Shown one piece after another: positions 1 through 52,312 of a stretch of DNA of 52,312 bases. The stretch is from Pseudanabaena cinerea FACHB-1277. Its GTDB lineage: Bacteria > Cyanobacteriota > Cyanobacteriia > Pseudanabaenales > Pseudanabaenaceae. The DNA is taken from the NCBI RefSeq assembly GCF_014696345.1, contig NZ_JACJPY010000026.1:1-52312 (forward strand), in the 5' to 3' direction. Made by a program: the position numbers and the translations under genes. The stretch's first letter is position 1; each line of letters opens with the position of its first letter. The notes under the pieces were generated by a model, which had not been told where the DNA came from, ran no database searches, and worked only from the letters and a program-made list of their open reading frames with translations.

Positions 1-2
1 CT

Positions 3-482
3 CGCTTTGGACATTATCCTGAAGCGGTCTATGTTGACCAGATTTATCGCACTCGTAGCAATCGCGCCTATTGTCGAAATCGGGGTATAAGGATTACGGC
101 TACGCCTTTGGGCAGACCTGTACCTGATGATTTGGCGGCTATTCGCAAGCAAACTCTCGCCGATGCAAAGGTTCGCAATCAAATTGAAGGTAAGTTTGGG
201 CAGGCGAAACGACGGTTTAGTTTAAATCGGGTCATGACCAAGTTAGCCAATACTTCGGAAACGGCGATCGCTATCACCTTTTTGGTCATGAATCTAGAAG
301 CGCTGCTCAAGCAGCTTGCTTTTTTATTTTTTGCTTGGTTTATGCTTTGCCGACAGTACTTTATTTTTCAATTTGGGAAGTCGTTTTTTATCTTTTCTGC
401 TATCTCTTCCCGATTTCGGCGATTTCCTGTCTTGCCTGTCCTGTGGTCTCCTTTTTCTACTTGCATTCTTCCTGCCTCCTAA
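3..482 (+). CDS. IS5-type transposase, C-terminal fragment (cut by window edge)
   Basis: The frame is open from the first bases of the window to the stop at 480-482. It reads as the C-terminal part of a DDE transposase of the IS5-type group common in cyanobacteria: a YVDQIYRTRSNR segment, then RGIRI, LGRP, the motif RNQIEGKFGQAKRRFSL (the E of the DDE triad lies in IEGKFG) and TSETAIAITFLVMNLE. The tail after the last motif is hydrophobic and Phe-rich, as is often seen in this group. The 5' half lies outside the window, so the terminal inverted repeats cannot be matched and it is unknown whether the element is intact. Family assignment is fairly sure; the subgroup is not. Confidence 0.8.
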   Translation, partial: RFGHYPEAVYVDQIYRTRSNRAYCRNRGIRITATPLGRPVPDDLAAIRKQTLADAKVRNQIEGKFGQAKRRFSLNRVMTKLANTSETAIAITFLVMNLEALLKQLAFLFFAWFMLCRQYFIFQFGKSFFIFSAISSRFRRFPVLPVLWSPFSTCILPAS

Positions 483-714
483 TTACTTTTTCAGCAAGCC
501 CTACTTATAGTGCCTTGTGCTGTGAGCGCAACAGGCTGTCAGAGGCTGTTACATTACATAATACCGCTTAACATTTGGGTAACATTGTCGATATGGGGTT
601 GCAGACAAAATTTTTGTTTACAATATAGTACGAACTACGGGTTGCATTATCATACTTTGCTGCTAGTATGTGTGCATTCAAATTGCAAACCTCAAAAGTG
701 AGCTGAACATAGCC

Positions 715-1341
715 GTGACCGTGCAGCTTCCTCCCTTACCCGAAATTCATCATCCCAAGATTCAAGCGCTTTTCCAGAAAAGCGATCGCGAACTTGTCAC
801 CCTATTTCAGCGACATCCTGATGAGGGACAGTATTTTGCGGCAATTTTCTGTCGTTATGGACAGGTGCTATATACCCTCATTGGCACTGCCACGCGATCG
901 CCAGTGCAGTCTGACTATTTATTTGTCAAAACTTGGGAATATATCTATCACGAGATGCGCGTACTTGATTTGCGAGCAAATACACCCAGCCTATCTTTGC
1001 AAAGTTGGTTAATTAATATCGCCGCAATGATGATCAACCGCGCCGAAGTGCCGCCCGTTGAAGAAATTCAATATTCACTCAAGGATACGCCGCCAGTATT
1101 TTGGTGCTATCTTAATCAGGCTCTAAATCAGATTGCAGGCAATTTACGTCTGATCTTATTGCTGTCACAAACTTTTCAGTGGAGTCCCACGCGCATCGCC
1201 GCTTATCTGCACGCCGAAGGGGAAAATATCTCTGCTAATGACGTGAAAAATCTCCTCAACAAAGCCTATAGCGCTTTAGAGGAGGCTATCCCCGAAGATA
1301 TCCGAGACATTTACCTAGCTCAAACCGCCGCTATTGCTTGA
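715..1341 (+). CDS. ECF/sigma-70-like factor, cyanobacterial type
   Basis: About 208 residues from a GTG at 715; a further upstream in-frame start at 670 is possible. The N-terminal half has the pattern of sigma region 2 (SDRELVTLFQRHP, then FCRYGQVLYTLI and a Trp-containing helix KTWEYIYHEMR). The C-terminal half resembles sigma region 4, with the helix-turn-helix-like stretch QTFQWSPTRIAAYLHAEG, where ECF factors recognise the -35 element. I recognise it as a cyanobacterial sigma-like family whose role is not well defined. The stop is 10 bp before the start of the SPOR-like membrane protein, so the two are probably co-transcribed. A sigma/regulator pair is plausible but is inference. Confidence 0.6.
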   Translation: MTVQLPPLPEIHHPKIQALFQKSDRELVTLFQRHPDEGQYFAAIFCRYGQVLYTLIGTATRSPVQSDYLFVKTWEYIYHEMRVLDLRANTPSLSLQSWLINIAAMMINRAEVPPVEEIQYSLKDTPPVFWCYLNQALNQIAGNLRLILLLSQTFQWSPTRIAAYLHAEGENISANDVKNLLNKAYSALEEAIPEDIRDIYLAQTAAIA

Positions 1342-1351
1342 GGTAAAGAAT

Positions 1352-2932
1352 ATGCAAACATTAAGTCCGATTTCCCCCACCAAAACCAGTCACCGAGTTG
1401 CCTATGCTGAGGCTGAGCTAACGCCTGCGATCGCCCATTCGTCAATTTTACAAACCGCGTTGAATGGTCTAGATGCCAACCTCAATGATGAGTTGGATCG
1501 CTATCGCCATTGGCAAGAAAATGGGCAAACTATTTCCTATCTCAACCCCTTTAGACCAAGAGTCGTATCTGTGGATTCAGTCTGGACTGCGGCAAGCTTG
1601 GCAGAATTAACGCCGCCATCCTCTACGGGTGATCTCAAAGGCGATTCAAGGCTTACGAGTTCAGGCAATACGCTGAAAATGCCAATGATGCCGACTCTCA
1701 ACACAATGCCTCCTCTCGATAATCAAGTTGTTGAATTCAATAACTTGAGCTATGAAAATTTGGCTAACCTAGAAGCCTATGTCGAGCAGCAGGTTCATCG
1801 CCAATCAAACGCAAAGTCAACTGTATCGACAAATGTATCGTTAAATTCAAGTAATGCTGCCGAACCTCGGACCGCTTCGGCTCCCGAAGTCATCAAACCG
1901 ATGGCTCAAGCTTCAACCCTTGATGATGATGCCATTTTGCAAAACTTCGCCAATGACTATGCAGAATATTACAGCGACAATGAGCAGAATTTAGCTGGAT
2001 CAGCAGTTCAACAAATAACTAACCCTTCCCAAAGCGCTTTGCACAGCTTGCTAAATCCAGTGGGCATTATTTCTTTGTTGCTGTTGCTGTTTTCTAGTGC
2101 GGCGATCGGTTACTTGCTGGTTGATCCTTCTAGTGTCATGAAGTTATTTAAGCCAGATCATAATTCTAATTCTTCTCAGTCCCTTGCTGATCCTAATGTG
2201 GTGAATAATGCCGCTAGTAAAGTCGATCAGGCTTTGATTTCCCCTGTGCCATTTACGAGCGGCGATCGCCCCTTAACTAGTTTGAGTGATCTCAATCAAC
2301 AAAATTTAAAAATTGATCCTAAAGCAGATCTGAAAACCGACACAATTAATAAAACCAATGCTTTAGGTAGTAATTCGAGCGTCAAGCCATCGGGACTATT
2401 TGTGCCGAATGGGAATCCAAGTTCTTTGCGAACAGTGCCATCCACAAACTTTTTCCGTTCAGCCCCGACTGCTGCTGCCCCTTTCTCTCCAGTTTTAGCG
2501 CCGATCCAGCGCGAACCCGAACCAAGTGATCGCGACAATCCTCCCGCGAGGGAACCCTACAGAGAGCCTGCACCCCAACCAGTTAGGCGCGTTAGCCCTA
2601 GCGGTAATTCTAGTGCTAGCACTCCCAGCCGTTCTGCCCCAGCCGCGCCAACAGCCGCCGCCGCTCCCAAATCTGCCGCCCCTGCAAGAACTGCTGTCAA
2701 ATATGCAGCCCCCTTGTCTGCTAATCCTCAGACCGTCCCCCCATCGGCTCCTAGTGCTAGCTATCGAGTAGTGGTAGAAAATGGCTATGCTGCTAGCGCT
2801 CAGCAGGTGGAAAAGAACGCTTTTGTACGCCCTGATGGACAGGTACAGGTCGGCTCCTATCGTGATCCTAATGCCGCTCAGCAAAGCCTAGAACAACTTC
2901 GCCGTCAAGGGATTCCCGCTAGAATTGAGTAG
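1352..2932 (+). CDS. Single-pass membrane protein with C-terminal SPOR-like domain
   Basis: 526 residues. The ATG at 1352 is chosen over a TTG at 1334 because GAGGTAAAG sits just before it. The order is: a polar N-terminal region of about 235 residues without a signal peptide; one membrane helix at about 236-258 (GIISLLLLLFSSAAIGYLLV); a long Ser/Pro/Ala-rich linker; and a final segment of about 70 residues (YRVVVENGY, QVQVGSYRDPNAAQQSLEQL) that looks like a SPOR domain, a fold known to bind denuded peptidoglycan. The predicted topology is N-inside, C-outside. Directly behind the sigma-like gene, its cytoplasmic part could act as an anti-sigma module responding to the envelope; nothing in the sequence proves this. 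Confidence 0.65.
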   Translation: MQTLSPISPTKTSHRVAYAEAELTPAIAHSSILQTALNGLDANLNDELDRYRHWQENGQTISYLNPFRPRVVSVDSVWTAASLAELTPPSSTGDLKGDSRLTSSGNTLKMPMMPTLNTMPPLDNQVVEFNNLSYENLANLEAYVEQQVHRQSNAKSTVSTNVSLNSSNAAEPRTASAPEVIKPMAQASTLDDDAILQNFANDYAEYYSDNEQNLAGSAVQQITNPSQSALHSLLNPVGIISLLLLLFSSAAIGYLLVDPSSVMKLFKPDHNSNSSQSLADPNVVNNAASKVDQALISPVPFTSGDRPLTSLSDLNQQNLKIDPKADLKTDTINKTNALGSNSSVKPSGLFVPNGNPSSLRTVPSTNFFRSAPTAAAPFSPVLAPIQREPEPSDRDNPPAREPYREPAPQPVRRVSPSGNSSASTPSRSAPAAPTAAAAPKSAAPARTAVKYAAPLSANPQTVPPSAPSASYRVVVENGYAASAQQVEKNAFVRPDGQVQVGSYRDPNAAQQSLEQLRRQGIPARIE

Positions 2933-2969
2933 CTCTAAAATGGCTAAATGAATAGCAATAGGATAATTT

Positions 2970-3320
2970 ATGCAGTTTATTTTTGATGCGATCGCCTGTG
3001 GATTGCTAGCATCTTTGACATGGCTAGGGCTGGTCTGGATTTCAACCGATCGCCCCATTAGTTCGGGGCGGGCATGGGTGCAGGGGGTAGGTATTGTGGC
3101 GATCACCAATATATTTACTTGGATCGCTCTGGTGGGGCTAAATCTGCGTTTGATCCCTGTTTGGGTTATTAGTTTCCTATTGATGAATGCGGCGATCGCC
3201 CGTTTAGCTTTTCCCCTCTGCGAGGGTATCCAAATCCCCTTAATTTGGGCGATCGTCATTCATCCAATATTGATCTCGGCTATGGGCATACTGCTAGGCG
3301 GCGCAGTGGGATTTCTGTAA
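2970..3320 (+). CDS. Small hydrophobic membrane protein, unknown function
   Basis: 116 residues from an ATG at 2970. Most of the protein is hydrophobic, with three probable membrane helices at about 7-25, 38-75 (possibly two short ones) and 90-114. No catalytic motif is visible. It lies 37 bp after the SPOR-like gene and 47 bp before the GTPase gene on the same strand, so it may belong to the same transcription unit. The family is not recognised beyond being a typical small cyanobacterial membrane protein. Confidence 0.55.
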   Translation: MQFIFDAIACGLLASLTWLGLVWISTDRPISSGRAWVQGVGIVAITNIFTWIALVGLNLRLIPVWVISFLLMNAAIARLAFPLCEGIQIPLIWAIVIHPILISAMGILLGGAVGFL

Positions 3321-3367
3321 GCTCATCTCACCAGTCGGCTAGAGATGATTTGTTGTGTGAATATTTC

Positions 3368-4570
3368 ATGAATATCGAATTGGTGCGCGATCGCCTAATT
3401 GGCTATCAAAAGCTATTTAGGCAGGAGCTTGAGGAATCTGAGACCCAAAGAATTGAGAACTTAATATCTAAAATTGATCGCTGTACCATGGCGATCGCCG
3501 TATTTGGGAAAGTATCAACGGGTAAAACTTCCCTAGTTAATGCGTTGTTGGGCGATCGCTTGGGGGCAACAGGTGCAATCAATGGCGTGACCCAAGATGT
3601 GATCACCTATGATTGGCAACCCACATCTAAAAAAATCAACCTGCAATTGATCGATACCCAAGGCATTGATGAAATTGATGGTGCAATAAGGGCAGCGATC
3701 GCGCTGGATGCTGCTAAGCAAGCGGATTTAATCTTGTTTGTGATTGCAGGGGCGATGACGCGCTTAGAACAGGAGGCGATCGCCCAATTGCAGAGCTGCG
3801 CTAAACCAATTCTGCTGGTTTTTAATAAGACCGACCTCTATACAGACCTAGATCGGCAAGTTATACATCAGTCCTTACAGAGTGCTGAATTACAAAAATT
3901 AATCTCGCCATCGGAAATTATTTTGACCGTTGCTGAGCCACAACCCTTGCGGGTAAGGGTGCAATATGCCGATCGCCAAGATCGTCAAGAAATTTGGGAA
4001 AAGCCAAAACCCGATGTGCAGACTCTCAAATCGCGCATCTTAGATCTGCTGAACCTAGAGGGGAAATCATTAATATCAGTGAATGTATTGCGATCGCTGT
4101 TAGAAATTCAAAGGGCTGTCATCGCTAGGTATATGCAGAAAATGGCATGGAGATCGATCGTTGCCCCATTGTTTTTGGTGCAGGCAATCGCCTTACTCTG
4201 CTCTCCTTGGCAATGGTTAGATGCCGCGATCGCTGGCAGCATCAGCAGCATTTTGGGTCTCAGTTTAGTTAATAAATATCCCATTCAAAAGGGCTATATT
4301 TGGCTCTTGCTGATTTTGGGGATTGCGGTTTTGTCAGGGCTAATGGGCAGCGATCGCGGCGCAGATTGGCTGATTACAGCTCAAAATCTTGCCGAAATCT
4401 TGATTACAGCGATCGGCTTGTCGATGCTTGCCCATGGCATTCTTCGCGATATCGCCGCTACTACGACATCTGGAAAATTCAGTGCCGAAAATTCAATTTC
4501 AGAAATAATTAATACCACCCCCACAAATTCAATTTTGCGCCGCCTTGATACAGCACGAAGCATTGACTAA
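3368..4570 (+). CDS. Era/dynamin-like GTPase with C-terminal membrane helices
   Basis: 400 residues from ATG 3368; longer in-frame extensions overlap the preceding gene and are unlikely. The GTPase core is clear: G1/P-loop GKVSTGKTS at about 47-55, a Thr-containing switch region, G3 DTQG, and G4 NKTD. The last 130 residues hold three hydrophobic helices (SIVAPLFLVQAIALLCS, WLLLILGIAVLSGLMG, AEILITAIGLSMLAHG), anchoring the GTPase domain on the cytoplasmic face of a membrane. Similar membrane GTPases are common in cyanobacteria and their cargo is not established. Confidence 0.8.
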   Translation: MNIELVRDRLIGYQKLFRQELEESETQRIENLISKIDRCTMAIAVFGKVSTGKTSLVNALLGDRLGATGAINGVTQDVITYDWQPTSKKINLQLIDTQGIDEIDGAIRAAIALDAAKQADLILFVIAGAMTRLEQEAIAQLQSCAKPILLVFNKTDLYTDLDRQVIHQSLQSAELQKLISPSEIILTVAEPQPLRVRVQYADRQDRQEIWEKPKPDVQTLKSRILDLLNLEGKSLISVNVLRSLLEIQRAVIARYMQKMAWRSIVAPLFLVQAIALLCSPWQWLDAAIAGSISSILGLSLVNKYPIQKGYIWLLLILGIAVLSGLMGSDRGADWLITAQNLAEILITAIGLSMLAHGILRDIAATTTSGKFSAENSISEIINTTPTNSILRRLDTARSID

Positions 4571-4757
4571 CAATCTAGAAATATTTTGAAATGCGGCACT
4601 GAGAGAGGTTTTTAAATTCTTTCGGGAGTCCCCCCAAGACCCAATGGGCTGTAACTCGATCGGGTGATTTCCAAGGGTTTATAGTTGTAAGCAAACCTTA
4701 ATACTTTAGAATGTCTTTATAAATTTTAACATTTGCCCTCTTTCCCCTCATATTCCT

Positions 4758-6143
4758 ATGAAAGCTATTTGGACGTTAGTGGCGATCGCTGGCTTATCAG
4801 TTGGCACAGTTGGCTGTAATGCTGCAAAAGATGCTACCCAAGCGCAACCACAAAACCAAAAACAAGCTATAGCTGTAGATGTTGCGGTTGCCAAGTTGGG
4901 TGTCCTTCAGGAAAATGCCGAATACACAGGTACAACTGCACCGATCCGTGAAGTGGCAGTGCGATCGCGCATCGAAGGACGATTGCTAGATTTGGCAGTG
5001 GATGTGGGCGATCGTGTGGAAGTGGGGCAGATCATCGGACAGCTAGATGATACGGTGCTGTCGGCAACAGTTTTGCAAGCAGATGCGGAAGTGGCAGCGC
5101 GGGAGGCGGAAGTATCACAGGCGAATGCTGCCGTTGGTAATGCCCGCGCCCAAGTGGAACGTGCCAGACTGGAATATCAACAGGCGGTGCTGGATGCCAA
5201 CCGTTTTACTCAATTGGCGAAAGAGGGCGCAGTTTCCTCTCAAATTGCTGAAACAGCGATCACAAAGCGACAAACCCTAGAGCAGGCATTGCGATCGGCA
5301 GAACAACAGGTAAAGTTGCAAGAGCAGTCGGTGGGTTCTTCTTCGCAAAGGGTTTTAGTCCAAGAAGCAATCAGATTGAGGGAGCAGGAGCGCCAGTCTT
5401 ATACCACCATCACAGCTCCCTTTGATGGCGTTGTCTTAGAGCGGGTCAGCGAGACTGGCAGCTTACTATTTGCGGGTAATGAGGTGGTGAAGTTGGGTGA
5501 TTTTAGCGAAGTTAAAGTAATCGTGCAGGTGTCCGAACTGGAAATCGGCAATATTCGTCTCAATCAAGCCGTAAATGTCAAATTTGACACCTTTCCCAAT
5601 CAAAAATTTACGGGTACGGTGCGGCGCATTTCCCCTGTGGCTGATGCGGTGGCAAGATTAATCCCTGTGGAGGTCGTAGTAACTAATCGCGATAGTCGAT
5701 TGGGAAGTGGACAGCTTGCGAGGGTGCAGTTTGCCAATACTCAAGCTCAACAGATCGTCATCGCCGAGACTGCCTTAGAAGCGTCAGGTCGTTCTGGGCA
5801 GAGGGGCAAACCAAACCCATCGGCGAATCCTGCAACGCAAGCATCACCTGCTGCTGCCCCAACCCCTCAAGCTGACTCTAAGAATCCTAAAGGCTCTCGC
5901 AATAGTGCAACCCGTGGCAAGCCCAATCAGGCAGATGGTGGACAGCCAGCCACCCTATTTGTACTGACGGGCGATCCCCAAGCACCTAAGGTCGTGGCAA
6001 GAAAAGTCACTCTAGGCGATCGCCGTGATGGCAAAGTGGCAATCCGTTCGGGTCTGCAAGAGGGCGATCGCGTTGTGGTACGCAGTGGCGGCAAGCTCAA
6101 AGATGGCGATACGGTTAAGATTAGCGTGTTGTCAGACCTTTAA
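4758..6143 (+). CDS. RND efflux periplasmic adaptor (membrane fusion protein), lipoprotein
   Basis: 461 residues. The N-terminal hydrophobic stretch ends in a lipobox-like TVGC at about residues 17-20, so it is probably a lipoprotein anchored to the inner membrane. It has the biotinyl-lipoyl half-motif (RSRIEGRLLDLAVDVGDRVE), a long Gln/Ala/Glu-rich alpha-hairpin at about 95-205, the second lipoyl half (ITAPFDGVVLERVSETGSL), then the beta-barrel and membrane-proximal domains. A low-complexity Pro/Ala/Asn insertion at about 340-395 interrupts the membrane-proximal domain and is unusual. The AcrB-type pump gene follows after 36 bp; the two should form the inner-membrane part of a tripartite exporter. 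No TolC-like gene is in the window. Confidence 0.9.
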   Translation: MKAIWTLVAIAGLSVGTVGCNAAKDATQAQPQNQKQAIAVDVAVAKLGVLQENAEYTGTTAPIREVAVRSRIEGRLLDLAVDVGDRVEVGQIIGQLDDTVLSATVLQADAEVAAREAEVSQANAAVGNARAQVERARLEYQQAVLDANRFTQLAKEGAVSSQIAETAITKRQTLEQALRSAEQQVKLQEQSVGSSSQRVLVQEAIRLREQERQSYTTITAPFDGVVLERVSETGSLLFAGNEVVKLGDFSEVKVIVQVSELEIGNIRLNQAVNVKFDTFPNQKFTGTVRRISPVADAVARLIPVEVVVTNRDSRLGSGQLARVQFANTQAQQIVIAETALEASGRSGQRGKPNPSANPATQASPAAAPTPQADSKNPKGSRNSATRGKPNQADGGQPATLFVLTGDPQAPKVVARKVTLGDRRDGKVAIRSGLQEGDRVVVRSGGKLKDGDTVKISVLSDL

Positions 6144-6179
6144 TTTCCTTAATTTTCATAATTAGTCAAGAGGTAATCC

Positions 6180-9100
6180 ATGAGCGATCTAGAATCTGCG
6201 CCGCCAAGTGTAGCCCCGCAACCTGTTGGCTTTAGTATCAGTGCCTTAGCCATTCGCCGTCACATCGGCACATTGATGTTAACGATCGCCATTTTGGTGA
6301 TGGGTGCTTTTTATATCGGACGATTGCAAGTAGATCTCTTACCTGCAATCGTTTATCCGCGTATTGGTGTACAGGTTAGCATTCCTGGGATTACGCCAGA
6401 GGTGGCAATTACGGAAGTTACCAAACCCCTCGAAGAGGTTTTAGCAATTACGGAAGGGGTCAACCAACTCTTTTCCCGTACCCGTGAAGGTCAGGTCAGG
6501 GTTGATTTATTTTTTGAGGCAGGTAGTAATGTTGACCAAGCCCTCAATGATGCCGTAGCCAGTTTCAACCGAGGGCGCAGCCGCTTACCTGACGAGATCG
6601 AGGATGTTCGCATATTCAAGTTCGATCCTTCACAATTACCAATTTATGAATTTTCGCTCTCTTCCCCTTCCCTCTCTTTATCGCAGTTACGCATCTTCGC
6701 CGATGAAGAACTAGGGCGAGAACTGGCGATTGTCCCAGGGGTCGCTGGGGTTGATGTGGTGGGCGGGGTCAAAGAGGAGGTACAAATTAATCTCGACTTG
6801 CAAAGGCTGCAAGCTTTGGGGCTAAATGTTAACGATGTGGTTAATACCCTGCGCGATCGCAACATTGACGTTTCATCAGGCCGTTTACGCAATGGCGCGG
6901 TGGAGCCTTTAACCAGAGCGATCGGTAAGTTCCAAAATGTGCGCGAGATTGAGAATCTTTCATTTATTGTCCGCAATGCCACTCAGAATAGTAATGGCAC
7001 GGTTAAACAGGTATATCTTAGGGACTTTGCCGAGATTATTGATGGTACTGAAGAACAAAGAGTTTTCTCGAACCTGAATGGGGTCGAAGCAATTAAATTG
7101 GTAGTCACCAAACAGGCTGATGCCAACACAATTGAAGTAATTGATCGCCTTAAACAGAAGATTAAATCATTACAAGATCGGGGGATAATTCCCGATGATG
7201 CCGAATTAACCGCCACCCTTGACGAGTCAAGATTAATAAGAGCTTCCGTTGCCAATGTCATCTCATCGGGCTTGATCGGGGCAGCCCTCGCCGCGATCGC
7301 CGTATTTTTATTCCTTGGTTCATTGCGTCAAACCCTGATTATCAGCCTTGCCATACCCCTCGCCACCCTCGCCGCCGTGATCTGCATGGGTATCTTTGGC
7401 TTCTCCCTCAATCTATTTAGCTTAGGAGGATTGGCTCTAGGCGTAGGTATTGTTGTCGATAATTCCATTGTCATGCTAGAAAACATCACAATTGGAATGG
7501 ATCGTATGAAGCGCAAATTTCAAGCGGGAGAAGGTGACTTTGATGTAATTTATCAAGCCCAAGCCAGCAGTACAGAAGTTGAATCTGCCCTGATAGCCTC
7601 CACCAGCACTAACCTCGTGGTTATTTTGCCATTTCTCTTACTTGGTGGTTTTTTATCATTACTATTCAATCAATTAATTCTGACCATTAGCTTTGCCGTT
7701 GCCGCTTCCATTGCGATCTCCGTGACCGTTGTGCCAATGTTAGCCTCCCGCCTATTGGCGATTCCTTGGTCGAGCCGCCTCAACGAAACTTGGTTCATGC
7801 GTACATTTGAACATCGTTTCGCCGCCGCCACCCTTGGTTATGCAGGTTTTCTCGCCAAGATCGTGCATTATCGGCTATTGGTGATCGTTGCCATATTTGC
7901 AATCCTTGGTGGCGGCGGTTTGATCATGGGGTCGCAACTGCCCCAAGAAATTATCCCTCAAGTCAAAACTGGCGATGTCAGTGTTAGCGCTCAGTTTCCT
8001 CCTGGCACTACCCTTGCTCAAAATCGCACTGTTATGGGTATGATCGATGAAATATTGCTGCAACAGCCCGAAGTTGCCTATGCCTTTACCACCATTGGCG
8101 GCTCTTCCTTTGGTAGTAACGTTACCGCTAACCCCTTGCGTGGTGGCAGTACGATTACCCTCAAACCCCAAGCTGACCTCACGGGGATGATCCAGCGAGT
8201 GAATGCCGAAATTGCTAAATTAAATTTGGCAGGTGTGCGGGTGCGGGTAAATCCTGGACAGGTGCGCGGCATTATTGTGAATAATTCACCAGTCCCACGC
8301 ACCGACATTGACGTGGTATTGCAGGGCAGTGATCCCGAATTATTGGCACAAGCGGGATCTGAGGTACTTACGCAACTGGAGAAGGTCACAGGCGCAAATT
8401 TCCGTCCTGATATTGACGCAAGACAGCCTGAATTGCAGATCCTGCCTGATTGGGAACGCATTCAATCCCTAGGACTATCCACGCAATCCATCGGTGCAAC
8501 CTTGCAAGCTGCAATCACGGGTTCCGTCCCAACCCAAATTCAACGCGGCGATCGCCTTGTGGATGTGCGGTTACAACTTCCCCCCGCCTTGCGACAAAAT
8601 GCTTCACAATTGCAACAACTGCCCCTATTTGTTAGCAATAATCGCCCTGTACGCCTGTCCGATGTGGCAACCATCCGCCAAGGTCGCGCCCCTGGTGAAA
8701 TCCAACGCATTAACCAGCGCCAAGTTTATTTAATTTTGGGCAGCATCGAGCGTGGCGCAAGCCTAAGTCAGGCACTCCAGCAAACAGAAGATATACTTAA
8801 AAATGTCACTTTGCCAGAAGGGGTGACGGTTTTGCCTAGTAGCGCCAAAGTTGCCAATGCCAATCTTTCCCAAGCTTTTATTGTTTTAGGTGTACTAGCC
8901 GCCTTCCTTGTGTTTGTGGTTATGGCGGTGCAGTACAACTCCCTTATCGATCCCCTCGTAATTATGCTGACAATTCCCCTAGCTCTGGCAGGGGGCATCT
9001 TTGGGCTATATGTTACGGGTAGTTCTATTAATGTAATGGTGGTGATTGGCGTAATTCTACTGATTGGAATTGTCGTAAACAACGCGATCGTGCTAGTAGA

Positions 9101-9422
9101 ACTCGCCAATCAAATCCGCGATCAACAAAAATGTAGTCGGATGCAAGCTATGCTGCAAGCGGCTCCCACAAGATTACGCCCAATTTTGATGACAACGATT
9201 ACAACGGTAGTTGGGGCTTTTCCCCTAGCATTGGGGGGCGGTGATGGCGGCGAATTTCTACAACCCTTAGGCATTGTCATCTTCTCAGGGTTAGCCCTAG
9301 CGACTTTGCTAACCCTATTTTTGATTCCTTGCTCTTATGTATTGATGCACGAGTTGCACTTTTCTCTATTCAATCGGTTCCTAAGTAAAAGACTAAAAAA
9401 CATTGAAAGTTTTGACTCTTAG
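6180..9422 (+). CDS. RND family efflux pump, AcrB/HAE1 type inner-membrane subunit
   Basis: 1080 residues, a normal length for the family; AGAGGTAA is a good ribosome site before ATG 6180. It shows the duplicated RND layout: helix 1 near residues 26-48, a large periplasmic porter loop, helices 2-6 at about 360-560 including the conserved GLALGVGIVVDNSIVMLENI (proton-relay region of helix 4), a second loop, and helices 8-12 at about 905-1065 with GVILLIGIVVNNAIVLVELA. It exchanges protons for exported substrate across the inner membrane, working with the adaptor encoded upstream. The substrate cannot be told from sequence. Its last 30 bp overlap the convergent gene ending at 9393. Confidence 0.92.
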   Translation: MSDLESAPPSVAPQPVGFSISALAIRRHIGTLMLTIAILVMGAFYIGRLQVDLLPAIVYPRIGVQVSIPGITPEVAITEVTKPLEEVLAITEGVNQLFSRTREGQVRVDLFFEAGSNVDQALNDAVASFNRGRSRLPDEIEDVRIFKFDPSQLPIYEFSLSSPSLSLSQLRIFADEELGRELAIVPGVAGVDVVGGVKEEVQINLDLQRLQALGLNVNDVVNTLRDRNIDVSSGRLRNGAVEPLTRAIGKFQNVREIENLSFIVRNATQNSNGTVKQVYLRDFAEIIDGTEEQRVFSNLNGVEAIKLVVTKQADANTIEVIDRLKQKIKSLQDRGIIPDDAELTATLDESRLIRASVANVISSGLIGAALAAIAVFLFLGSLRQTLIISLAIPLATLAAVICMGIFGFSLNLFSLGGLALGVGIVVDNSIVMLENITIGMDRMKRKFQAGEGDFDVIYQAQASSTEVESALIASTSTNLVVILPFLLLGGFLSLLFNQLILTISFAVAASIAISVTVVPMLASRLLAIPWSSRLNETWFMRTFEHRFAAATLGYAGFLAKIVHYRLLVIVAIFAILGGGGLIMGSQLPQEIIPQVKTGDVSVSAQFPPGTTLAQNRTVMGMIDEILLQQPEVAYAFTTIGGSSFGSNVTANPLRGGSTITLKPQADLTGMIQRVNAEIAKLNLAGVRVRVNPGQVRGIIVNNSPVPRTDIDVVLQGSDPELLAQAGSEVLTQLEKVTGANFRPDIDARQPELQILPDWERIQSLGLSTQSIGATLQAAITGSVPTQIQRGDRLVDVRLQLPPALRQNASQLQQLPLFVSNNRPVRLSDVATIRQGRAPGEIQRINQRQVYLILGSIERGASLSQALQQTEDILKNVTLPEGVTVLPSSAKVANANLSQAFIVLGVLAAFLVFVVMAVQYNSLIDPLVIMLTIPLALAGGIFGLYVTGSSINVMVVIGVILLIGIVVNNAIVLVELANQIRDQQKCSRMQAMLQAAPTRLRPILMTTITTVVGAFPLALGGGDGGEFLQPLGIVIFSGLALATLLTLFLIPCSYVLMHELHFSLFNRFLSKRLKNIESFDS

Positions 9423-9962
9423 GCGATTTGATTGAAGTGCCAAGTGCTGTAGCAATTCTTGACTTAACAAAAGGCGCGTAATTTTCTGCTCATAGCCATC
9501 TCCATCGGGAAACTCCACAACTAACAATGGTTGCTTAATCTGCGCTGATGGTAACTGGAGCATATATACATAGTCGCCATTGTAAAACTCGAAATAATTG
9601 CCTTGGTTAGGGTTATAGGTTCTGGCGGTTAGGCGCACCCCAGGCGAGCCATTTTTATTGACACTGCGATAATGCTTTGGCTGACGCGGATCGTTAATAT
9701 CCGCGCAAATGTATAACCCATAGTCCTTAGTCTCAGCATAGGCAAGAATACCGCCAGTGTCTGCACAGGTCTGATCATTTCCCAATTGATCAATTAACCC
9801 CGTTTGCAGATCGTTCTTTAACTCATTGCTGTTATTGTCAGCGATCGCCCGTCCATCGCCACTTATTCCCATCGACAGAAATATGCCTAGCATGAAGCCT
9901 GTTATGGACTTGGGAATGGTAAAACTAGATCTATTAAGTTTATTAAGTTTCTTTAAGAGCAT
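9393..9962 (-). CDS. Secreted cyanobacterial protein, unknown function
   Basis: 189 residues if translation starts at the ATG ending at 9962; a TTG five codons upstream is the alternative. A basic N-terminus is followed by a hydrophobic stretch (ITGFMLGIFLSMGISG) that reads as a signal peptide. The mature part contains a Cys pair (QTCADTGG and YICADIND), many aromatic residues and a beta-rich pattern (GNYFEFYNGDYVYMLQLP). Homologous-looking small secreted proteins are common in cyanobacteria but I know of no assigned role. It converges on the RND pump gene with a 30-bp overlap. Confidence 0.6.
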   Translation of the reverse strand: MLLKKLNKLNRSSFTIPKSITGFMLGIFLSMGISGDGRAIADNNSNELKNDLQTGLIDQLGNDQTCADTGGILAYAETKDYGLYICADINDPRQPKHYRSVNKNGSPGVRLTARTYNPNQGNYFEFYNGDYVYMLQLPSAQIKQPLLVVEFPDGDGYEQKITRLLLSQELLQHLALQSNRLRVKTFNVF

Positions 9963-9989
9963 TTCAATAACCTGCAACGTTACTAAATA

Positions 9990-10038
9990 TTTTTATGAAA
10001 GTTTTTATGAAAGTTTCTATGAAGTTTCTTGTGAAAAT
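9990..10038. repeat. Short tandem repeat, 12-bp unit
   Basis: Two near-exact copies of TTTTTATGAAAG are followed by two degenerate copies (TTTCTATGAAG, TTTCTTGTGAAAA). It lies just upstream of the minus-strand secreted-protein gene and could sit in its promoter region. No protein-coding role is apparent. Confidence 0.6.
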
Positions 10039-10133
10039 TTTTAGATAATAGATGCTGACATTGATGCTCGTAGCCCAATAAAATATTAACAATCCTGAAA
10101 ACTTGTGTAATCCGCAACTTTGCTTAATTCGCC

Positions 10134-11054
10134 ATGACCCCAAACATGACTCCCGATCTTAGCCACAATGCCCCACCACCAGAATCAACATGGCTAAAAG
10201 TGATCCGCCTTCTGCGATGGCATAAACCCGCAGGTCGCCTAATTTTGATGTTGCCCGCACTTTGGTCAGTGGTTGCCGCCTCTAAGTCCCAACAGCAATT
10301 ACCACCCCTGCAAATGATTGTCGTGGTGATCCTTGGCAGTTTGGCAACTAGTGCCGCAGGTTGCGTGGTTAATGACCTATGGGATCGCGATATTGACCCT
10401 CTTGTGGCGCGTACAAAAAACCGCCCTCTTGCCGAGCGATCGCTATCCATACAGGTGGGCATCGGCGTATTGCTAGTGGCGACCATCTGCGCCTTTTTAC
10501 TATCCACATATCTCACGCCCCTCAGTTTTGGGCTTTGCTTTGCCGCCGTGCCAGTGATTGCGATTTACCCCGCTTGCAAGCGTTTTTTCGCAGTGCCGCA
10601 GCTAGTTTTGTCGATCGCTTGGGGCTTTGCGGTACTCATCCCTTGGAGTGCGGTCACAGGGAATCTGGATAGTTATGCTTGGGAGCTATGGGCGGCAGTA
10701 ATCGCTTGGACAATGGGCTTTGATACGGTCTATGCCATGAGCGATCGCGAGGATGATCTCAAGGTTGGGGTTAACTCTAGCGCCCTCTTTTTTGGCAAAT
10801 ATGTAACGTTTGCTATAGCAATATTTTTGGCGATCGCCCTTAGTTGCTTGGTTTGGCTAGGTCAAGATTTACAACTTGGTTACGCCTATTACCTTGCTTG
10901 CTTGACAGCGGCCTTAATATGGGCATGGCAATGCAAGCAACTGACTCAGATCGAAATCTCCACCGACTTTTACCAAAACGCTTTTGGGCAGAATGTTTGG
11001 ATCGGATTTATCGTTCTTGCAGGTATGTTTGCCTCAAGCTTAGGAATTGCTTAA
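10134..11054 (+). CDS. ubiA: 4-hydroxybenzoate polyprenyltransferase (UbiA family)
   Basis: 306 residues. Both Asp-rich substrate motifs of UbiA prenyltransferases are present: N80-D-L-W-D-R-D-I-D and D204-R-E-D-D, which hold the Mg-diphosphate of the prenyl donor. Eight to nine hydrophobic segments mark it as an integral membrane enzyme. The RTKNRPLA and HKPAGRLILMLPALW stretches are typical of the 4-hydroxybenzoate branch. In cyanobacteria this enzyme attaches a solanesyl tail to 4-hydroxybenzoate, an early step of plastoquinone synthesis. ATG 10134 is used; a second Met four codons later is also possible. Confidence 0.9.
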   Translation: MTPNMTPDLSHNAPPPESTWLKVIRLLRWHKPAGRLILMLPALWSVVAASKSQQQLPPLQMIVVVILGSLATSAAGCVVNDLWDRDIDPLVARTKNRPLAERSLSIQVGIGVLLVATICAFLLSTYLTPLSFGLCFAAVPVIAIYPACKRFFAVPQLVLSIAWGFAVLIPWSAVTGNLDSYAWELWAAVIAWTMGFDTVYAMSDREDDLKVGVNSSALFFGKYVTFAIAIFLAIALSCLVWLGQDLQLGYAYYLACLTAALIWAWQCKQLTQIEISTDFYQNAFGQNVWIGFIVLAGMFASSLGIA

Positions 11055-11143
11055 CATAGTCCCATCGTTCCTACTCCCGATGTATGATGCCTATCAAGCA
11101 TCATTCTGTTAGCATTTAAAGTTATAGACATCAGACAAAACAC

Positions 11144-11368
11144 ATGAGCAATATCACCACTGAAAAGATCAAAGAAGAATTGCAGCAGACTAGAGAGATC
11201 TGTGACATCACTGGCACTGGCTCTAAGGAGTGTTCTGAAGCATGGAACAATTTAGAGCAGTTGGCAGAAGAAGCCACACAACCCGATCCTGCCAAGCCCA
11301 AAAACTCCCTAGAAATATACTGCGATAACAATCCCGACGCTGATGAGTGTCGTTTATACGAAGACTAA
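11144..11368 (+). CDS. cp12: Calvin cycle regulator CP12
   Basis: 74 residues, the usual length. The redox-switch cysteines are all present: Cys20/Cys30 in the N-terminal pair, and Cys60/Cys69 in the C-terminal loop (SLEIYCDNNPDADECRLY), which contacts GAPDH. The core AWD-VEEL signature appears as AWNNLEQL. In the dark, oxidised CP12 ties GAPDH and phosphoribulokinase into an inactive complex and so shuts down the Calvin cycle; in the light, thioredoxin releases them. The gene stands alone with a strong terminator about 115 bp downstream. Confidence 0.95.
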   Translation: MSNITTEKIKEELQQTREICDITGTGSKECSEAWNNLEQLAEEATQPDPAKPKNSLEIYCDNNPDADECRLYED

Positions 11369-11482
11369 TGTTTTGCCAGAATTTTGCAAGAGATGTAATG
11401 GATTTACATTTAAGCTCCTGCATTCTGGGATATGCAATATAGCCTGTTGAGGTTTTAATTGCCAATTCAACAATCTATAAGA

Positions 11483-11523
11483 GGCTGAAAGTGCTGCAAA
11501 GCAAATACTTTCAGCCTTTTTAT
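11483..11523 (+). terminator. Rho-independent terminator after cp12
   Basis: A perfect 10-bp stem GGCTGAAAGT / ACTTTCAGCC (11483-11492 with 11507-11516) with a 14-base loop is followed immediately by TTTTTATT. It is placed to end the cp12 transcript. Confidence 0.85.
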
Positions 11524-11812
11524 TGGCTTAAGTTTGAGAGTTTGTGATCTCCTTGAGGCTTTTTATACTTTTAATCACTGCTTTGCCCTGCAAGGCGCGA
11601 CAGCCCATAATATTAAGTTTTGTTGAACAGTGCATAGTGCCATCGTTGTTTGATAGCAAACAAATCATAATAATTATGTGATTGTGAAAAACCCTCACTG
11701 GGTTTGGTTTTCAATTCGCAAAAGTGTTAGCACACCTTCGTGAATTGGGATAATATGTACAGGTGGGACATTTGCAGACGCTGAGAAAATTTGTAGTCAA
11801 TTGGAATAGGGT
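11524..11812. other. Intergenic stretch between cp12 terminator and next gene
   Basis: No open frame or RNA gene is recognised here. A weak promoter-like TAATAT at 11751-11756 has a TTAGCA 18 bp upstream. Next to it is a nested palindrome: CAATTC (11712-11717) pairs with GAATTG (11742-11747) and GTG with CAC inside, which could be an operator for the downstream gene. This is suggestive only. Confidence 0.35.
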
Positions 11813-13594
11813 ATGACACAACTAAGCGTTATGGACTTGGCAAAGCAGGGTGATCCCCAAGCGATCGCCGCCTTGATCAATCGATCGTTAGCCTCTAAGG
11901 GGATTCATGCCACCGCCGAACTAGCTGGCAGTTGTTTGAGAATATCTTTGTATGCATCGCAAATTCCTAACCCCAAAGCGGTGATCACAATTATTCAGCG
12001 TGGAATGTTGATTTTGCAGGTGGAAAAGATCAAACGCCTGAAAATCTTGACCTACCGTTCCGATAATAATTACCTAGCATGGCAGCAGGAGATTGAGTTA
12101 GAGCGCCCCAATCAAAGCCGTAATGATTTTCAGGGGGAAACGTTACAGAGCATGGAAAATAATGCTGAGAACAGGACTAGTTCTGATGCTGATATTATAG
12201 CCTCAGAATTATCCGAACCAGCATTGCTGAGCCAGAAAATGCCGTCTTCTAACATCAACCTCGCTAATACATCTAAGGGAGTTATTCTGGTGCAGAGTTT
12301 GTCGCAAATTCAGCAAAATCTCCAAGAATATCAGGATGTAATTGTACGTTTCACCGATGAGCAGGTGGGGACAGTGCGCTGCTTAACTACGCTCACAGAA
12401 TTAATTCAAGTGATCAGCAAGCCTAGTTTCCTATTTGCGGCGGTTGCTTCTAATCCTAATTTGCGAAGTTTGCTCGATGCGATCGCTGAATCTAGTCATA
12501 CCGATGAGCATGGTGATCAAGTGATTCAAAATCTATCAATTTTGCAACCAGGACAGCAGTGGCAAAAGGCTAAGGTGCGTCTGGTTACGAAAATATTTCT
12601 AGAGCCTGCCCAAACTGCGGATGGGGGCGATCGCGCAACCAATAGACAACAGGATCGGCATCAGGGTATTACCCTTGATCTTGCCGAAGAAATTACCAAC
12701 GCCATTTCCGAAAATGCGCCTGAACCACCATCAAAGGCATTATTAGTTGACGCGGTAGAGGCTGAGCCAATACAAGACGTTTCCCAAGATCTACTAGAGC
12801 AGTTGTCAAAACAGCTATCAGAGAAACTATCAGAGGAGGCGATCGCGGAGCTATTAAATGAGTCAGTAATTAATGAGCCAGTAATTAATAAGCCAGTAAT
12901 TAATGAGCCAGTAATTAATGAGCCAGTAATTAATGAGCCAGTAATTAATGACTCGTTAATAGATGAGACAGAGATCGTTACTCCAGATCCTAGCGCTGAT
13001 GTCACCGAGCTGGAGGTAAGTATTGATAGTAATATTACAGCCGAAGCATTATTCGATGATTTTGTCATCTCATCAACGACGGCTAAGGATCTGCCCCATA
13101 AGCAACAAGAGCAGCCAAGCTCTCAATCTGTTGTCAATGAATTAATTAGCCCAGATGTATTAATTCCATCGGAAATGCCAGAAGCATCTGGATTTGATCT
13201 TTTTGATGGCTTCGGCTCTAGCAATAGTGAGTCTAATATTGCCCCAAAAATAGCAATGCAAGCTGAAGAAAATTTGTCTCTGGGTGATTTAATCGATGAT
13301 TTTGACAGTGACAGCGCCATAAAAACGCGGCAGATTAATGACGATACATTGACATTTAATACGGATGATGACTTGTTCAATAACTTTGGTGCCAAATCGG
13401 GTGACAAATCGGTTGATAGCAGTCATATTTCAAATGTTACGGACTCATCTCCCAACCTTGAGGTAAATACAATTGAGGGGCTGATATCAAGCATTGATTC
13501 AATCACGCTGCCTAAACCTGCCAGTAAGCCGCGATCGCCATCTTTTGTTACCTTGGCAGATTTTTCTGAAGATCTGGAGTCCGTTGGCTTTTAA
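11813..13594 (+). CDS. Cyanobacterial hypothetical protein with 5-residue tandem repeats
   Basis: 593 residues. The first 95 residues (MDLAKQGDPQAIAALINRSL, then CLRISLYASQIPNPKAVITI and a Trp-Gln-Gln-Glu end) match an N-terminal module I recognise from many cyanobacterial proteins of unknown function. The rest is acidic, Ser/Asp-rich and probably disordered, with a run of EPVIN-type repeats at about 350-384 and repeated short blocks of type (D/N)LFD(G/N)F and DLIDDF. No signal peptide or membrane helix is seen. It precedes the ABC exporter gene by 108 bp on the same strand, but no functional link can be shown. Confidence 0.6.
   Translation: MTQLSVMDLAKQGDPQAIAALINRSLASKGIHATAELAGSCLRISLYASQIPNPKAVITIIQRGMLILQVEKIKRLKILTYRSDNNYLAWQQEIELERPNQSRNDFQGETLQSMENNAENRTSSDADIIASELSEPALLSQKMPSSNINLANTSKGVILVQSLSQIQQNLQEYQDVIVRFTDEQVGTVRCLTTLTELIQVISKPSFLFAAVASNPNLRSLLDAIAESSHTDEHGDQVIQNLSILQPGQQWQKAKVRLVTKIFLEPAQTADGGDRATNRQQDRHQGITLDLAEEITNAISENAPEPPSKALLVDAVEAEPIQDVSQDLLEQLSKQLSEKLSEEAIAELLNESVINEPVINKPVINEPVINEPVINEPVINDSLIDETEIVTPDPSADVTELEVSIDSNITAEALFDDFVISSTTAKDLPHKQQEQPSSQSVVNELISPDVLIPSEMPEASGFDLFDGFGSSNSESNIAPKIAMQAEENLSLGDLIDDFDSDSAIKTRQINDDTLTFNTDDDLFNNFGAKSGDKSVDSSHISNVTDSSPNLEVNTIEGLISSIDSITLPKPASKPRSPSFVTLADFSEDLESVGF
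12860..12964 (+). repeat. In-frame 15-bp tandem repeat (six copies plus one degenerate)
   Basis: Six consecutive copies of GAGCCAGTAATTAAT (one with TCA for CCA, one with AAG for GAG) from 12860 to 12949 encode EPVIN; a seventh degenerate copy follows. Near-identity of the copies at DNA level points to recent slippage expansion, so copy number may vary between strains. Confidence 0.9.
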
Positions 13595-13702
13595 CTAAAG
13601 AAGTTCTTAAAGAATCCTTAACTTATAAAGCCCCAAACTTATACTAAGGTGACATTAGATTTAATTATCTAGATTCTTTGTTAGATATTTACTAAAGCCT
13701 TC

Positions 13703-16654
13703 ATGACAGCCACAACCAATCCCATTAAAGATTTCCTGCTTACTGTGCCTGAGCTAAAGTCCTGCGATCGCTCGATTGTTAAGGAGATCAGCGAAAGGGT
13801 GCAGCCTTTACGCTATCGCATGGGTCAGGTAATTTTGCGGCGGGAAACCATGCCTGCACAGGTACTATTTTTGATGGAAGGACAGGCGCGATTATTGGGA
13901 CAAGTCCCTAAATCTACTGCCCCTGCAACCTTAGAGATTCTTCGATCTGGCGCAGTGATGGGCAGCTTGAGCTTAATTCGCAATGTTGCCTGCGAAACGG
14001 TCATTGCCTCAGTTGAAAGTACTTGCCTAGCTCTAGAAGCCGCAGATTTTTTGAGTTTTTGCGATCGCGACCCTGCTTTTCGAGAAGTGTTTGCGGTGCA
14101 GCCCCGTTCGGTGGAGGTATTTGATCTATTGGCAACGGAAATGGAGCGGCGGGCGCAGGCTCCTAGCAACTTACCCCAGATGGCGCGGGCTGCTTTGACA
14201 GAGGCAGTGGTGATCACTTGGGGCGCTGGTAAAATTCCCCTCAATCAATTGGATCGGGATTTTGTCTGGTTGGTTAGTGGTGCGGACAAGGTGGCGATGC
14301 CTGTGGGGAGTCGCATTGAGGTGCAGGGAGCTGATGATGTGTTGGTTGTGCCGCAGGGCGGTTCGGTGAGGCTTTTGGGGATCAAGGATACCTTTGCGGT
14401 GAAGGCGGAAATTGTGCCAGAGCCTCGCCAGATTACGGATCTCGATATTCCCTATGCGCCCGAATTACCATCGGTGGGCGATCGCCCCGATCCCAAAGGC
14501 ACAGAATATCCGCATTTTTATGGACGCGGCCCCGTTGATGCCTCCCTCGCTTGTTTTCAAATGTTGGCAAGGTATTGGCAAATCCCCTTTTATCGTCATG
14601 TGGTCAAGCGGGCGATCGATAGTCAATTTTCGCGCACTCCTAAGTTGTCTTTGCAGCTATGCGGTGCGGTGGCGGAACTGATGGGATTAAATGGACAGTT
14701 GGTGACTATCCCTGCCAATGCGATCGCCCAAGTGCCAACCCCAGCAATGATCCCTTGGCAAGATACCTTTGCGATTTTATACAAAACTGGCGATCGGGAA
14801 TTGGTACTAGGGATTCCAGAGCAGGGCATCGTTACCAAAAAGACAGCGCAGTTTGCCGATCTTTGGGGTCAGTCTGGACAGGTGCTATTGATCCAGCCCA
14901 CCAAGGATACGCCCAAACAAAAATTTGGCATTGGTTGGTTTTGGCCATCGATCAAGCGTTACAAAAGTACGCTAATCACCGTATTAGTCGCTTCATTTTT
15001 TGTGCAGTTGCTGGGTCTGGCAAATCCATTAATTACCCAAGTGGTAATCGATAAGGTCATTATTCAAAATGCCCCAGCCACCCTGAATACTTTGGGGGTT
15101 TTGCTGATTACGATCGCCGTTTGTGAAGCAATAATTAGCGCCCTCCGCACCTATTTATTTGTCAACACCACCAACCGCATCGATCTCACCCTTGGCTCAG
15201 AAACCATCGATCATCTGGTGCGGCTGCCCCTGCGTTACTTTGAAAAGCGATCGGTTGGTGAACTATCAAGCCGTATTGGGGAACTAGAAAATATTCGCCA
15301 ATTCCTGACAGGCACAGCCCTCACCGTAGTCCTTGATGCGGTTTTCTCCGTGATCTACATTGTGGTGATGATCTTTTACAGTTGGCTGCTGACAATTGTG
15401 GCATTGGCGACAGTACCGCTATTTGCGCTGCTGACCTTCATTGTGTCACCAATCATTCGGGTGCAATTACGCAGCAAAGCCGAACGCAATGCTGCCACAC
15501 AGTCCTATTTGGTTGAGGTGATGTCAGGCATTCAAACCGTAAAGGCGCAAAGTATTGAGCTAAACTCGCGATGGGAATGGCAGAGGCGCTATGCCCGTTA
15601 TGTATCCGATGGTTTCAAGAATGTCGTCACCTCCACCACTGCCGCCTCAACTAGCCAATTTCTCAATCAACTCTCTAACCTTTTATTGCTATGGGTTGGC
15701 GCATATCTAGTTCTTAACAATCAACTCACTCTAGGACAGTTGATCGCCTTTAGAATTATTGCTGGCTATACCACCACGCCTCTATTGCGCCTGATCCAAC
15801 TCTGGCAAAATTTCCAAGAAACTGCTCTATCTTTAGAGCGCCTCAGCGATATCATTAACCACCCTCAAGAGCAGGAAGAAACTGGTCGCCGCAATATCCC
15901 CATGCCTGCCATTACGGGGGCAGTACGCTATGAAAATGTGAACTTCCGTTTTGCAGCTAATGGCAACTTGCAACTTAATAATGTCAGCTTGGATATAGAG
16001 GCGGGTAAGTTTGTGGGTGTGGTGGGGGCGAGCGGTGCTGGTAAAAGCACCTTAACCAAGTTGCTATCGCGGCTATACGAGCCTGAAGCGGGGCGAATTT
16101 TGATCGATGATTACGACATTAGTAAGGTGGAGCTTTATTCTTTGCGTCGCCAAATTGGGGTAGTTTTGCAAGACACATTACTATTTGATGGCACGGTGCA
16201 AGAAAATATTGCTTTAACCAATGCCGATGCCACGCCCGAAGAGATTGTCGATGCCGCCAGAATTGCTTGCGCCCATGAATTTATTATGCAGTTGCCCCAG
16301 GGCTATGAAACCCGTGTGGGTGAGCGGGGTGCATCCCTATCGGGTGGTCAACGTCAACGCATTGCGATCGCCCGTACTGTTTTACAGAAGCCACAGTTGC
16401 TAATTTTGGATGAGGCGACTAGCGCCCTCGATTACAACACTGAGCGACAGGTGAGCCTTAATCTTGCCGAAGAATTTCGGGGACGCACGGTCTTCTTTAT
16501 CACCCACCGTCTTGCCACGATCCATAATGCTGATTTGATCTTGGTGATGGATGCGGGACGAGTCGTTGAGCAGGGCAACCATCAGGATTTAATGGCAATG
16601 CGCGAGCGCTATTACACCCTCTATTGCCAACAGGAAGCGGCGGGTGAATCGTAA
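13703..16654 (+). CDS. Type I secretion-like ABC exporter with CNBD-like and inactive C39-like domains
   Basis: 983 residues. Order: a cyclic-nucleotide-binding-like domain at about 20-145; a linker; a C39-peptidase-like domain at about 265-400; six membrane helices at about 420-700; and an ATPase domain with Walker A GASGAGKST (about 773-781), signature LSGGQ (about 878), Walker B LLILDEATSALD (about 900) and H-loop THR (about 932). The ATPase looks fully active. The C39-like domain lacks its catalytic residues: DASLAC replaces the family's DCGxAC, and the usual His and Asp positions carry Thr and Ile. It is thus a non-cleaving, HlyB-like substrate-docking domain. The CNBD lacks the phosphate-binding Glu and Arg. 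The HlyD partner follows at 16712. Confidence 0.9.
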   Translation: MTATTNPIKDFLLTVPELKSCDRSIVKEISERVQPLRYRMGQVILRRETMPAQVLFLMEGQARLLGQVPKSTAPATLEILRSGAVMGSLSLIRNVACETVIASVESTCLALEAADFLSFCDRDPAFREVFAVQPRSVEVFDLLATEMERRAQAPSNLPQMARAALTEAVVITWGAGKIPLNQLDRDFVWLVSGADKVAMPVGSRIEVQGADDVLVVPQGGSVRLLGIKDTFAVKAEIVPEPRQITDLDIPYAPELPSVGDRPDPKGTEYPHFYGRGPVDASLACFQMLARYWQIPFYRHVVKRAIDSQFSRTPKLSLQLCGAVAELMGLNGQLVTIPANAIAQVPTPAMIPWQDTFAILYKTGDRELVLGIPEQGIVTKKTAQFADLWGQSGQVLLIQPTKDTPKQKFGIGWFWPSIKRYKSTLITVLVASFFVQLLGLANPLITQVVIDKVIIQNAPATLNTLGVLLITIAVCEAIISALRTYLFVNTTNRIDLTLGSETIDHLVRLPLRYFEKRSVGELSSRIGELENIRQFLTGTALTVVLDAVFSVIYIVVMIFYSWLLTIVALATVPLFALLTFIVSPIIRVQLRSKAERNAATQSYLVEVMSGIQTVKAQSIELNSRWEWQRRYARYVSDGFKNVVTSTTAASTSQFLNQLSNLLLLWVGAYLVLNNQLTLGQLIAFRIIAGYTTTPLLRLIQLWQNFQETALSLERLSDIINHPQEQEETGRRNIPMPAITGAVRYENVNFRFAANGNLQLNNVSLDIEAGKFVGVVGASGAGKSTLTKLLSRLYEPEAGRILIDDYDISKVELYSLRRQIGVVLQDTLLFDGTVQENIALTNADATPEEIVDAARIACAHEFIMQLPQGYETRVGERGASLSGGQRQRIAIARTVLQKPQLLILDEATSALDYNTERQVSLNLAEEFRGRTVFFITHRLATIHNADLILVMDAGRVVEQGNHQDLMAMRERYYTLYCQQEAAGES

Positions 16655-16711
16655 TTTCCGCATTTGATAATGCTGTTAACAAAAACATAAAATCCCTAAT
16701 GGTGTAGAAAA

Positions 16712-18283
16712 ATGAACAATGGCAATAGCAAAAGTCCAACCAATCTCTCTAGTAATGGCAATTCCGATCAAGCCCTTAATTCGGCGCTAGTCGTACAGGG
16801 CGAGCAGAATGGCGAATTAGTCACCCAAGAAAAACAGGCGATCGCGGTACAAACCTTTGACCAGCCCCTAGTACTGCGGCAATCGCCCAAATGGATCACA
16901 GGCATTTTATGGGCGTTAGTTGGCTCCGTTTCCTTGGGGCTAATCTGGGCAGCAGTAGCAAAAATTGAGGAATCTGTACCCGCTCAAGGCAAACTAGAAC
17001 CCCAAGGCGCAGTCAAGGAAGTCCGCGCCCCTGCCAATGGCGTGCTTAAGGAGATTTTGGTCAAGGATGGCGAAAGAGTCCAAGAAGGGCAGGTGCTATT
17101 ACGCATTGATTCCACCGCAGCACAGGCACAATTGGAATCTTTAACCAAATTACGGCAACAACTACTCGAAGAGAATCAATTCTATCGCTCCATTCTCAAT
17201 GGCGATCGCGCCCCCTTGCCCTCCTCTGGTTTAACAATTCCTGCGGAAGTATTGGCATTAGCCCGTAGCCGTGAAGCATTGATCTCTGAAGCGCAACTCT
17301 ATCGGATGCAGGTTAATGGCGGTGGCGGCAGCCTATCGGGCGATCAACTCGATCGCTTACAGGCAAATCAGGCGGAACTCGGTTCGCGAGCGCAGGCGGC
17401 AGAGGCAAACATCGCCCAATTAACGGAACAGCTAAACCAAACCCGCACCCGCCGTGCAGGGCGTTTAGAATCTCTAGAAATTAATCGCCGCATTCTCAAT
17501 GACATTAAGGATGTCGCAGAACAAGGCGGCATCTCCCGCATTCAATTCTTGAAACAGCAGGAAGAAGTTCAAAATACAGAGTCAGAAATTCGTCAGTTGG
17601 AACAGGAGGAAATGCGGCTCAATGCGGCGATCTCGGAGGGACGATCTCGCCTTTCCAACACCTTTGACACCACCCGCAAAGAGCTAACCGTACAGATTGC
17701 CGACAATACCAAACGGATCGCCGAAATCGATAGTCAATTTACTAAGGCTTTGGTGGACAATAGCAAGCGTCTTGCAGAGGTGGATGGTCAAATCAAGCAG
17801 GCACAGGTTTCACTGCAATATCAAGAACTTCGCGCCCCTGCATCGGGTACTGTCTTTGAATTGAAAGCAGGCTTGGGCTATGTGGCAAATACTAATACGA
17901 TGGAAAGTGTGCTGAAAATCGTTCCTGACGATCAGTTAGTCGCCAAGGTATATATCACCAATCAAGATATTGGCTTTGTGAAGGAAGGAATGCCCGTTGA
18001 TGTGCGTCTAGATTCTTTCCCATTTAGTGAATTTGGCGATGTCAAAGGGAAGTTGACTTGGATTGGCTCCGATGCCCTGCCTCCCGATCAAGCTAATCCC
18101 TTCTACCGTTTCCCCGCCAAGGTGGAAATTGAGAAGCAGTCTCTCAAGGTCAACGATCGCGAAATTCGCCTCCAGTCTGGGATGTCTCTCACCGCCAATA
18201 TCAAAATCCGCGATCGCACCGTACTAAGCCTATTCACCGATTTCTTCGTAAAGAATACCGAGAGCCTGAAATTTGTCCGTTAA
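16712..18283 (+). CDS. HlyD-family type I secretion adaptor
   Basis: 523 residues. A polar N-terminus precedes one membrane helix at about 62-84 (WITGILWALVGSVSLGLIWAA). Then come the lipoyl half-motif (VRAPANGVLKEILVKDGERV), a long coiled-coil hairpin at about 130-370 rich in Gln/Glu/Leu, the second lipoyl half (LRAPASGTVFELKAGLGYV) and a C-terminal beta domain. It should bridge the inner-membrane ABC exporter encoded 57 bp upstream to an outer-membrane channel. Neither a TolC gene nor an obvious RTX-type substrate is seen in the window. Confidence 0.9.
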   Translation: MNNGNSKSPTNLSSNGNSDQALNSALVVQGEQNGELVTQEKQAIAVQTFDQPLVLRQSPKWITGILWALVGSVSLGLIWAAVAKIEESVPAQGKLEPQGAVKEVRAPANGVLKEILVKDGERVQEGQVLLRIDSTAAQAQLESLTKLRQQLLEENQFYRSILNGDRAPLPSSGLTIPAEVLALARSREALISEAQLYRMQVNGGGGSLSGDQLDRLQANQAELGSRAQAAEANIAQLTEQLNQTRTRRAGRLESLEINRRILNDIKDVAEQGGISRIQFLKQQEEVQNTESEIRQLEQEEMRLNAAISEGRSRLSNTFDTTRKELTVQIADNTKRIAEIDSQFTKALVDNSKRLAEVDGQIKQAQVSLQYQELRAPASGTVFELKAGLGYVANTNTMESVLKIVPDDQLVAKVYITNQDIGFVKEGMPVDVRLDSFPFSEFGDVKGKLTWIGSDALPPDQANPFYRFPAKVEIEKQSLKVNDREIRLQSGMSLTANIKIRDRTVLSLFTDFFVKNTESLKFVR

Positions 18284-18382
18284 TTTGCCATGTTTGCCAT
18301 TATTCAAGGTGCGAGAAGGTGATCGCCTACTCTATTTTAAAGCGATCGCCTCTTGCCATAAGGGCTACGCAAGAAAATAAAG

Positions 18383-18430
18383 AACCGATTTTTAGTGGCG
18401 CGGCTTCGCCGCGCCACTAAAAATTTGGTT
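18383..18430. terminator. Long hairpin with TTC loop after the exporter operon
   Basis: The arms AACCGATTTTTAGTGGCGCGGC and GCCGCGCCACTAAAAATTTGGTT form a stem of about 20 bp with one bulge around a TTC loop (18405-18407). A-rich and T-rich flanks on both sides would allow termination in either direction. It may also be a copy of a dispersed palindromic repeat; only one copy of this sequence is in the window. Confidence 0.65.
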
Positions 18431-18516
18431 ACTTATTAAATCGCAGAACCCTAATCTCTAAAATAATATCTGTACCCTAGTCTGCTCAAAACCCACCAAA
18501 ATCTAGGTGAAATTCG

Positions 18517-19095
18517 ATGACAGCCCAATTAGTAATTTCTGACCCTTGCCTCAATATCCATAAGTTTACAACTAAGCAATATCAGCTTATGTACGAGACA
18601 GGCGTATTTGCTGTCAGCGATCGCCATGAATTAATCAGTGGAGAAATCAGAGAAATGTCCCCGATTGGTATCAAGCACGCGGCTTGTGTTGCAAGAACAA
18701 CAAGATATTTTCAAATTAAATTAGGGGATAGGGCATTTGTCTGGACGCAAAACCCGATTATCGTCAACAATCATTCTCAACCCCAGCCAGATCTTGCCAT
18801 TCTCAAATGGCGTGATGATTTTTACGCTAATGCTTTACCAACGCCAGACGATATTTTGTTGATTATCGAAGTTGCCGACAGCACGATCGCCTATGACCGC
18901 GATGTGAAAATGCCACTCTATGCAGCTAATGGTATTCCTGAAATGTGGCTGTTTGATGTAAATCAGCAAATTATTGAAGGATATTGCCAACCATCGGCAT
19001 CGGGCTATAAACGAACAAGGCGCTATGAACAGGGTGACACTTTATCGATTAATGCATTTCCAGAAGTGATTTTCAATTGGGAAGACCTGTTTTAA
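18517..19095 (+). CDS. Uma2 family (DUF820) PD-(D/E)XK nuclease-like protein
   Basis: 192 residues, normal for the family. The restriction-nuclease-like core is intact: the Asp in QPDLAIL (about residue 90), the Glu in LIIEVADS (about 117-118) and the Lys in DVKMPLYA (about 130), followed by GIPEMWLFDV. Uma2 proteins are massively expanded in cyanobacteria and their role is not established; a DNA-cleaving function is inferred from the fold. Two damaged relatives of nuclease-like families follow directly downstream. Confidence 0.88.
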   Translation: MTAQLVISDPCLNIHKFTTKQYQLMYETGVFAVSDRHELISGEIREMSPIGIKHAACVARTTRYFQIKLGDRAFVWTQNPIIVNNHSQPQPDLAILKWRDDFYANALPTPDDILLIIEVADSTIAYDRDVKMPLYAANGIPEMWLFDVNQQIIEGYCQPSASGYKRTRRYEQGDTLSINAFPEVIFNWEDLF

Positions 19096-19173
19096 AAATC
19101 TGATTCGCTAAGATATTGATACCGTTTGATCTCGCTCGTTCTCAAACTTAGTTCTCAAACTTGGCTCTCAAAC

Positions 19174-19650
19174 ATGGTTAACACAATTTCCCAACAGACG
19201 ACTAGCGAAATAGCAGAAACAAAAGAGATAGAAGAAGAAGGACGTTATCTCGACACGATTATTGAACTGATGTCTCCTAGCACTGCCAATGTCGACTTGG
19301 GGTTAAAGAAGCAGTTGTACGATCGCATATTCAAGACCCAAGACTATTTTGTTTATAACCCCTTTGACCCAAATTCGTTACAGAGATGGCATCGAAATAA
19401 TGATTACCAAGCGATCGCCGCCGATGAACAGGGTTGGCTATGGTGTGAGTCCTTGGGGCTATGGCTAGGAACTTGGCAGGGAACAATAGATCGGGAGACT
19501 TTAACTTGGCTCCGCTTTTACGAGCGATCGGGTGCATTGGTGTTGTTGCCTGAAGAAGCCGCACAGCAAAGGGCTGAGGCTGAAAAACTTAGGGCTGAAA
19601 GATTGGCGGCGCGTCTACGAGAATTGGGTGAATATCCTGATAGCTTATAG
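19174..19650 (+). pseudogene. Internally deleted Uma2-family gene
   Basis: 158 residues from ATG 19174. The first 17 or so residues (MVNTISQQTTSEIAE) look like a normal Uma2 N-terminus, but the text then jumps to EEEGRYLDTIIELMSPSTAN, which in full-length relatives lies about 100 residues further on. The remaining C-terminal half is intact (KKQLYDRIF, YFVYNPFDPNSLQ, GWLWCESLGLWLG, PEEAAQQRAEAEKLRAERLA). The first catalytic Asp region is therefore missing and the protein should be inactive, although the frame is still open. Confidence 0.65.
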
Positions 19651-19676
19651 TAATTGGCGATCGCTATTTAACGTGA

Positions 19677-20192
19677 GTTCGGGTTGGCAGGAGGCAAAGC
19701 CCACTCCATGCCGCCTCTGGAGGTGCAGATACACGTAGCCGCGCCGAACTGGAGTCAGTATTGGGAGAAAGCTTTGAGGAGCGTCAACGGACTATCGACC
19801 AGCAACTCGAAAAAACCAGCCAAGAAATTGCTAAGCTAGCTATCCAAGTTGCCCAAACCAACAAACAAGTAGGAGGGCTAACGAGTCGATGGGGAGATTT
19901 TGTGGAAAATCTGATCAAACCCGCCGCCGCAAGACTATTTCAAGAAAAAGGTATTGAAGTAAAATCGCATTTGGAAGTTCGTGATGTCAAACGATTTTTA
20001 GAAACCCTAGAACGTTTTAAGAAAGCATTTCCTAAACGAAAACATGACAGACTCTATGGAGCAGTCGCGGGTATTAAAATCGATGAAAGAGTCAATGAAT
20101 ATGCCATCCAAGAAGGGCTATTGCTAATTCAACCCGCAGGGGATTCGGTAATTATTGCGAATAGCCCAGACTTTAAGCCAAGGGTTTGGTAA
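19677..20192 (+). pseudogene. Truncated DUF3782-type nuclease-like gene
   Basis: The frame is open from 19677, but the first candidate start is a TTG at 19761 (143 residues), with no ATG near the expected N-terminus. A coiled-coil part (ERQRTIDQQLEKTSQEIAKL) leads to SRWGDFVENLIKPAAARLFQ, then EKGIEVKSHLEVRDVKRFLE, and ends with YGAVAGIKIDERVNEYAIQE and GDSVIIANS. In the full family, the stretch between the GI and the EVKS contains the Asp strand of the PD-(D/E)XK core; here it is absent. The gene seems to have lost both its start and part of its core. It follows the damaged Uma2 gene by 26 bp. Confidence 0.6.
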
Positions 20193-20207
20193 AAGATATT
20201 TGAAATA

Positions 20208-23129
20208 CTAGTCTTTGTATGCCTCCAAGGGTAAACAAGAACAGACAAAATGCCGATCGCCGTAGGCATTATCGATCCGTCCCACACTCGTCCAAAATTT
20301 ATGCTCCCTTAGCCATGGGGCAGGATAGGCGGCTTGTTGGCGGGTATAGGGATGGTTCCAATCGTCAGCAAGCAGGGCGGCGGCGGTATGGGGTGCATTT
20401 TTGAGCGGGTTATCGAGTTGATCCATCTCACCAGAGGCGATCGCCTTGACCTCATGCTTAATCGCAATCATCGCCTCACAAAAGCGATCGAGTTCTGCCT
20501 TAGATTCGCTTTCCGTCGGCTCGATCATCATTGTGCCAGCAACAGGCCATGACATCGTGGGCGCATGAAAGCCATAATCCATCAGCCGCTTTGCCACATC
20601 ATCCACTTCCACCCCAGCGATCGCCTTGCAATCATGGAGATCGATAATACATTCATGGGCAACCAAGCCATTTCTGCCCGTATAGAGAATCGGATAATGG
20701 GGCGCAAGGCGATGTGCCATATAGTTCGCATTCAAGATTGCCACTTCAGTTGCTAACTTCAAGCCCTTCGCGCCCATCAGAGCTATATACACCCATGAAA
20801 TCGTGAGGATACTGGCACTGCCCCAAGGTGCGGCAGAAACCGTATTAGCGAAATCATCCGTTTGATCGCTCGTATCATCATTGAAGGGATGATTGGGCAG
20901 AAATGGAACTAACTGTGGCGCGACACAAATCGGTCCCATCCCAGGACCACCGCCACCATGGGGAATGCAGAAGGTTTTGTGCAGATTTAAATGGCAAACA
21001 TCCGCACCAAAGTCTCCTGGGCGACAAATGCCCACCTGAGCATTCATATTCGCGCCATCCATATATACTTGACCGCCGTAATAATGGATGATGTCGCAAA
21101 TTTCCTTGATGCCTTCCTCAAATACGCCATGGGTGGATGGATATGTCACCATCAGCGCCGCTAATTCATGCTGATACTTTGCTGCCTTCTCTTTCAAGTC
21201 GGTAATATCAATATTCCCTTCGCGATCGCAATTAATGGTAATCACCTTCATGCCTGCCATCACCGCACTAGCAGGATTTGTACCATGGGCAGAGGTGGGA
21301 ATCAAGCAAATATGGCGATTAGTTTCACCGCGATGTTGATGGTAGGCGCGAATGGTGAGCAGTCCTGCATATTCGCCCTGTGAGCCAGCATTGGGCTGAA
21401 GAGATACACCTGCGAAGCCAGTAATTTCCGCTAACCAATCTTCCAATTGTTTAAAGAGAACCTGATAGCCCTGGGTTTGTGAAAGTGGCGCAAAGGGATG
21501 AATATTGCCAAACTCTGCCCATGTGACAGGCAACATTTCCGAGGTGGCATTTAACTTCATCGTGCAGGAGCCAAGGGGAATCATTGAAGTAGTTAGGGAT
21601 AAATCCTTAGACTGCAACCGATGGATATAGCGCAATAATTCCGATTCGGAATGGAATGAATTGAAAACGGGATGGGTGAGGTAGGGGGAGGTGCGGGTTA
21701 GGGAATTGGGGATTGGAGATTGCTGTTGGCTGTTAGCTGTTAGCTGTTGGCTGTTAGCTGTAAAGATTTCGATCAGGTCTTGTAGGTCTTGTTTGGAGAC
21801 GGTTTCATCGAGGCTGATGGCGATCGCTTGATTATCTAGATACCGTAAATTGATTTGCTTGGTGGCGGCGCGGGCTTTGATGGTGCTGATATCAATGCCT
21901 TGCGGTTGGATGTGGATTGTGTCGAAAAAGGCAGTATGGGAAATAATATGTCCTGCATTTTCGATGGCTTGGGCGAGGGTGGCGGTGAGACGATGGACGC
22001 GCTGGGCGATCGCTTTTAAACCCGAAGCGCCATGATAGACCGCATACATACTTGCCATAATCGCCAATAACACTTGGGCGGTGCAAATATTGCTGGTGGC
22101 TTTGTCTCGGCGAATGTGTTGTTCGCGGGTTTGCAGAGCTAGACGTAGGGCGGGCTGTCCATGCACATCCTTAGATACACCGATCATTCTGCCTGGCATT
22201 TGCCTTTTATATGCCTCTTTAGTTGCCATGTAAGCAGCGTGGGGTCCGCCATAGCCATAGGGAACGCCAAAGCGCTGTGCCGAACCGATCGCAATATCGG
22301 TTCCCATTTCCCCAGGAGCTTTGATCAAGGTCAATGCCAGCAGATCCGCCGCCACGATCGCCAAGCCACCTTGAGCGTGAATCGCGGCGATCACCTCGCT
22401 ATAGTCATAGATTGCGCCATCACTGGCGGGATATTGCAACAATGCGCCAAAGTAATTTTGATCAAACTCAAATGCGTCATGCTTGGCGATTACCACCTCA
22501 ATGCCTAAAGGAATGGCACGGGTTTTGACCACTGCGATCGTCTGCGGATGACAATTACTAGATACAAAAAATTTATTCCCTTTATTTTTTGCCAGCCCCG
22601 CCGCCATCGTCATCGCCTCTGCCGCCGCCGTTCCTTCGTCTAGTAACGAGGCATTGGCAATTTCCAACCCCGTCAGGTCAATAATCATGGTTTGGAAATT
22701 GAGCAAAGCTTCTAATCTGCCCTGAGCAATCTCTGCCTGATAGGGAGTATATTGGGTGTACCAACCAGGACTTTCGAGAATATTGCGCTGAATTACAGGG
22801 GGCGTGATGCAGTTGTAATAGCCAGCCCCAATATAGGAGCGCCATACTTGATTTTGAGAGGCGATCGCTTTGAGTTCCTGCAACAATTCATATTCCCCCC
22901 GCGCTTTCCCCAGTTGCAACGGCTGTTTAATCCTGATCGCCGCAGGTACAGTTCTTGCAATCATCTCCTCAATGGACTCACAACCGATCGCCTTAAGCAT
23001 TAGTTGAATCTCGTGGGAATCTGCGCCAATATGACGCTGCACAAAACTATCGGTGGGCGCAAATTCTTCTTGGCTCAAGCATTCCCCTAAATAGTCTTGA
23101 GGAATTAGGATGGGAGAGGGTTCCAGCAT
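20208..23129 (-). CDS. gcvP: Glycine dehydrogenase (decarboxylating), P protein of glycine cleavage
   Basis: 973 residues, a normal length. The PLP-binding Lys is in [19 protein letters not shown] (Lys about 718), and the N-terminal [13 protein letters not shown] and [15 protein letters not shown] signatures are typical. The enzyme decarboxylates glycine and passes the aminomethyl group to the H protein; in cyanobacteria this also serves photorespiration. No gcvT or gcvH neighbour is present. Between the two halves of the protein, residues about 455-485 are encoded by heptamer repeats and read as a Gln/Thr/Ser/Asn-rich linker, an in-frame insertion that should sit in a surface loop. Confidence 0.96.
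21701..21761 (-). repeat. Heptamer (STRR-like) repeat inside gcvP
   Basis: On the plus strand 21723-21761 is CTGTTGG/CTGTTAG repeated about five and a half times, preceded by a second heptamer-like tract GGGAATTGGGGATTGG (21701-21716). Such 7-bp tandem repeats are known in cyanobacteria, mostly between genes. Here, six bases short of frame-neutral per three units notwithstanding, the total leaves the gcvP frame open. Confidence 0.8.
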
Positions 23130-23285
23130 AGATTTAGGTTTAGATTTAATTAATTTCTATGCTATTACAAAATCATTACAAAATGTTAAGCGTTAATAGC
23201 CCAGAATATCCAAAACGAAGAAATACAGCCTATTGAGGCTGCTAATTAGCTCACCATCCAACCATCAATGACTTTGTATTTTTGG

Positions 23286-23819
23286 TCAATTTTTGGCTGA
23301 CAATATTGCCACTACTTCTGTATGTTTGCCATCAGCAGCCCACATCATCGCAGTCCAGCCATTGCGATCCTGAGCATTGATCCTTGCGCCAAAACTGAGC
23401 AGCGATCGCACAATTTCGCTATAACCCTGTCCTGCTGCCCACATTAGCGGTGTCCATTCATATTTGTTGCGCGTGTTGGGGTTTGCCCCCGATACCAATA
23501 GCACCCGCACCATTTCCGTATGTCCATTCATAGCAGCCCAAAGCAAAGGTGTCCAACCATATTGATCGCGGACATTGACATCGGTTGCTTGTGAAATCAG
23601 CGATCGCACCGCTTGCAGTTCGCCATTTTTGGCGGCGATTAGTAATTGGGCATTGAGTTCAGGATTGCTGGATTTAGATTTAGCGATCGCCTGTGCGGTT
23701 GAATGGGGTGTAACTTCTGCCGCAATTGCAGGATCGGCGGCATAGGCTGAGTCTGTGGAACTAAATAGCACTAGCGCCAAAAATAGTCCTATGGTTATTT
23801 TAGTAATTCCAAAATTCAT
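23286..23819 (-). CDS. Exported ankyrin-repeat protein
   Basis: 177 residues. A signal peptide (ITIGLFLALVLFSSTDSAYA) with an AYA-AD cleavage site is followed by a short linker and at least three ankyrin repeats from about residue 56, with the usual (G/Y)WTPLLWAAMNGHTEMVRVL and GANPNTRNKYEWTPLMWAA consensus. Ankyrin repeats bind partner proteins; here the site would be periplasmic or extracellular. No enzymatic domain is attached. It lies upstream of gcvP on the same strand but 156 bp away, so a shared transcript is uncertain. Confidence 0.85.
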   Translation of the reverse strand: MNFGITKITIGLFLALVLFSSTDSAYAADPAIAAEVTPHSTAQAIAKSKSSNPELNAQLLIAAKNGELQAVRSLISQATDVNVRDQYGWTPLLWAAMNGHTEMVRVLLVSGANPNTRNKYEWTPLMWAAGQGYSEIVRSLLSFGARINAQDRNGWTAMMWAADGKHTEVVAILSAKN

Positions 23820-23997
23820 GGATCGCTTCTTTCTAATCTAGTTGGCTTCCAGACAAAGCCTATAGATCAAGCCAGCGATCGCAACAGCGCAATTTTGCGG
23901 AATTATGGCTATCGCCAGTTTTGCTTTGCTGACCTAGTTATCAGAATGCTTACAATAGCTCTAGAAATTTTAAAATACCCCTATAGAAATACGCATC

Positions 23998-25467
23998 ATG
24001 AATAGTCCTGCTGACATAGAGAACTTAAATCCAGAAAAATTACCACCAAAATTACCGCTCTTGCAGATGTTTCGGGTGGGGCTGTTTCAAATGGGCTTAG
24101 GGATCATGTCTTTGTTGGTGGCAGGGTTGTTGAATCGTTTGATGATCAATGAACTGGCGATCCCCGCTACCCTAACCGCAATTTTTATCTCTATGCCTCT
24201 ATTTGTGTCGCCAGCACGGGTCTGGTTTGGGCAAACCTCCGATGCTAAAACGATTTGGGGAACCCATCGCTCAGGCTATGTGTGGATCGGTGCTGTCCTC
24301 TTTGCGATCGCCGCTTTTTTGACCACACAGGTGATGTGGCAGTTGGGGCGTAGTGTCTACGAGATTGGCTGGAATGGCATTACCTATGGTTGGGTGGTGC
24401 TGTTGGCGGCGATGTTTGGACTCTATGGCATGGCGATTAGCCTTAGCTCCACCCCATTCGCGGCGATGTTGGTGGATATCTCCGATGAAGAGGAGCGCTC
24501 AAAATTAGTGGGGATCGTTTGGTCAATGTTGATGGTGGGCATTGTCATTGGCGCGATCACGGTTTCGCGGCTACTGCCCTGCACGGGTGCACCCCCCAAT
24601 GAGGTTTCGCTCTTTGCCAATGGCGATCGCCTCGCTACCTTACAAAAGGCAATTAACTTAGTATTCGTGATCATCCCTGCGGCAGTAATCGGACTCGCCG
24701 TATTCGCCACCTATGGCATCGAGCAGAAATATTCACGTTACAAATTGCGGGTTGCCCAAAACGATCTCATTCATGGCAAAACCGAAGATAAACTTAGCCT
24801 TGTTAACGCTTTGCGCGTACTCACCGCCAGTAGGCAAACAGGATTATTTTTTGTGTTCTTGCTACTGATGACCATCGGGATTTTTATGCAGGATGCAATT
24901 ATGGAACCCTATGGCGGTGCGGTCTTCGGCATGAGCATCTGTGCCACCACCCAATTAAATGCCGCCTTTGGCATGGGGACTTTAGTGGGATTAAGTTCCG
25001 CAGGTTTTTTAGTCGTGCCACGCTTGGGCAAAGAACGCGCCACCCGCATTGGCTGTTATTTGGTTGCTGCTAGTTGTGTATTTTTGATCATTTCAGGATT
25101 CATCCAAAAAACTTGGGCGCTGCAAGCCTCCCTCGCCCTATTTGGACTCACCTCTGGGATCACCACCTCAGGCGCACTTAGCCTCATGCTCGACCTCACC
25201 GCCGCCGAAACCGCAGGTACTTTTATTGGTGCTTGGGGATTATCTCAAGCTGTGGCTAGAGGCTTGGCAACGGTTACGGGCGGCATAGTTTTAGACATTG
25301 GCAAAAGAATATTTAGCACTTCAACCCTTGCCTACAGCTTTGTATTTATTTGCGAAGCACTGGTGATGGTGGCTGCCGTGACTTTGCTGAGTCGGGTCAA
25401 TGTGCAGGAATTTCGCACCGATGCCAAACGGGCGATCGCCACAGTATTCGCCAATGAAATTGACTAG
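23998..25467 (+). CDS. BCD/PucC-like MFS protein
   Basis: 489 residues with about twelve membrane helices. The patterns LFQMGLGIMSLLVAGLLNRL, TQVMWQLGRSVYE, SSTPFAAMLVDISDEEERSK and MQDAIMEPYGGAVFGMS are characteristic of the bacteriochlorophyll-delivery (BCD) branch of the major facilitator superfamily, which includes PucC and LhaA of purple bacteria. In cyanobacteria these proteins are thought to act in chlorophyll delivery or assembly of chlorophyll proteins; the exact role of this one is inference. Confidence 0.85.
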   Translation: MNSPADIENLNPEKLPPKLPLLQMFRVGLFQMGLGIMSLLVAGLLNRLMINELAIPATLTAIFISMPLFVSPARVWFGQTSDAKTIWGTHRSGYVWIGAVLFAIAAFLTTQVMWQLGRSVYEIGWNGITYGWVVLLAAMFGLYGMAISLSSTPFAAMLVDISDEEERSKLVGIVWSMLMVGIVIGAITVSRLLPCTGAPPNEVSLFANGDRLATLQKAINLVFVIIPAAVIGLAVFATYGIEQKYSRYKLRVAQNDLIHGKTEDKLSLVNALRVLTASRQTGLFFVFLLLMTIGIFMQDAIMEPYGGAVFGMSICATTQLNAAFGMGTLVGLSSAGFLVVPRLGKERATRIGCYLVAASCVFLIISGFIQKTWALQASLALFGLTSGITTSGALSLMLDLTAAETAGTFIGAWGLSQAVARGLATVTGGIVLDIGKRIFSTSTLAYSFVFICEALVMVAAVTLLSRVNVQEFRTDAKRAIATVFANEID

Positions 25468-25513
25468 CAGTTTCCCCAAAAGAGCGGACAGCAATTACCG
25501 ATCAGACGAACCA

Positions 25514-25564
25514 CAAGAAAGATCTTGAAAGCTTTGCGAAGCAAGGCTTTCAAGATCTTTCTTG
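25514..25564. terminator. 24-bp hairpin with GAA loop between BCD gene and menB
   Basis: The arm 25514-25537 (CAAGAAAGATCTTGAAAGCTTTGC as two halves) pairs with 25541-25564 over 24 bp with one G-U pair, around the trinucleotide loop GAA. It is 47 bp after the BCD stop and 60 bp before menB. There is no classic U-tract on the plus side, so it could be a terminator, an RNA-stabilising element or a mobile palindrome. Confidence 0.6.
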
Positions 25565-25623
25565 GTTTGGATTTGAGCGCAAAGCGCTGTATGATCATTC
25601 CTGAACTACCAGACAACAAAACT

Positions 25624-26454
25624 ATGACAAAATGGCAGAGCGCCGCCACATTTGAAGATATTCTCTACCACAAAGCCGATGGCATGGCAAAAGTGACGAT
25701 CAACCGTCCCCATGTGCGTAATGCCTTTCGTCCGCAAACCATCACCGAAATGATCGCCGCCTTTACCGATGCAAGGGAAGATACGGAAATTGGCGTGGTA
25801 CTGCTGACGGGGGCAAACCCTGCCCCCGATGGCAAATATGCCTTTTGTGCGGGCGGGGATCAAAAAGTGCGCGGCGATGGTGGCTATATTTCTGAGTCGG
25901 GTGTACCAAAGCTCAATGTATTGGAGTTGCAAAGGCTGATCCGCACGATGCCCCAGCCTGTAATTGCCCTAGTGGCTGGCTATGCGATCGGTGGTGGTCA
26001 TGTGCTGCACGTTGTCTGTGACCTCACGATCGCCGCCGACAATGCCATCTTTGGACAGACGGGGCCAATGGTGGGTAGTTTTGATGGTGGCTTTGGTGCT
26101 TCTTACTTGGCGCGACTGGTGGGGCAGAAAAAAGCAAGGGAAATCTGGTATCTCTGCCGCCAATACAATGCGGCGGAAGCGCTAGAAATGGGGCTAGTAA
26201 ATAAGGTTGTGCCAGTGGAACAGTTAGAAACCGAAGGCATTCAATGGGCGCAGGAAATTCTTGATAAAAGTCCCCTCGCGATTCGCTGCCTGAAGTCAGC
26301 TTTTAATGCGGATTGCGATGGACAGGCAGGCATTCAAGAGTTGGCGGGTAATGCCACGCTGTTGTTTTACATGACCCAAGAAGCACAGGAAGGCAAACAA
26401 GCTTTCTTAGAAAAACGCAAGCCTAACTTTCGGCAATATCCTAAATTGCCATAA
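25624..26454 (+). CDS. menB: 1,4-dihydroxy-2-naphthoyl-CoA synthase
   Basis: 276 residues from ATG 25624; in-frame upstream starts would translate through the hairpin and are rejected. It is a crotonase-fold enzyme with family landmarks: [12 protein letters not shown], the oxyanion-hole region [33 protein letters not shown] and [21 protein letters not shown], all typical of MenB rather than other crotonases. MenB closes the naphthoate ring in menaquinone synthesis; in cyanobacteria the product goes to phylloquinone of photosystem I. Confidence 0.95.
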
Positions 26455-26460
26455 ACTCAA

Positions 26461-26497
26461 AGGGCGAATTGTGGCACTTCGTGCCGCAATTCGCTCT
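26461..26497. terminator. Bidirectional hairpin terminator between convergent genes
   Basis: A 17-bp stem (26461-26477 with 26481-26497, two G-U pairs) closes on a TTC loop. It starts 6 bp after the menB stop and ends 9 bp before the stop of the convergent gene at 26507, the expected place for a shared terminator. Confidence 0.6.
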
Positions 26498-26506
26498 AAC
26501 CATGGC

Positions 26507-27151
26507 TTACGAGACTGCACCAGCATTTTCGCGAATTGCAACAACAGGGCGATCGCTGCACATGGAGCGCAATTTATCCACAAACAACGAACTTTCAGAA
26601 AGCAGGGTCATATTCATATAGGCGGTGGCATAGGTGTCGTTACCGTTGGAATGCGCCTGTAATGTCTTGGGTGTTGGGGCGGGACGATCGCTTTGCCTTC
26701 TGGTTGTGCCAGAGATTGCCTGAAGCTTTTGGTATTGCAAACTATACTGCAAGCTCGCGTGACCATGGTCAATTGCAGAAGCTTCTATCAATTTTGGTGC
26801 AGATTGCGAGAGGGACTCTGACAGGGGAGCTGGTGAAATCTCAGCGATCGCCGTTTTTTTTACAGTCGGCGACTTACGGGACAGGCGCTCTCCATAGGTG
26901 ACAGCCACGTCATCACAGACCAACCTTTCAAACTCACTGTTGTAGCGATGTTGTGTCTCTCCCTTGCGTTCCCATAGTTGCAAAATTTGATACACTGACA
27001 CGGCTTTATATCTGCCTTGAAATAAAGCTTCAATGACCGCTTGACGGAGCCAATCAGGTTTAAAACGGCTCCATAATCTTTGCAGATCGCTGATCGTATA
27101 ACCGCCAAGGTCGAAGCTATATCTTTGCAAGAGGGCGATCGCTATATCCAT
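26507..27151 (-). CDS. Cyanobacterial hypothetical protein with conserved N-terminal domain
   Basis: 214 residues. The first 75 residues (LLQRYSFDLGGYTISDLQRL, then WLRQAVIEALFQGRYKAVSVYQILQLWERKG and FERLVCDD) form a conserved, probably helical module that I recognise from many cyanobacterial proteins without known function. The remaining two thirds are Ser/Pro-rich and low in conservation, probably disordered, ending in a short amphipathic stretch. No membrane segment. Confidence 0.65.
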   Translation of the reverse strand: MDIAIALLQRYSFDLGGYTISDLQRLWSRFKPDWLRQAVIEALFQGRYKAVSVYQILQLWERKGETQHRYNSEFERLVCDDVAVTYGERLSRKSPTVKKTAIAEISPAPLSESLSQSAPKLIEASAIDHGHASLQYSLQYQKLQAISGTTRRQSDRPAPTPKTLQAHSNGNDTYATAYMNMTLLSESSLFVDKLRSMCSDRPVVAIRENAGAVS

Positions 27152-27250
27152 AGGAAAGATGCTGTGGCTTTATGTAACTTGATGATACAGTCAAAACCAA
27201 GAAATGGTAAACCACAAAAAAGTAGTCGGTGCGAAATGGCAAGTACTTGA

Positions 27251-28006
27251 CTACTGCTTGCCAAGCCAAGCCAGCAGCACCTGCTCTAGGGTCTGATTAT
27301 TTTTATGGATTTCTTGCTTTACCCATTGGGCGATCGCATCGACAGGGGAAAAGCTATTGCCAGCTTGCCATTTGAGATCGATGCCCATGGAGGTGAGGTG
27401 AGTGCCTTTAAGGGTATTTAGGCTAACGGTATTGGGAAATTTTTGCTTAAGGATTTGGGCAAGAGTGGATATTTCATCGATATCGTCATCGATAAACTTG
27501 ATCAATAAATTTTTGCTGGTTTCGTAGTTTGCCCTTACTAACTCTTCGGTTTCCTTGGGGCTAGGCGTAAATTCCATCGCTGACATCTCAGGAATAGTAT
27601 TGGATAGCTCCTTGAAAAAGGGAATCGAGCGATCGGCGCTGTAATTGTTGTAGGCAATGTAAATATTTCCCACACGGCTAGGACGATAGAGGCTATTGAC
27701 TAACAAATGGATTTTGCAACCCATGCTATGCCCCAAGCCAAATACAGGAAAATAATCCAGAAACAGTTTACTCCGCACCTTGCGAAAGGAGGTATGTACA
27801 TCACGGGCAATCTGGCGATGGTCAAAAGTATTATTCAAAAACGGGGTCGCCACGATCGCATAATTATTTTGTCCTAGCTGCTCTAAAACCCGACTATAGG
27901 CAACATGGGGAGCAGCCGCAAAAAATGCACCACCCAAAAAGTGGATTACGCCCTTGGGTTTAGCGGGTGTCAATACCCAATTATCTTCAACCTGCTTCCA
28001 TTCCAT
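27251..28006 (-). CDS. DUF1350 family protein, alpha/beta-hydrolase-like
   Basis: 251 residues from the ATG ending at 28006 (MEWKQVEDNWVL); a longer frame extends upstream but has no typical start context. The pattern VIHFLGGAFFAAAPHVAYSR gives the oxyanion-side strand and turn, and GLGHSMGCKIHLLV is a GxSxG nucleophile elbow. It belongs to the DUF1350 proteins of cyanobacteria and plants, which have a hydrolase fold; the substrate is unknown. Confidence 0.85.
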   Translation of the reverse strand: MEWKQVEDNWVLTPAKPKGVIHFLGGAFFAAAPHVAYSRVLEQLGQNNYAIVATPFLNNTFDHRQIARDVHTSFRKVRSKLFLDYFPVFGLGHSMGCKIHLLVNSLYRPSRVGNIYIAYNNYSADRSIPFFKELSNTIPEMSAMEFTPSPKETEELVRANYETSKNLLIKFIDDDIDEISTLAQILKQKFPNTVSLNTLKGTHLTSMGIDLKWQAGNSFSPVDAIAQWVKQEIHKNNQTLEQVLLAWLGKQ

Positions 28007-28342
28007 AGTTTTTATCCATAACGGGTTCACATAGGTTAGACGCTTGACAATATCTACCTTGCGCCAAAAAAATGTTACATTTCTTAATATAGCAGCATAA
28101 AACTGTAAATGACTAAATCTTCGACTGCATGAGTTACGAAAGATCCCCCTCAATCCCCCTTGCAAAGGGGGAAGAAGAAAATTATCCCCCTTTTTTCAAG
28201 GGGGGGCTGGGGGGATCAAAACCTTAAAGCTTAGTCAGAGAGACTTGTGTGTACAGCGTAGGTTATATTGATGTCGGTAATCAGGCTTTTTTAGTTTTGC
28301 GTTAGGCGAAATCAAACAATTGGTAAAAGCGAGGAGCGGTAG
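28007..28342. other. Divergent intergenic region holding a palindromic repeat
   Basis: 336 bp between the minus-strand DUF1350 gene and the plus-strand glycosyltransferase gene. Apart from the palindromic repeat at 28142-28217 and a GAGGAG ribosome site before 28343, I see no gene or clear promoter. Confidence 0.5.
28142..28217. repeat. C/G-tract palindromic repeat (MITE/RIP-like)
   Basis: The 76-bp element begins GATCCCCCTCAATCCCCCTT and ends with the near-inverse (CAAGGGGGGGCTGGGGGGATC). Two inner hairpins are formed by CCCCCTTGCAAAGGGGG and CCCCCTTTTTTCAAGGGGG. Such GATCCCCC-bounded palindromes are scattered between genes in many cyanobacterial genomes and are probably non-autonomous mobile elements. 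Confidence 0.75.
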
Positions 28343-29200
28343 ATGGTAAATATTGGTTATCACAGCGCCAGAATACAAGGAAAATTTCTCCGATCGCGCT
28401 ATCGATCTAACATTGCCAAAATTGCGGTGATGCCGATTAAGCAAGAGCGCCGCGTCCCCATCAAAGTTTATGCCCTCTCCTGCGAAAGAGACTTACCAGA
28501 ACAGGTTGCCAGTCTGCGCTCCTTTTTAAATTATGTGGGCATTCCCGATGTTTTCACGATTATGTCCGATGGCAGCTATACAGCCTCTAGCATTGCCCTA
28601 TTGCAACAGGTGCATCCCTGCGTAGATGTGCAGCTTCTAACCAAATTTCAAAGGGAAGATTTACCAGATTCCGTTTATGCTTACGCTTCTCAACAGGCAA
28701 TGGGCAAAAAACTCGCCGCCCTCATGTCCATTCCCATTGATGGCGCAACTTTATACACCGATTCGGATATTCTTTTTTTTGAAGGGGCAACCCACTTAGC
28801 AGAATTAGCGATCGCCCCCGATACGCACACTTATTACCTCCCCGACTGCAAAACTTCCTTTGATCAACGCTTGATTTATACCGATCAGGAAATGCAGGAA
28901 CCAATTAATGCAGGGTTCGTTCTTTTTAAAAAAGCATTGAACTGGCAGGAGCCTGTGGCTCGTTTAGCCCAGCTTGCGGAACCACCGAATTACTTTTCTG
29001 AGCAAACTATTGTCAATTTAACGATCAAATATAACCAAGGTGTGCCGCTACCAAAGGACAAATACATTATGAATGTGGATGATCAATTTATCTACGCCGA
29101 TCAATTTGTCAATAAAGCTTCTAAACCCAAAATCGCCATGCGTCACTATGTCAGCGATGTAAGGCATAAGTTTTGGATGGGCGTGAATCATACGATTTAA
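28343..29200 (+). CDS. GT-A-fold glycosyltransferase-like protein
   Basis: 285 residues, with GAGGAG before ATG 28343. A DxD-type metal site is visible in TLYTDSDILFF at about residues 132-142, preceded by a helix that ends in KKLAALM, the usual layout of nucleotide-sugar-dependent GT-A enzymes. Near the C-terminus MRHYVSDVRHKFW may supply a second metal ligand. Soluble. It heads a three-gene same-strand cluster with a GT4-like enzyme and a HAD-like protein, suggesting cell-surface polysaccharide or glycoprotein synthesis; donor and acceptor unknown. Confidence 0.7.
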   Translation: MVNIGYHSARIQGKFLRSRYRSNIAKIAVMPIKQERRVPIKVYALSCERDLPEQVASLRSFLNYVGIPDVFTIMSDGSYTASSIALLQQVHPCVDVQLLTKFQREDLPDSVYAYASQQAMGKKLAALMSIPIDGATLYTDSDILFFEGATHLAELAIAPDTHTYYLPDCKTSFDQRLIYTDQEMQEPINAGFVLFKKALNWQEPVARLAQLAEPPNYFSEQTIVNLTIKYNQGVPLPKDKYIMNVDDQFIYADQFVNKASKPKIAMRHYVSDVRHKFWMGVNHTI

Positions 29201-29234
29201 ATCACTTTAAAATCCCCAAAAATCCTCAAGATCT

Positions 29235-30680
29235 ATGAATGATAATAATTCTCCGTTAGAACAGCAAAATATAGAAATGCGATCGCCCGATCAACCAACT
29301 GCCACCCTATTCTGCATTTCCCATATCTATCCCCCCAAAATCAATCCCTTAGCCAATCGCGTCTCCAAACTGCTAACAGGGTTCCAAAAAGACTGGCAAA
29401 TTATCGGCTTAACTGATACAGAAAATGCTTATATAAATGAGCAAGCAAAGATTTATGTTGTGAAGCCTTGGGTTCCCCAACTATTAATTGATTTATTTAA
29501 TAAATTAAAGCTCTCGAAAATTAACGATTTATTAGTATGGCCCGATCGCTCGATCTTCTGGGTATTGCCAGCCCTGATCAAAGGCTATCAAATTATCAAA
29601 AAAGAGAAGCCCGATGTCATTTTAGTGTTTCTGATGCCCTATTCCGCCAGCCTCATTGGAGTGTGGCTAAAATGGCTCACAGGCTTACCATTGATCTTCA
29701 ATCTCAATGATTCCATTAGCTGTACAGATATGCACGCCTATACCCCCACATGGTTGCACCATCGTCTCGAAATGTGGCTAGAATATTTCTATGGTCGTCA
29801 TGCTGATGCTTTGGTATATGTATCACAGGTCAATTTAGAACTTGCCCAAAAGCGCCAAGCACCAGAGCATCAATCTAAGTTCCACTTGATTCGCTGTGGG
29901 ATTGATCCTCTTAATTATGACAGTCCAGATACTTTAAATAATTGGGAAAATCAAGAAAATAATCAAGAGAAATTTAATATTGAATTTAATATTATTTACA
30001 CAGGCGGCATGAATGGCTGGTACGAATTTCTCAAACAGGAACAAGGCAAAAGTTCTATTAAATCTTTTCTCAAAAATCTCTATCACCAATGGCAAGAATG
30101 GGGACGCTATTATCGTGCTAAGGTTGACTATAGCAGTTCTAGCCCTGTTTTTGTTGGTCAGGCAATGCAATCAGTATTAGCGCAAAACCCACTCTGGCAG
30201 GACAAATTGCATCTAAAGATCTATGGCAATACTTTTCCCGATGATGTGGTTAAGCAGGTATTAGCGAAGCACGATCTTCAGCTATTAGTGGAAGTATTTG
30301 GCAAAACCAAACATTCAGAAGTAATCCAGATCGCTAGACAGGCGGATTTATTACTGCTAACCCTGCCCGATCGCCCCGATGGTGATTATGGCGGGCGCAT
30401 TTCTGTGAAAACCTATGAATATCTGATGACCGATCGCCCAATTTTAGCGGCGATCCCTAAGGGCGAAAATTGGAACTATCTCCATGACAAACCTGGGGTC
30501 TGGATCGTCAATCCCAAAGACATAGCCGCCATGAGTAAAGTAATTAGTGAAGTAATGGCGGCGAAAATGGCGGGTACACCCTTACGGTTTGATCGCAGGG
30601 CAATTCAAGAAGATATGAGCTATACCAAGCTCACGCAGGACTTTTTAAAGGTTCTGGCTCCATTCCATAAGCAAAAATAA
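29235..30680 (+). CDS. GT4-like (GT-B fold) glycosyltransferase
   Basis: 481 residues. N-terminal CISHIYPPKINPLANRVSKL is typical of GT4 enzymes at the acceptor-side Rossmann domain. The C-terminal domain contains VEVFGKTKHSEVIQIARQAD and ISVKTYEYLMTDRPILAAIP, the usual donor-binding EX7E region in which the first Glu/Lys positions here read as S-V-K-T-Y-E. An insertion rich in Asn/Gln/Trp at about 230-300 (MNGWYEFLKQEQ, WQEWGRYYRAK) separates the two halves. Starts 34 bp after the upstream glycosyltransferase gene, so co-transcription is likely. Confidence 0.8.
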   Translation: MNDNNSPLEQQNIEMRSPDQPTATLFCISHIYPPKINPLANRVSKLLTGFQKDWQIIGLTDTENAYINEQAKIYVVKPWVPQLLIDLFNKLKLSKINDLLVWPDRSIFWVLPALIKGYQIIKKEKPDVILVFLMPYSASLIGVWLKWLTGLPLIFNLNDSISCTDMHAYTPTWLHHRLEMWLEYFYGRHADALVYVSQVNLELAQKRQAPEHQSKFHLIRCGIDPLNYDSPDTLNNWENQENNQEKFNIEFNIIYTGGMNGWYEFLKQEQGKSSIKSFLKNLYHQWQEWGRYYRAKVDYSSSSPVFVGQAMQSVLAQNPLWQDKLHLKIYGNTFPDDVVKQVLAKHDLQLLVEVFGKTKHSEVIQIARQADLLLLTLPDRPDGDYGGRISVKTYEYLMTDRPILAAIPKGENWNYLHDKPGVWIVNPKDIAAMSKVISEVMAAKMAGTPLRFDRRAIQEDMSYTKLTQDFLKVLAPFHKQK

Positions 30681-30763
30681 TAAATAAAAATAAAATAAGA
30701 ATAATAGTACTTAGCGCTATCTATTCTCATGGGTTCACTTAAAATCATTTTGGGGTTTCACCA

Positions 30764-32791
30764 ATGACCTTAACAATTTATAGCTTCGATGTCTTCGATA
30801 CCTTGCTAACACGCTGGATTAGTAATCCGATGCAAATATTCCGCATTTATGCAGAGAACGCGGTGCAGCAGGGGTTGTTAGATATTAGTCCTAATCCTCT
30901 TTATCAAGCAAGGGTCAATGCCGATCGCCGCGCCAGATTATTTACCAATCAAATTGAAGCGACCTTCTCGCAAATCTATCGCGAACTCGCCAATGAATTA
31001 GAGCTAAGTGATGATCTGGCGAATAAACTGCAACAACTAGAGCTAACAATTGAAACAAAATACTTAGTGCCAATTCACCAAGCCGATGAAATGCTTTTGC
31101 AAGCAAGGCGATCGCATCCCCATGTGGTCTTCATCTCGGATATGTATTTACCTTCAGAATTTATAATTGCGAGACTGAAGCAGCATAATTTTTGGCAAGA
31201 GGGCGATCGCCTATATGTATCTTCGGAAATCGGTAAATCTAAGGGCAAAGGGGATTTATTTACCCATGTGCTGCAAGACTTACGGATTAAGCCAGCGCAA
31301 TTGATTCATACGGGCAATAGTCAGCGATCAGATGTGGATCGGCCGCGCTCATTGGGCATTAAAGCCGTTCATTTTAATGATGCTAATCCCAATCGCTATG
31401 AAGCAATTTTGCAGAAATATGATCGAGAAACTCAGGGTGTTAGTTCCCTTTGGGCAGGTATTTCTCGCTATGCAAGGCTCCATATCACGGCGCAGAACTC
31501 TAAACAGAGAGTATTGCGGGATATTGCCACTTCAGTGGCGGCTCCAATTTTAACGACCTATGTAATTTGGATTTTGCAACGGGCGAAGGCGCAAAAACTA
31601 GCTAGACTCTATTTTTTGGCAAGGGATGGCGAAATTTTATTACAAATCGCTAAGGAACTTGCACCACAAATTTATCCTGAAGTGGAATTGCGCTATCTCT
31701 ATGTCAGCCGTCAAGCCTTACGGATGCCAGGGCTAACTGTGATTAATAAGGCTTTTTGGGAATGGATGTTTGATGATACGAATTTCTTTAGTATTGATAG
31801 TTTACTAAAACGGATGTGTCTCAATCAGCAGGATGCCCAACCTATTTTTGAGGCGATCGGCTATCCATTGGCAACTTGGCAACAGAATTTAGAAGCTTCA
31901 GAGCGTCAGGCTTTACGCCGTAAATTAGAATCGCATCAGCAATTGCAGGAACTTGTGCTGAATGTGGCTGAGCAAAAGCGCAAAATCTTACAGGCATATT
32001 TGCAACAGGAAAAACTACTAGATGGCGCAGCCTTTGGGCTAATCGATGTGGGTTGGCGCGGCAGTTTGCAGATTTCCTTAGAAAATATCTTTGCCCTCTT
32101 AGGAACAAGAATGCCTGTCGGGTTTTACTTTGCGATCGATAAGCCCACGGGCGGACTCAAGCATCTGGGGCAGGTGCAAGCCTTTTTCTTCGATCTCAAT
32201 CAATCATTGGGAATGCGAAAGGAAATTGACTATCGCTATGTGTCGGCGATGGAAGTGTTTTGTGCAGGATGTGAAGGTACAACCCTTGAATATATGCTAC
32301 AAGCCGATGGCTCTGTCTTGCCAAAGCTCAAACATCAACAGAATCAGCCTGCTTTAGATTGGGGATTAGAGTTCTTCCAAAAGTCAGTACTGATATTTGT
32401 GCAGACCTTGGTGAGGCGATCGCCTGATCAATCTGCCTTGATGCGATCGCCAAAGCTATTAAGGGAGTCACTGGATCAATTATTCCTAAGCTTTAACGAT
32501 GATATTACGCCCGATGAAGCTGCGGCATTTAAGGATTGTCCATTTTTTGACGACCCCAATGAGCTTTATCATTTCTATTGGGCAATGCCCTTGCAATTAA
32601 AGGATGTTTACAAATATGCGATCGCCCAACGGGATGGCTTAAATGTACATCGCAATGCTTGGTATGAGGCGAGTTTGCAGGTTAGCTCGCCCTTAGTAAA
32701 AGTGGTAGTTCCCTTAGCGATCGCTCAACGCAAATTACTAAAAAGGCTTAAGAAGATTTTGATTAAGACTAATAAATCAATGATTTCGTAA
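30764..32791 (+). CDS. HAD-superfamily protein (COG5610-like) of a glycosylation cluster
   Basis: 675 residues. The HAD motifs are at the N-terminus: motif I SFDVFDTLLTR (nucleophile Asp9), motif II VVFISDMYLPSE, a Lys region SSEIGKSKGKGD and motif IV HTGNSQRSDVDRP. Motif I has Phe at the +2 position instead of the acid/base Asp of phosphatases, as in dehalogenase-type members. About 450 further residues form a second domain (RLYFLARDGEILLQIA, DVGWRGSLQISLENIF) that I associate with large HAD-like proteins encoded in polysaccharide clusters. Its exact reaction is unknown. It follows the GT4 gene by 83 bp. Confidence 0.75.
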   Translation: MTLTIYSFDVFDTLLTRWISNPMQIFRIYAENAVQQGLLDISPNPLYQARVNADRRARLFTNQIEATFSQIYRELANELELSDDLANKLQQLELTIETKYLVPIHQADEMLLQARRSHPHVVFISDMYLPSEFIIARLKQHNFWQEGDRLYVSSEIGKSKGKGDLFTHVLQDLRIKPAQLIHTGNSQRSDVDRPRSLGIKAVHFNDANPNRYEAILQKYDRETQGVSSLWAGISRYARLHITAQNSKQRVLRDIATSVAAPILTTYVIWILQRAKAQKLARLYFLARDGEILLQIAKELAPQIYPEVELRYLYVSRQALRMPGLTVINKAFWEWMFDDTNFFSIDSLLKRMCLNQQDAQPIFEAIGYPLATWQQNLEASERQALRRKLESHQQLQELVLNVAEQKRKILQAYLQQEKLLDGAAFGLIDVGWRGSLQISLENIFALLGTRMPVGFYFAIDKPTGGLKHLGQVQAFFFDLNQSLGMRKEIDYRYVSAMEVFCAGCEGTTLEYMLQADGSVLPKLKHQQNQPALDWGLEFFQKSVLIFVQTLVRRSPDQSALMRSPKLLRESLDQLFLSFNDDITPDEAAAFKDCPFFDDPNELYHFYWAMPLQLKDVYKYAIAQRDGLNVHRNAWYEASLQVSSPLVKVVVPLAIAQRKLLKRLKKILIKTNKSMIS

Positions 32792-32805
32792 GCAAGCTTT
32801 TGGAG

Positions 32806-32840
32806 CTGCACTTTGCCATTTTACCTATGGCAAAATGCAG
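32806..32840. terminator. Hairpin between convergent HAD-like gene and carB
   Basis: CTGCACTTTGCCAT (32806-32819) pairs with ATGGCAAAATGCAG (32827-32840), 13 of 14 positions, around a 7-base loop. It lies midway between the two convergent stops, so it may terminate both transcripts. A strong U-tract is lacking. Confidence 0.45.
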
Positions 32841-32850
32841 ACAGCAATGG

Positions 32851-35800
32851 TTAAGCGTAGTCCTGTAGTGGTGTAACGGAAAAGCCGCCCGTCTTTAACG
32901 AACGGATTGCCGCGATCGCTGCCTTTGCACCCGCAAGGGTAGTAATCACAGGGATTTTGTAGGCTAGAGCCGTGCGGCGGATCATCTTGCCATCGGTTTT
33001 TGCCTCTTCACCACTGGGTGAATTAACGATCAATTGGATTTGACCATTTTTCATGGAGTCACCAATATGTGGGCGACCTTCATGAACTTTGAGAACCTGC
33101 TTGGATGGCACATTATTACGTCGCAAAATTCGATGGGTTCCTTCCGTTGCCACAACCTTGAAACCCAGTTCGACAAAGGCTTCGGCGATCGCTGTAATGC
33201 CACTTTTATCGCGATCGTTGACCGACAGAAATACAGTTCCCTCAAGGGGCAGATGGGTTCCTGCGGCAAGTTGGGCTTTGGCAAAAGCACGCCCAAATTC
33301 TGTGTCGATACCCATAACTTCTCCTGTGGAGCGCATTTCAGGTCCCAAAATTGTGTCAGTTCCTGCGAACTTGGCAAAGGGAAGTACGGCTTCTTTAATG
33401 GAGATGTGTTTAGGCATCACCTCTGCCGTTAAGCCTAATTCCGCAAGGGTCGCACCAGCCATGATCCTTGACGCATAGTTAACAAGGGGAACGTTGATGG
33501 CTTTGCTGACATAGGGAACAGTCCGAGAGGCGCGAGGATTCGCTTCCAGAATAAACACCTTGCTCTCTTTAGGATGATTATTATTCAACTGCACTGCATA
33601 TTGAATGTTCATCAAGCCAATCACATTTAAAGCTTTAGCAAGGCTAATTGTCCAAGTGCGAATGGTGGTGAGAACGTCAGGGGGTAGCGAGAACGTAGGA
33701 ATCGAACAGGCAGAGTCCCCTGAATGAATCCCTGCTTCTTCAATATGTTCCATAATGCCGCCGATGGTGACATTGCCCTGTTGATCGGCGATCGCATCCA
33801 CATCCACTTCGATCGCCCCCTCAAGGAAATGATCAATCAGTACTGGATGTTCAGGTTCAATAATGATCGCACGGCGCATATAGTCTTCGAGTTCCGCATC
33901 GGAATAGACCACTTCCATGCCACGACCGCCAAGAACGTAGCTAGGACGCACAACTACGGGATAACCAACACGCTGAGCAATTACCACTGCTTCTTCTTCA
34001 GAACGGGCTAAGCCATTGTTAGGTTGGGTAATTCCTAATTCTTGACAAATCGCTTCAAAGCGTTCCCGATCTTCGGCAATGTCAATGGAGTCTGGAGAAG
34101 TACCCCAAATCTTAGTATTAGAATTATGTTCTTCCAAATAGCGCAGCAAAGGAACGGAAAGTTTGAGCGGAGTCTGTCCACCAAATTGAATGATTACCCC
34201 TTCAGGCTGTTCGGCTTCGATGATGTTCAATACATCTTCGCGGGTCAATGGCTCAAAGTATAGGCGATCGCTCGTGTCGTAATCGGTAGATACAGTTTCA
34301 GGATTAGAGTTGACCATGATTGTCTCAAAGCCTGCGGCACGTAACGCATAGCTGGCATGACAGCAACAATAGTCAAATTCAATCCCCTGTCCAATGCGAT
34401 TGGGACCACCACCGAGAATCATCACCTTGCGCTTTGTGGAAGGGAGGATTTCCGATTCTTCTTCATAGGTGGAATAGTGGTAGGGTGTAAGTGCTTCAAA
34501 TTCGGCAGCGCAGGTGTCCACAGTTTTATAAGAGGGAATTACACCGAGAGATTTACGATAGGTACGCACGGCATCTTCGTTTGTAGCTGTGAGATAGGCG
34601 ATTTGGCGATCGCTGAATCCCATGCGCTTAGTTTCCAGCATCTCATCCTTGAGAATACTATCCAACTTCCGACCCTTGAGTGAAAGTTCCACATCGGTAA
34701 TCTCGCGCATTTTCTGCAAGAACCAAGGATCAATATTCGTCAGTTCAAAAATCGCCTGTACCGATAAACCTGACAAAAATCCATCACGAATCGAGAAAAT
34801 GCGTTCGGGATTAGGAACTCGTAAACTATATTTGATTTTTTCGAGATCGGGTAAGGTTTCTTCGCGATCGCCACCAAAACCAAACCGTCCAACCTCCAGC
34901 GATCGCAGAGCTTTCTGAAATGATTCTTGGAAAGTGCGCCCGATTGCCATCGCTTCACCGACTGATTTCATCTGCGTGGTCAGCACTGGCTCTGACCCTG
35001 GGAACTTCTCAAAGGCAAAGCGCGGAATTTTGGTGACAACATAATCGATAGTCGGCTCAAAACTAGCAGGAGTTTTCTTGGTGATGTCATTAGAGATTTC
35101 ATCAAGAGTATAGCCCACTGCCAGTTTTGCGGCAAATTTGGCGATCGGGAAGCCTGTGGCTTTGGAGGCAAGCGCCGAACTACGCGACACACGGGGATTC
35201 ATCTCGATCACCACCACTTCGCCATTTTCAGGGTTGATCGAGAACTGGATATTCGATCCGCCAGTCTCCACGCCAATCTCCCGAATAATCTTAATCGCAT
35301 AGTCCCGTAAGCGCTGATATTCCTTATCGGTCAAGGTTTGAGCAGGCGCAACGGTAATCGAGTCGCCCGTATGAATGCCCATGGGATCGATATTTTCGAT
35401 GCTACAAATGATCACCACGTTATCGGCGAGATCCCGCATTACCTCTAGCTCATACTCCTTCCAACCAATCAGCGATCGCTCAATTAGAATTTGTGATACA
35501 GGACTCGCTTCTAAACCAGAGGCACAAATTTCTTCAAACTCCTCTTGGTTGTAGGCGATGCCGCCGCCAGTGCCGCCCATTGTGAAGGCGGGACGGATAA
35601 TTAGGGGATAGGAACCAATTTCTTGGGCGATCGCACGGGATTCTTCCATAGTTGTCCCCAATCCCGATGGACACATAGCCACGCCAATGCGCTCCATCGC
35701 CTCTTTAAACAGCTTGCGATCCTCCGCCATCTCAATCGCTTCTAGCTTTGCCCCAATTAGCTCCACGCCATATTTTTCAAGAACTCCCATTTTCGCTAGG

Positions 35801-36102
35801 GATACCGCCGTATTCAGAGCCGTCTGCCCCCCCATAGTCGGCAAAATGGCATCAGGACGCTCTTTCTCGATAATCTGGGCAACCACTTCGGGCGTGATCG
35901 GCTCAATGTATGTGCGATCGGCGGTGGCGGGATCGGTCATGATCGTCGCGGGGTTGGAGTTAACTAGGATCACATAGTAGCCCTCATCCCGTAAAACCTT
36001 ACAGGCTTGGGTTCCTGAGTAGTCAAATTCACAGGCTTGACCGATGACGATCGGACCAGCGCCAATCAGCAAAATCTTTTGGATGTCGTTACGGCGGGGC
36101 AT
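32851..36102 (-). CDS. carB: Carbamoyl-phosphate synthase large subunit
   Basis: 1083 residues from the ATG ending at 36102 ([20 protein letters not shown]); an in-frame extension of 24 codons upstream is not family-like. Two ATP-grasp halves are visible, each starting with a GPIVIGQ or GPNRIGQG signature, and a C-terminal MGS-like allosteric domain of about 140 residues. With the small subunit CarA it makes carbamoyl phosphate from bicarbonate, ATP and glutamine-derived ammonia for arginine and pyrimidines. It lies 104 bp downstream of the multi-Hsp70 operon on the same strand, probably with its own promoter. Confidence 0.97.
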
Positions 36103-36206
36103 ATTTCTTGTTTTTCGTAGGTAACTCGCATTACATTTTATAGCGTCATGGCGATCGCGCAATGTGTAGCGCATGATGCTAATTGGTTTGTTGGCTAAAA
36201 TAACGG

Positions 36207-37793
36207 CTACTTGGATTCACCGAATGCAGATCCTACAATAGTTTTTTTTGTTGACTGTTTAACATCAGGTTGTATCAACTTTTCTTCTTCTACTTGTGAA
36301 TTAATAAATGCTGAGCCTAATTTTTTCTGCTTCTGCATAGTTTGTTCATCAGCATTGGATTTGTTTTGGGGAACTTCTGGAATCTCATTATTTACACATT
36401 GAGTATCTGTATTATCCATGTTGCCCATGTCAAGATCAGATGATGATATTCTTGCAGTCTCCTCGGATAGAATTTGACCAAAAGCGTTACCAAGCTTTTT
36501 AGGAGAGGGTTTAGGTTTTGTTAAGTCTGGCGCGATCGCAAATTCAGCCACAACTCTAATGTCAGATGTTAAGGCGATCGTAAAAGGAGTTTTGGCAACA
36601 TTAATGTCACCTTTCCAGCGACTAAAGCGCCATTTGTCGGAAATGCTCCAAGCATTAATCTCTACAGATGTCCCCAGAGGGTGATCACCAGCACCGCTAA
36701 CTCTTACAAATTCTTGGGCTTCAGATGGATATATCTCAATTTGGATGGAGCCGCGTAATTTTGGTATTTTCTTATATCGAGCGGTTATTTTTAAACTTTT
36801 CTCAATCACTAGATCAAGGCTGTTGTTAGATTGCACAATATCGCCGTCCCAGCCGATAAATTCCCAGTCAGGGAGAGCGATCGCTTTGACATTAACTTGT
36901 CTTCCTTCAGCATATTTACCACCGCCTTCGACCCTACCAGCTTCTGGTGGATCTAGTTCGATTTCTAGAATATGCTTGGGAATAATGCCGCCGCTAGTTT
37001 GAGGTTCTAGTTTAATCTCGGTTTCAATTACTTCGCTCAAGTTTGCATTGTCATTAATTTCTGTCGAATTGGCAAAGGCATCCGTTAGAGCTTTTTTCAG
37101 TTCTTCAAAGAGGTTACGCATACGTTTAAATCGTTGATTGCGATCGGGGTTGGTTGCTTGGAGATACCATGCTGAGGTACAAATATTCGGGAACCAGTAA
37201 GCGATGGTTTTGGCAAAAGCGTAAGTATCAATTGTGTCTTTGGATTTTTGGGCTGAGTTAGCGTCGGTTATTTCGGGGGGCAGAAAATCGCCACAATCTT
37301 TGATGGCGTTTTCATTGCCTTGCATCAGAAATGGCGCGTAGCCAAAGCCGCTTAAATAAACTTTGTTGTCTTTGAGAATAAAACTTTTGGGATTGATTTG
37401 TCCATGAATTAATTTTTTATTGTTGACAATGTGCAGTAGTTCGGAAGCTTCAGATAAGTACTTTAAAGTCAAATCAAGGTCAATATCTTTAGACAAGTCT
37501 AAAGTAATGCCAAAAGATTCTGGATAAATGATTAAGGGTAAATCATTGTTTGAAATAACTTGTTCTGGGGGGATAATTCCTTCGCGGCGAATATTTTTAA
37601 GCGCGTCAAAGTAATCAAATACTTCTTTGATTTGTCCTTTTTGGCATTCATTTAAAAGAACTTGAATGGTATGAGCTTTTTGTGTTTTTAAATTCACTGC
37701 TCCGATCCATTGATATAGATGAGTTTCTTTCAGAGCTTTGATTAGCTCATATTTTCCTGCGATCGTTTGTCCGATTTTGATTTGGTTTTGCAT
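36207..37793 (-). CDS. Pseudokinase with two InlB-repeat-like domains
   Basis: 528 residues from ATG ([17 protein letters not shown]). Residues about 14-245 follow the Ser/Thr kinase fold (YELIKAL start, [11 protein letters not shown] loop, [26 protein letters not shown]), but the catalytic residues are lost: no Gly-rich loop, Gln44 where the VAIK Lys is expected, H130-G-Q132 for HRD, and G149-F-G for DFG. Residues about 275-345 and 348-420 are two InlB B-repeat-like domains ([27 protein letters not shown]). The acidic tail carries three short G-[NS]-A-F motifs at about 435, 493 and 521. It is probably a scaffold for the upstream chaperone genes, which end the same operon. No membrane segment. 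Confidence 0.85.
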
Positions 37794-37801
37794 AGTAAAT
37801 A
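37758..37801. repeat. 44-bp direct repeat, copy at the pseudokinase start
   Basis: This stretch covers the start codon and first twelve codons of the pseudokinase plus the upstream leader. It recurs at 38352-38395 with a single mismatch. Confidence 0.9.
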
Positions 37802-37865
37802 TATCCCTGATAAAGATTGATACCAGTATAAACAACGCCGATTAGGGGCGGCTCTTGGTGGTGTG

Positions 37866-38327
37866 TTACTGCTCCCAAAAATCAACATTAATCATCGTGT
37901 CGATATCACGCCCGAACTGCCATGTATCAGGAAACTTAACAAGCTTATATCCCTTTTCCTTACGGATTTCTTCAAGAGCATCAACAAAAGCTTCATCAAA
38001 TACTTCAGTGAAATAATTTTTGAGGCTAGGAGAGAATTTAAGCGCCCGTTTCAGTCGTTTTCTTTGTTCACGAATTGTATTCTCCCAGCCATTAAACTCT
38101 TGAGGCATATCTACAAACATCCGCTTGAGTAAATGCTCTAAGAGAGTAGCCAAACGGTTATATATTTCGCTCCTTTCAGATGTTCCCAAACTCTCAATTT
38201 CCTCGATTAGATTCTCTAAATCCACATGGTCAAAATCTTTCATCTTTAACTTTTCTGTCGTTTCTTGTACCCATTGGTAAAAGTCACGATCATACAAGGT
38301 TGTTTTTGATGCAATCGTTATCGTCAT
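37866..38327 (-). CDS. DUF29 family protein
   Basis: 153 residues from the ATG ending at 38327, which has GGAG nine bases upstream. TLYDRDFYQWVQETTEKLK, LENLIEEIESLGTSER and LLEHLLKRMF are hallmarks of DUF29, a helical family very abundant in cyanobacteria and of unknown function, often found as single genes that move between loci. It sits between membrane-protein and pseudokinase genes of the chaperone operon and is bracketed by copies of the pseudokinase gene start, so it looks like a later insertion. Confidence 0.92.
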   Translation of the reverse strand: MTITIASKTTLYDRDFYQWVQETTEKLKMKDFDHVDLENLIEEIESLGTSERSEIYNRLATLLEHLLKRMFVDMPQEFNGWENTIREQRKRLKRALKFSPSLKNYFTEVFDEAFVDALEEIRKEKGYKLVKFPDTWQFGRDIDTMINVDFWEQ

Positions 38328-38351
38328 GTATTTTTGCTCCTTTGTTATTGG

Positions 38352-38395
38352 TGCGATCGTTTGTCCGATTTTGATTTGGTTTTTCATAGTAAATA
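38352..38395. repeat. 44-bp direct repeat, orphan copy of the pseudokinase start
   Basis: It matches 37758-37801 at 43 of 44 positions, including the start codon ending at 38387 and codons reading [12 protein letters not shown]. The frame then runs into the DUF29 leader, so this is a relic of a second pseudokinase copy or a target duplication. Confidence 0.9.
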
Positions 38396-38428
38396 GAGTA
38401 AATAGATTTTAAGTGATTTTATAGTTGA

Positions 38429-39328
38429 TTAGTTTCTCACATATACTTCCAATTTATACTTGGTCGGTTGATTGTATACTTTGAAAGTATATGTTCCAGC
38501 CGAAGAAGTTGTAAAATCGACAGCATCGGGTCTTGAGGTAGCTCTGCCAGAACTTGCTATTAGGCTATTGTTAGGATTCAAGATATGAAGATCACCATCA
38601 GCAGTCATTCCAGACAAGTATGCCTGAACATTTTTCCCAGCTCCAATATGCACTGTGTAACTCTTACTTGTTTGTGTAGTTGTTAACTCATCACTCCATA
38701 ATTCATATTGGACGTTGGAGGATGCTAAGCTATTTCGTATCTTATTGGTATTTTCACGATCAGATGTTATATCGTCTAGCTTGTTATTGACACTAATTTG
38801 GGCGGATGTAAGCGCTCTCAGTTTTTCTTTTGTACTAGATTGTTCTTTTGTTAAAGATTCAATTTTTTGATTTAGACCAGACATTGATCCATCAAGTTTT
38901 TCCTTCATCTTGTTTTGTTCTTTAGTCAGCAATTCGATTTTTTGATCGAGACTTTTGCTCTCAGAAACAATAGTAGAACCTGTTTTTTGTTCGGTTTTAT
39001 TTATTCTGTCAATTATTATGTAAAGACATACAGTAGTGAAAATAGATAATAATAAAATGACTCCACTAAGAATTGTAAGCCGATCTATAGGTTTGGCGAC
39101 TTTTTTGAAATGAGCAGTGATGGTAAGATTTCTATCCAAAACTATAGAAAAAGTTGGCTTAGGATCAGATCTATCACCGCTCCATTTTACAAATTCCCAG
39201 TCCTCAAAAGCAGTTGCATTAACGTGAACTTCTTTCCCTTCAGCATATTTTCCTGCACCGTCAACTTTCCCAGATGTGGGGGGATCGATGATGATTTTGA
39301 GTTCATATTTTGGTGTAATTCCAGTCAT
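38429..39328 (-). CDS. Membrane protein: InlB-like domain, one helix, coiled coil, beta domain
   Basis: 299 residues. Residues about 7-77 are an InlB B-repeat-like module (KYELKIIIDPP, GKVDGAGKYAEGK, DWEFVKWSGD), nearly the same as in the 212-residue neighbour and related to the pseudokinase repeats. One membrane helix spans about 84-106. Then a coiled coil at about 125-195 contains two related blocks (KIELLTKEQNKMKEKL, KIESLTKEQSSTKEKL). The last 95 residues are beta-rich (SYTVHIGAGKNVQAYLSG, GTYTFKVYN), like the C-terminal pre-peptidase-type sandwich domains. No signal peptide precedes the first domain, so the InlB module is probably cytoplasmic. Confidence 0.75.
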   Translation of the reverse strand: MTGITPKYELKIIIDPPTSGKVDGAGKYAEGKEVHVNATAFEDWEFVKWSGDRSDPKPTFSIVLDRNLTITAHFKKVAKPIDRLTILSGVILLLSIFTTVCLYIIIDRINKTEQKTGSTIVSESKSLDQKIELLTKEQNKMKEKLDGSMSGLNQKIESLTKEQSSTKEKLRALTSAQISVNNKLDDITSDRENTNKIRNSLASSNVQYELWSDELTTTQTSKSYTVHIGAGKNVQAYLSGMTADGDLHILNPNNSLIASSGRATSRPDAVDFTTSSAGTYTFKVYNQPTKYKLEVYVRN

Positions 39329-39378
39329 AAGTTTATTACTAGTTACTAGTGTTCGATTATGTAATTGTGAATATAAAG

Positions 39379-39669
39379 CTAGGCATAGCCAAAAGAATCG
39401 TCCCAGAGATCGCCATTTATTTCGACAGTGAAAGTGACATTTTGGTATGTATCGACTTTGGATATCACCATAATATCCAATGATTCAGCTTTTAGCTGGT
39501 GGTAAGTCTGTAATTTTGATTGTACCAATTGTTGTCCAGACTTAATGTACATTTTGTAAAGCTTTGATTTATCATCGGAGAAACTCGGTAGATCTTCCTT
39601 CACATGGTTTGTCTTTGATACTTTTCTCAAGAGTTTTAATTTTTTCATTGCTAACTCTAATTTCTTCAT
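39379..39669 (-). pseudogene. Remnant of an Hsp70 C-terminus
   Basis: The frame encodes about 65 residues that align with the end of the Hsp70 at 40254-41747: FSDDKSKLYKMYIKSGQQ against FTNDTDNLTSLDINVYQG, and FTVEINGDLWDDSFGYA against VTVEVDGDRWGDSFGYA. The ATPase domain is absent. Its 5' part overlaps, in another frame, the 3' end of the 212-residue membrane-protein gene, so an Hsp70 tail has been joined to that gene by a deletion. Translation as a separate protein from the ATG ending at 39669 is possible but unlikely to be useful. Confidence 0.7.
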
Positions 39670-40210
39670 TTAGTTTCTTCTTTTCTCCTTCTAGTACTTT
39701 TTTATCATCTTCCAATGTATTTTTTGTCTCATTTAGTTTTTTGTTTTCTCCCTCTATTACTTTTTTACCATCTTCTAATATGTTTTTTGCCTCATTTAGT
39801 TTCTTGTTTTCCTCATTTAGTATCTGATTTTGTTTCTTCAGTTCATTTTTATCTCTTTCAAGTGAATTGATATTTTGAATAAGATTACTTTTTTCCGTAC
39901 TGTAAATATAGACAACAATAGCAGAAAGAAAAAAGAAAGAAATTAAAGATATGGTAACAAGTGCGGTGGATGGTTTAAAAATTTTCTCGAAAGTAGCAGT
40001 AGCGGTCATATCTTTTTCTATCACAAAAGAAAAGCTCTTTTTAGAATGAGACCAGTCTCCAACCCAGCCGATAAATTTCCAGCCACCAAAAGCAGTTACC
40101 TCAACTTGAACATCTTTGCCTTCAGCATATTTTCCTGCGCCATCAACTTTCCCAGCCATAGGTGGATCGATGATGATTTTTAGTTCATATTTTGGGGTGA
40201 TTCCAGCCAT
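39572..40210 (-). CDS. Membrane protein: InlB-like domain, one helix, coiled-coil repeats
   Basis: 212 residues. The InlB B-repeat-like module at about 7-77 and membrane helix at about 82-103 match the 299-residue paralogue downstream. After the helix comes a long coiled coil built of 21-residue units (KKLNEAKNILEDGKKVIEGE, KKLNETKNTLEDDKKVLEGE, then a diverged one). The C-terminal beta domain of the paralogue is missing: the frame ends soon after the coiled coil, where an Hsp70 tail remnant begins in another frame. It looks like the truncated half of a tandem duplication. The region is AT-rich and lacks full GCGATCGC sites, unlike its surroundings. Confidence 0.7.
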   Translation of the reverse strand: MAGITPKYELKIIIDPPMAGKVDGAGKYAEGKDVQVEVTAFGGWKFIGWVGDWSHSKKSFSFVIEKDMTATATFEKIFKPSTALVTISLISFFFLSAIVVYIYSTEKSNLIQNINSLERDKNELKKQNQILNEENKKLNEAKNILEDGKKVIEGENKKLNETKNTLEDDKKVLEGEKKKLNEEIRVSNEKIKTLEKSIKDKPCEGRSTEFLR

Positions 40211-40253
40211 AGGTTTGACATGAGTGTTTGATCAAGTAATTGTGAAAATAAAT

Positions 40254-41747
40254 CTAGGCATAGCCAAAAGAATCACCCCAGCGATCGCCATCAACCTCGA
40301 CAGTAACAGATAGATTCTGCTCTCTATCGACTTTAAATGTTACCCATATTTCTAACTCTTCTGCTTTACGTTCAGGCAAATCAGATACTTTTAGAGTACC
40401 AATCTTGGTATTATCTATGACAAAAGGCGATGATCCTTGGTAAACATTTATATCAAGAGATGTCAAATTATCTGTATCGTTTGTAAACAACTGACGCTGT
40501 TCCCAAGGAGTGGGCTGGTTAGCCGAGATTAGTTCAATGAAGCGACCTCCCGCAGCCTCAATGCCAAGAGCGTGACAAGTGCGAGTTCTTACCTCGATCT
40601 CGTGACCAAAGATTTCAGGATCGTCCAAATAAGCGGCATACATGGCGGCTCCTTCTGCCACACAAAGCGAAGGATTGATATTGCCATATACTTTTTCCTT
40701 ACCGATTCGCTCGCAAACTAGAGCTTGCATACAGGGAATGCGACTAGAGCCACCCACAAGAATAACACGGTGAATGTCAGGAGGACTTAAATTTGAAATT
40801 GCCCAAAGCTTCTCCACGATCGCACCTATTTTCTGGGTATAAATCTGAATCGACTCTTCAAATTCTTGGCGACTAACCTTGATGTCAATATGCTGTCCTG
40901 GTAATACATCAGGAACTGTGACAAACGTATCATTAGCTTGAGACAAGGTAATTTTTGCCTCGATCGCCTGTTCTAAGATTTTGCGACGGGCTTTCCTTTC
41001 ATCAAGTTTCGTTAAGCCAGTCAAGCTAATATCGCTCTTCTCTAAAATCAGGTTATACAAGCATTCATCAAAGTCCATTCCCCCTAAGCGATCGTCTCCT
41101 CCTGTGGCAAGTACTTCAAATAGTAATTTTTTGGGTGCTTGATGTAAACAAAACAGAGTTAGGTCGAAAGTACCGCCCCCAAGATCGAAAACTAGAATAT
41201 TTTGTTTGATTTCTTGATCGGGACGCTCTTGGACAAGTTGCCACGCATAAGCAAGAGAGGCAGCGATCGGCTCTGGAATTAGACTAATACAATTGATGTC
41301 AGCGATTTCGGCGGCTTTGCGGGTATGTTCACATTGATGAGCTTTGAAATAGTATGGATGGGCTACAACTGTCGCACGACTTTTAAACTTACCACCGCCA
41401 AATTGTTGGACAACATCTTGATATAACTCTTTTAAAATCATCGCCGATAGGTCAATCGGTGAAAAGTCTTTGCCGCCAATTGAGATGATTTCAGAGGCAT
41501 CATCCATTTTTCTCTTGACACCGATAGCCACGTTTTCAGGATCGACAAGCCCCTTGTTATAGGCAAGCTTACCAACTAAAATTTCTGAAGTTCTCGGATC
41601 GCAATATACCACTGACTGGAGGGTATCTCCAGACTTGCTGTGTTGGTAATGACGTGGTTCGCGTTTTTTGTCATGCCAACGGGCGATCGCGCTAAAAGTT
41701 GTACCTAGATCAATACCAACAACTGGATTTAGCTCATTGTCTGCCAT
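40254..41747 (-). CDS. Lid-less Hsp70 (DnaK-like), fourth in the operon
   Basis: 497 residues against about 635 for DnaK. The nucleotide-binding motifs are intact: GIDLGTTFS (11-19), VFDLGGGTFDL (about 185-195) and LVGGSSRIP (about 325-333). A beta substrate-binding domain follows from about 385, then the chain stops at GDSFGYA: the helical lid and EEVD-type tail are absent. The interdomain linker (EIEVRTRTCHALGI) lacks the hydrophobic VLLLDV core of DnaK, suggesting altered allosteric coupling. It starts 33 bp after the GrpE-like gene and its tail is duplicated downstream at 39379. Confidence 0.9.
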   Translation of the reverse strand: MADNELNPVVGIDLGTTFSAIARWHDKKREPRHYQHSKSGDTLQSVVYCDPRTSEILVGKLAYNKGLVDPENVAIGVKRKMDDASEIISIGGKDFSPIDLSAMILKELYQDVVQQFGGGKFKSRATVVAHPYYFKAHQCEHTRKAAEIADINCISLIPEPIAASLAYAWQLVQERPDQEIKQNILVFDLGGGTFDLTLFCLHQAPKKLLFEVLATGGDDRLGGMDFDECLYNLILEKSDISLTGLTKLDERKARRKILEQAIEAKITLSQANDTFVTVPDVLPGQHIDIKVSRQEFEESIQIYTQKIGAIVEKLWAISNLSPPDIHRVILVGGSSRIPCMQALVCERIGKEKVYGNINPSLCVAEGAAMYAAYLDDPEIFGHEIEVRTRTCHALGIEAAGGRFIELISANQPTPWEQRQLFTNDTDNLTSLDINVYQGSSPFVIDNTKIGTLKVSDLPERKAEELEIWVTFKVDREQNLSVTVEVDGDRWGDSFGYA

Positions 41748-41780
41748 ATTTTCAAGTCTCCTCTCTGGATTGTTTGATAA

Positions 41781-43190
41781 CTATTTATTCTTAACGGCGA
41801 CAACAAGAGCAGTACGCAATAGCACTGTTTCCTTCTCTGGCTGTTTTTCTAGTTGATACTGATATTCGTACCCCTTTCTGACAAGTGCCTTCACTGATTC
41901 ATTGGGTAGTTGGGGATCTGTTTCTGTGGTGAAAGGTTCATGGCGCAAAAAGTCTACGGGTTGACCTTTTTCCACATTCATTGGTTTAACGCCTAGTTTT
42001 TTCAGAGCAGACAACAAAATCTCTCTCAAATCTGCATAGGTTCTTAGCCATTCGGAAAGCTTTGGAGCTTGATTAGGATGGCTACTGCTTACGTCAGAAA
42101 CCAAATTTTTGGCATGGAGTTCGCCATCATCAATGCCATCAAGGGCAGGCAGAATCTTTTTGTCGATAAAGTTTACCCATTGTTTTTGTAACTTCTCCGC
42201 CAAATTTCGCCATTCCCGAACTGGTTGATACCTTGCGTCACCAATTTCTCTGATTCTTCGGTCAAGCATCTGTTTTGCCTGTTTAGCATCAGTTTGAGAT
42301 CGCACCAAATTCAATAGCTCCAATTGTTGCACTTGGATTAACTCCGATGATGGTAATTGGCAAGTCGTCAGTGAATTCAGTGATTCGGTCAAACGTTCTA
42401 GCATTCGTTTAACTGTTTCAAGTCCACTGTAGCGACTTTTCAAATCATCTTGATAGGATCGAGAAAGAGATGATTCAAATTCTTTCATCATAGTTCCGCA
42501 TTGAGTAATGCGATCGCAACAGCAAGAAATCGCCAGCGACATCTCTGATGACAAATCCTGATTTTTAGAATGCCAATAGTTTACTTTTTCTTGATACTGT
42601 TCAAAGTCATTCAGATCTTCCTTAAAACTCTCAGCGTCTTGTTCTAGAGCGCTAATCACTAAATCCTCGAACTGAAACCTTGTGATCTCTTCCAGTTTAC
42701 TCAAACGCCCCTTGACTAGATTTAACTCAGAAGTCAGATCCTCAATCTGAGACCTCGTGATCCCTTCAAGTTTATTCAAACTCTCATTTGTTTGATTCAA
42801 ATCATCATTTTGCTTGTTGTACCTGTCTAGAAGTTGCTTATACGATTTGAAAAGCTTATTGATGTTATCGCGATCCTCATTGATAGCTCTAACCAAATCA
42901 TCTGTAGACAAGCTGTAAGTGGACTTGGGCTGTATATCAGCGTTATTACTGGATTCACCAGCACTTACTTGACTGTTGGCAGAAGTTGCTAACTCGACAT
43001 CATTGGATGAAGATCTCGTTACTTCTTCAGGCGTGATATCTTGCCCTGTTTCAGGAGATTCTGGAGAACTAACATCCACCGCAGCATTTTCGGTTTGTAC
43101 TGCATCTGGTGTAAGAGACTCTTCTTTTTTTGCCTCATCGTTAAGCTCTTGCTGCAAGTCAATATTGGGCGTTGTTACTTCTGTACTCAT
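41781..43190 (-). CDS. Long coiled-coil protein with GrpE-like C-terminal domain
   Basis: 469 residues; TAGGAG precedes the ATG. The N-terminal 80 residues are acidic and Ser/Thr-rich. Residues about 85-245 and parts of 270-350 are predicted coiled coil (SLNKLEGITRSQIEDLTSEL). The C-terminal 80 residues resemble GrpE: LREILLSALKKLGVKPM, then RHEPFTTETD, VKALVRKGYEYQ and LLRTALVVAVK, matching GrpE's L-x-x-G-v-xx-i, (H)EA, V-x-x-(L/V)-xx-GY and R-xx-x-V-x-V pattern. GrpE dimerises by long helices and opens the Hsp70 nucleotide cleft; lying between two Hsp70 genes, this is the likely dedicated exchange factor. GrpE assignment is by eye. Confidence 0.65.
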   Translation of the reverse strand: MSTEVTTPNIDLQQELNDEAKKEESLTPDAVQTENAAVDVSSPESPETGQDITPEEVTRSSSNDVELATSANSQVSAGESSNNADIQPKSTYSLSTDDLVRAINEDRDNINKLFKSYKQLLDRYNKQNDDLNQTNESLNKLEGITRSQIEDLTSELNLVKGRLSKLEEITRFQFEDLVISALEQDAESFKEDLNDFEQYQEKVNYWHSKNQDLSSEMSLAISCCCDRITQCGTMMKEFESSLSRSYQDDLKSRYSGLETVKRMLERLTESLNSLTTCQLPSSELIQVQQLELLNLVRSQTDAKQAKQMLDRRIREIGDARYQPVREWRNLAEKLQKQWVNFIDKKILPALDGIDDGELHAKNLVSDVSSSHPNQAPKLSEWLRTYADLREILLSALKKLGVKPMNVEKGQPVDFLRHEPFTTETDPQLPNESVKALVRKGYEYQYQLEKQPEKETVLLRTALVVAVKNK

Positions 43191-43220
43191 GGTTGTATGT
43201 TCTCCTATGATTAGTTTAAG

Positions 43221-44789
43221 TTAAGACCGCTTGATTTCCAAAGCACCGCCAACACCTGAAGTTGATTCAGCCTTTACCTTGAGTAAATTTTGCTGATTCA
43301 GTTCAAAGGTGATCGTGACAATTTCTTGTCCTTTGGGCTTGGGTGGAATCTTAGTAATTAGGAATTCACCAATACAAGTTACGCCTTCTTCGTAGACAAA
43401 TTCTTTCTCATCGCTAGACTGAAAAACACTAATCCGCATTTCAGTTTGATTATCACGCTGAGTCGAATAATCCTTACTGATACAAAGAGGCTCGTCCGTA
43501 GGAATTTCTAAACCTTTGGTGATTACCTTGTTGAAACGGCGATCACGTGTTTCGATGCCCAGATTTAGGGTGACAATGTTGTCGATTACCAATGAGCTAT
43601 CAAGCTGGGGCTTAACATCAGGATCATCTGGCACACTCAAAGTTGCGGCAAAGCTGGCGGCTCCTGCTGCCACAACCGTATCGGGATCGATATCACCATA
43701 GGGTTCTTTGCCAAAAATTTCCGTCAACATTTCTCTAACTAATGGCACTCTTGTAGAGCCACCCACCAAAATAATCCGTGAAATGTCATCAATGGTTAAA
43801 GCTGCACTTGCCATCGCTTTTTCCACTGCCTCCTTAGACTGGAACAACAAAGGATAAATTGCCACATTAAATTCACTGCGCTCAATCTCAATCTCCAGAT
43901 TATGTACAGTTCCAGACTCATCCTTAATTAGGCTAGGGATCTCCATTACGGCTTTGAGGGATTCGGTCAACTCACATTTAGCATTTTCAGCTTTTTCTTT
44001 AAGCTTTTGTTGAGCATCCCGCAACACTTTTTTAGAGATTCCCTGATCCTTTTTGAGATCGAGCAGATCAATTCCTGATGTCTCTTGAAATCTTGTTGCG
44101 GCAATTTTCATGATTTCATAGTCAAAGTCATCGCCGCCTAATTTTTGGACACCCTCTTTTGCCAAAATCTTAAACTTAGCCAGTCCATCACCCGTGGAAT
44201 CCACCCGCAAAATCGATACGTCAAATGTGCCTCCACCCAGATCGTAAATCAGGATGGTTTGATCGCGGTCTTTTTCGAGGGCATAGGCGATCGCTGCTGC
44301 TACGGGTTCTTCGATCAGACTGACAACTTCTAAATGGGCAAGTTTAGCTGCGTCAATGGTGGCGGTTTTTTGGTTGTCGTCAAAATTGGCAGGAATACAA
44401 ATCACAGCATAGCGAGGCGTACCTTGCAAGATATCCATACTGGTTTGCTGTGCGCCATTGACCAGTTTGGAGAGAATCTCTGCCGAAATCTCAGTCGCTG
44501 TATATTCTTTTCCTGGGCGGTTAGGAAATTCTTTTCTCCATTCGCTACCAATCTCACGCTTGATGGAAGAAACTGTGTTGTCTGGATCGAGAAGCAGTCG
44601 CGATCGCGCTTGTTTACCCACTAATGTGGTGTCGTTGTCCACAATACTTACCACAGAGGGCAAAGTGTTACGACCATCATCAACCTTGAGGATTTCGGCT
44701 TTTCCTTTTTGGTAAACGGCGATCGCCGAGTTAGAAGTACCTAAATCGATGCCGACAATGTATGTGCTGTTCTTTTCAACTAAAGCCAT
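43221..44789 (-). CDS. Lid-less Hsp70, third in the operon
   Basis: 522 residues, with GAGGAAAT before the ATG. Intact ATPase motifs: GIDLGTSNSAIAVY (from about 14), IYDLGGGTFDVSIL (about 180) and ILVGGSTRVPLVREML (about 335). Of the four it is closest to ordinary DnaK, with the typical KLGGDDFD and PVAAAIAYAL segments. The beta substrate domain ends at about residue 522 with LLKVKAESTSGVGGALEIK, so the alpha-helical lid is missing. The linker around SSLVIDNIVTLNLGIETR is not the classical one. It begins 109 bp after the Hsp70-amidotransferase-like gene. Confidence 0.93.
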   Translation of the reverse strand: MALVEKNSTYIVGIDLGTSNSAIAVYQKGKAEILKVDDGRNTLPSVVSIVDNDTTLVGKQARSRLLLDPDNTVSSIKREIGSEWRKEFPNRPGKEYTATEISAEILSKLVNGAQQTSMDILQGTPRYAVICIPANFDDNQKTATIDAAKLAHLEVVSLIEEPVAAAIAYALEKDRDQTILIYDLGGGTFDVSILRVDSTGDGLAKFKILAKEGVQKLGGDDFDYEIMKIAATRFQETSGIDLLDLKKDQGISKKVLRDAQQKLKEKAENAKCELTESLKAVMEIPSLIKDESGTVHNLEIEIERSEFNVAIYPLLFQSKEAVEKAMASAALTIDDISRIILVGGSTRVPLVREMLTEIFGKEPYGDIDPDTVVAAGAASFAATLSVPDDPDVKPQLDSSLVIDNIVTLNLGIETRDRRFNKVITKGLEIPTDEPLCISKDYSTQRDNQTEMRISVFQSSDEKEFVYEEGVTCIGEFLITKIPPKPKGQEIVTITFELNQQNLLKVKAESTSGVGGALEIKRS

Positions 44790-44830
44790 GAGAATTTCCT
44801 CGTTTTTAAGATTAGTGTTTGAGATTCGGG

Positions 44831-44977
44831 TTAATTAGTTAAAGCTAAATTGGTGATTTCGACAGCGATGCTGTCTAGCAAACTGCCAAAATTGTGTTTT
44901 ACCTCCAAAATCTCTCGTAATTTACTAGCCAACCTGCGGCATTCTTGATATACCTGCCAGTTCCAGCCGTATCCCAT
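44831..44977 (-). CDS. Possible 48-codon overlapping ORF
   Basis: An ATG at 44977 opens a frame different from that of the Hsp70 fusion gene whose 3' end it overlaps, and it runs 66 bp past that gene's stop. The translation (WQVYQECRRLASKLREILEV, then NFGSLLDSIAVEITNLALTN) has a helical, protein-like composition. No clear ribosome site precedes it. It may be chance, or the relic of a gene lost from the 109-bp gap. Confidence 0.2.
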   Translation of the reverse strand: MGYGWNWQVYQECRRLASKLREILEVKHNFGSLLDSIAVEITNLALTN

Positions 44978-47208
44978 TTGTAAAAGAGTCTTGTAAAACC
45001 ACCATCAATAATTGCGCGTTTTCCATCTTGATCGTAAATAGAGGTCACAATATTATTGGCAGATCCATAAACTAAGGGCTGCAATTGATGATTTGATTGG
45101 ACAGTTGCAACTGTTACTCCTTCATAGAGATATTCAAGCCCTGTAGTAATTAAGTGACTTATAAATCCTGCACCAGAGCTATCAGGTTTGTTTTGAGGCT
45201 TTAACACTTGATCTCCTGCCGCATTCCCGTGCATTCCACATCCAAAAATTCCATTCGACACGTAATTTGCATCAGCATAATAGGGATCATTGTCTCCCCA
45301 AATATAAAGTCCTCTACCACTATCAAAAAAGTTGCGAATTTCCTGAAGATGCTGGGCATTCAATAACTGAGTTGTATTAGAAATTACCCATAGTTGACAA
45401 GATTCATCAAGAACTCGCGCAAAGTCATTAATTGTTGGAACACTTGTCCAACGATGAATTTTAAAACCTTTTTCTTTTAGTGCCGATTCAGGCAATTTAA
45501 AATCGAAGTTCTCACCTGTATATAGATGTAATACGGCAATGAGACAATCATCAAAAGCGTTGTTTGCCACTAAGTCATATTGTGATCCCAAAGCATTACC
45601 GTACTGATCGGTAATCGCCCCAGGAATACGTTGTTGACCAGCATGAACAGTATATGGAGACTGCACATTATCTTGTGAATCGATGTTGCCAGTAAGCCAA
45701 GACATATCATTTGGGCTGTCAGGTATTGCCTCAATAGTGAGTGGTAAAGTTTTACCTGTAGATTTCTCTGTAGCACTAACCGTAATGATGCCACTACGAT
45801 CATAGCCATATTCAATCTCAATTCTCGCTGGGATTCCTAGTACATGAGTAATATTGGAAAATATGTATTTCCCTAAAATCAGACATTGGGCGGGATCTTC
45901 ACTCTCTCCCTGCAACATATAGACATCAAGTTGATTGTTCTGATTTTTCCGCGTTCGCAGTTGATAAGGCTTTGATTTTACACAAGGAACTGGACTATTT
46001 TTCGGAATGATGATGCTGTTTATCAACCGAGAACGATCATCTCCTCTATATGCACAAACACCTAAGCTAAAGGGAGTGATGTTGTGAAACTCAATTGGCA
46101 CTATATCTTCTTCAGGAGAAGATAATCCACCAGCCACGATCGCTGCACCCTGCGCCACAACTTCATCAACCCGATCCGAAATAAACGGATCTTTGATGGT
46201 TTCAGCAATGCGCGATCGCACTAACTTATTGCGCGTAGAACCACCCACTAAAATCACGCGATCGATGTCATCAGGGTTTAACTTGGAGGCTTTGAGAACA
46301 GCACGGGTTTTTGTAATGGTGCGATCGACTAATGGCGCGATCAAACGATTGTAGGTATCAATCGTAATTCCTTCATCTAAGGCAACGCCCAAAATTTCAG
46401 GGATTGTGATTTGAGTACGATTGCTTTGGGATAGCTCAATCTTGGCTTTTTCGGCAGCCTCTTTGAGTCGCTGCTTGGCAACTAAAATTTCGTGTGGTGT
46501 CCCTAACCCTTTAGTTTTACTTTTATCAAGAAAGCTCTCAAGATCAAACTGCGATCGCCTTTTGAGAATGCTAATCAGATACTCAACCAACACCAAATCA
46601 AAATCATCACCACCGAGGTTAAAGTCACCATCAACAGCGATCGCCTGAAAACGATTGCCCTTAACCGATAAAACCGATACATCAAAAGTACCGCCGCCCA
46701 AGTCATACACTAAAAGCGTTTGATCCTTGCCACGATCCAATCCATAACTAATCGCCGCCGCCGTTGGTTCGGGTAGTAATTGCAGAACCTTAAAACCTGC
46801 CGCTTCACCTGCCAGTTTGGTATCCCGTTTCTGATTGTTATTAAAATAAGCAGGAACCGTAATCACTGCCTCAGACACTGATTCTCCCAGATATTTCTCG
46901 GCAGCCGTTTTCAGTTGTTTCAATACGGTGGCAGCAGCATCCATAGGCGTATAGATTTTATTACCAATTTGCCACTGGGTTTTGCCATCACCGATATAAC
47001 GTTTTGCCGAAGTGATGGACTGTTCTGGTTCCAACTCGGCTCTCTTTTTGGCTGACTGCCCCACGAGCAATGCGCCATCAGGTCGCACCGAAAGAGCCGA
47101 AGGCATCGTGGCACGTCCATCTATAGGAATTGTTTCAACAGTACCCCGCCGCCAGACACAAGCGACAGAGTTAGTTGTCCCAAGATCGATCCCAATTGAA
47201 TAACCCAT
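44899..47208 (-). CDS. Hsp70 fused to a glutamine-amidotransferase-like domain
   Basis: 769 residues. Residues 1-365 are an Hsp70 ATPase (GIDLGTTNSVACVW, VYDLGGGTFDVSVL at about 165, ILVGGSTRNKLVR at about 315), and about 370-495 a beta substrate domain ending in ITVSATEKSTGKTL. In place of the lid there is a linker and a domain of about 240 residues with alternating strands and helices (DDCLIAVLHLYTG, CQLWVISNTTQLLNAQHLQE, IRNFFDSGRGLYIWGDND), resembling class-I glutamine-amidotransferase/ThuA-like folds. The elbow has Asp-Asn-Asp but no Cys, so amidase activity is not expected; a ligand-sensing or structural role is more likely. Such a fusion is unusual. Starts 31 bp after the preceding Hsp70. 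Confidence 0.8.
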   Translation of the reverse strand: MGYSIGIDLGTTNSVACVWRRGTVETIPIDGRATMPSALSVRPDGALLVGQSAKKRAELEPEQSITSAKRYIGDGKTQWQIGNKIYTPMDAAATVLKQLKTAAEKYLGESVSEAVITVPAYFNNNQKRDTKLAGEAAGFKVLQLLPEPTAAAISYGLDRGKDQTLLVYDLGGGTFDVSVLSVKGNRFQAIAVDGDFNLGGDDFDLVLVEYLISILKRRSQFDLESFLDKSKTKGLGTPHEILVAKQRLKEAAEKAKIELSQSNRTQITIPEILGVALDEGITIDTYNRLIAPLVDRTITKTRAVLKASKLNPDDIDRVILVGGSTRNKLVRSRIAETIKDPFISDRVDEVVAQGAAIVAGGLSSPEEDIVPIEFHNITPFSLGVCAYRGDDRSRLINSIIIPKNSPVPCVKSKPYQLRTRKNQNNQLDVYMLQGESEDPAQCLILGKYIFSNITHVLGIPARIEIEYGYDRSGIITVSATEKSTGKTLPLTIEAIPDSPNDMSWLTGNIDSQDNVQSPYTVHAGQQRIPGAITDQYGNALGSQYDLVANNAFDDCLIAVLHLYTGENFDFKLPESALKEKGFKIHRWTSVPTINDFARVLDESCQLWVISNTTQLLNAQHLQEIRNFFDSGRGLYIWGDNDPYYADANYVSNGIFGCGMHGNAAGDQVLKPQNKPDSSGAGFISHLITTGLEYLYEGVTVATVQSNHQLQPLVYGSANNIVTSIYDQDGKRAIIDGGFTRLFYKWDTAGTGRYIKNAAGWLVNYERFWR

Positions 47209-47239
47209 ATTTGTACCTTTTAGTTTCTATCCCAATCAA

Positions 47240-48781
47240 CTATTTTTTAGTCACACCACTATCAATCGTTGTTGAGCGCTCCTTAGCTTCACCACTGGCA
47301 ATCAACGCCTTGGTTGCCCCTATATCTAAACTACCATCATGATCGCCAGCATAGCTGAGAATAGGAGCAACGGAACTAGTAAGCGGAAACTGCACTGCCG
47401 TAAAGTGGATGATTCCGTCAGCATCAAGGGCAAAAACTGCTCCAACAGGCACATAATCGTTTTGCGGTGGTGAAACAGGCAGCATTAGTTCACCTAAGTT
47501 AGTATTGCGATCAGGATTCTTATTCTCACCACGCTGCACCCGCAATCTTACTTGTTCTTGATGAGGCACACCCGTAAATCCTAAAACTCCTAATTCACAG
47601 GGATAAGTAGTTTGACGAGGAATTACAGGCTGGAAAATTTCCGTTGAATCATCTTGCATGATGATTCCAAGAGAATGACTGGTTTTCTCAGATACATCAA
47701 TGTCCACAGAATCAGGAGCATAAAGACTTGAAGCCATGATTGCTGCTCCATGCGCGACAACTTCATCAACCCGTTCTGATGTAAATGGCTCTTTGATTTC
47801 ACGGGTCACAATTTCGCGCACAGCCCGATTTTTCGTTGAGCCACCAACGAGAATCACCCGATCGATATCATCCGCAGAAAGTTTGGCATCGCGTAGCACC
47901 GATTTCATACATTCCACTGTACTCAACAGCATCGGCTCAATCAACTTGTTGTATTGCGCCAACGTAATTTCCAATTCAATCGGATGTCCCAAACAATCAG
48001 GAATCGCAATCACAGCCCGATCGCTTTGAGATAGTTCGATCTTGGCAGTTTCCGCAGCTTCTTTGAGACGTTGCCTAGCTGACATAGCCGCCTTACCTTT
48101 TTCGGATAGTAAATCTATCCCTGTCTTCGCTTTAAAATCCTTGCTAGTCCACTCAGCGATCGCATTGTCAAAATCATCACCACCCAGATTACCATTACCA
48201 CCAACGGCTTTCACCGTAAACTTGTTACCTGTAACTGACAAAATTGATACATCAAACGTACCGCCACCCAAGTCATAAACCATCAACGTTTGATCTTTCT
48301 CTTTGTCCAGTCCATAGGCGATCGCCGCCGCCGTTGGTTCAGGCAAAAGACGTAACACATTTAAACCCGCCTCTTCACCTGCCCGTTTGGTATCTTCCTT
48401 CTGATCTTCGGTGAAATACGCAGGTACTGTGATCACAGCATCCCAAATCTCAGCGTTGCCAAGTTCTTTTCTGGCACTCTCAACCAAACGCTTGAGGATC
48501 AGACTGGCAATATTGACAGGTGAGAGAGAATTGCCAGCTAGTTTATAGCTTTTACTGCGATCGCCCATAAATCGCTTGGTCGAAGCAACGGTATTTTCAG
48601 GATCGAGCAGCAATCGTGACTTAGCAGGTTGCCCCACCAAAATGTTTGTATCATCGCGAAAAGAAACCACTGAAGGCATGGTGGAACGTCCATCAATGCG
48701 TAAAGTCTCAGCACTGCCACGGCGATAAATAGCGATAACTGAGTTTGTCGTACCTAGATCGATGCCAACTGCGTATGTCAT
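47240..48781 (-). CDS. Lid-less Hsp70, first in the operon
   Basis: 513 residues from the ATG ending at 48781 (MTYAVGIDLGTTNSV); a GTG four codons upstream is an alternative. ATPase motifs are intact: GIDLGTTNS, VYDLGGGTFDVSIL (about 165-178), NGNLGGDDFD and ILVGGSTKNRAVREI. The substrate-binding beta domain (about 375-475) includes VRLRVQRGENKNPD and FALDADGIIHFTAV; a short Ser/Gly-rich tail replaces the helical lid. The linker region VDIDVSEKTSHSLGI lacks the hydrophobic core of DnaK. It starts 54 bp after the protease gene. Confidence 0.92.
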   Translation of the reverse strand: MTYAVGIDLGTTNSVIAIYRRGSAETLRIDGRSTMPSVVSFRDDTNILVGQPAKSRLLLDPENTVASTKRFMGDRSKSYKLAGNSLSPVNIASLILKRLVESARKELGNAEIWDAVITVPAYFTEDQKEDTKRAGEEAGLNVLRLLPEPTAAAIAYGLDKEKDQTLMVYDLGGGTFDVSILSVTGNKFTVKAVGGNGNLGGDDFDNAIAEWTSKDFKAKTGIDLLSEKGKAAMSARQRLKEAAETAKIELSQSDRAVIAIPDCLGHPIELEITLAQYNKLIEPMLLSTVECMKSVLRDAKLSADDIDRVILVGGSTKNRAVREIVTREIKEPFTSERVDEVVAHGAAIMASSLYAPDSVDIDVSEKTSHSLGIIMQDDSTEIFQPVIPRQTTYPCELGVLGFTGVPHQEQVRLRVQRGENKNPDRNTNLGELMLPVSPPQNDYVPVGAVFALDADGIIHFTAVQFPLTSSVAPILSYAGDHDGSLDIGATKALIASGEAKERSTTIDSGVTKK

Positions 48782-48835
48782 GTTTTTAATCACTCACTAA
48801 ATAAATTAACTAGATTTTGAAAATTGAGTCTCAAA

Positions 48836-49417
48836 CTAAAGTGCTTTAAACCGTTGCGACCTGTTTATAGGAATACGCATTTGGGCGGCAAAGGCAAATA
48901 TATGTTGCAAAGCAATTCCAAAGCCCAACCCTTGCCCACCTTCTAAGATCTGATTAGCAACGCCGATCACTTCTCCCTGTTCATTTACCAGTGGTCCGCC
49001 ACTGTTCCCAGGATTTAGGGAAACATCGGTTTGCAATAGGCTTACACCACTGCGAACTCGTTGGCGATTGCTGATAATGCCACGAGACAAGGTAAAATCT
49101 AGCCCTAGGGGATGACCTAACGCATATACAGTTTGACCTTCGCAGATCGTAGCAGGATCAGCAAAAGTTAAAGGCGGCTCAGCTAGAGCCTCAGCGTAAA
49201 GTATTGCCAAGTCACAGGTTTCATCTTTGCCAAGAATCTCCACAGATCGGCGATCGCCATGTTCAGAAATTACTTGAAAGCGATCGCCCACCAGTACATG
49301 AGCGCAGGTGAGGATATGCCCCTGATTGCTAACGACAAAACCAGTCCCATTGCCAGCATTCGATTGAACTTTGAGAATTGAAACTTTAATACTCTGAATA
49401 ATATTTTCTAAGCTCAT
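48836..49417 (-). CDS. Cytosolic trypsin-like (HtrA-type, S1C) serine protease
   Basis: 193 residues. The catalytic triad is complete: His40 in LTCAHVLVG, Asp69 in CDLAILY and Ser139 in NPGNSGGPLV. The protein has only the protease domain, with neither a signal peptide nor a PDZ domain, so it is expected to be cytoplasmic, unlike HtrA/Deg enzymes of the periplasm. Its ATG overlaps the stop of the preceding VWA gene by 4 bp (49414-49417), a sign of translational coupling. Proteolysis of a client or of a partner in the VWA/Hsp70 system is inferred. Confidence 0.92.
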   Translation of the reverse strand: MSLENIIQSIKVSILKVQSNAGNGTGFVVSNQGHILTCAHVLVGDRFQVISEHGDRRSVEILGKDETCDLAILYAEALAEPPLTFADPATICEGQTVYALGHPLGLDFTLSRGIISNRQRVRSGVSLLQTDVSLNPGNSGGPLVNEQGEVIGVANQILEGGQGLGFGIALQHIFAFAAQMRIPINRSQRFKAL

Positions 49418-50340
49418 GATCCTGTTTCTCCATCACTAGATGCACTGGCCAGTAAAGACTGACGGATTCTTTGTCCTGCTACTTCCAATTCAAAAAACGA
49501 TGAACTGTCACGCATCAAGAAACTAACCCGCCCTGGCAAGCCATCCGTAAATTGCTTAATCACAGTATTCTGATCGTCATAAATAGCAGCAGTAGGAGCC
49601 ACCATCACCGATTCATCCACTAATTCCGCAAAAATATCGGTTGTCTCGCGCATATCTTTGGCAACATGGTAATCCCATAGATCAAATCCTGTCACCGCAT
49701 CAAGATTGTCCAGATCTTGCAATTGACGAGCGTTCACTTTTTCACCGATTCCAATCAATACACATTTAATTGGATTACGCTTACCTGATGTAATTTGCTT
49801 AGCTAGGTCAATGCAATATTCCTTTACAGCCCAAAAGTCATCGATTTTACCATCGGTGACAAATAAATAGATGCCATTAGTTGCATCAGGAAATCCTTCC
49901 ACAAAATAACGCAAAGCTGGTAAAAGATTGGTCATAGAGCCGAAATCAGCTTCTACTGGTCCTTCGATTTTCAGCGTATCACATTGTGAAACTTGGATAT
50001 TTCCCAATACCTCAAGCTCTTTACTACCACTGCAAGCCCAGTAAATTGTCGTCGTTTGACCATCAGCATCTAGGCGATCAGCAAGGTAGTAGAGAAACTT
50101 TCGCGCTTCCATCTCTACTAAGTTTTCTGTTGGTTTTGATGATTTGCCATAGGCGGCTCGCATCGAACTACTCGCATCAAGAGCCACACCAGTTTTCCAA
50201 CCTTCACTAATCCGAGGCATCAAAATCGTGAAGGTTACTTCGACATCAGAACCAATATTTTGATAAAAAACCTTACCAAAAACGGGGTCAATGTCAGAAC
50301 TAGATAATGTGACTCTTTCAGTAGAATTTAAAACATTCAT
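49414..50340 (-). CDS. VWA domain protein, third copy
   Basis: 308 residues from the ATG ending at 50340. The MIDAS metal site is present: D55-A-S-S-S (DxSxS), a Thr in FGSMTNLLPALRYF, and VTDGKIDD. The C-terminal 60 residues (AAIYDDQNTVIKQF, PGRVSFLMRDSSSFFELEVA) repeat the small beta domain of its two upstream paralogues but with low identity. No membrane helix or signal peptide. It starts 7 bp after the second VWA gene and overlaps the protease gene by 4 bp, so the three are tightly coupled. Confidence 0.9.
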   Translation of the reverse strand: MNVLNSTERVTLSSSDIDPVFGKVFYQNIGSDVEVTFTILMPRISEGWKTGVALDASSSMRAAYGKSSKPTENLVEMEARKFLYYLADRLDADGQTTTIYWACSGSKELEVLGNIQVSQCDTLKIEGPVEADFGSMTNLLPALRYFVEGFPDATNGIYLFVTDGKIDDFWAVKEYCIDLAKQITSGKRNPIKCVLIGIGEKVNARQLQDLDNLDAVTGFDLWDYHVAKDMRETTDIFAELVDESVMVAPTAAIYDDQNTVIKQFTDGLPGRVSFLMRDSSSFFELEVAGQRIRQSLLASASSDGETGS

Positions 50341-50347
50341 CTTGTAC

Positions 50348-51235
50348 CTAGCTAAGTGGTTGAGTAATGGAGAGTCCTGCAATTTCCAATCTTACCGAAG
50401 CAGAACCCTCAGGTACAAGAAAACTCATACATTGAGGAATTTCATCTAAATAAGAAGCAACTTCATTGCCCTTATCATCAAAAATACGGGCGTTGCCTGG
50501 TAACTTGATCCCAAAGTCAACCTCATCCCAGATCTCTTGTAATTCCGACATCGTGGCAGCAAACTTCCCATCCCATAGATCAATCTTGTTCTCAAAAGCA
50601 GTACCATCAAACATATTGTCAATCTTATCGATTTGGTCTTCGCTCACCTCTTCGCCAACACCAACCAAGACAAATTTACATTTACCGCGTTTGCCATCAA
50701 GGATTTCAGGGGCGATCGACATCGAGCGAGCAATCACAGCATCAAGATCACCAATCACGCCATCAGTGACCAACAGCAACACAATCCAAGGCGCATCCGC
50801 AAACTCCGTTAAAAAATAATCCAAAGCGGGGAGTAATAAAGTGCCAGTTCCCCAGCGACCATTACTAGGACCTTCCACAGGCATTGTTTTAACCGCAGTT
50901 GAGTCCAACCTTCCTAAAGACTCAATCTCTTTGCCGCCAGCACCAACAGCCCAATAAATTGGCAAAATTGTACCATCACCACTGTAATCACAAGCATAGT
51001 TACAGAGTCCACGCACAATCGGCTCCATCACATTGTCACCAGCACGGCGGAATAACTTTGGTGTTTGAGCCGCAAACATAGACTGCATAGAAGAAGAGCC
51101 ATCAATGGCAATGCCAATTTGCATTCCCTCAACCTTGTTTTGCAAACGAATATAAATCTCTACTCGTTGCTTACCATCCTTACTTGGATATACAGTTACA
51201 TCACCAAAAAGTGGACTTGCTTTCTCGATCGCCAT
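50348..51235 (-). CDS. VWA domain protein, second copy
   Basis: 295 residues. MIDAS residues: D45-G-S-S-S, the Thr of RWGTGTLLLPALDYF, and LVTDGVIGD. A 45-residue C-terminal beta segment (ARIFDDKGNEVASYLDEIPQ, VRLEIAGLSIT) follows. It is closely similar to the first copy over its whole length (shared GKQRVE-YIRLQ-KVEGMQIGI, EE-LDNMFDGT, EIWDEVDFG), so the pair arose by tandem duplication. VWA domains bind protein partners through a divalent metal; the protein is expected to be soluble in the cytoplasm. Confidence 0.92.
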   Translation of the reverse strand: MAIEKASPLFGDVTVYPSKDGKQRVEIYIRLQNKVEGMQIGIAIDGSSSMQSMFAAQTPKLFRRAGDNVMEPIVRGLCNYACDYSGDGTILPIYWAVGAGGKEIESLGRLDSTAVKTMPVEGPSNGRWGTGTLLLPALDYFLTEFADAPWIVLLLVTDGVIGDLDAVIARSMSIAPEILDGKRGKCKFVLVGVGEEVSEDQIDKIDNMFDGTAFENKIDLWDGKFAATMSELQEIWDEVDFGIKLPGNARIFDDKGNEVASYLDEIPQCMSFLVPEGSASVRLEIAGLSITQPLS

Positions 51236-51295
51236 ATTTTTGTTCTTGGTTAATTTTTTACAAAAAAACTCAATCTGTTGATTGAGATAAATCAG

Positions 51296-52177
51296 CTATT
51301 GCAAAACTTGTTCGATCGTCTGTCCGATAATTTCAATCTTCACCGACTTAGTTCCTTCCACAACCGAGAACTCCATGCGCTGAGGAAACCCATCAGGATG
51401 CGACAATACTTCACGCCCTTGATCGTCACTGATTTTCACAGCCCCTGGGATTTGCACCCCAAAATCCACTTCATCCCAAATCTCAGATAGGTCAGCCATT
51501 TCCGATGCTAACTTGCCATCCCAAAGATCAATCCGACCTTCTAGCGGTGTCCCGTCAAACATATTGTCTAGCTTCTCAATCTGCTCCTCACTAACTTCTT
51601 CACCACATCCCACCAGAATAAATTTACACTTACCGCGTTTACCATCTAATACTTCTTGTCCCACTTCTAGCGATCGCGCCACAACTGCATCTAAATCGCT
51701 GATCACACCATCAGTTACAAAAAGTAATACTAGCCAAGAAGCCCCAGCACATTCAGTCAAAAGGTGATTAAGTGGGGGCAACAACGCAGTCCCAGTTCCC
51801 CATTTGCGCGGTCCCTCAAAAGATCTAGCCTGAATTGCTTCTGAGTCTAGTTTTCCCAACGATTCAATCTCTTTACCTCCGATTCCAGTTGCCCAGTAAA
51901 TCGGTGAAACCGAGCCATCGCCACTATATTCACAGGCATAACTACATAAGCGCTGTACGACTGTCTGCATGACATTATCTTCAGGACGACGTGCAAATTT
52001 AGGTATAGTATCGCCAAACATTTTTCGCATTGATGCCGAGCCATCAATCCCGATCCCAATTTGCATCCCCTCAACTTTTTCCTGAAGCCGAATATACATT
52101 TCGACTCGCTGCTTACCATCTTTCGCTGGATAAACGGTAATATCACCGAAAATATCGCTGGCTTTTTGTACAGGCAT
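51296..52177 (-). CDS. VWA domain protein, first copy and first gene of the operon
   Basis: 293 residues with GAGGAACGC before the ATG. MIDAS residues: D45-G-S-A-S, the Thr of KWGTGTALLPPLNHL, and FVTDGVISD. The YSGDGSVSPIYWATG and LDNMFDGTPLEGRIDLWDGK stretches are shared with the second copy 60 bp downstream. The C-terminal beta segment (AVKISDDQGREVLSHPDGFP, VKIEIIGQTIEQVL) is common to all three VWA proteins. Related VWA proteins occur in bacterial systems with kinases, ATPases or proteases, often linked to conflict or stress; the particular role here is unknown. Confidence 0.92.
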   Translation of the reverse strand: MPVQKASDIFGDITVYPAKDGKQRVEMYIRLQEKVEGMQIGIGIDGSASMRKMFGDTIPKFARRPEDNVMQTVVQRLCSYACEYSGDGSVSPIYWATGIGGKEIESLGKLDSEAIQARSFEGPRKWGTGTALLPPLNHLLTECAGASWLVLLFVTDGVISDLDAVVARSLEVGQEVLDGKRGKCKFILVGCGEEVSEEQIEKLDNMFDGTPLEGRIDLWDGKLASEMADLSEIWDEVDFGVQIPGAVKISDDQGREVLSHPDGFPQRMEFSVVEGTKSVKIEIIGQTIEQVLQ

Positions 52178-52238
52178 TTAGCGTTCCTCGATTCAACTTA
52201 GTTGTGGTTACGGGAGCATCCCAAGTTTGCGGTAAGTA

Positions 52239-52267
52239 AATATACTTATGTACAAGCAAGGAAGAAA
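52239..52267 (-). promoter_or_regulatory. Candidate promoter of the VWA/Hsp70 operon
   Basis: On the minus strand TATATT (52244-52239) is a possible -10 box about 62 bp before the first VWA start codon, with a poor -35 match (TTTCTT, 17 bp spacing). No CIRCE-type inverted repeat is seen. Operon transcription may also begin beyond the window edge. Confidence 0.25.
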
Positions 52268-52312
52268 TAGGAAGAATAAAGAGGAATAAAAATAGTAACA
52301 AGAAAATGCAGT

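What the first reader, a model, noticed from the sequence alone, without database searches (positions are those of the whole stretch)
41781..43190. Divergent GrpE hidden at the end of a 469-residue coiled-coil protein
The last 80 residues follow the GrpE beta-domain pattern (LLSALKKLGVKPM, RHEPFTTETD, VRKGYEYQ, LLRTALVVAVK) and the preceding helices could dimerise like GrpE. Placement between two Hsp70 genes supports a dedicated exchange factor. The very long N-terminal extension is unlike ordinary GrpE.
Basis: partly seen in the sequence, partly recalled or inferred. Interest (0 to 1): 0.75.

Follow-up and report, generated by a model that had tools for sequence, protein, structure and literature searches.

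The report
Private GrpE for a lidless Hsp70
A cyanobacterium carries, inside a mobile cluster of four unusual Hsp70 chaperone genes, an oversized and fast-changing version of the chaperone reset factor GrpE, and sequence marks suggest that it serves just one of those four chaperones.

Summary
The gene is real but on the minus strand (41781-43190, 469 aa). It is a divergent GrpE: Pfam GrpE 32.9 bits against a cut-off of 25.8, both full-length relatives also over it, a wing-only profile above all 900 shuffles, and a low-confidence model of residues 288-469 whose six best PDB matches are GrpE structures. The GrpE part is about residues 289-469, not just the last 80; before it lie about 95 acidic, probably disordered residues and about 180 of predicted long helix. 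Of the four Hsp70s in the cluster only the upstream neighbour (43221-44789) keeps the subdomain-IIB hairpin with the 'GrpE signature' that GrpE binds in DnaK. At other cyanobacterial loci 30 of 33 Hsp70s near an extra GrpE keep this hairpin, against 3 of 22 non-canonical Hsp70s in single-GrpE genomes; among the 8 least remote of these it is 3 of 8, and the loci are not independent. Best reading: a dedicated exchange factor for that Hsp70, the extension a scaffold or tether (inferred). Full-length relatives were found in two other genomes; the cluster moves horizontally, and this GrpE diverges far more than its neighbours. Exchange activity is untested. New variant of a known kind.

The parts
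41781..43190 (-). Long GrpE gene, 469 aa, ATG start preceded by AGGAG
   Evidence: ORF; Pfam GrpE 32.9 bits over cut-off 25.8; upstream sequence
42909..43190 (-). Residues 1-94: acidic (net charge -15 over residues 1-95), low-confidence, probably disordered tail
   Evidence: pLDDT under 50; composition
42369..42905 (-). Residues 96-274: long helices ahead of the GrpE part (96-241, 244-274)
   Evidence: predicted model
41997..42326 (-). Residues 289-398: GrpE stalk and bundle helices with the ILPALD motif
   Evidence: model; alignment with E. coli GrpE; Pfam match begins at residue 304
41784..41996 (-). Residues 399-469: GrpE beta-wing
   Evidence: wing-only HMM 19.7 bits, best of 900 shuffles 5.9; strands in the model
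43221..44789 (-). Hsp70_3, proposed partner: lidless Hsp70, 522 aa, keeps the GrpE-signature hairpin
   Evidence: Pfam HSP70 to profile position 487 of 599; hairpin; no residues aligned to DnaK 508-605
43878..43961 (-). Hsp70_3 residues 277-304: equivalent of the DnaK IIB hairpin 276-302 (28 residues; DnaK has 27)
40254..41747 (-). Hsp70_4: lidless Hsp70, 497 aa, signature deleted (hairpin 23), both DnaK cleft salt bridges lost
44899..47208 (-). Hsp70_2: Hsp70 (Pfam match to profile position 499 of 599) with a further C-terminal part unlike that of its G012 relative (vWA there); signature deleted (hairpin 22)
47240..48793 (-). Hsp70_1: lidless Hsp70, 517 aa; signature deleted (hairpin 22)
48836..49417 (-). 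Trypsin-like peptidase
   Evidence: Pfam Trypsin_2, 112.9 bits
49414..52177 (-). Three related vWA-like genes (49414-50382, 50348-51235, 51296-52177)
   Evidence: the first two match the third as query; one sub-threshold vWA-TerF-like hit, 25.3 against 29.4 bits, and no hit for the other two
38429..40210 (-). Two InlB-repeat genes (39572-40210, 38429-39328), each with one hydrophobic stretch; the second ends in a PPC domain
37866..38387 (-). DUF29 protein
   Evidence: Pfam DUF29
36207..37835 (-). Protein with InlB-type repeats and a kinase-like N-terminus (kinase-like by eye only)
   Evidence: Pfam Flg_new_2, no kinase hit

Best explanation
The protein is a true but divergent GrpE that most likely works as the private nucleotide exchange factor of Hsp70_3, the lidless Hsp70 encoded just upstream. 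Its C-terminal 165-180 residues would dimerise through the stalk and bundle helices, grip the IIB hairpin of Hsp70_3, and push the wing into the nucleotide cleft to release ADP. The first 290 residues, an acidic tail plus long helices, would act as a tether or scaffold to other members of the cluster. Shown by computation: GrpE membership, domain layout (low-confidence model), neighbourhood, hairpin pattern. Inferred: dimer, contact, exchange activity, tether.
For: GrpE profile over cut-off here and in both full-length relatives, 46.9 and 40.3 bits. Wing-only and whole-profile scores far above 900 shuffles. C-terminal model built without canonical GrpE sequences: Foldseek ranks 1-6 and 8 are GrpE, GrpEL1 or GrpE-DnaK entries. 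Invariant with E. coli GrpE in a seven-row alignment: L96, D100, L131, D150, G177, R186. Segment DnaK 270-302: DnaK 33 residues, Hsp70_3 34, the other three 28-29, HscC 25, HscA 23; in DnaK this hairpin binds the GrpE helices and its deletion weakens binding (PMC10825016, passages), and the signature is deleted in HscA (PMC8215388, passages). In the own genome 5 of 11 Hsp70s have it: three canonical DnaKs, the Hsp70 of the short-GrpE locus, and Hsp70_3. Other loci: 30 of 33 Hsp70s within about 7 kb of an extra GrpE have it, against 3 of 22 non-canonical ones in single-GrpE genomes. The order Hsp70_3-GrpE-Hsp70_4 is the same in the three genomes with the gene, though Hsp70_3 is interrupted in G042.
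Against: No DnaJ hit among the 14 cluster genes, and DnaK residues R167 and D393 differ in Hsp70_3. Hairpin Y285, whose change weakens GrpE binding in DnaK (PMC10825016, passages), is not kept in Hsp70_3. GrpE G122 is threonine here (own canonical GrpE: serine). Between window and G012 the GrpE core is 50% identical while Hsp70_3 is 87.7%, which does not look like tight co-evolution. The contrast group is soft: 14 of its 22 members are remote Hsp70s, all short, and of the 8 nearer ones 3 have a full hairpin without a GrpE nearby. Three paired Hsp70s lack the hairpin (L143, L144, L153), as may a fourth (L193, weak GrpE-like neighbour). Models are weak (mean pLDDT 70 and 62; best GrpE E-value 0.08). 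NCBIfam GrpE models are far below cut-off (20.6 against 200).
Confidence: 0.7

Rival explanations
1. A GrpE fold without exchange activity: it has become a dimeric scaffold or regulator that holds the cluster's proteins together, and the wing is a relic.
For: The extension makes up about 60% of the protein; the GrpE core is only 50% identical between window and G012 while Hsp70_3 is 88%; Y285 of the hairpin and G122 of GrpE are not kept.
Against: The wing is still recognised by a wing-only profile in all three members, and D150, G177 and R186 are kept; the hairpin of Hsp70_3 is nearly identical in window and G012.
Confidence: 0.17
2. A general extra GrpE that serves the housekeeping DnaKs or all four cluster Hsp70s, and sits in the cluster by accident of operon building.
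For: Canonical DnaKs also have the hairpin; the downstream Hsp70_4 is as close as Hsp70_3.
Against: The genome has a canonical GrpE beside a canonical DnaK; three of four cluster Hsp70s have lost the signature; extra GrpEs that lie near an Hsp70 mostly lie near hairpin-bearing ones.
Confidence: 0.11
3. Not a GrpE: the match is a coiled-coil artefact.
For: Long helices can raise scores: in the own genome eight other frames match the GrpE profile below cut-off, and whole-model fold searches listed long-helix proteins and no GrpE.
Against: Those eight matches reach profile position 113 at most; this one runs to 154 and the wing alone stands out from shuffles; the best fold matches of the C-terminal part are GrpE.
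Confidence: 0.02

Closest known systems
Canonical bacterial GrpE (E. coli GrpE; own-genome GrpE on contig C24)
   Same: Stalk helix, bundle helix and beta-wing in that order; LLPxxD-type motif; wing D, G and R
   Different: About 290 extra N-terminal residues; 21% identity to E. coli GrpE over the C-terminal 204 residues; gene among non-canonical Hsp70 genes; a loop in the wing 10 residues longer than in E. coli
Myxococcus xanthus GrpS (Mxan_6672), a second GrpE whose locus number is next to that of the Hsp70 SglK (MXAN_6671)
   Same: An extra GrpE apparently beside an extra Hsp70 (PMC10313047 and PMC8265645, passages)
   Different: GrpS is reported dispensable; no cluster of four Hsp70s is mentioned in the passages seen; sequences were not compared here
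HSP70-GrpE variants of GAP1-N2 GTPase conflict systems (Kaur et al. 2020)
   Same: HSP70 with GrpE and sometimes a second HSP70 without its peptide-binding domain (PMC7159879, passages)
   Different: Reported there as predominantly actinobacterial and firmicute and centred on GTPases; no GTPase hit over cut-off among the genes tested here
Other extra cyanobacterial GrpEs (short type, some 3-5 kb from an Hsp70 in a frame of mostly 740-757 aa; 180-270 aa type, mostly next to an Hsp70 in a frame of 519-622 aa)
   Same: GrpE by Pfam near a hairpin-bearing non-canonical Hsp70
   Different: No extension of this length; none came out as a full-length relative in the A1 search

Membership tests
GrpE (PF01025) | Curated profile cut-off reached | tested here: met
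   32.9 against 25.8 bits; relatives 46.9 and 40.3
GrpE (PF01025) | C-terminal beta-wing present | tested here: met
   Wing-only HMM 19.7 bits, best of 900 shuffles 5.9; strands in the models, low confidence
GrpE (PF01025) | Stalk and bundle helices before the wing, fold like solved GrpE | tested here: inconclusive
   Helices 302-370 and 372-398; Foldseek ranks 1-6 are GrpE, GrpEL1 or GrpE-DnaK entries, but no E-value is better than 0.08; VIA Z 7.5 over 141 residues, tied with unrelated rows. Favourable, not decisive
GrpE (PF01025) | Homodimer | not testable with these tools
   No complex prediction on hand
GrpE (PF01025) | Speeds nucleotide exchange of an Hsp70 | not testable with these tools
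   Needs an assay
GrpE (PF01025) | A partner Hsp70 that has the GrpE-signature hairpin | tested here: met
   Hsp70_3, upstream neighbour, 34 residues where DnaK has 33; that they are partners is inferred
Canonical GrpE (NCBIfam equivalogs) | Equivalog cut-off reached | tested here: not met
   Best 20.6 bits against 200: not an ortholog-grade canonical GrpE
MoxR-vWA or GTPase conflict systems of Kaur et al. 2020 | MoxR AAA+ ATPase or TRAFAC GTPase in the locus | tested here: not met
   No such Pfam hit over cut-off among the 14 cluster genes tested, 36207-52177; the locus beyond 52312 was not seen
MoxR-vWA or GTPase conflict systems of Kaur et al. 2020 | Constant core with swapped effector domains | tested here: inconclusive
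   Hsp70_2 ends differently in window and G012 (23% over 173 aligned residues; vWA in G012), seen in one pair only

The most novel reading that the evidence does not exclude
The cluster is a mobile chaperone-based conflict system in which a hairpin-bearing lidless Hsp70 is the switch and the long GrpE is its fast-diverging adaptor: the tail and long helices recognise or recruit a changing partner, and the GrpE end converts that event into nucleotide exchange on Hsp70_3. GrpE would then be the variable, specificity-giving part of a defence or signalling machine rather than housekeeping.
Probability: 0.2. Interest if true: 0.8.

Novelty: new variant of a known kind. Interest (0 to 1): 0.5.

Why it matters
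A 2015 review states that eubacterial genomes encode only one exchange factor, GrpE (PMC4753570, passages). This genome has three GrpE genes over the Pfam cut-off, two of them at loci with non-canonical Hsp70s, and the only two non-canonical Hsp70s of the genome that keep the GrpE-signature hairpin lie at those two loci. If the rule holds, one hairpin tells which Hsp70 pairs with a GrpE, and swapping or deleting that hairpin tests it. The long form would be a natural case of a GrpE recruited as an adaptor.

Tried and rejected
Coiled-coil artefact: rejected by the wing-only profile and the shuffles; reversed copies scored 1.6 bits at most as whole sequences among the rows shown. The canonical set for that profile (E. 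coli plus 17 cyanobacterial) came mostly from genomes whose GrpE wing had matched alignment A1, so it leans a little towards this wing; Pfam does not. Whole-model fold searches listed long-helix proteins and no GrpE in the rows shown; the C-terminal part alone did find GrpE, while VIA rows of similar Z include unrelated helices. PDB sequence searches found no GrpE: the profile of A1 gave flagellins at E 0.02 or worse, the last 189 residues gave nothing. Plasmids: no tblastn match. PADLOC: one weak hit for this protein (LmuB, 14.8 bits). The genome-contig scan, by two exact peptide patterns, found one relative, Pseudanabaena sp. UBA1465. A pair of vWA genes found across the genus was looked at as a possible source of the cluster's vWA-like genes: in the own genome I saw no Hsp70 or GrpE by eye in the listing, in G001 a canonical dnaK and a J-domain-like gene lie beside it; not pursued.

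How the counts were made. Multi-GrpE genomes, about 78 of 291, is my hand count of the table. Of these I examined 48, holding 68 extra matches by my count; 65 regions were fetched, leaving out the two long relatives and G048. In 32 of the 65 no Hsp70 was found within about 7 kb, in several because the contig ends; these are not in the 33. In 19 of the 21 regions L145-L165 my own GrpE profile missed the gene, and I placed it by the Pfam coordinates. The contrast group comes from 87 genomes with one GrpE match (12, 30, 45; E limits 1e-20, 1e-40 and 1e-30, so remote Hsp70s are under-listed in the last two sets). From 26 non-canonical or broken places, four were left out: L166 and L189 (broken canonical DnaKs), a contig-edge fragment in G116 (not fetched) and L193, whose neighbour is a weak GrpE-like frame (20.4 bits) and whose hairpin is short. 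That leaves 22: 3 with a full hairpin (L167, L168, L191), of which L168 aligns poorly and L191 is a 351-aa frame. Nearer ones only (Pfam 180-700 bits): 3 full of 8. Fisher values are 7e-9 (all) and 0.003 (nearer ones); both overstate the case, since the 30 paired loci fall into about three Hsp70 types by eye.

Full report
What is there. The 469-aa ORF at 41781-43190 lies on the minus strand; the plus strand in that range is full of stops. It is flanked by Hsp70 genes 30 bp upstream (43221-44789) and 33 bp downstream (40254-41747), and two more Hsp70 genes follow upstream (44899-47208, 47240-48793), then a trypsin-like peptidase and three related vWA-like genes; downstream come two InlB-repeat proteins each with a hydrophobic stretch, a DUF29 protein and a further InlB-repeat protein. 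All these genes lie on the minus strand. Naming the host Pseudanabaena rests on a genus mate (G012), whose contig is recorded as Pseudanabaena sp. UBA1465.

GrpE identity. Pfam GrpE matches residues 304-446 at 32.9 bits, cut-off 25.8. The two full-length relatives match at 46.9 and 40.3 bits, up to the last profile position. In the own genome three frames exceed the cut-off: a canonical 254-aa GrpE (C24), a short 166-aa one (C35), and this one; eight further frames match below it, none past profile position 113. An HMM from E. coli and 17 cyanobacterial GrpEs gives 31.9, 24.0 and 18.0 bits for the three long proteins, and its wing part alone 19.7, 19.7 and 17.4, against best shuffles of 5.5 and 5.9 among 900. 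NCBIfam's GrpE equivalogs are not reached (20.6 against 200), so it is not a canonical GrpE.

Layout. A model from a three-row alignment shows residues 1-94 without confidence, helices 96-241 and 244-274, then 302-370 and 372-398, then strands 401-403, 433-438, 441-445, 454-459 and 462-467 (mean pLDDT 70, residues 407-435 under 50). A model of residues 288-469 alone is weaker (mean pLDDT 62), yet its Foldseek ranks 1-6 and 8 are GrpE, GrpEL1 or GrpE-DnaK entries, the best by TM-score 9blt_C and 9bls_C (0.49 by query, 0.55 by target, probability 0.97); no E-value is better than 0.08. VIA gives Z 7.5 over 141 and 139 residues for the same two entries, tied with unrelated helical rows. In an alignment of seven GrpEs including E. 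coli's, six columns are invariant: L96, D100, L131, D150, G177 and R186.

Which Hsp70 does it serve? In DnaK the hairpin 276-302 of subdomain IIB contacts the GrpE bundle helices, and Y285R or removal of 285-295 weakens binding (PMC10825016, passages read). Residues 290-295 are called the GrpE signature and are deleted in HscA, which has fast ADP release (PMC8215388, passages). Against E. coli DnaK, HscA and HscC the segment 270-302 counts 33 residues in DnaK, 34 in Hsp70_3 and its G012 ortholog, 29 in Hsp70_4 and its two orthologs, 28 in Hsp70_1 and Hsp70_2 and the one ortholog of each that was aligned, 25 in HscC and 23 in HscA. Hsp70_4 has also lost both DnaK cleft salt bridges, Hsp70_2 could form both, and Hsp70_1 and Hsp70_3 one. 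ATPase residues D8, K70, E171, D194 and T199 are kept in all four. Hsp70_1, Hsp70_3 and Hsp70_4 lack the helical lid (18, 0 and 5 residues aligned to DnaK 508-605); in Hsp70_2 the aligner places 86 residues there, but the Pfam HSP70 match stops at profile position 499 of 599, and its G012 relative has a vWA domain at that end. Of 11 Hsp70s in the own genome, five have a full-length hairpin: three canonical DnaKs, the Hsp70 of the C35 locus with the short GrpE, and Hsp70_3.

A wider test. In 291 cyanobacterial genomes 286 have a GrpE hit, and about 78 have two or more (hand count). I looked at 48 of the multi-GrpE genomes and at 65 of their 68 extra GrpE loci. Thirty-three have an Hsp70 within about 7 kb; in 30 the hairpin is full length (27-28 residues, DnaK 27) and in three it is short (L143, L144, L153) (recounted in 120). 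As a contrast I took non-canonical Hsp70s from 87 genomes with a single GrpE match: of 22, 19 have short hairpins (21-23 residues) and 3 full ones. Fourteen of the 22 are remote Hsp70s (Pfam 74-112 bits), all short; among the 8 nearer ones 5 are short and 3 full. So part of the contrast may be ancestry, and the loci fall into few Hsp70 types: this is support, not a clean statistic. Which places were left out is told under Tried and rejected. In the other 32 extra-GrpE loci no Hsp70 was found in range.

Spread and speed. Full-length relatives occur in G012 and G042 among 388 genomes searched in the class; the remaining 17 matches are 16 canonical GrpE wings and one coiled-coil match. A second search with the C-terminal part found only the own genome in 386; G012 and G042 would match by construction, so that sample evidently left them out. 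Canonical GrpE cores of own genome and G042 are 43% identical, yet Hsp70_1 is 88%, the trypsin-like protein 90% and a vWA-like protein 92%: the cluster has very likely moved horizontally. Between own genome and G012 the canonical GrpE core is 92% identical, Hsp70_3 87.7%, Hsp70_4 76%, DUF29 97%, but the long GrpE is 40% overall and 50% in its core. So the GrpE gene stands out as fast changing or replaced. In G042 an ISL3 transposase gene interrupts Hsp70_3, so that copy of the pair is broken.

How it most likely works. Shown here by sequence: GrpE membership, hairpin pattern, neighbourhood; domain order by low-confidence models. Inferred: the dimer, the grip on Hsp70_3, ADP release, and a tethering role of the first 290 residues. 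GrpE's disordered tails compete for the substrate groove of DnaK in E. coli (PMC12915176, passages), so a long tail acting on a lidless Hsp70 is plausible but untested. What the cluster is for is unknown; Kaur et al. (PMC7159879, outline and passages) describe conflict systems with Hsp70 and GrpE, but their MoxR or GTPase cores were not found in the genes tested here.

Against the reading. No DnaJ hit was found in the cluster genes, DnaK residues R167 and D393 are changed in Hsp70_3, Y285 is not kept, the GrpE core varies far more than its supposed partner, and some Hsp70s break the pairing rule in each direction. These leave room for a GrpE that has become a scaffold.

Print. In the held library, searches on extra or dedicated GrpE, on GrpE with vWA and trypsin, and on GrpE domain fusions gave no listed title or abstract start that describes this protein or a hairpin rule for extra cyanobacterial GrpEs; beyond listings only the passages named above were seen, lists were cut at 8-25 rows, and most subscription papers are missing. 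Myxococcus GrpS is a precedent for a second GrpE, apparently beside a second Hsp70 (PMC10313047, PMC8265645, passages). Nostoc punctiforme is reported with one GrpE (PMC9239167, passages).

Noticed in passing
L113:4197-7397 (G039): One 1067-aa frame holds a type II/IV secretion ATPase domain (PF00437, residues 487-874) and a GrpE domain (947-1061): a possible pilus-motor-type ATPase fused to GrpE.
   Followed up: partly
L102:6256-7395 (G138): A 380-aa frame with an FHA domain followed by GrpE.
   Followed up: no
L154:7075-7770, and similar-looking ends in most of L145-L165 (by eye): GrpE-like proteins without an Hsp70 found within about 7 kb in 20 of these 21 regions; the one tested with Pfam (L154) has an N-terminal Cro/C1-type HTH (PF13443) before GrpE. 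Perhaps a DNA-binding GrpE.
   Followed up: partly
L036 (own contig C35), 7710-14925: A 166-aa GrpE, a 126-aa protein with a sub-threshold DnaJ match (17.0 bits, cut-off 27.8), a 992-aa protein with sub-threshold TPR hits and a non-canonical Hsp70 (741-aa frame) some 4-5 kb from the GrpE: a second private chaperone set.
   Followed up: partly
window 44899-45711, end of Hsp70_2; compare L035:213-2327: The same Hsp70 gene ends differently in window (no Pfam hit there) and G012 (vWA, PF00092), 23% identical over 173 aligned residues.
   Followed up: partly
L033:13985-15151 (G042): ISL3-type transposase gene (PF01610) inside the Hsp70_3 gene of the G042 cluster.
   Followed up: no
L068:8149-14645 (G001): In G001 the vWA gene pair found across the genus lies beside a canonical dnaK and a gene that looks J-domain-like by eye, another vWA-Hsp70 neighbourhood.
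   Followed up: no
L187 and L188 (G123, G132): DnaK-like Hsp70s (Pfam 660 and 642 bits) that lack the GrpE-signature hairpin (22 and 21 residues) in single-GrpE genomes.
   Followed up: no
window 39379-39669: A 96-aa frame whose end resembles the C-terminus of Hsp70_4: perhaps a leftover of recombination (by eye).
   Followed up: no
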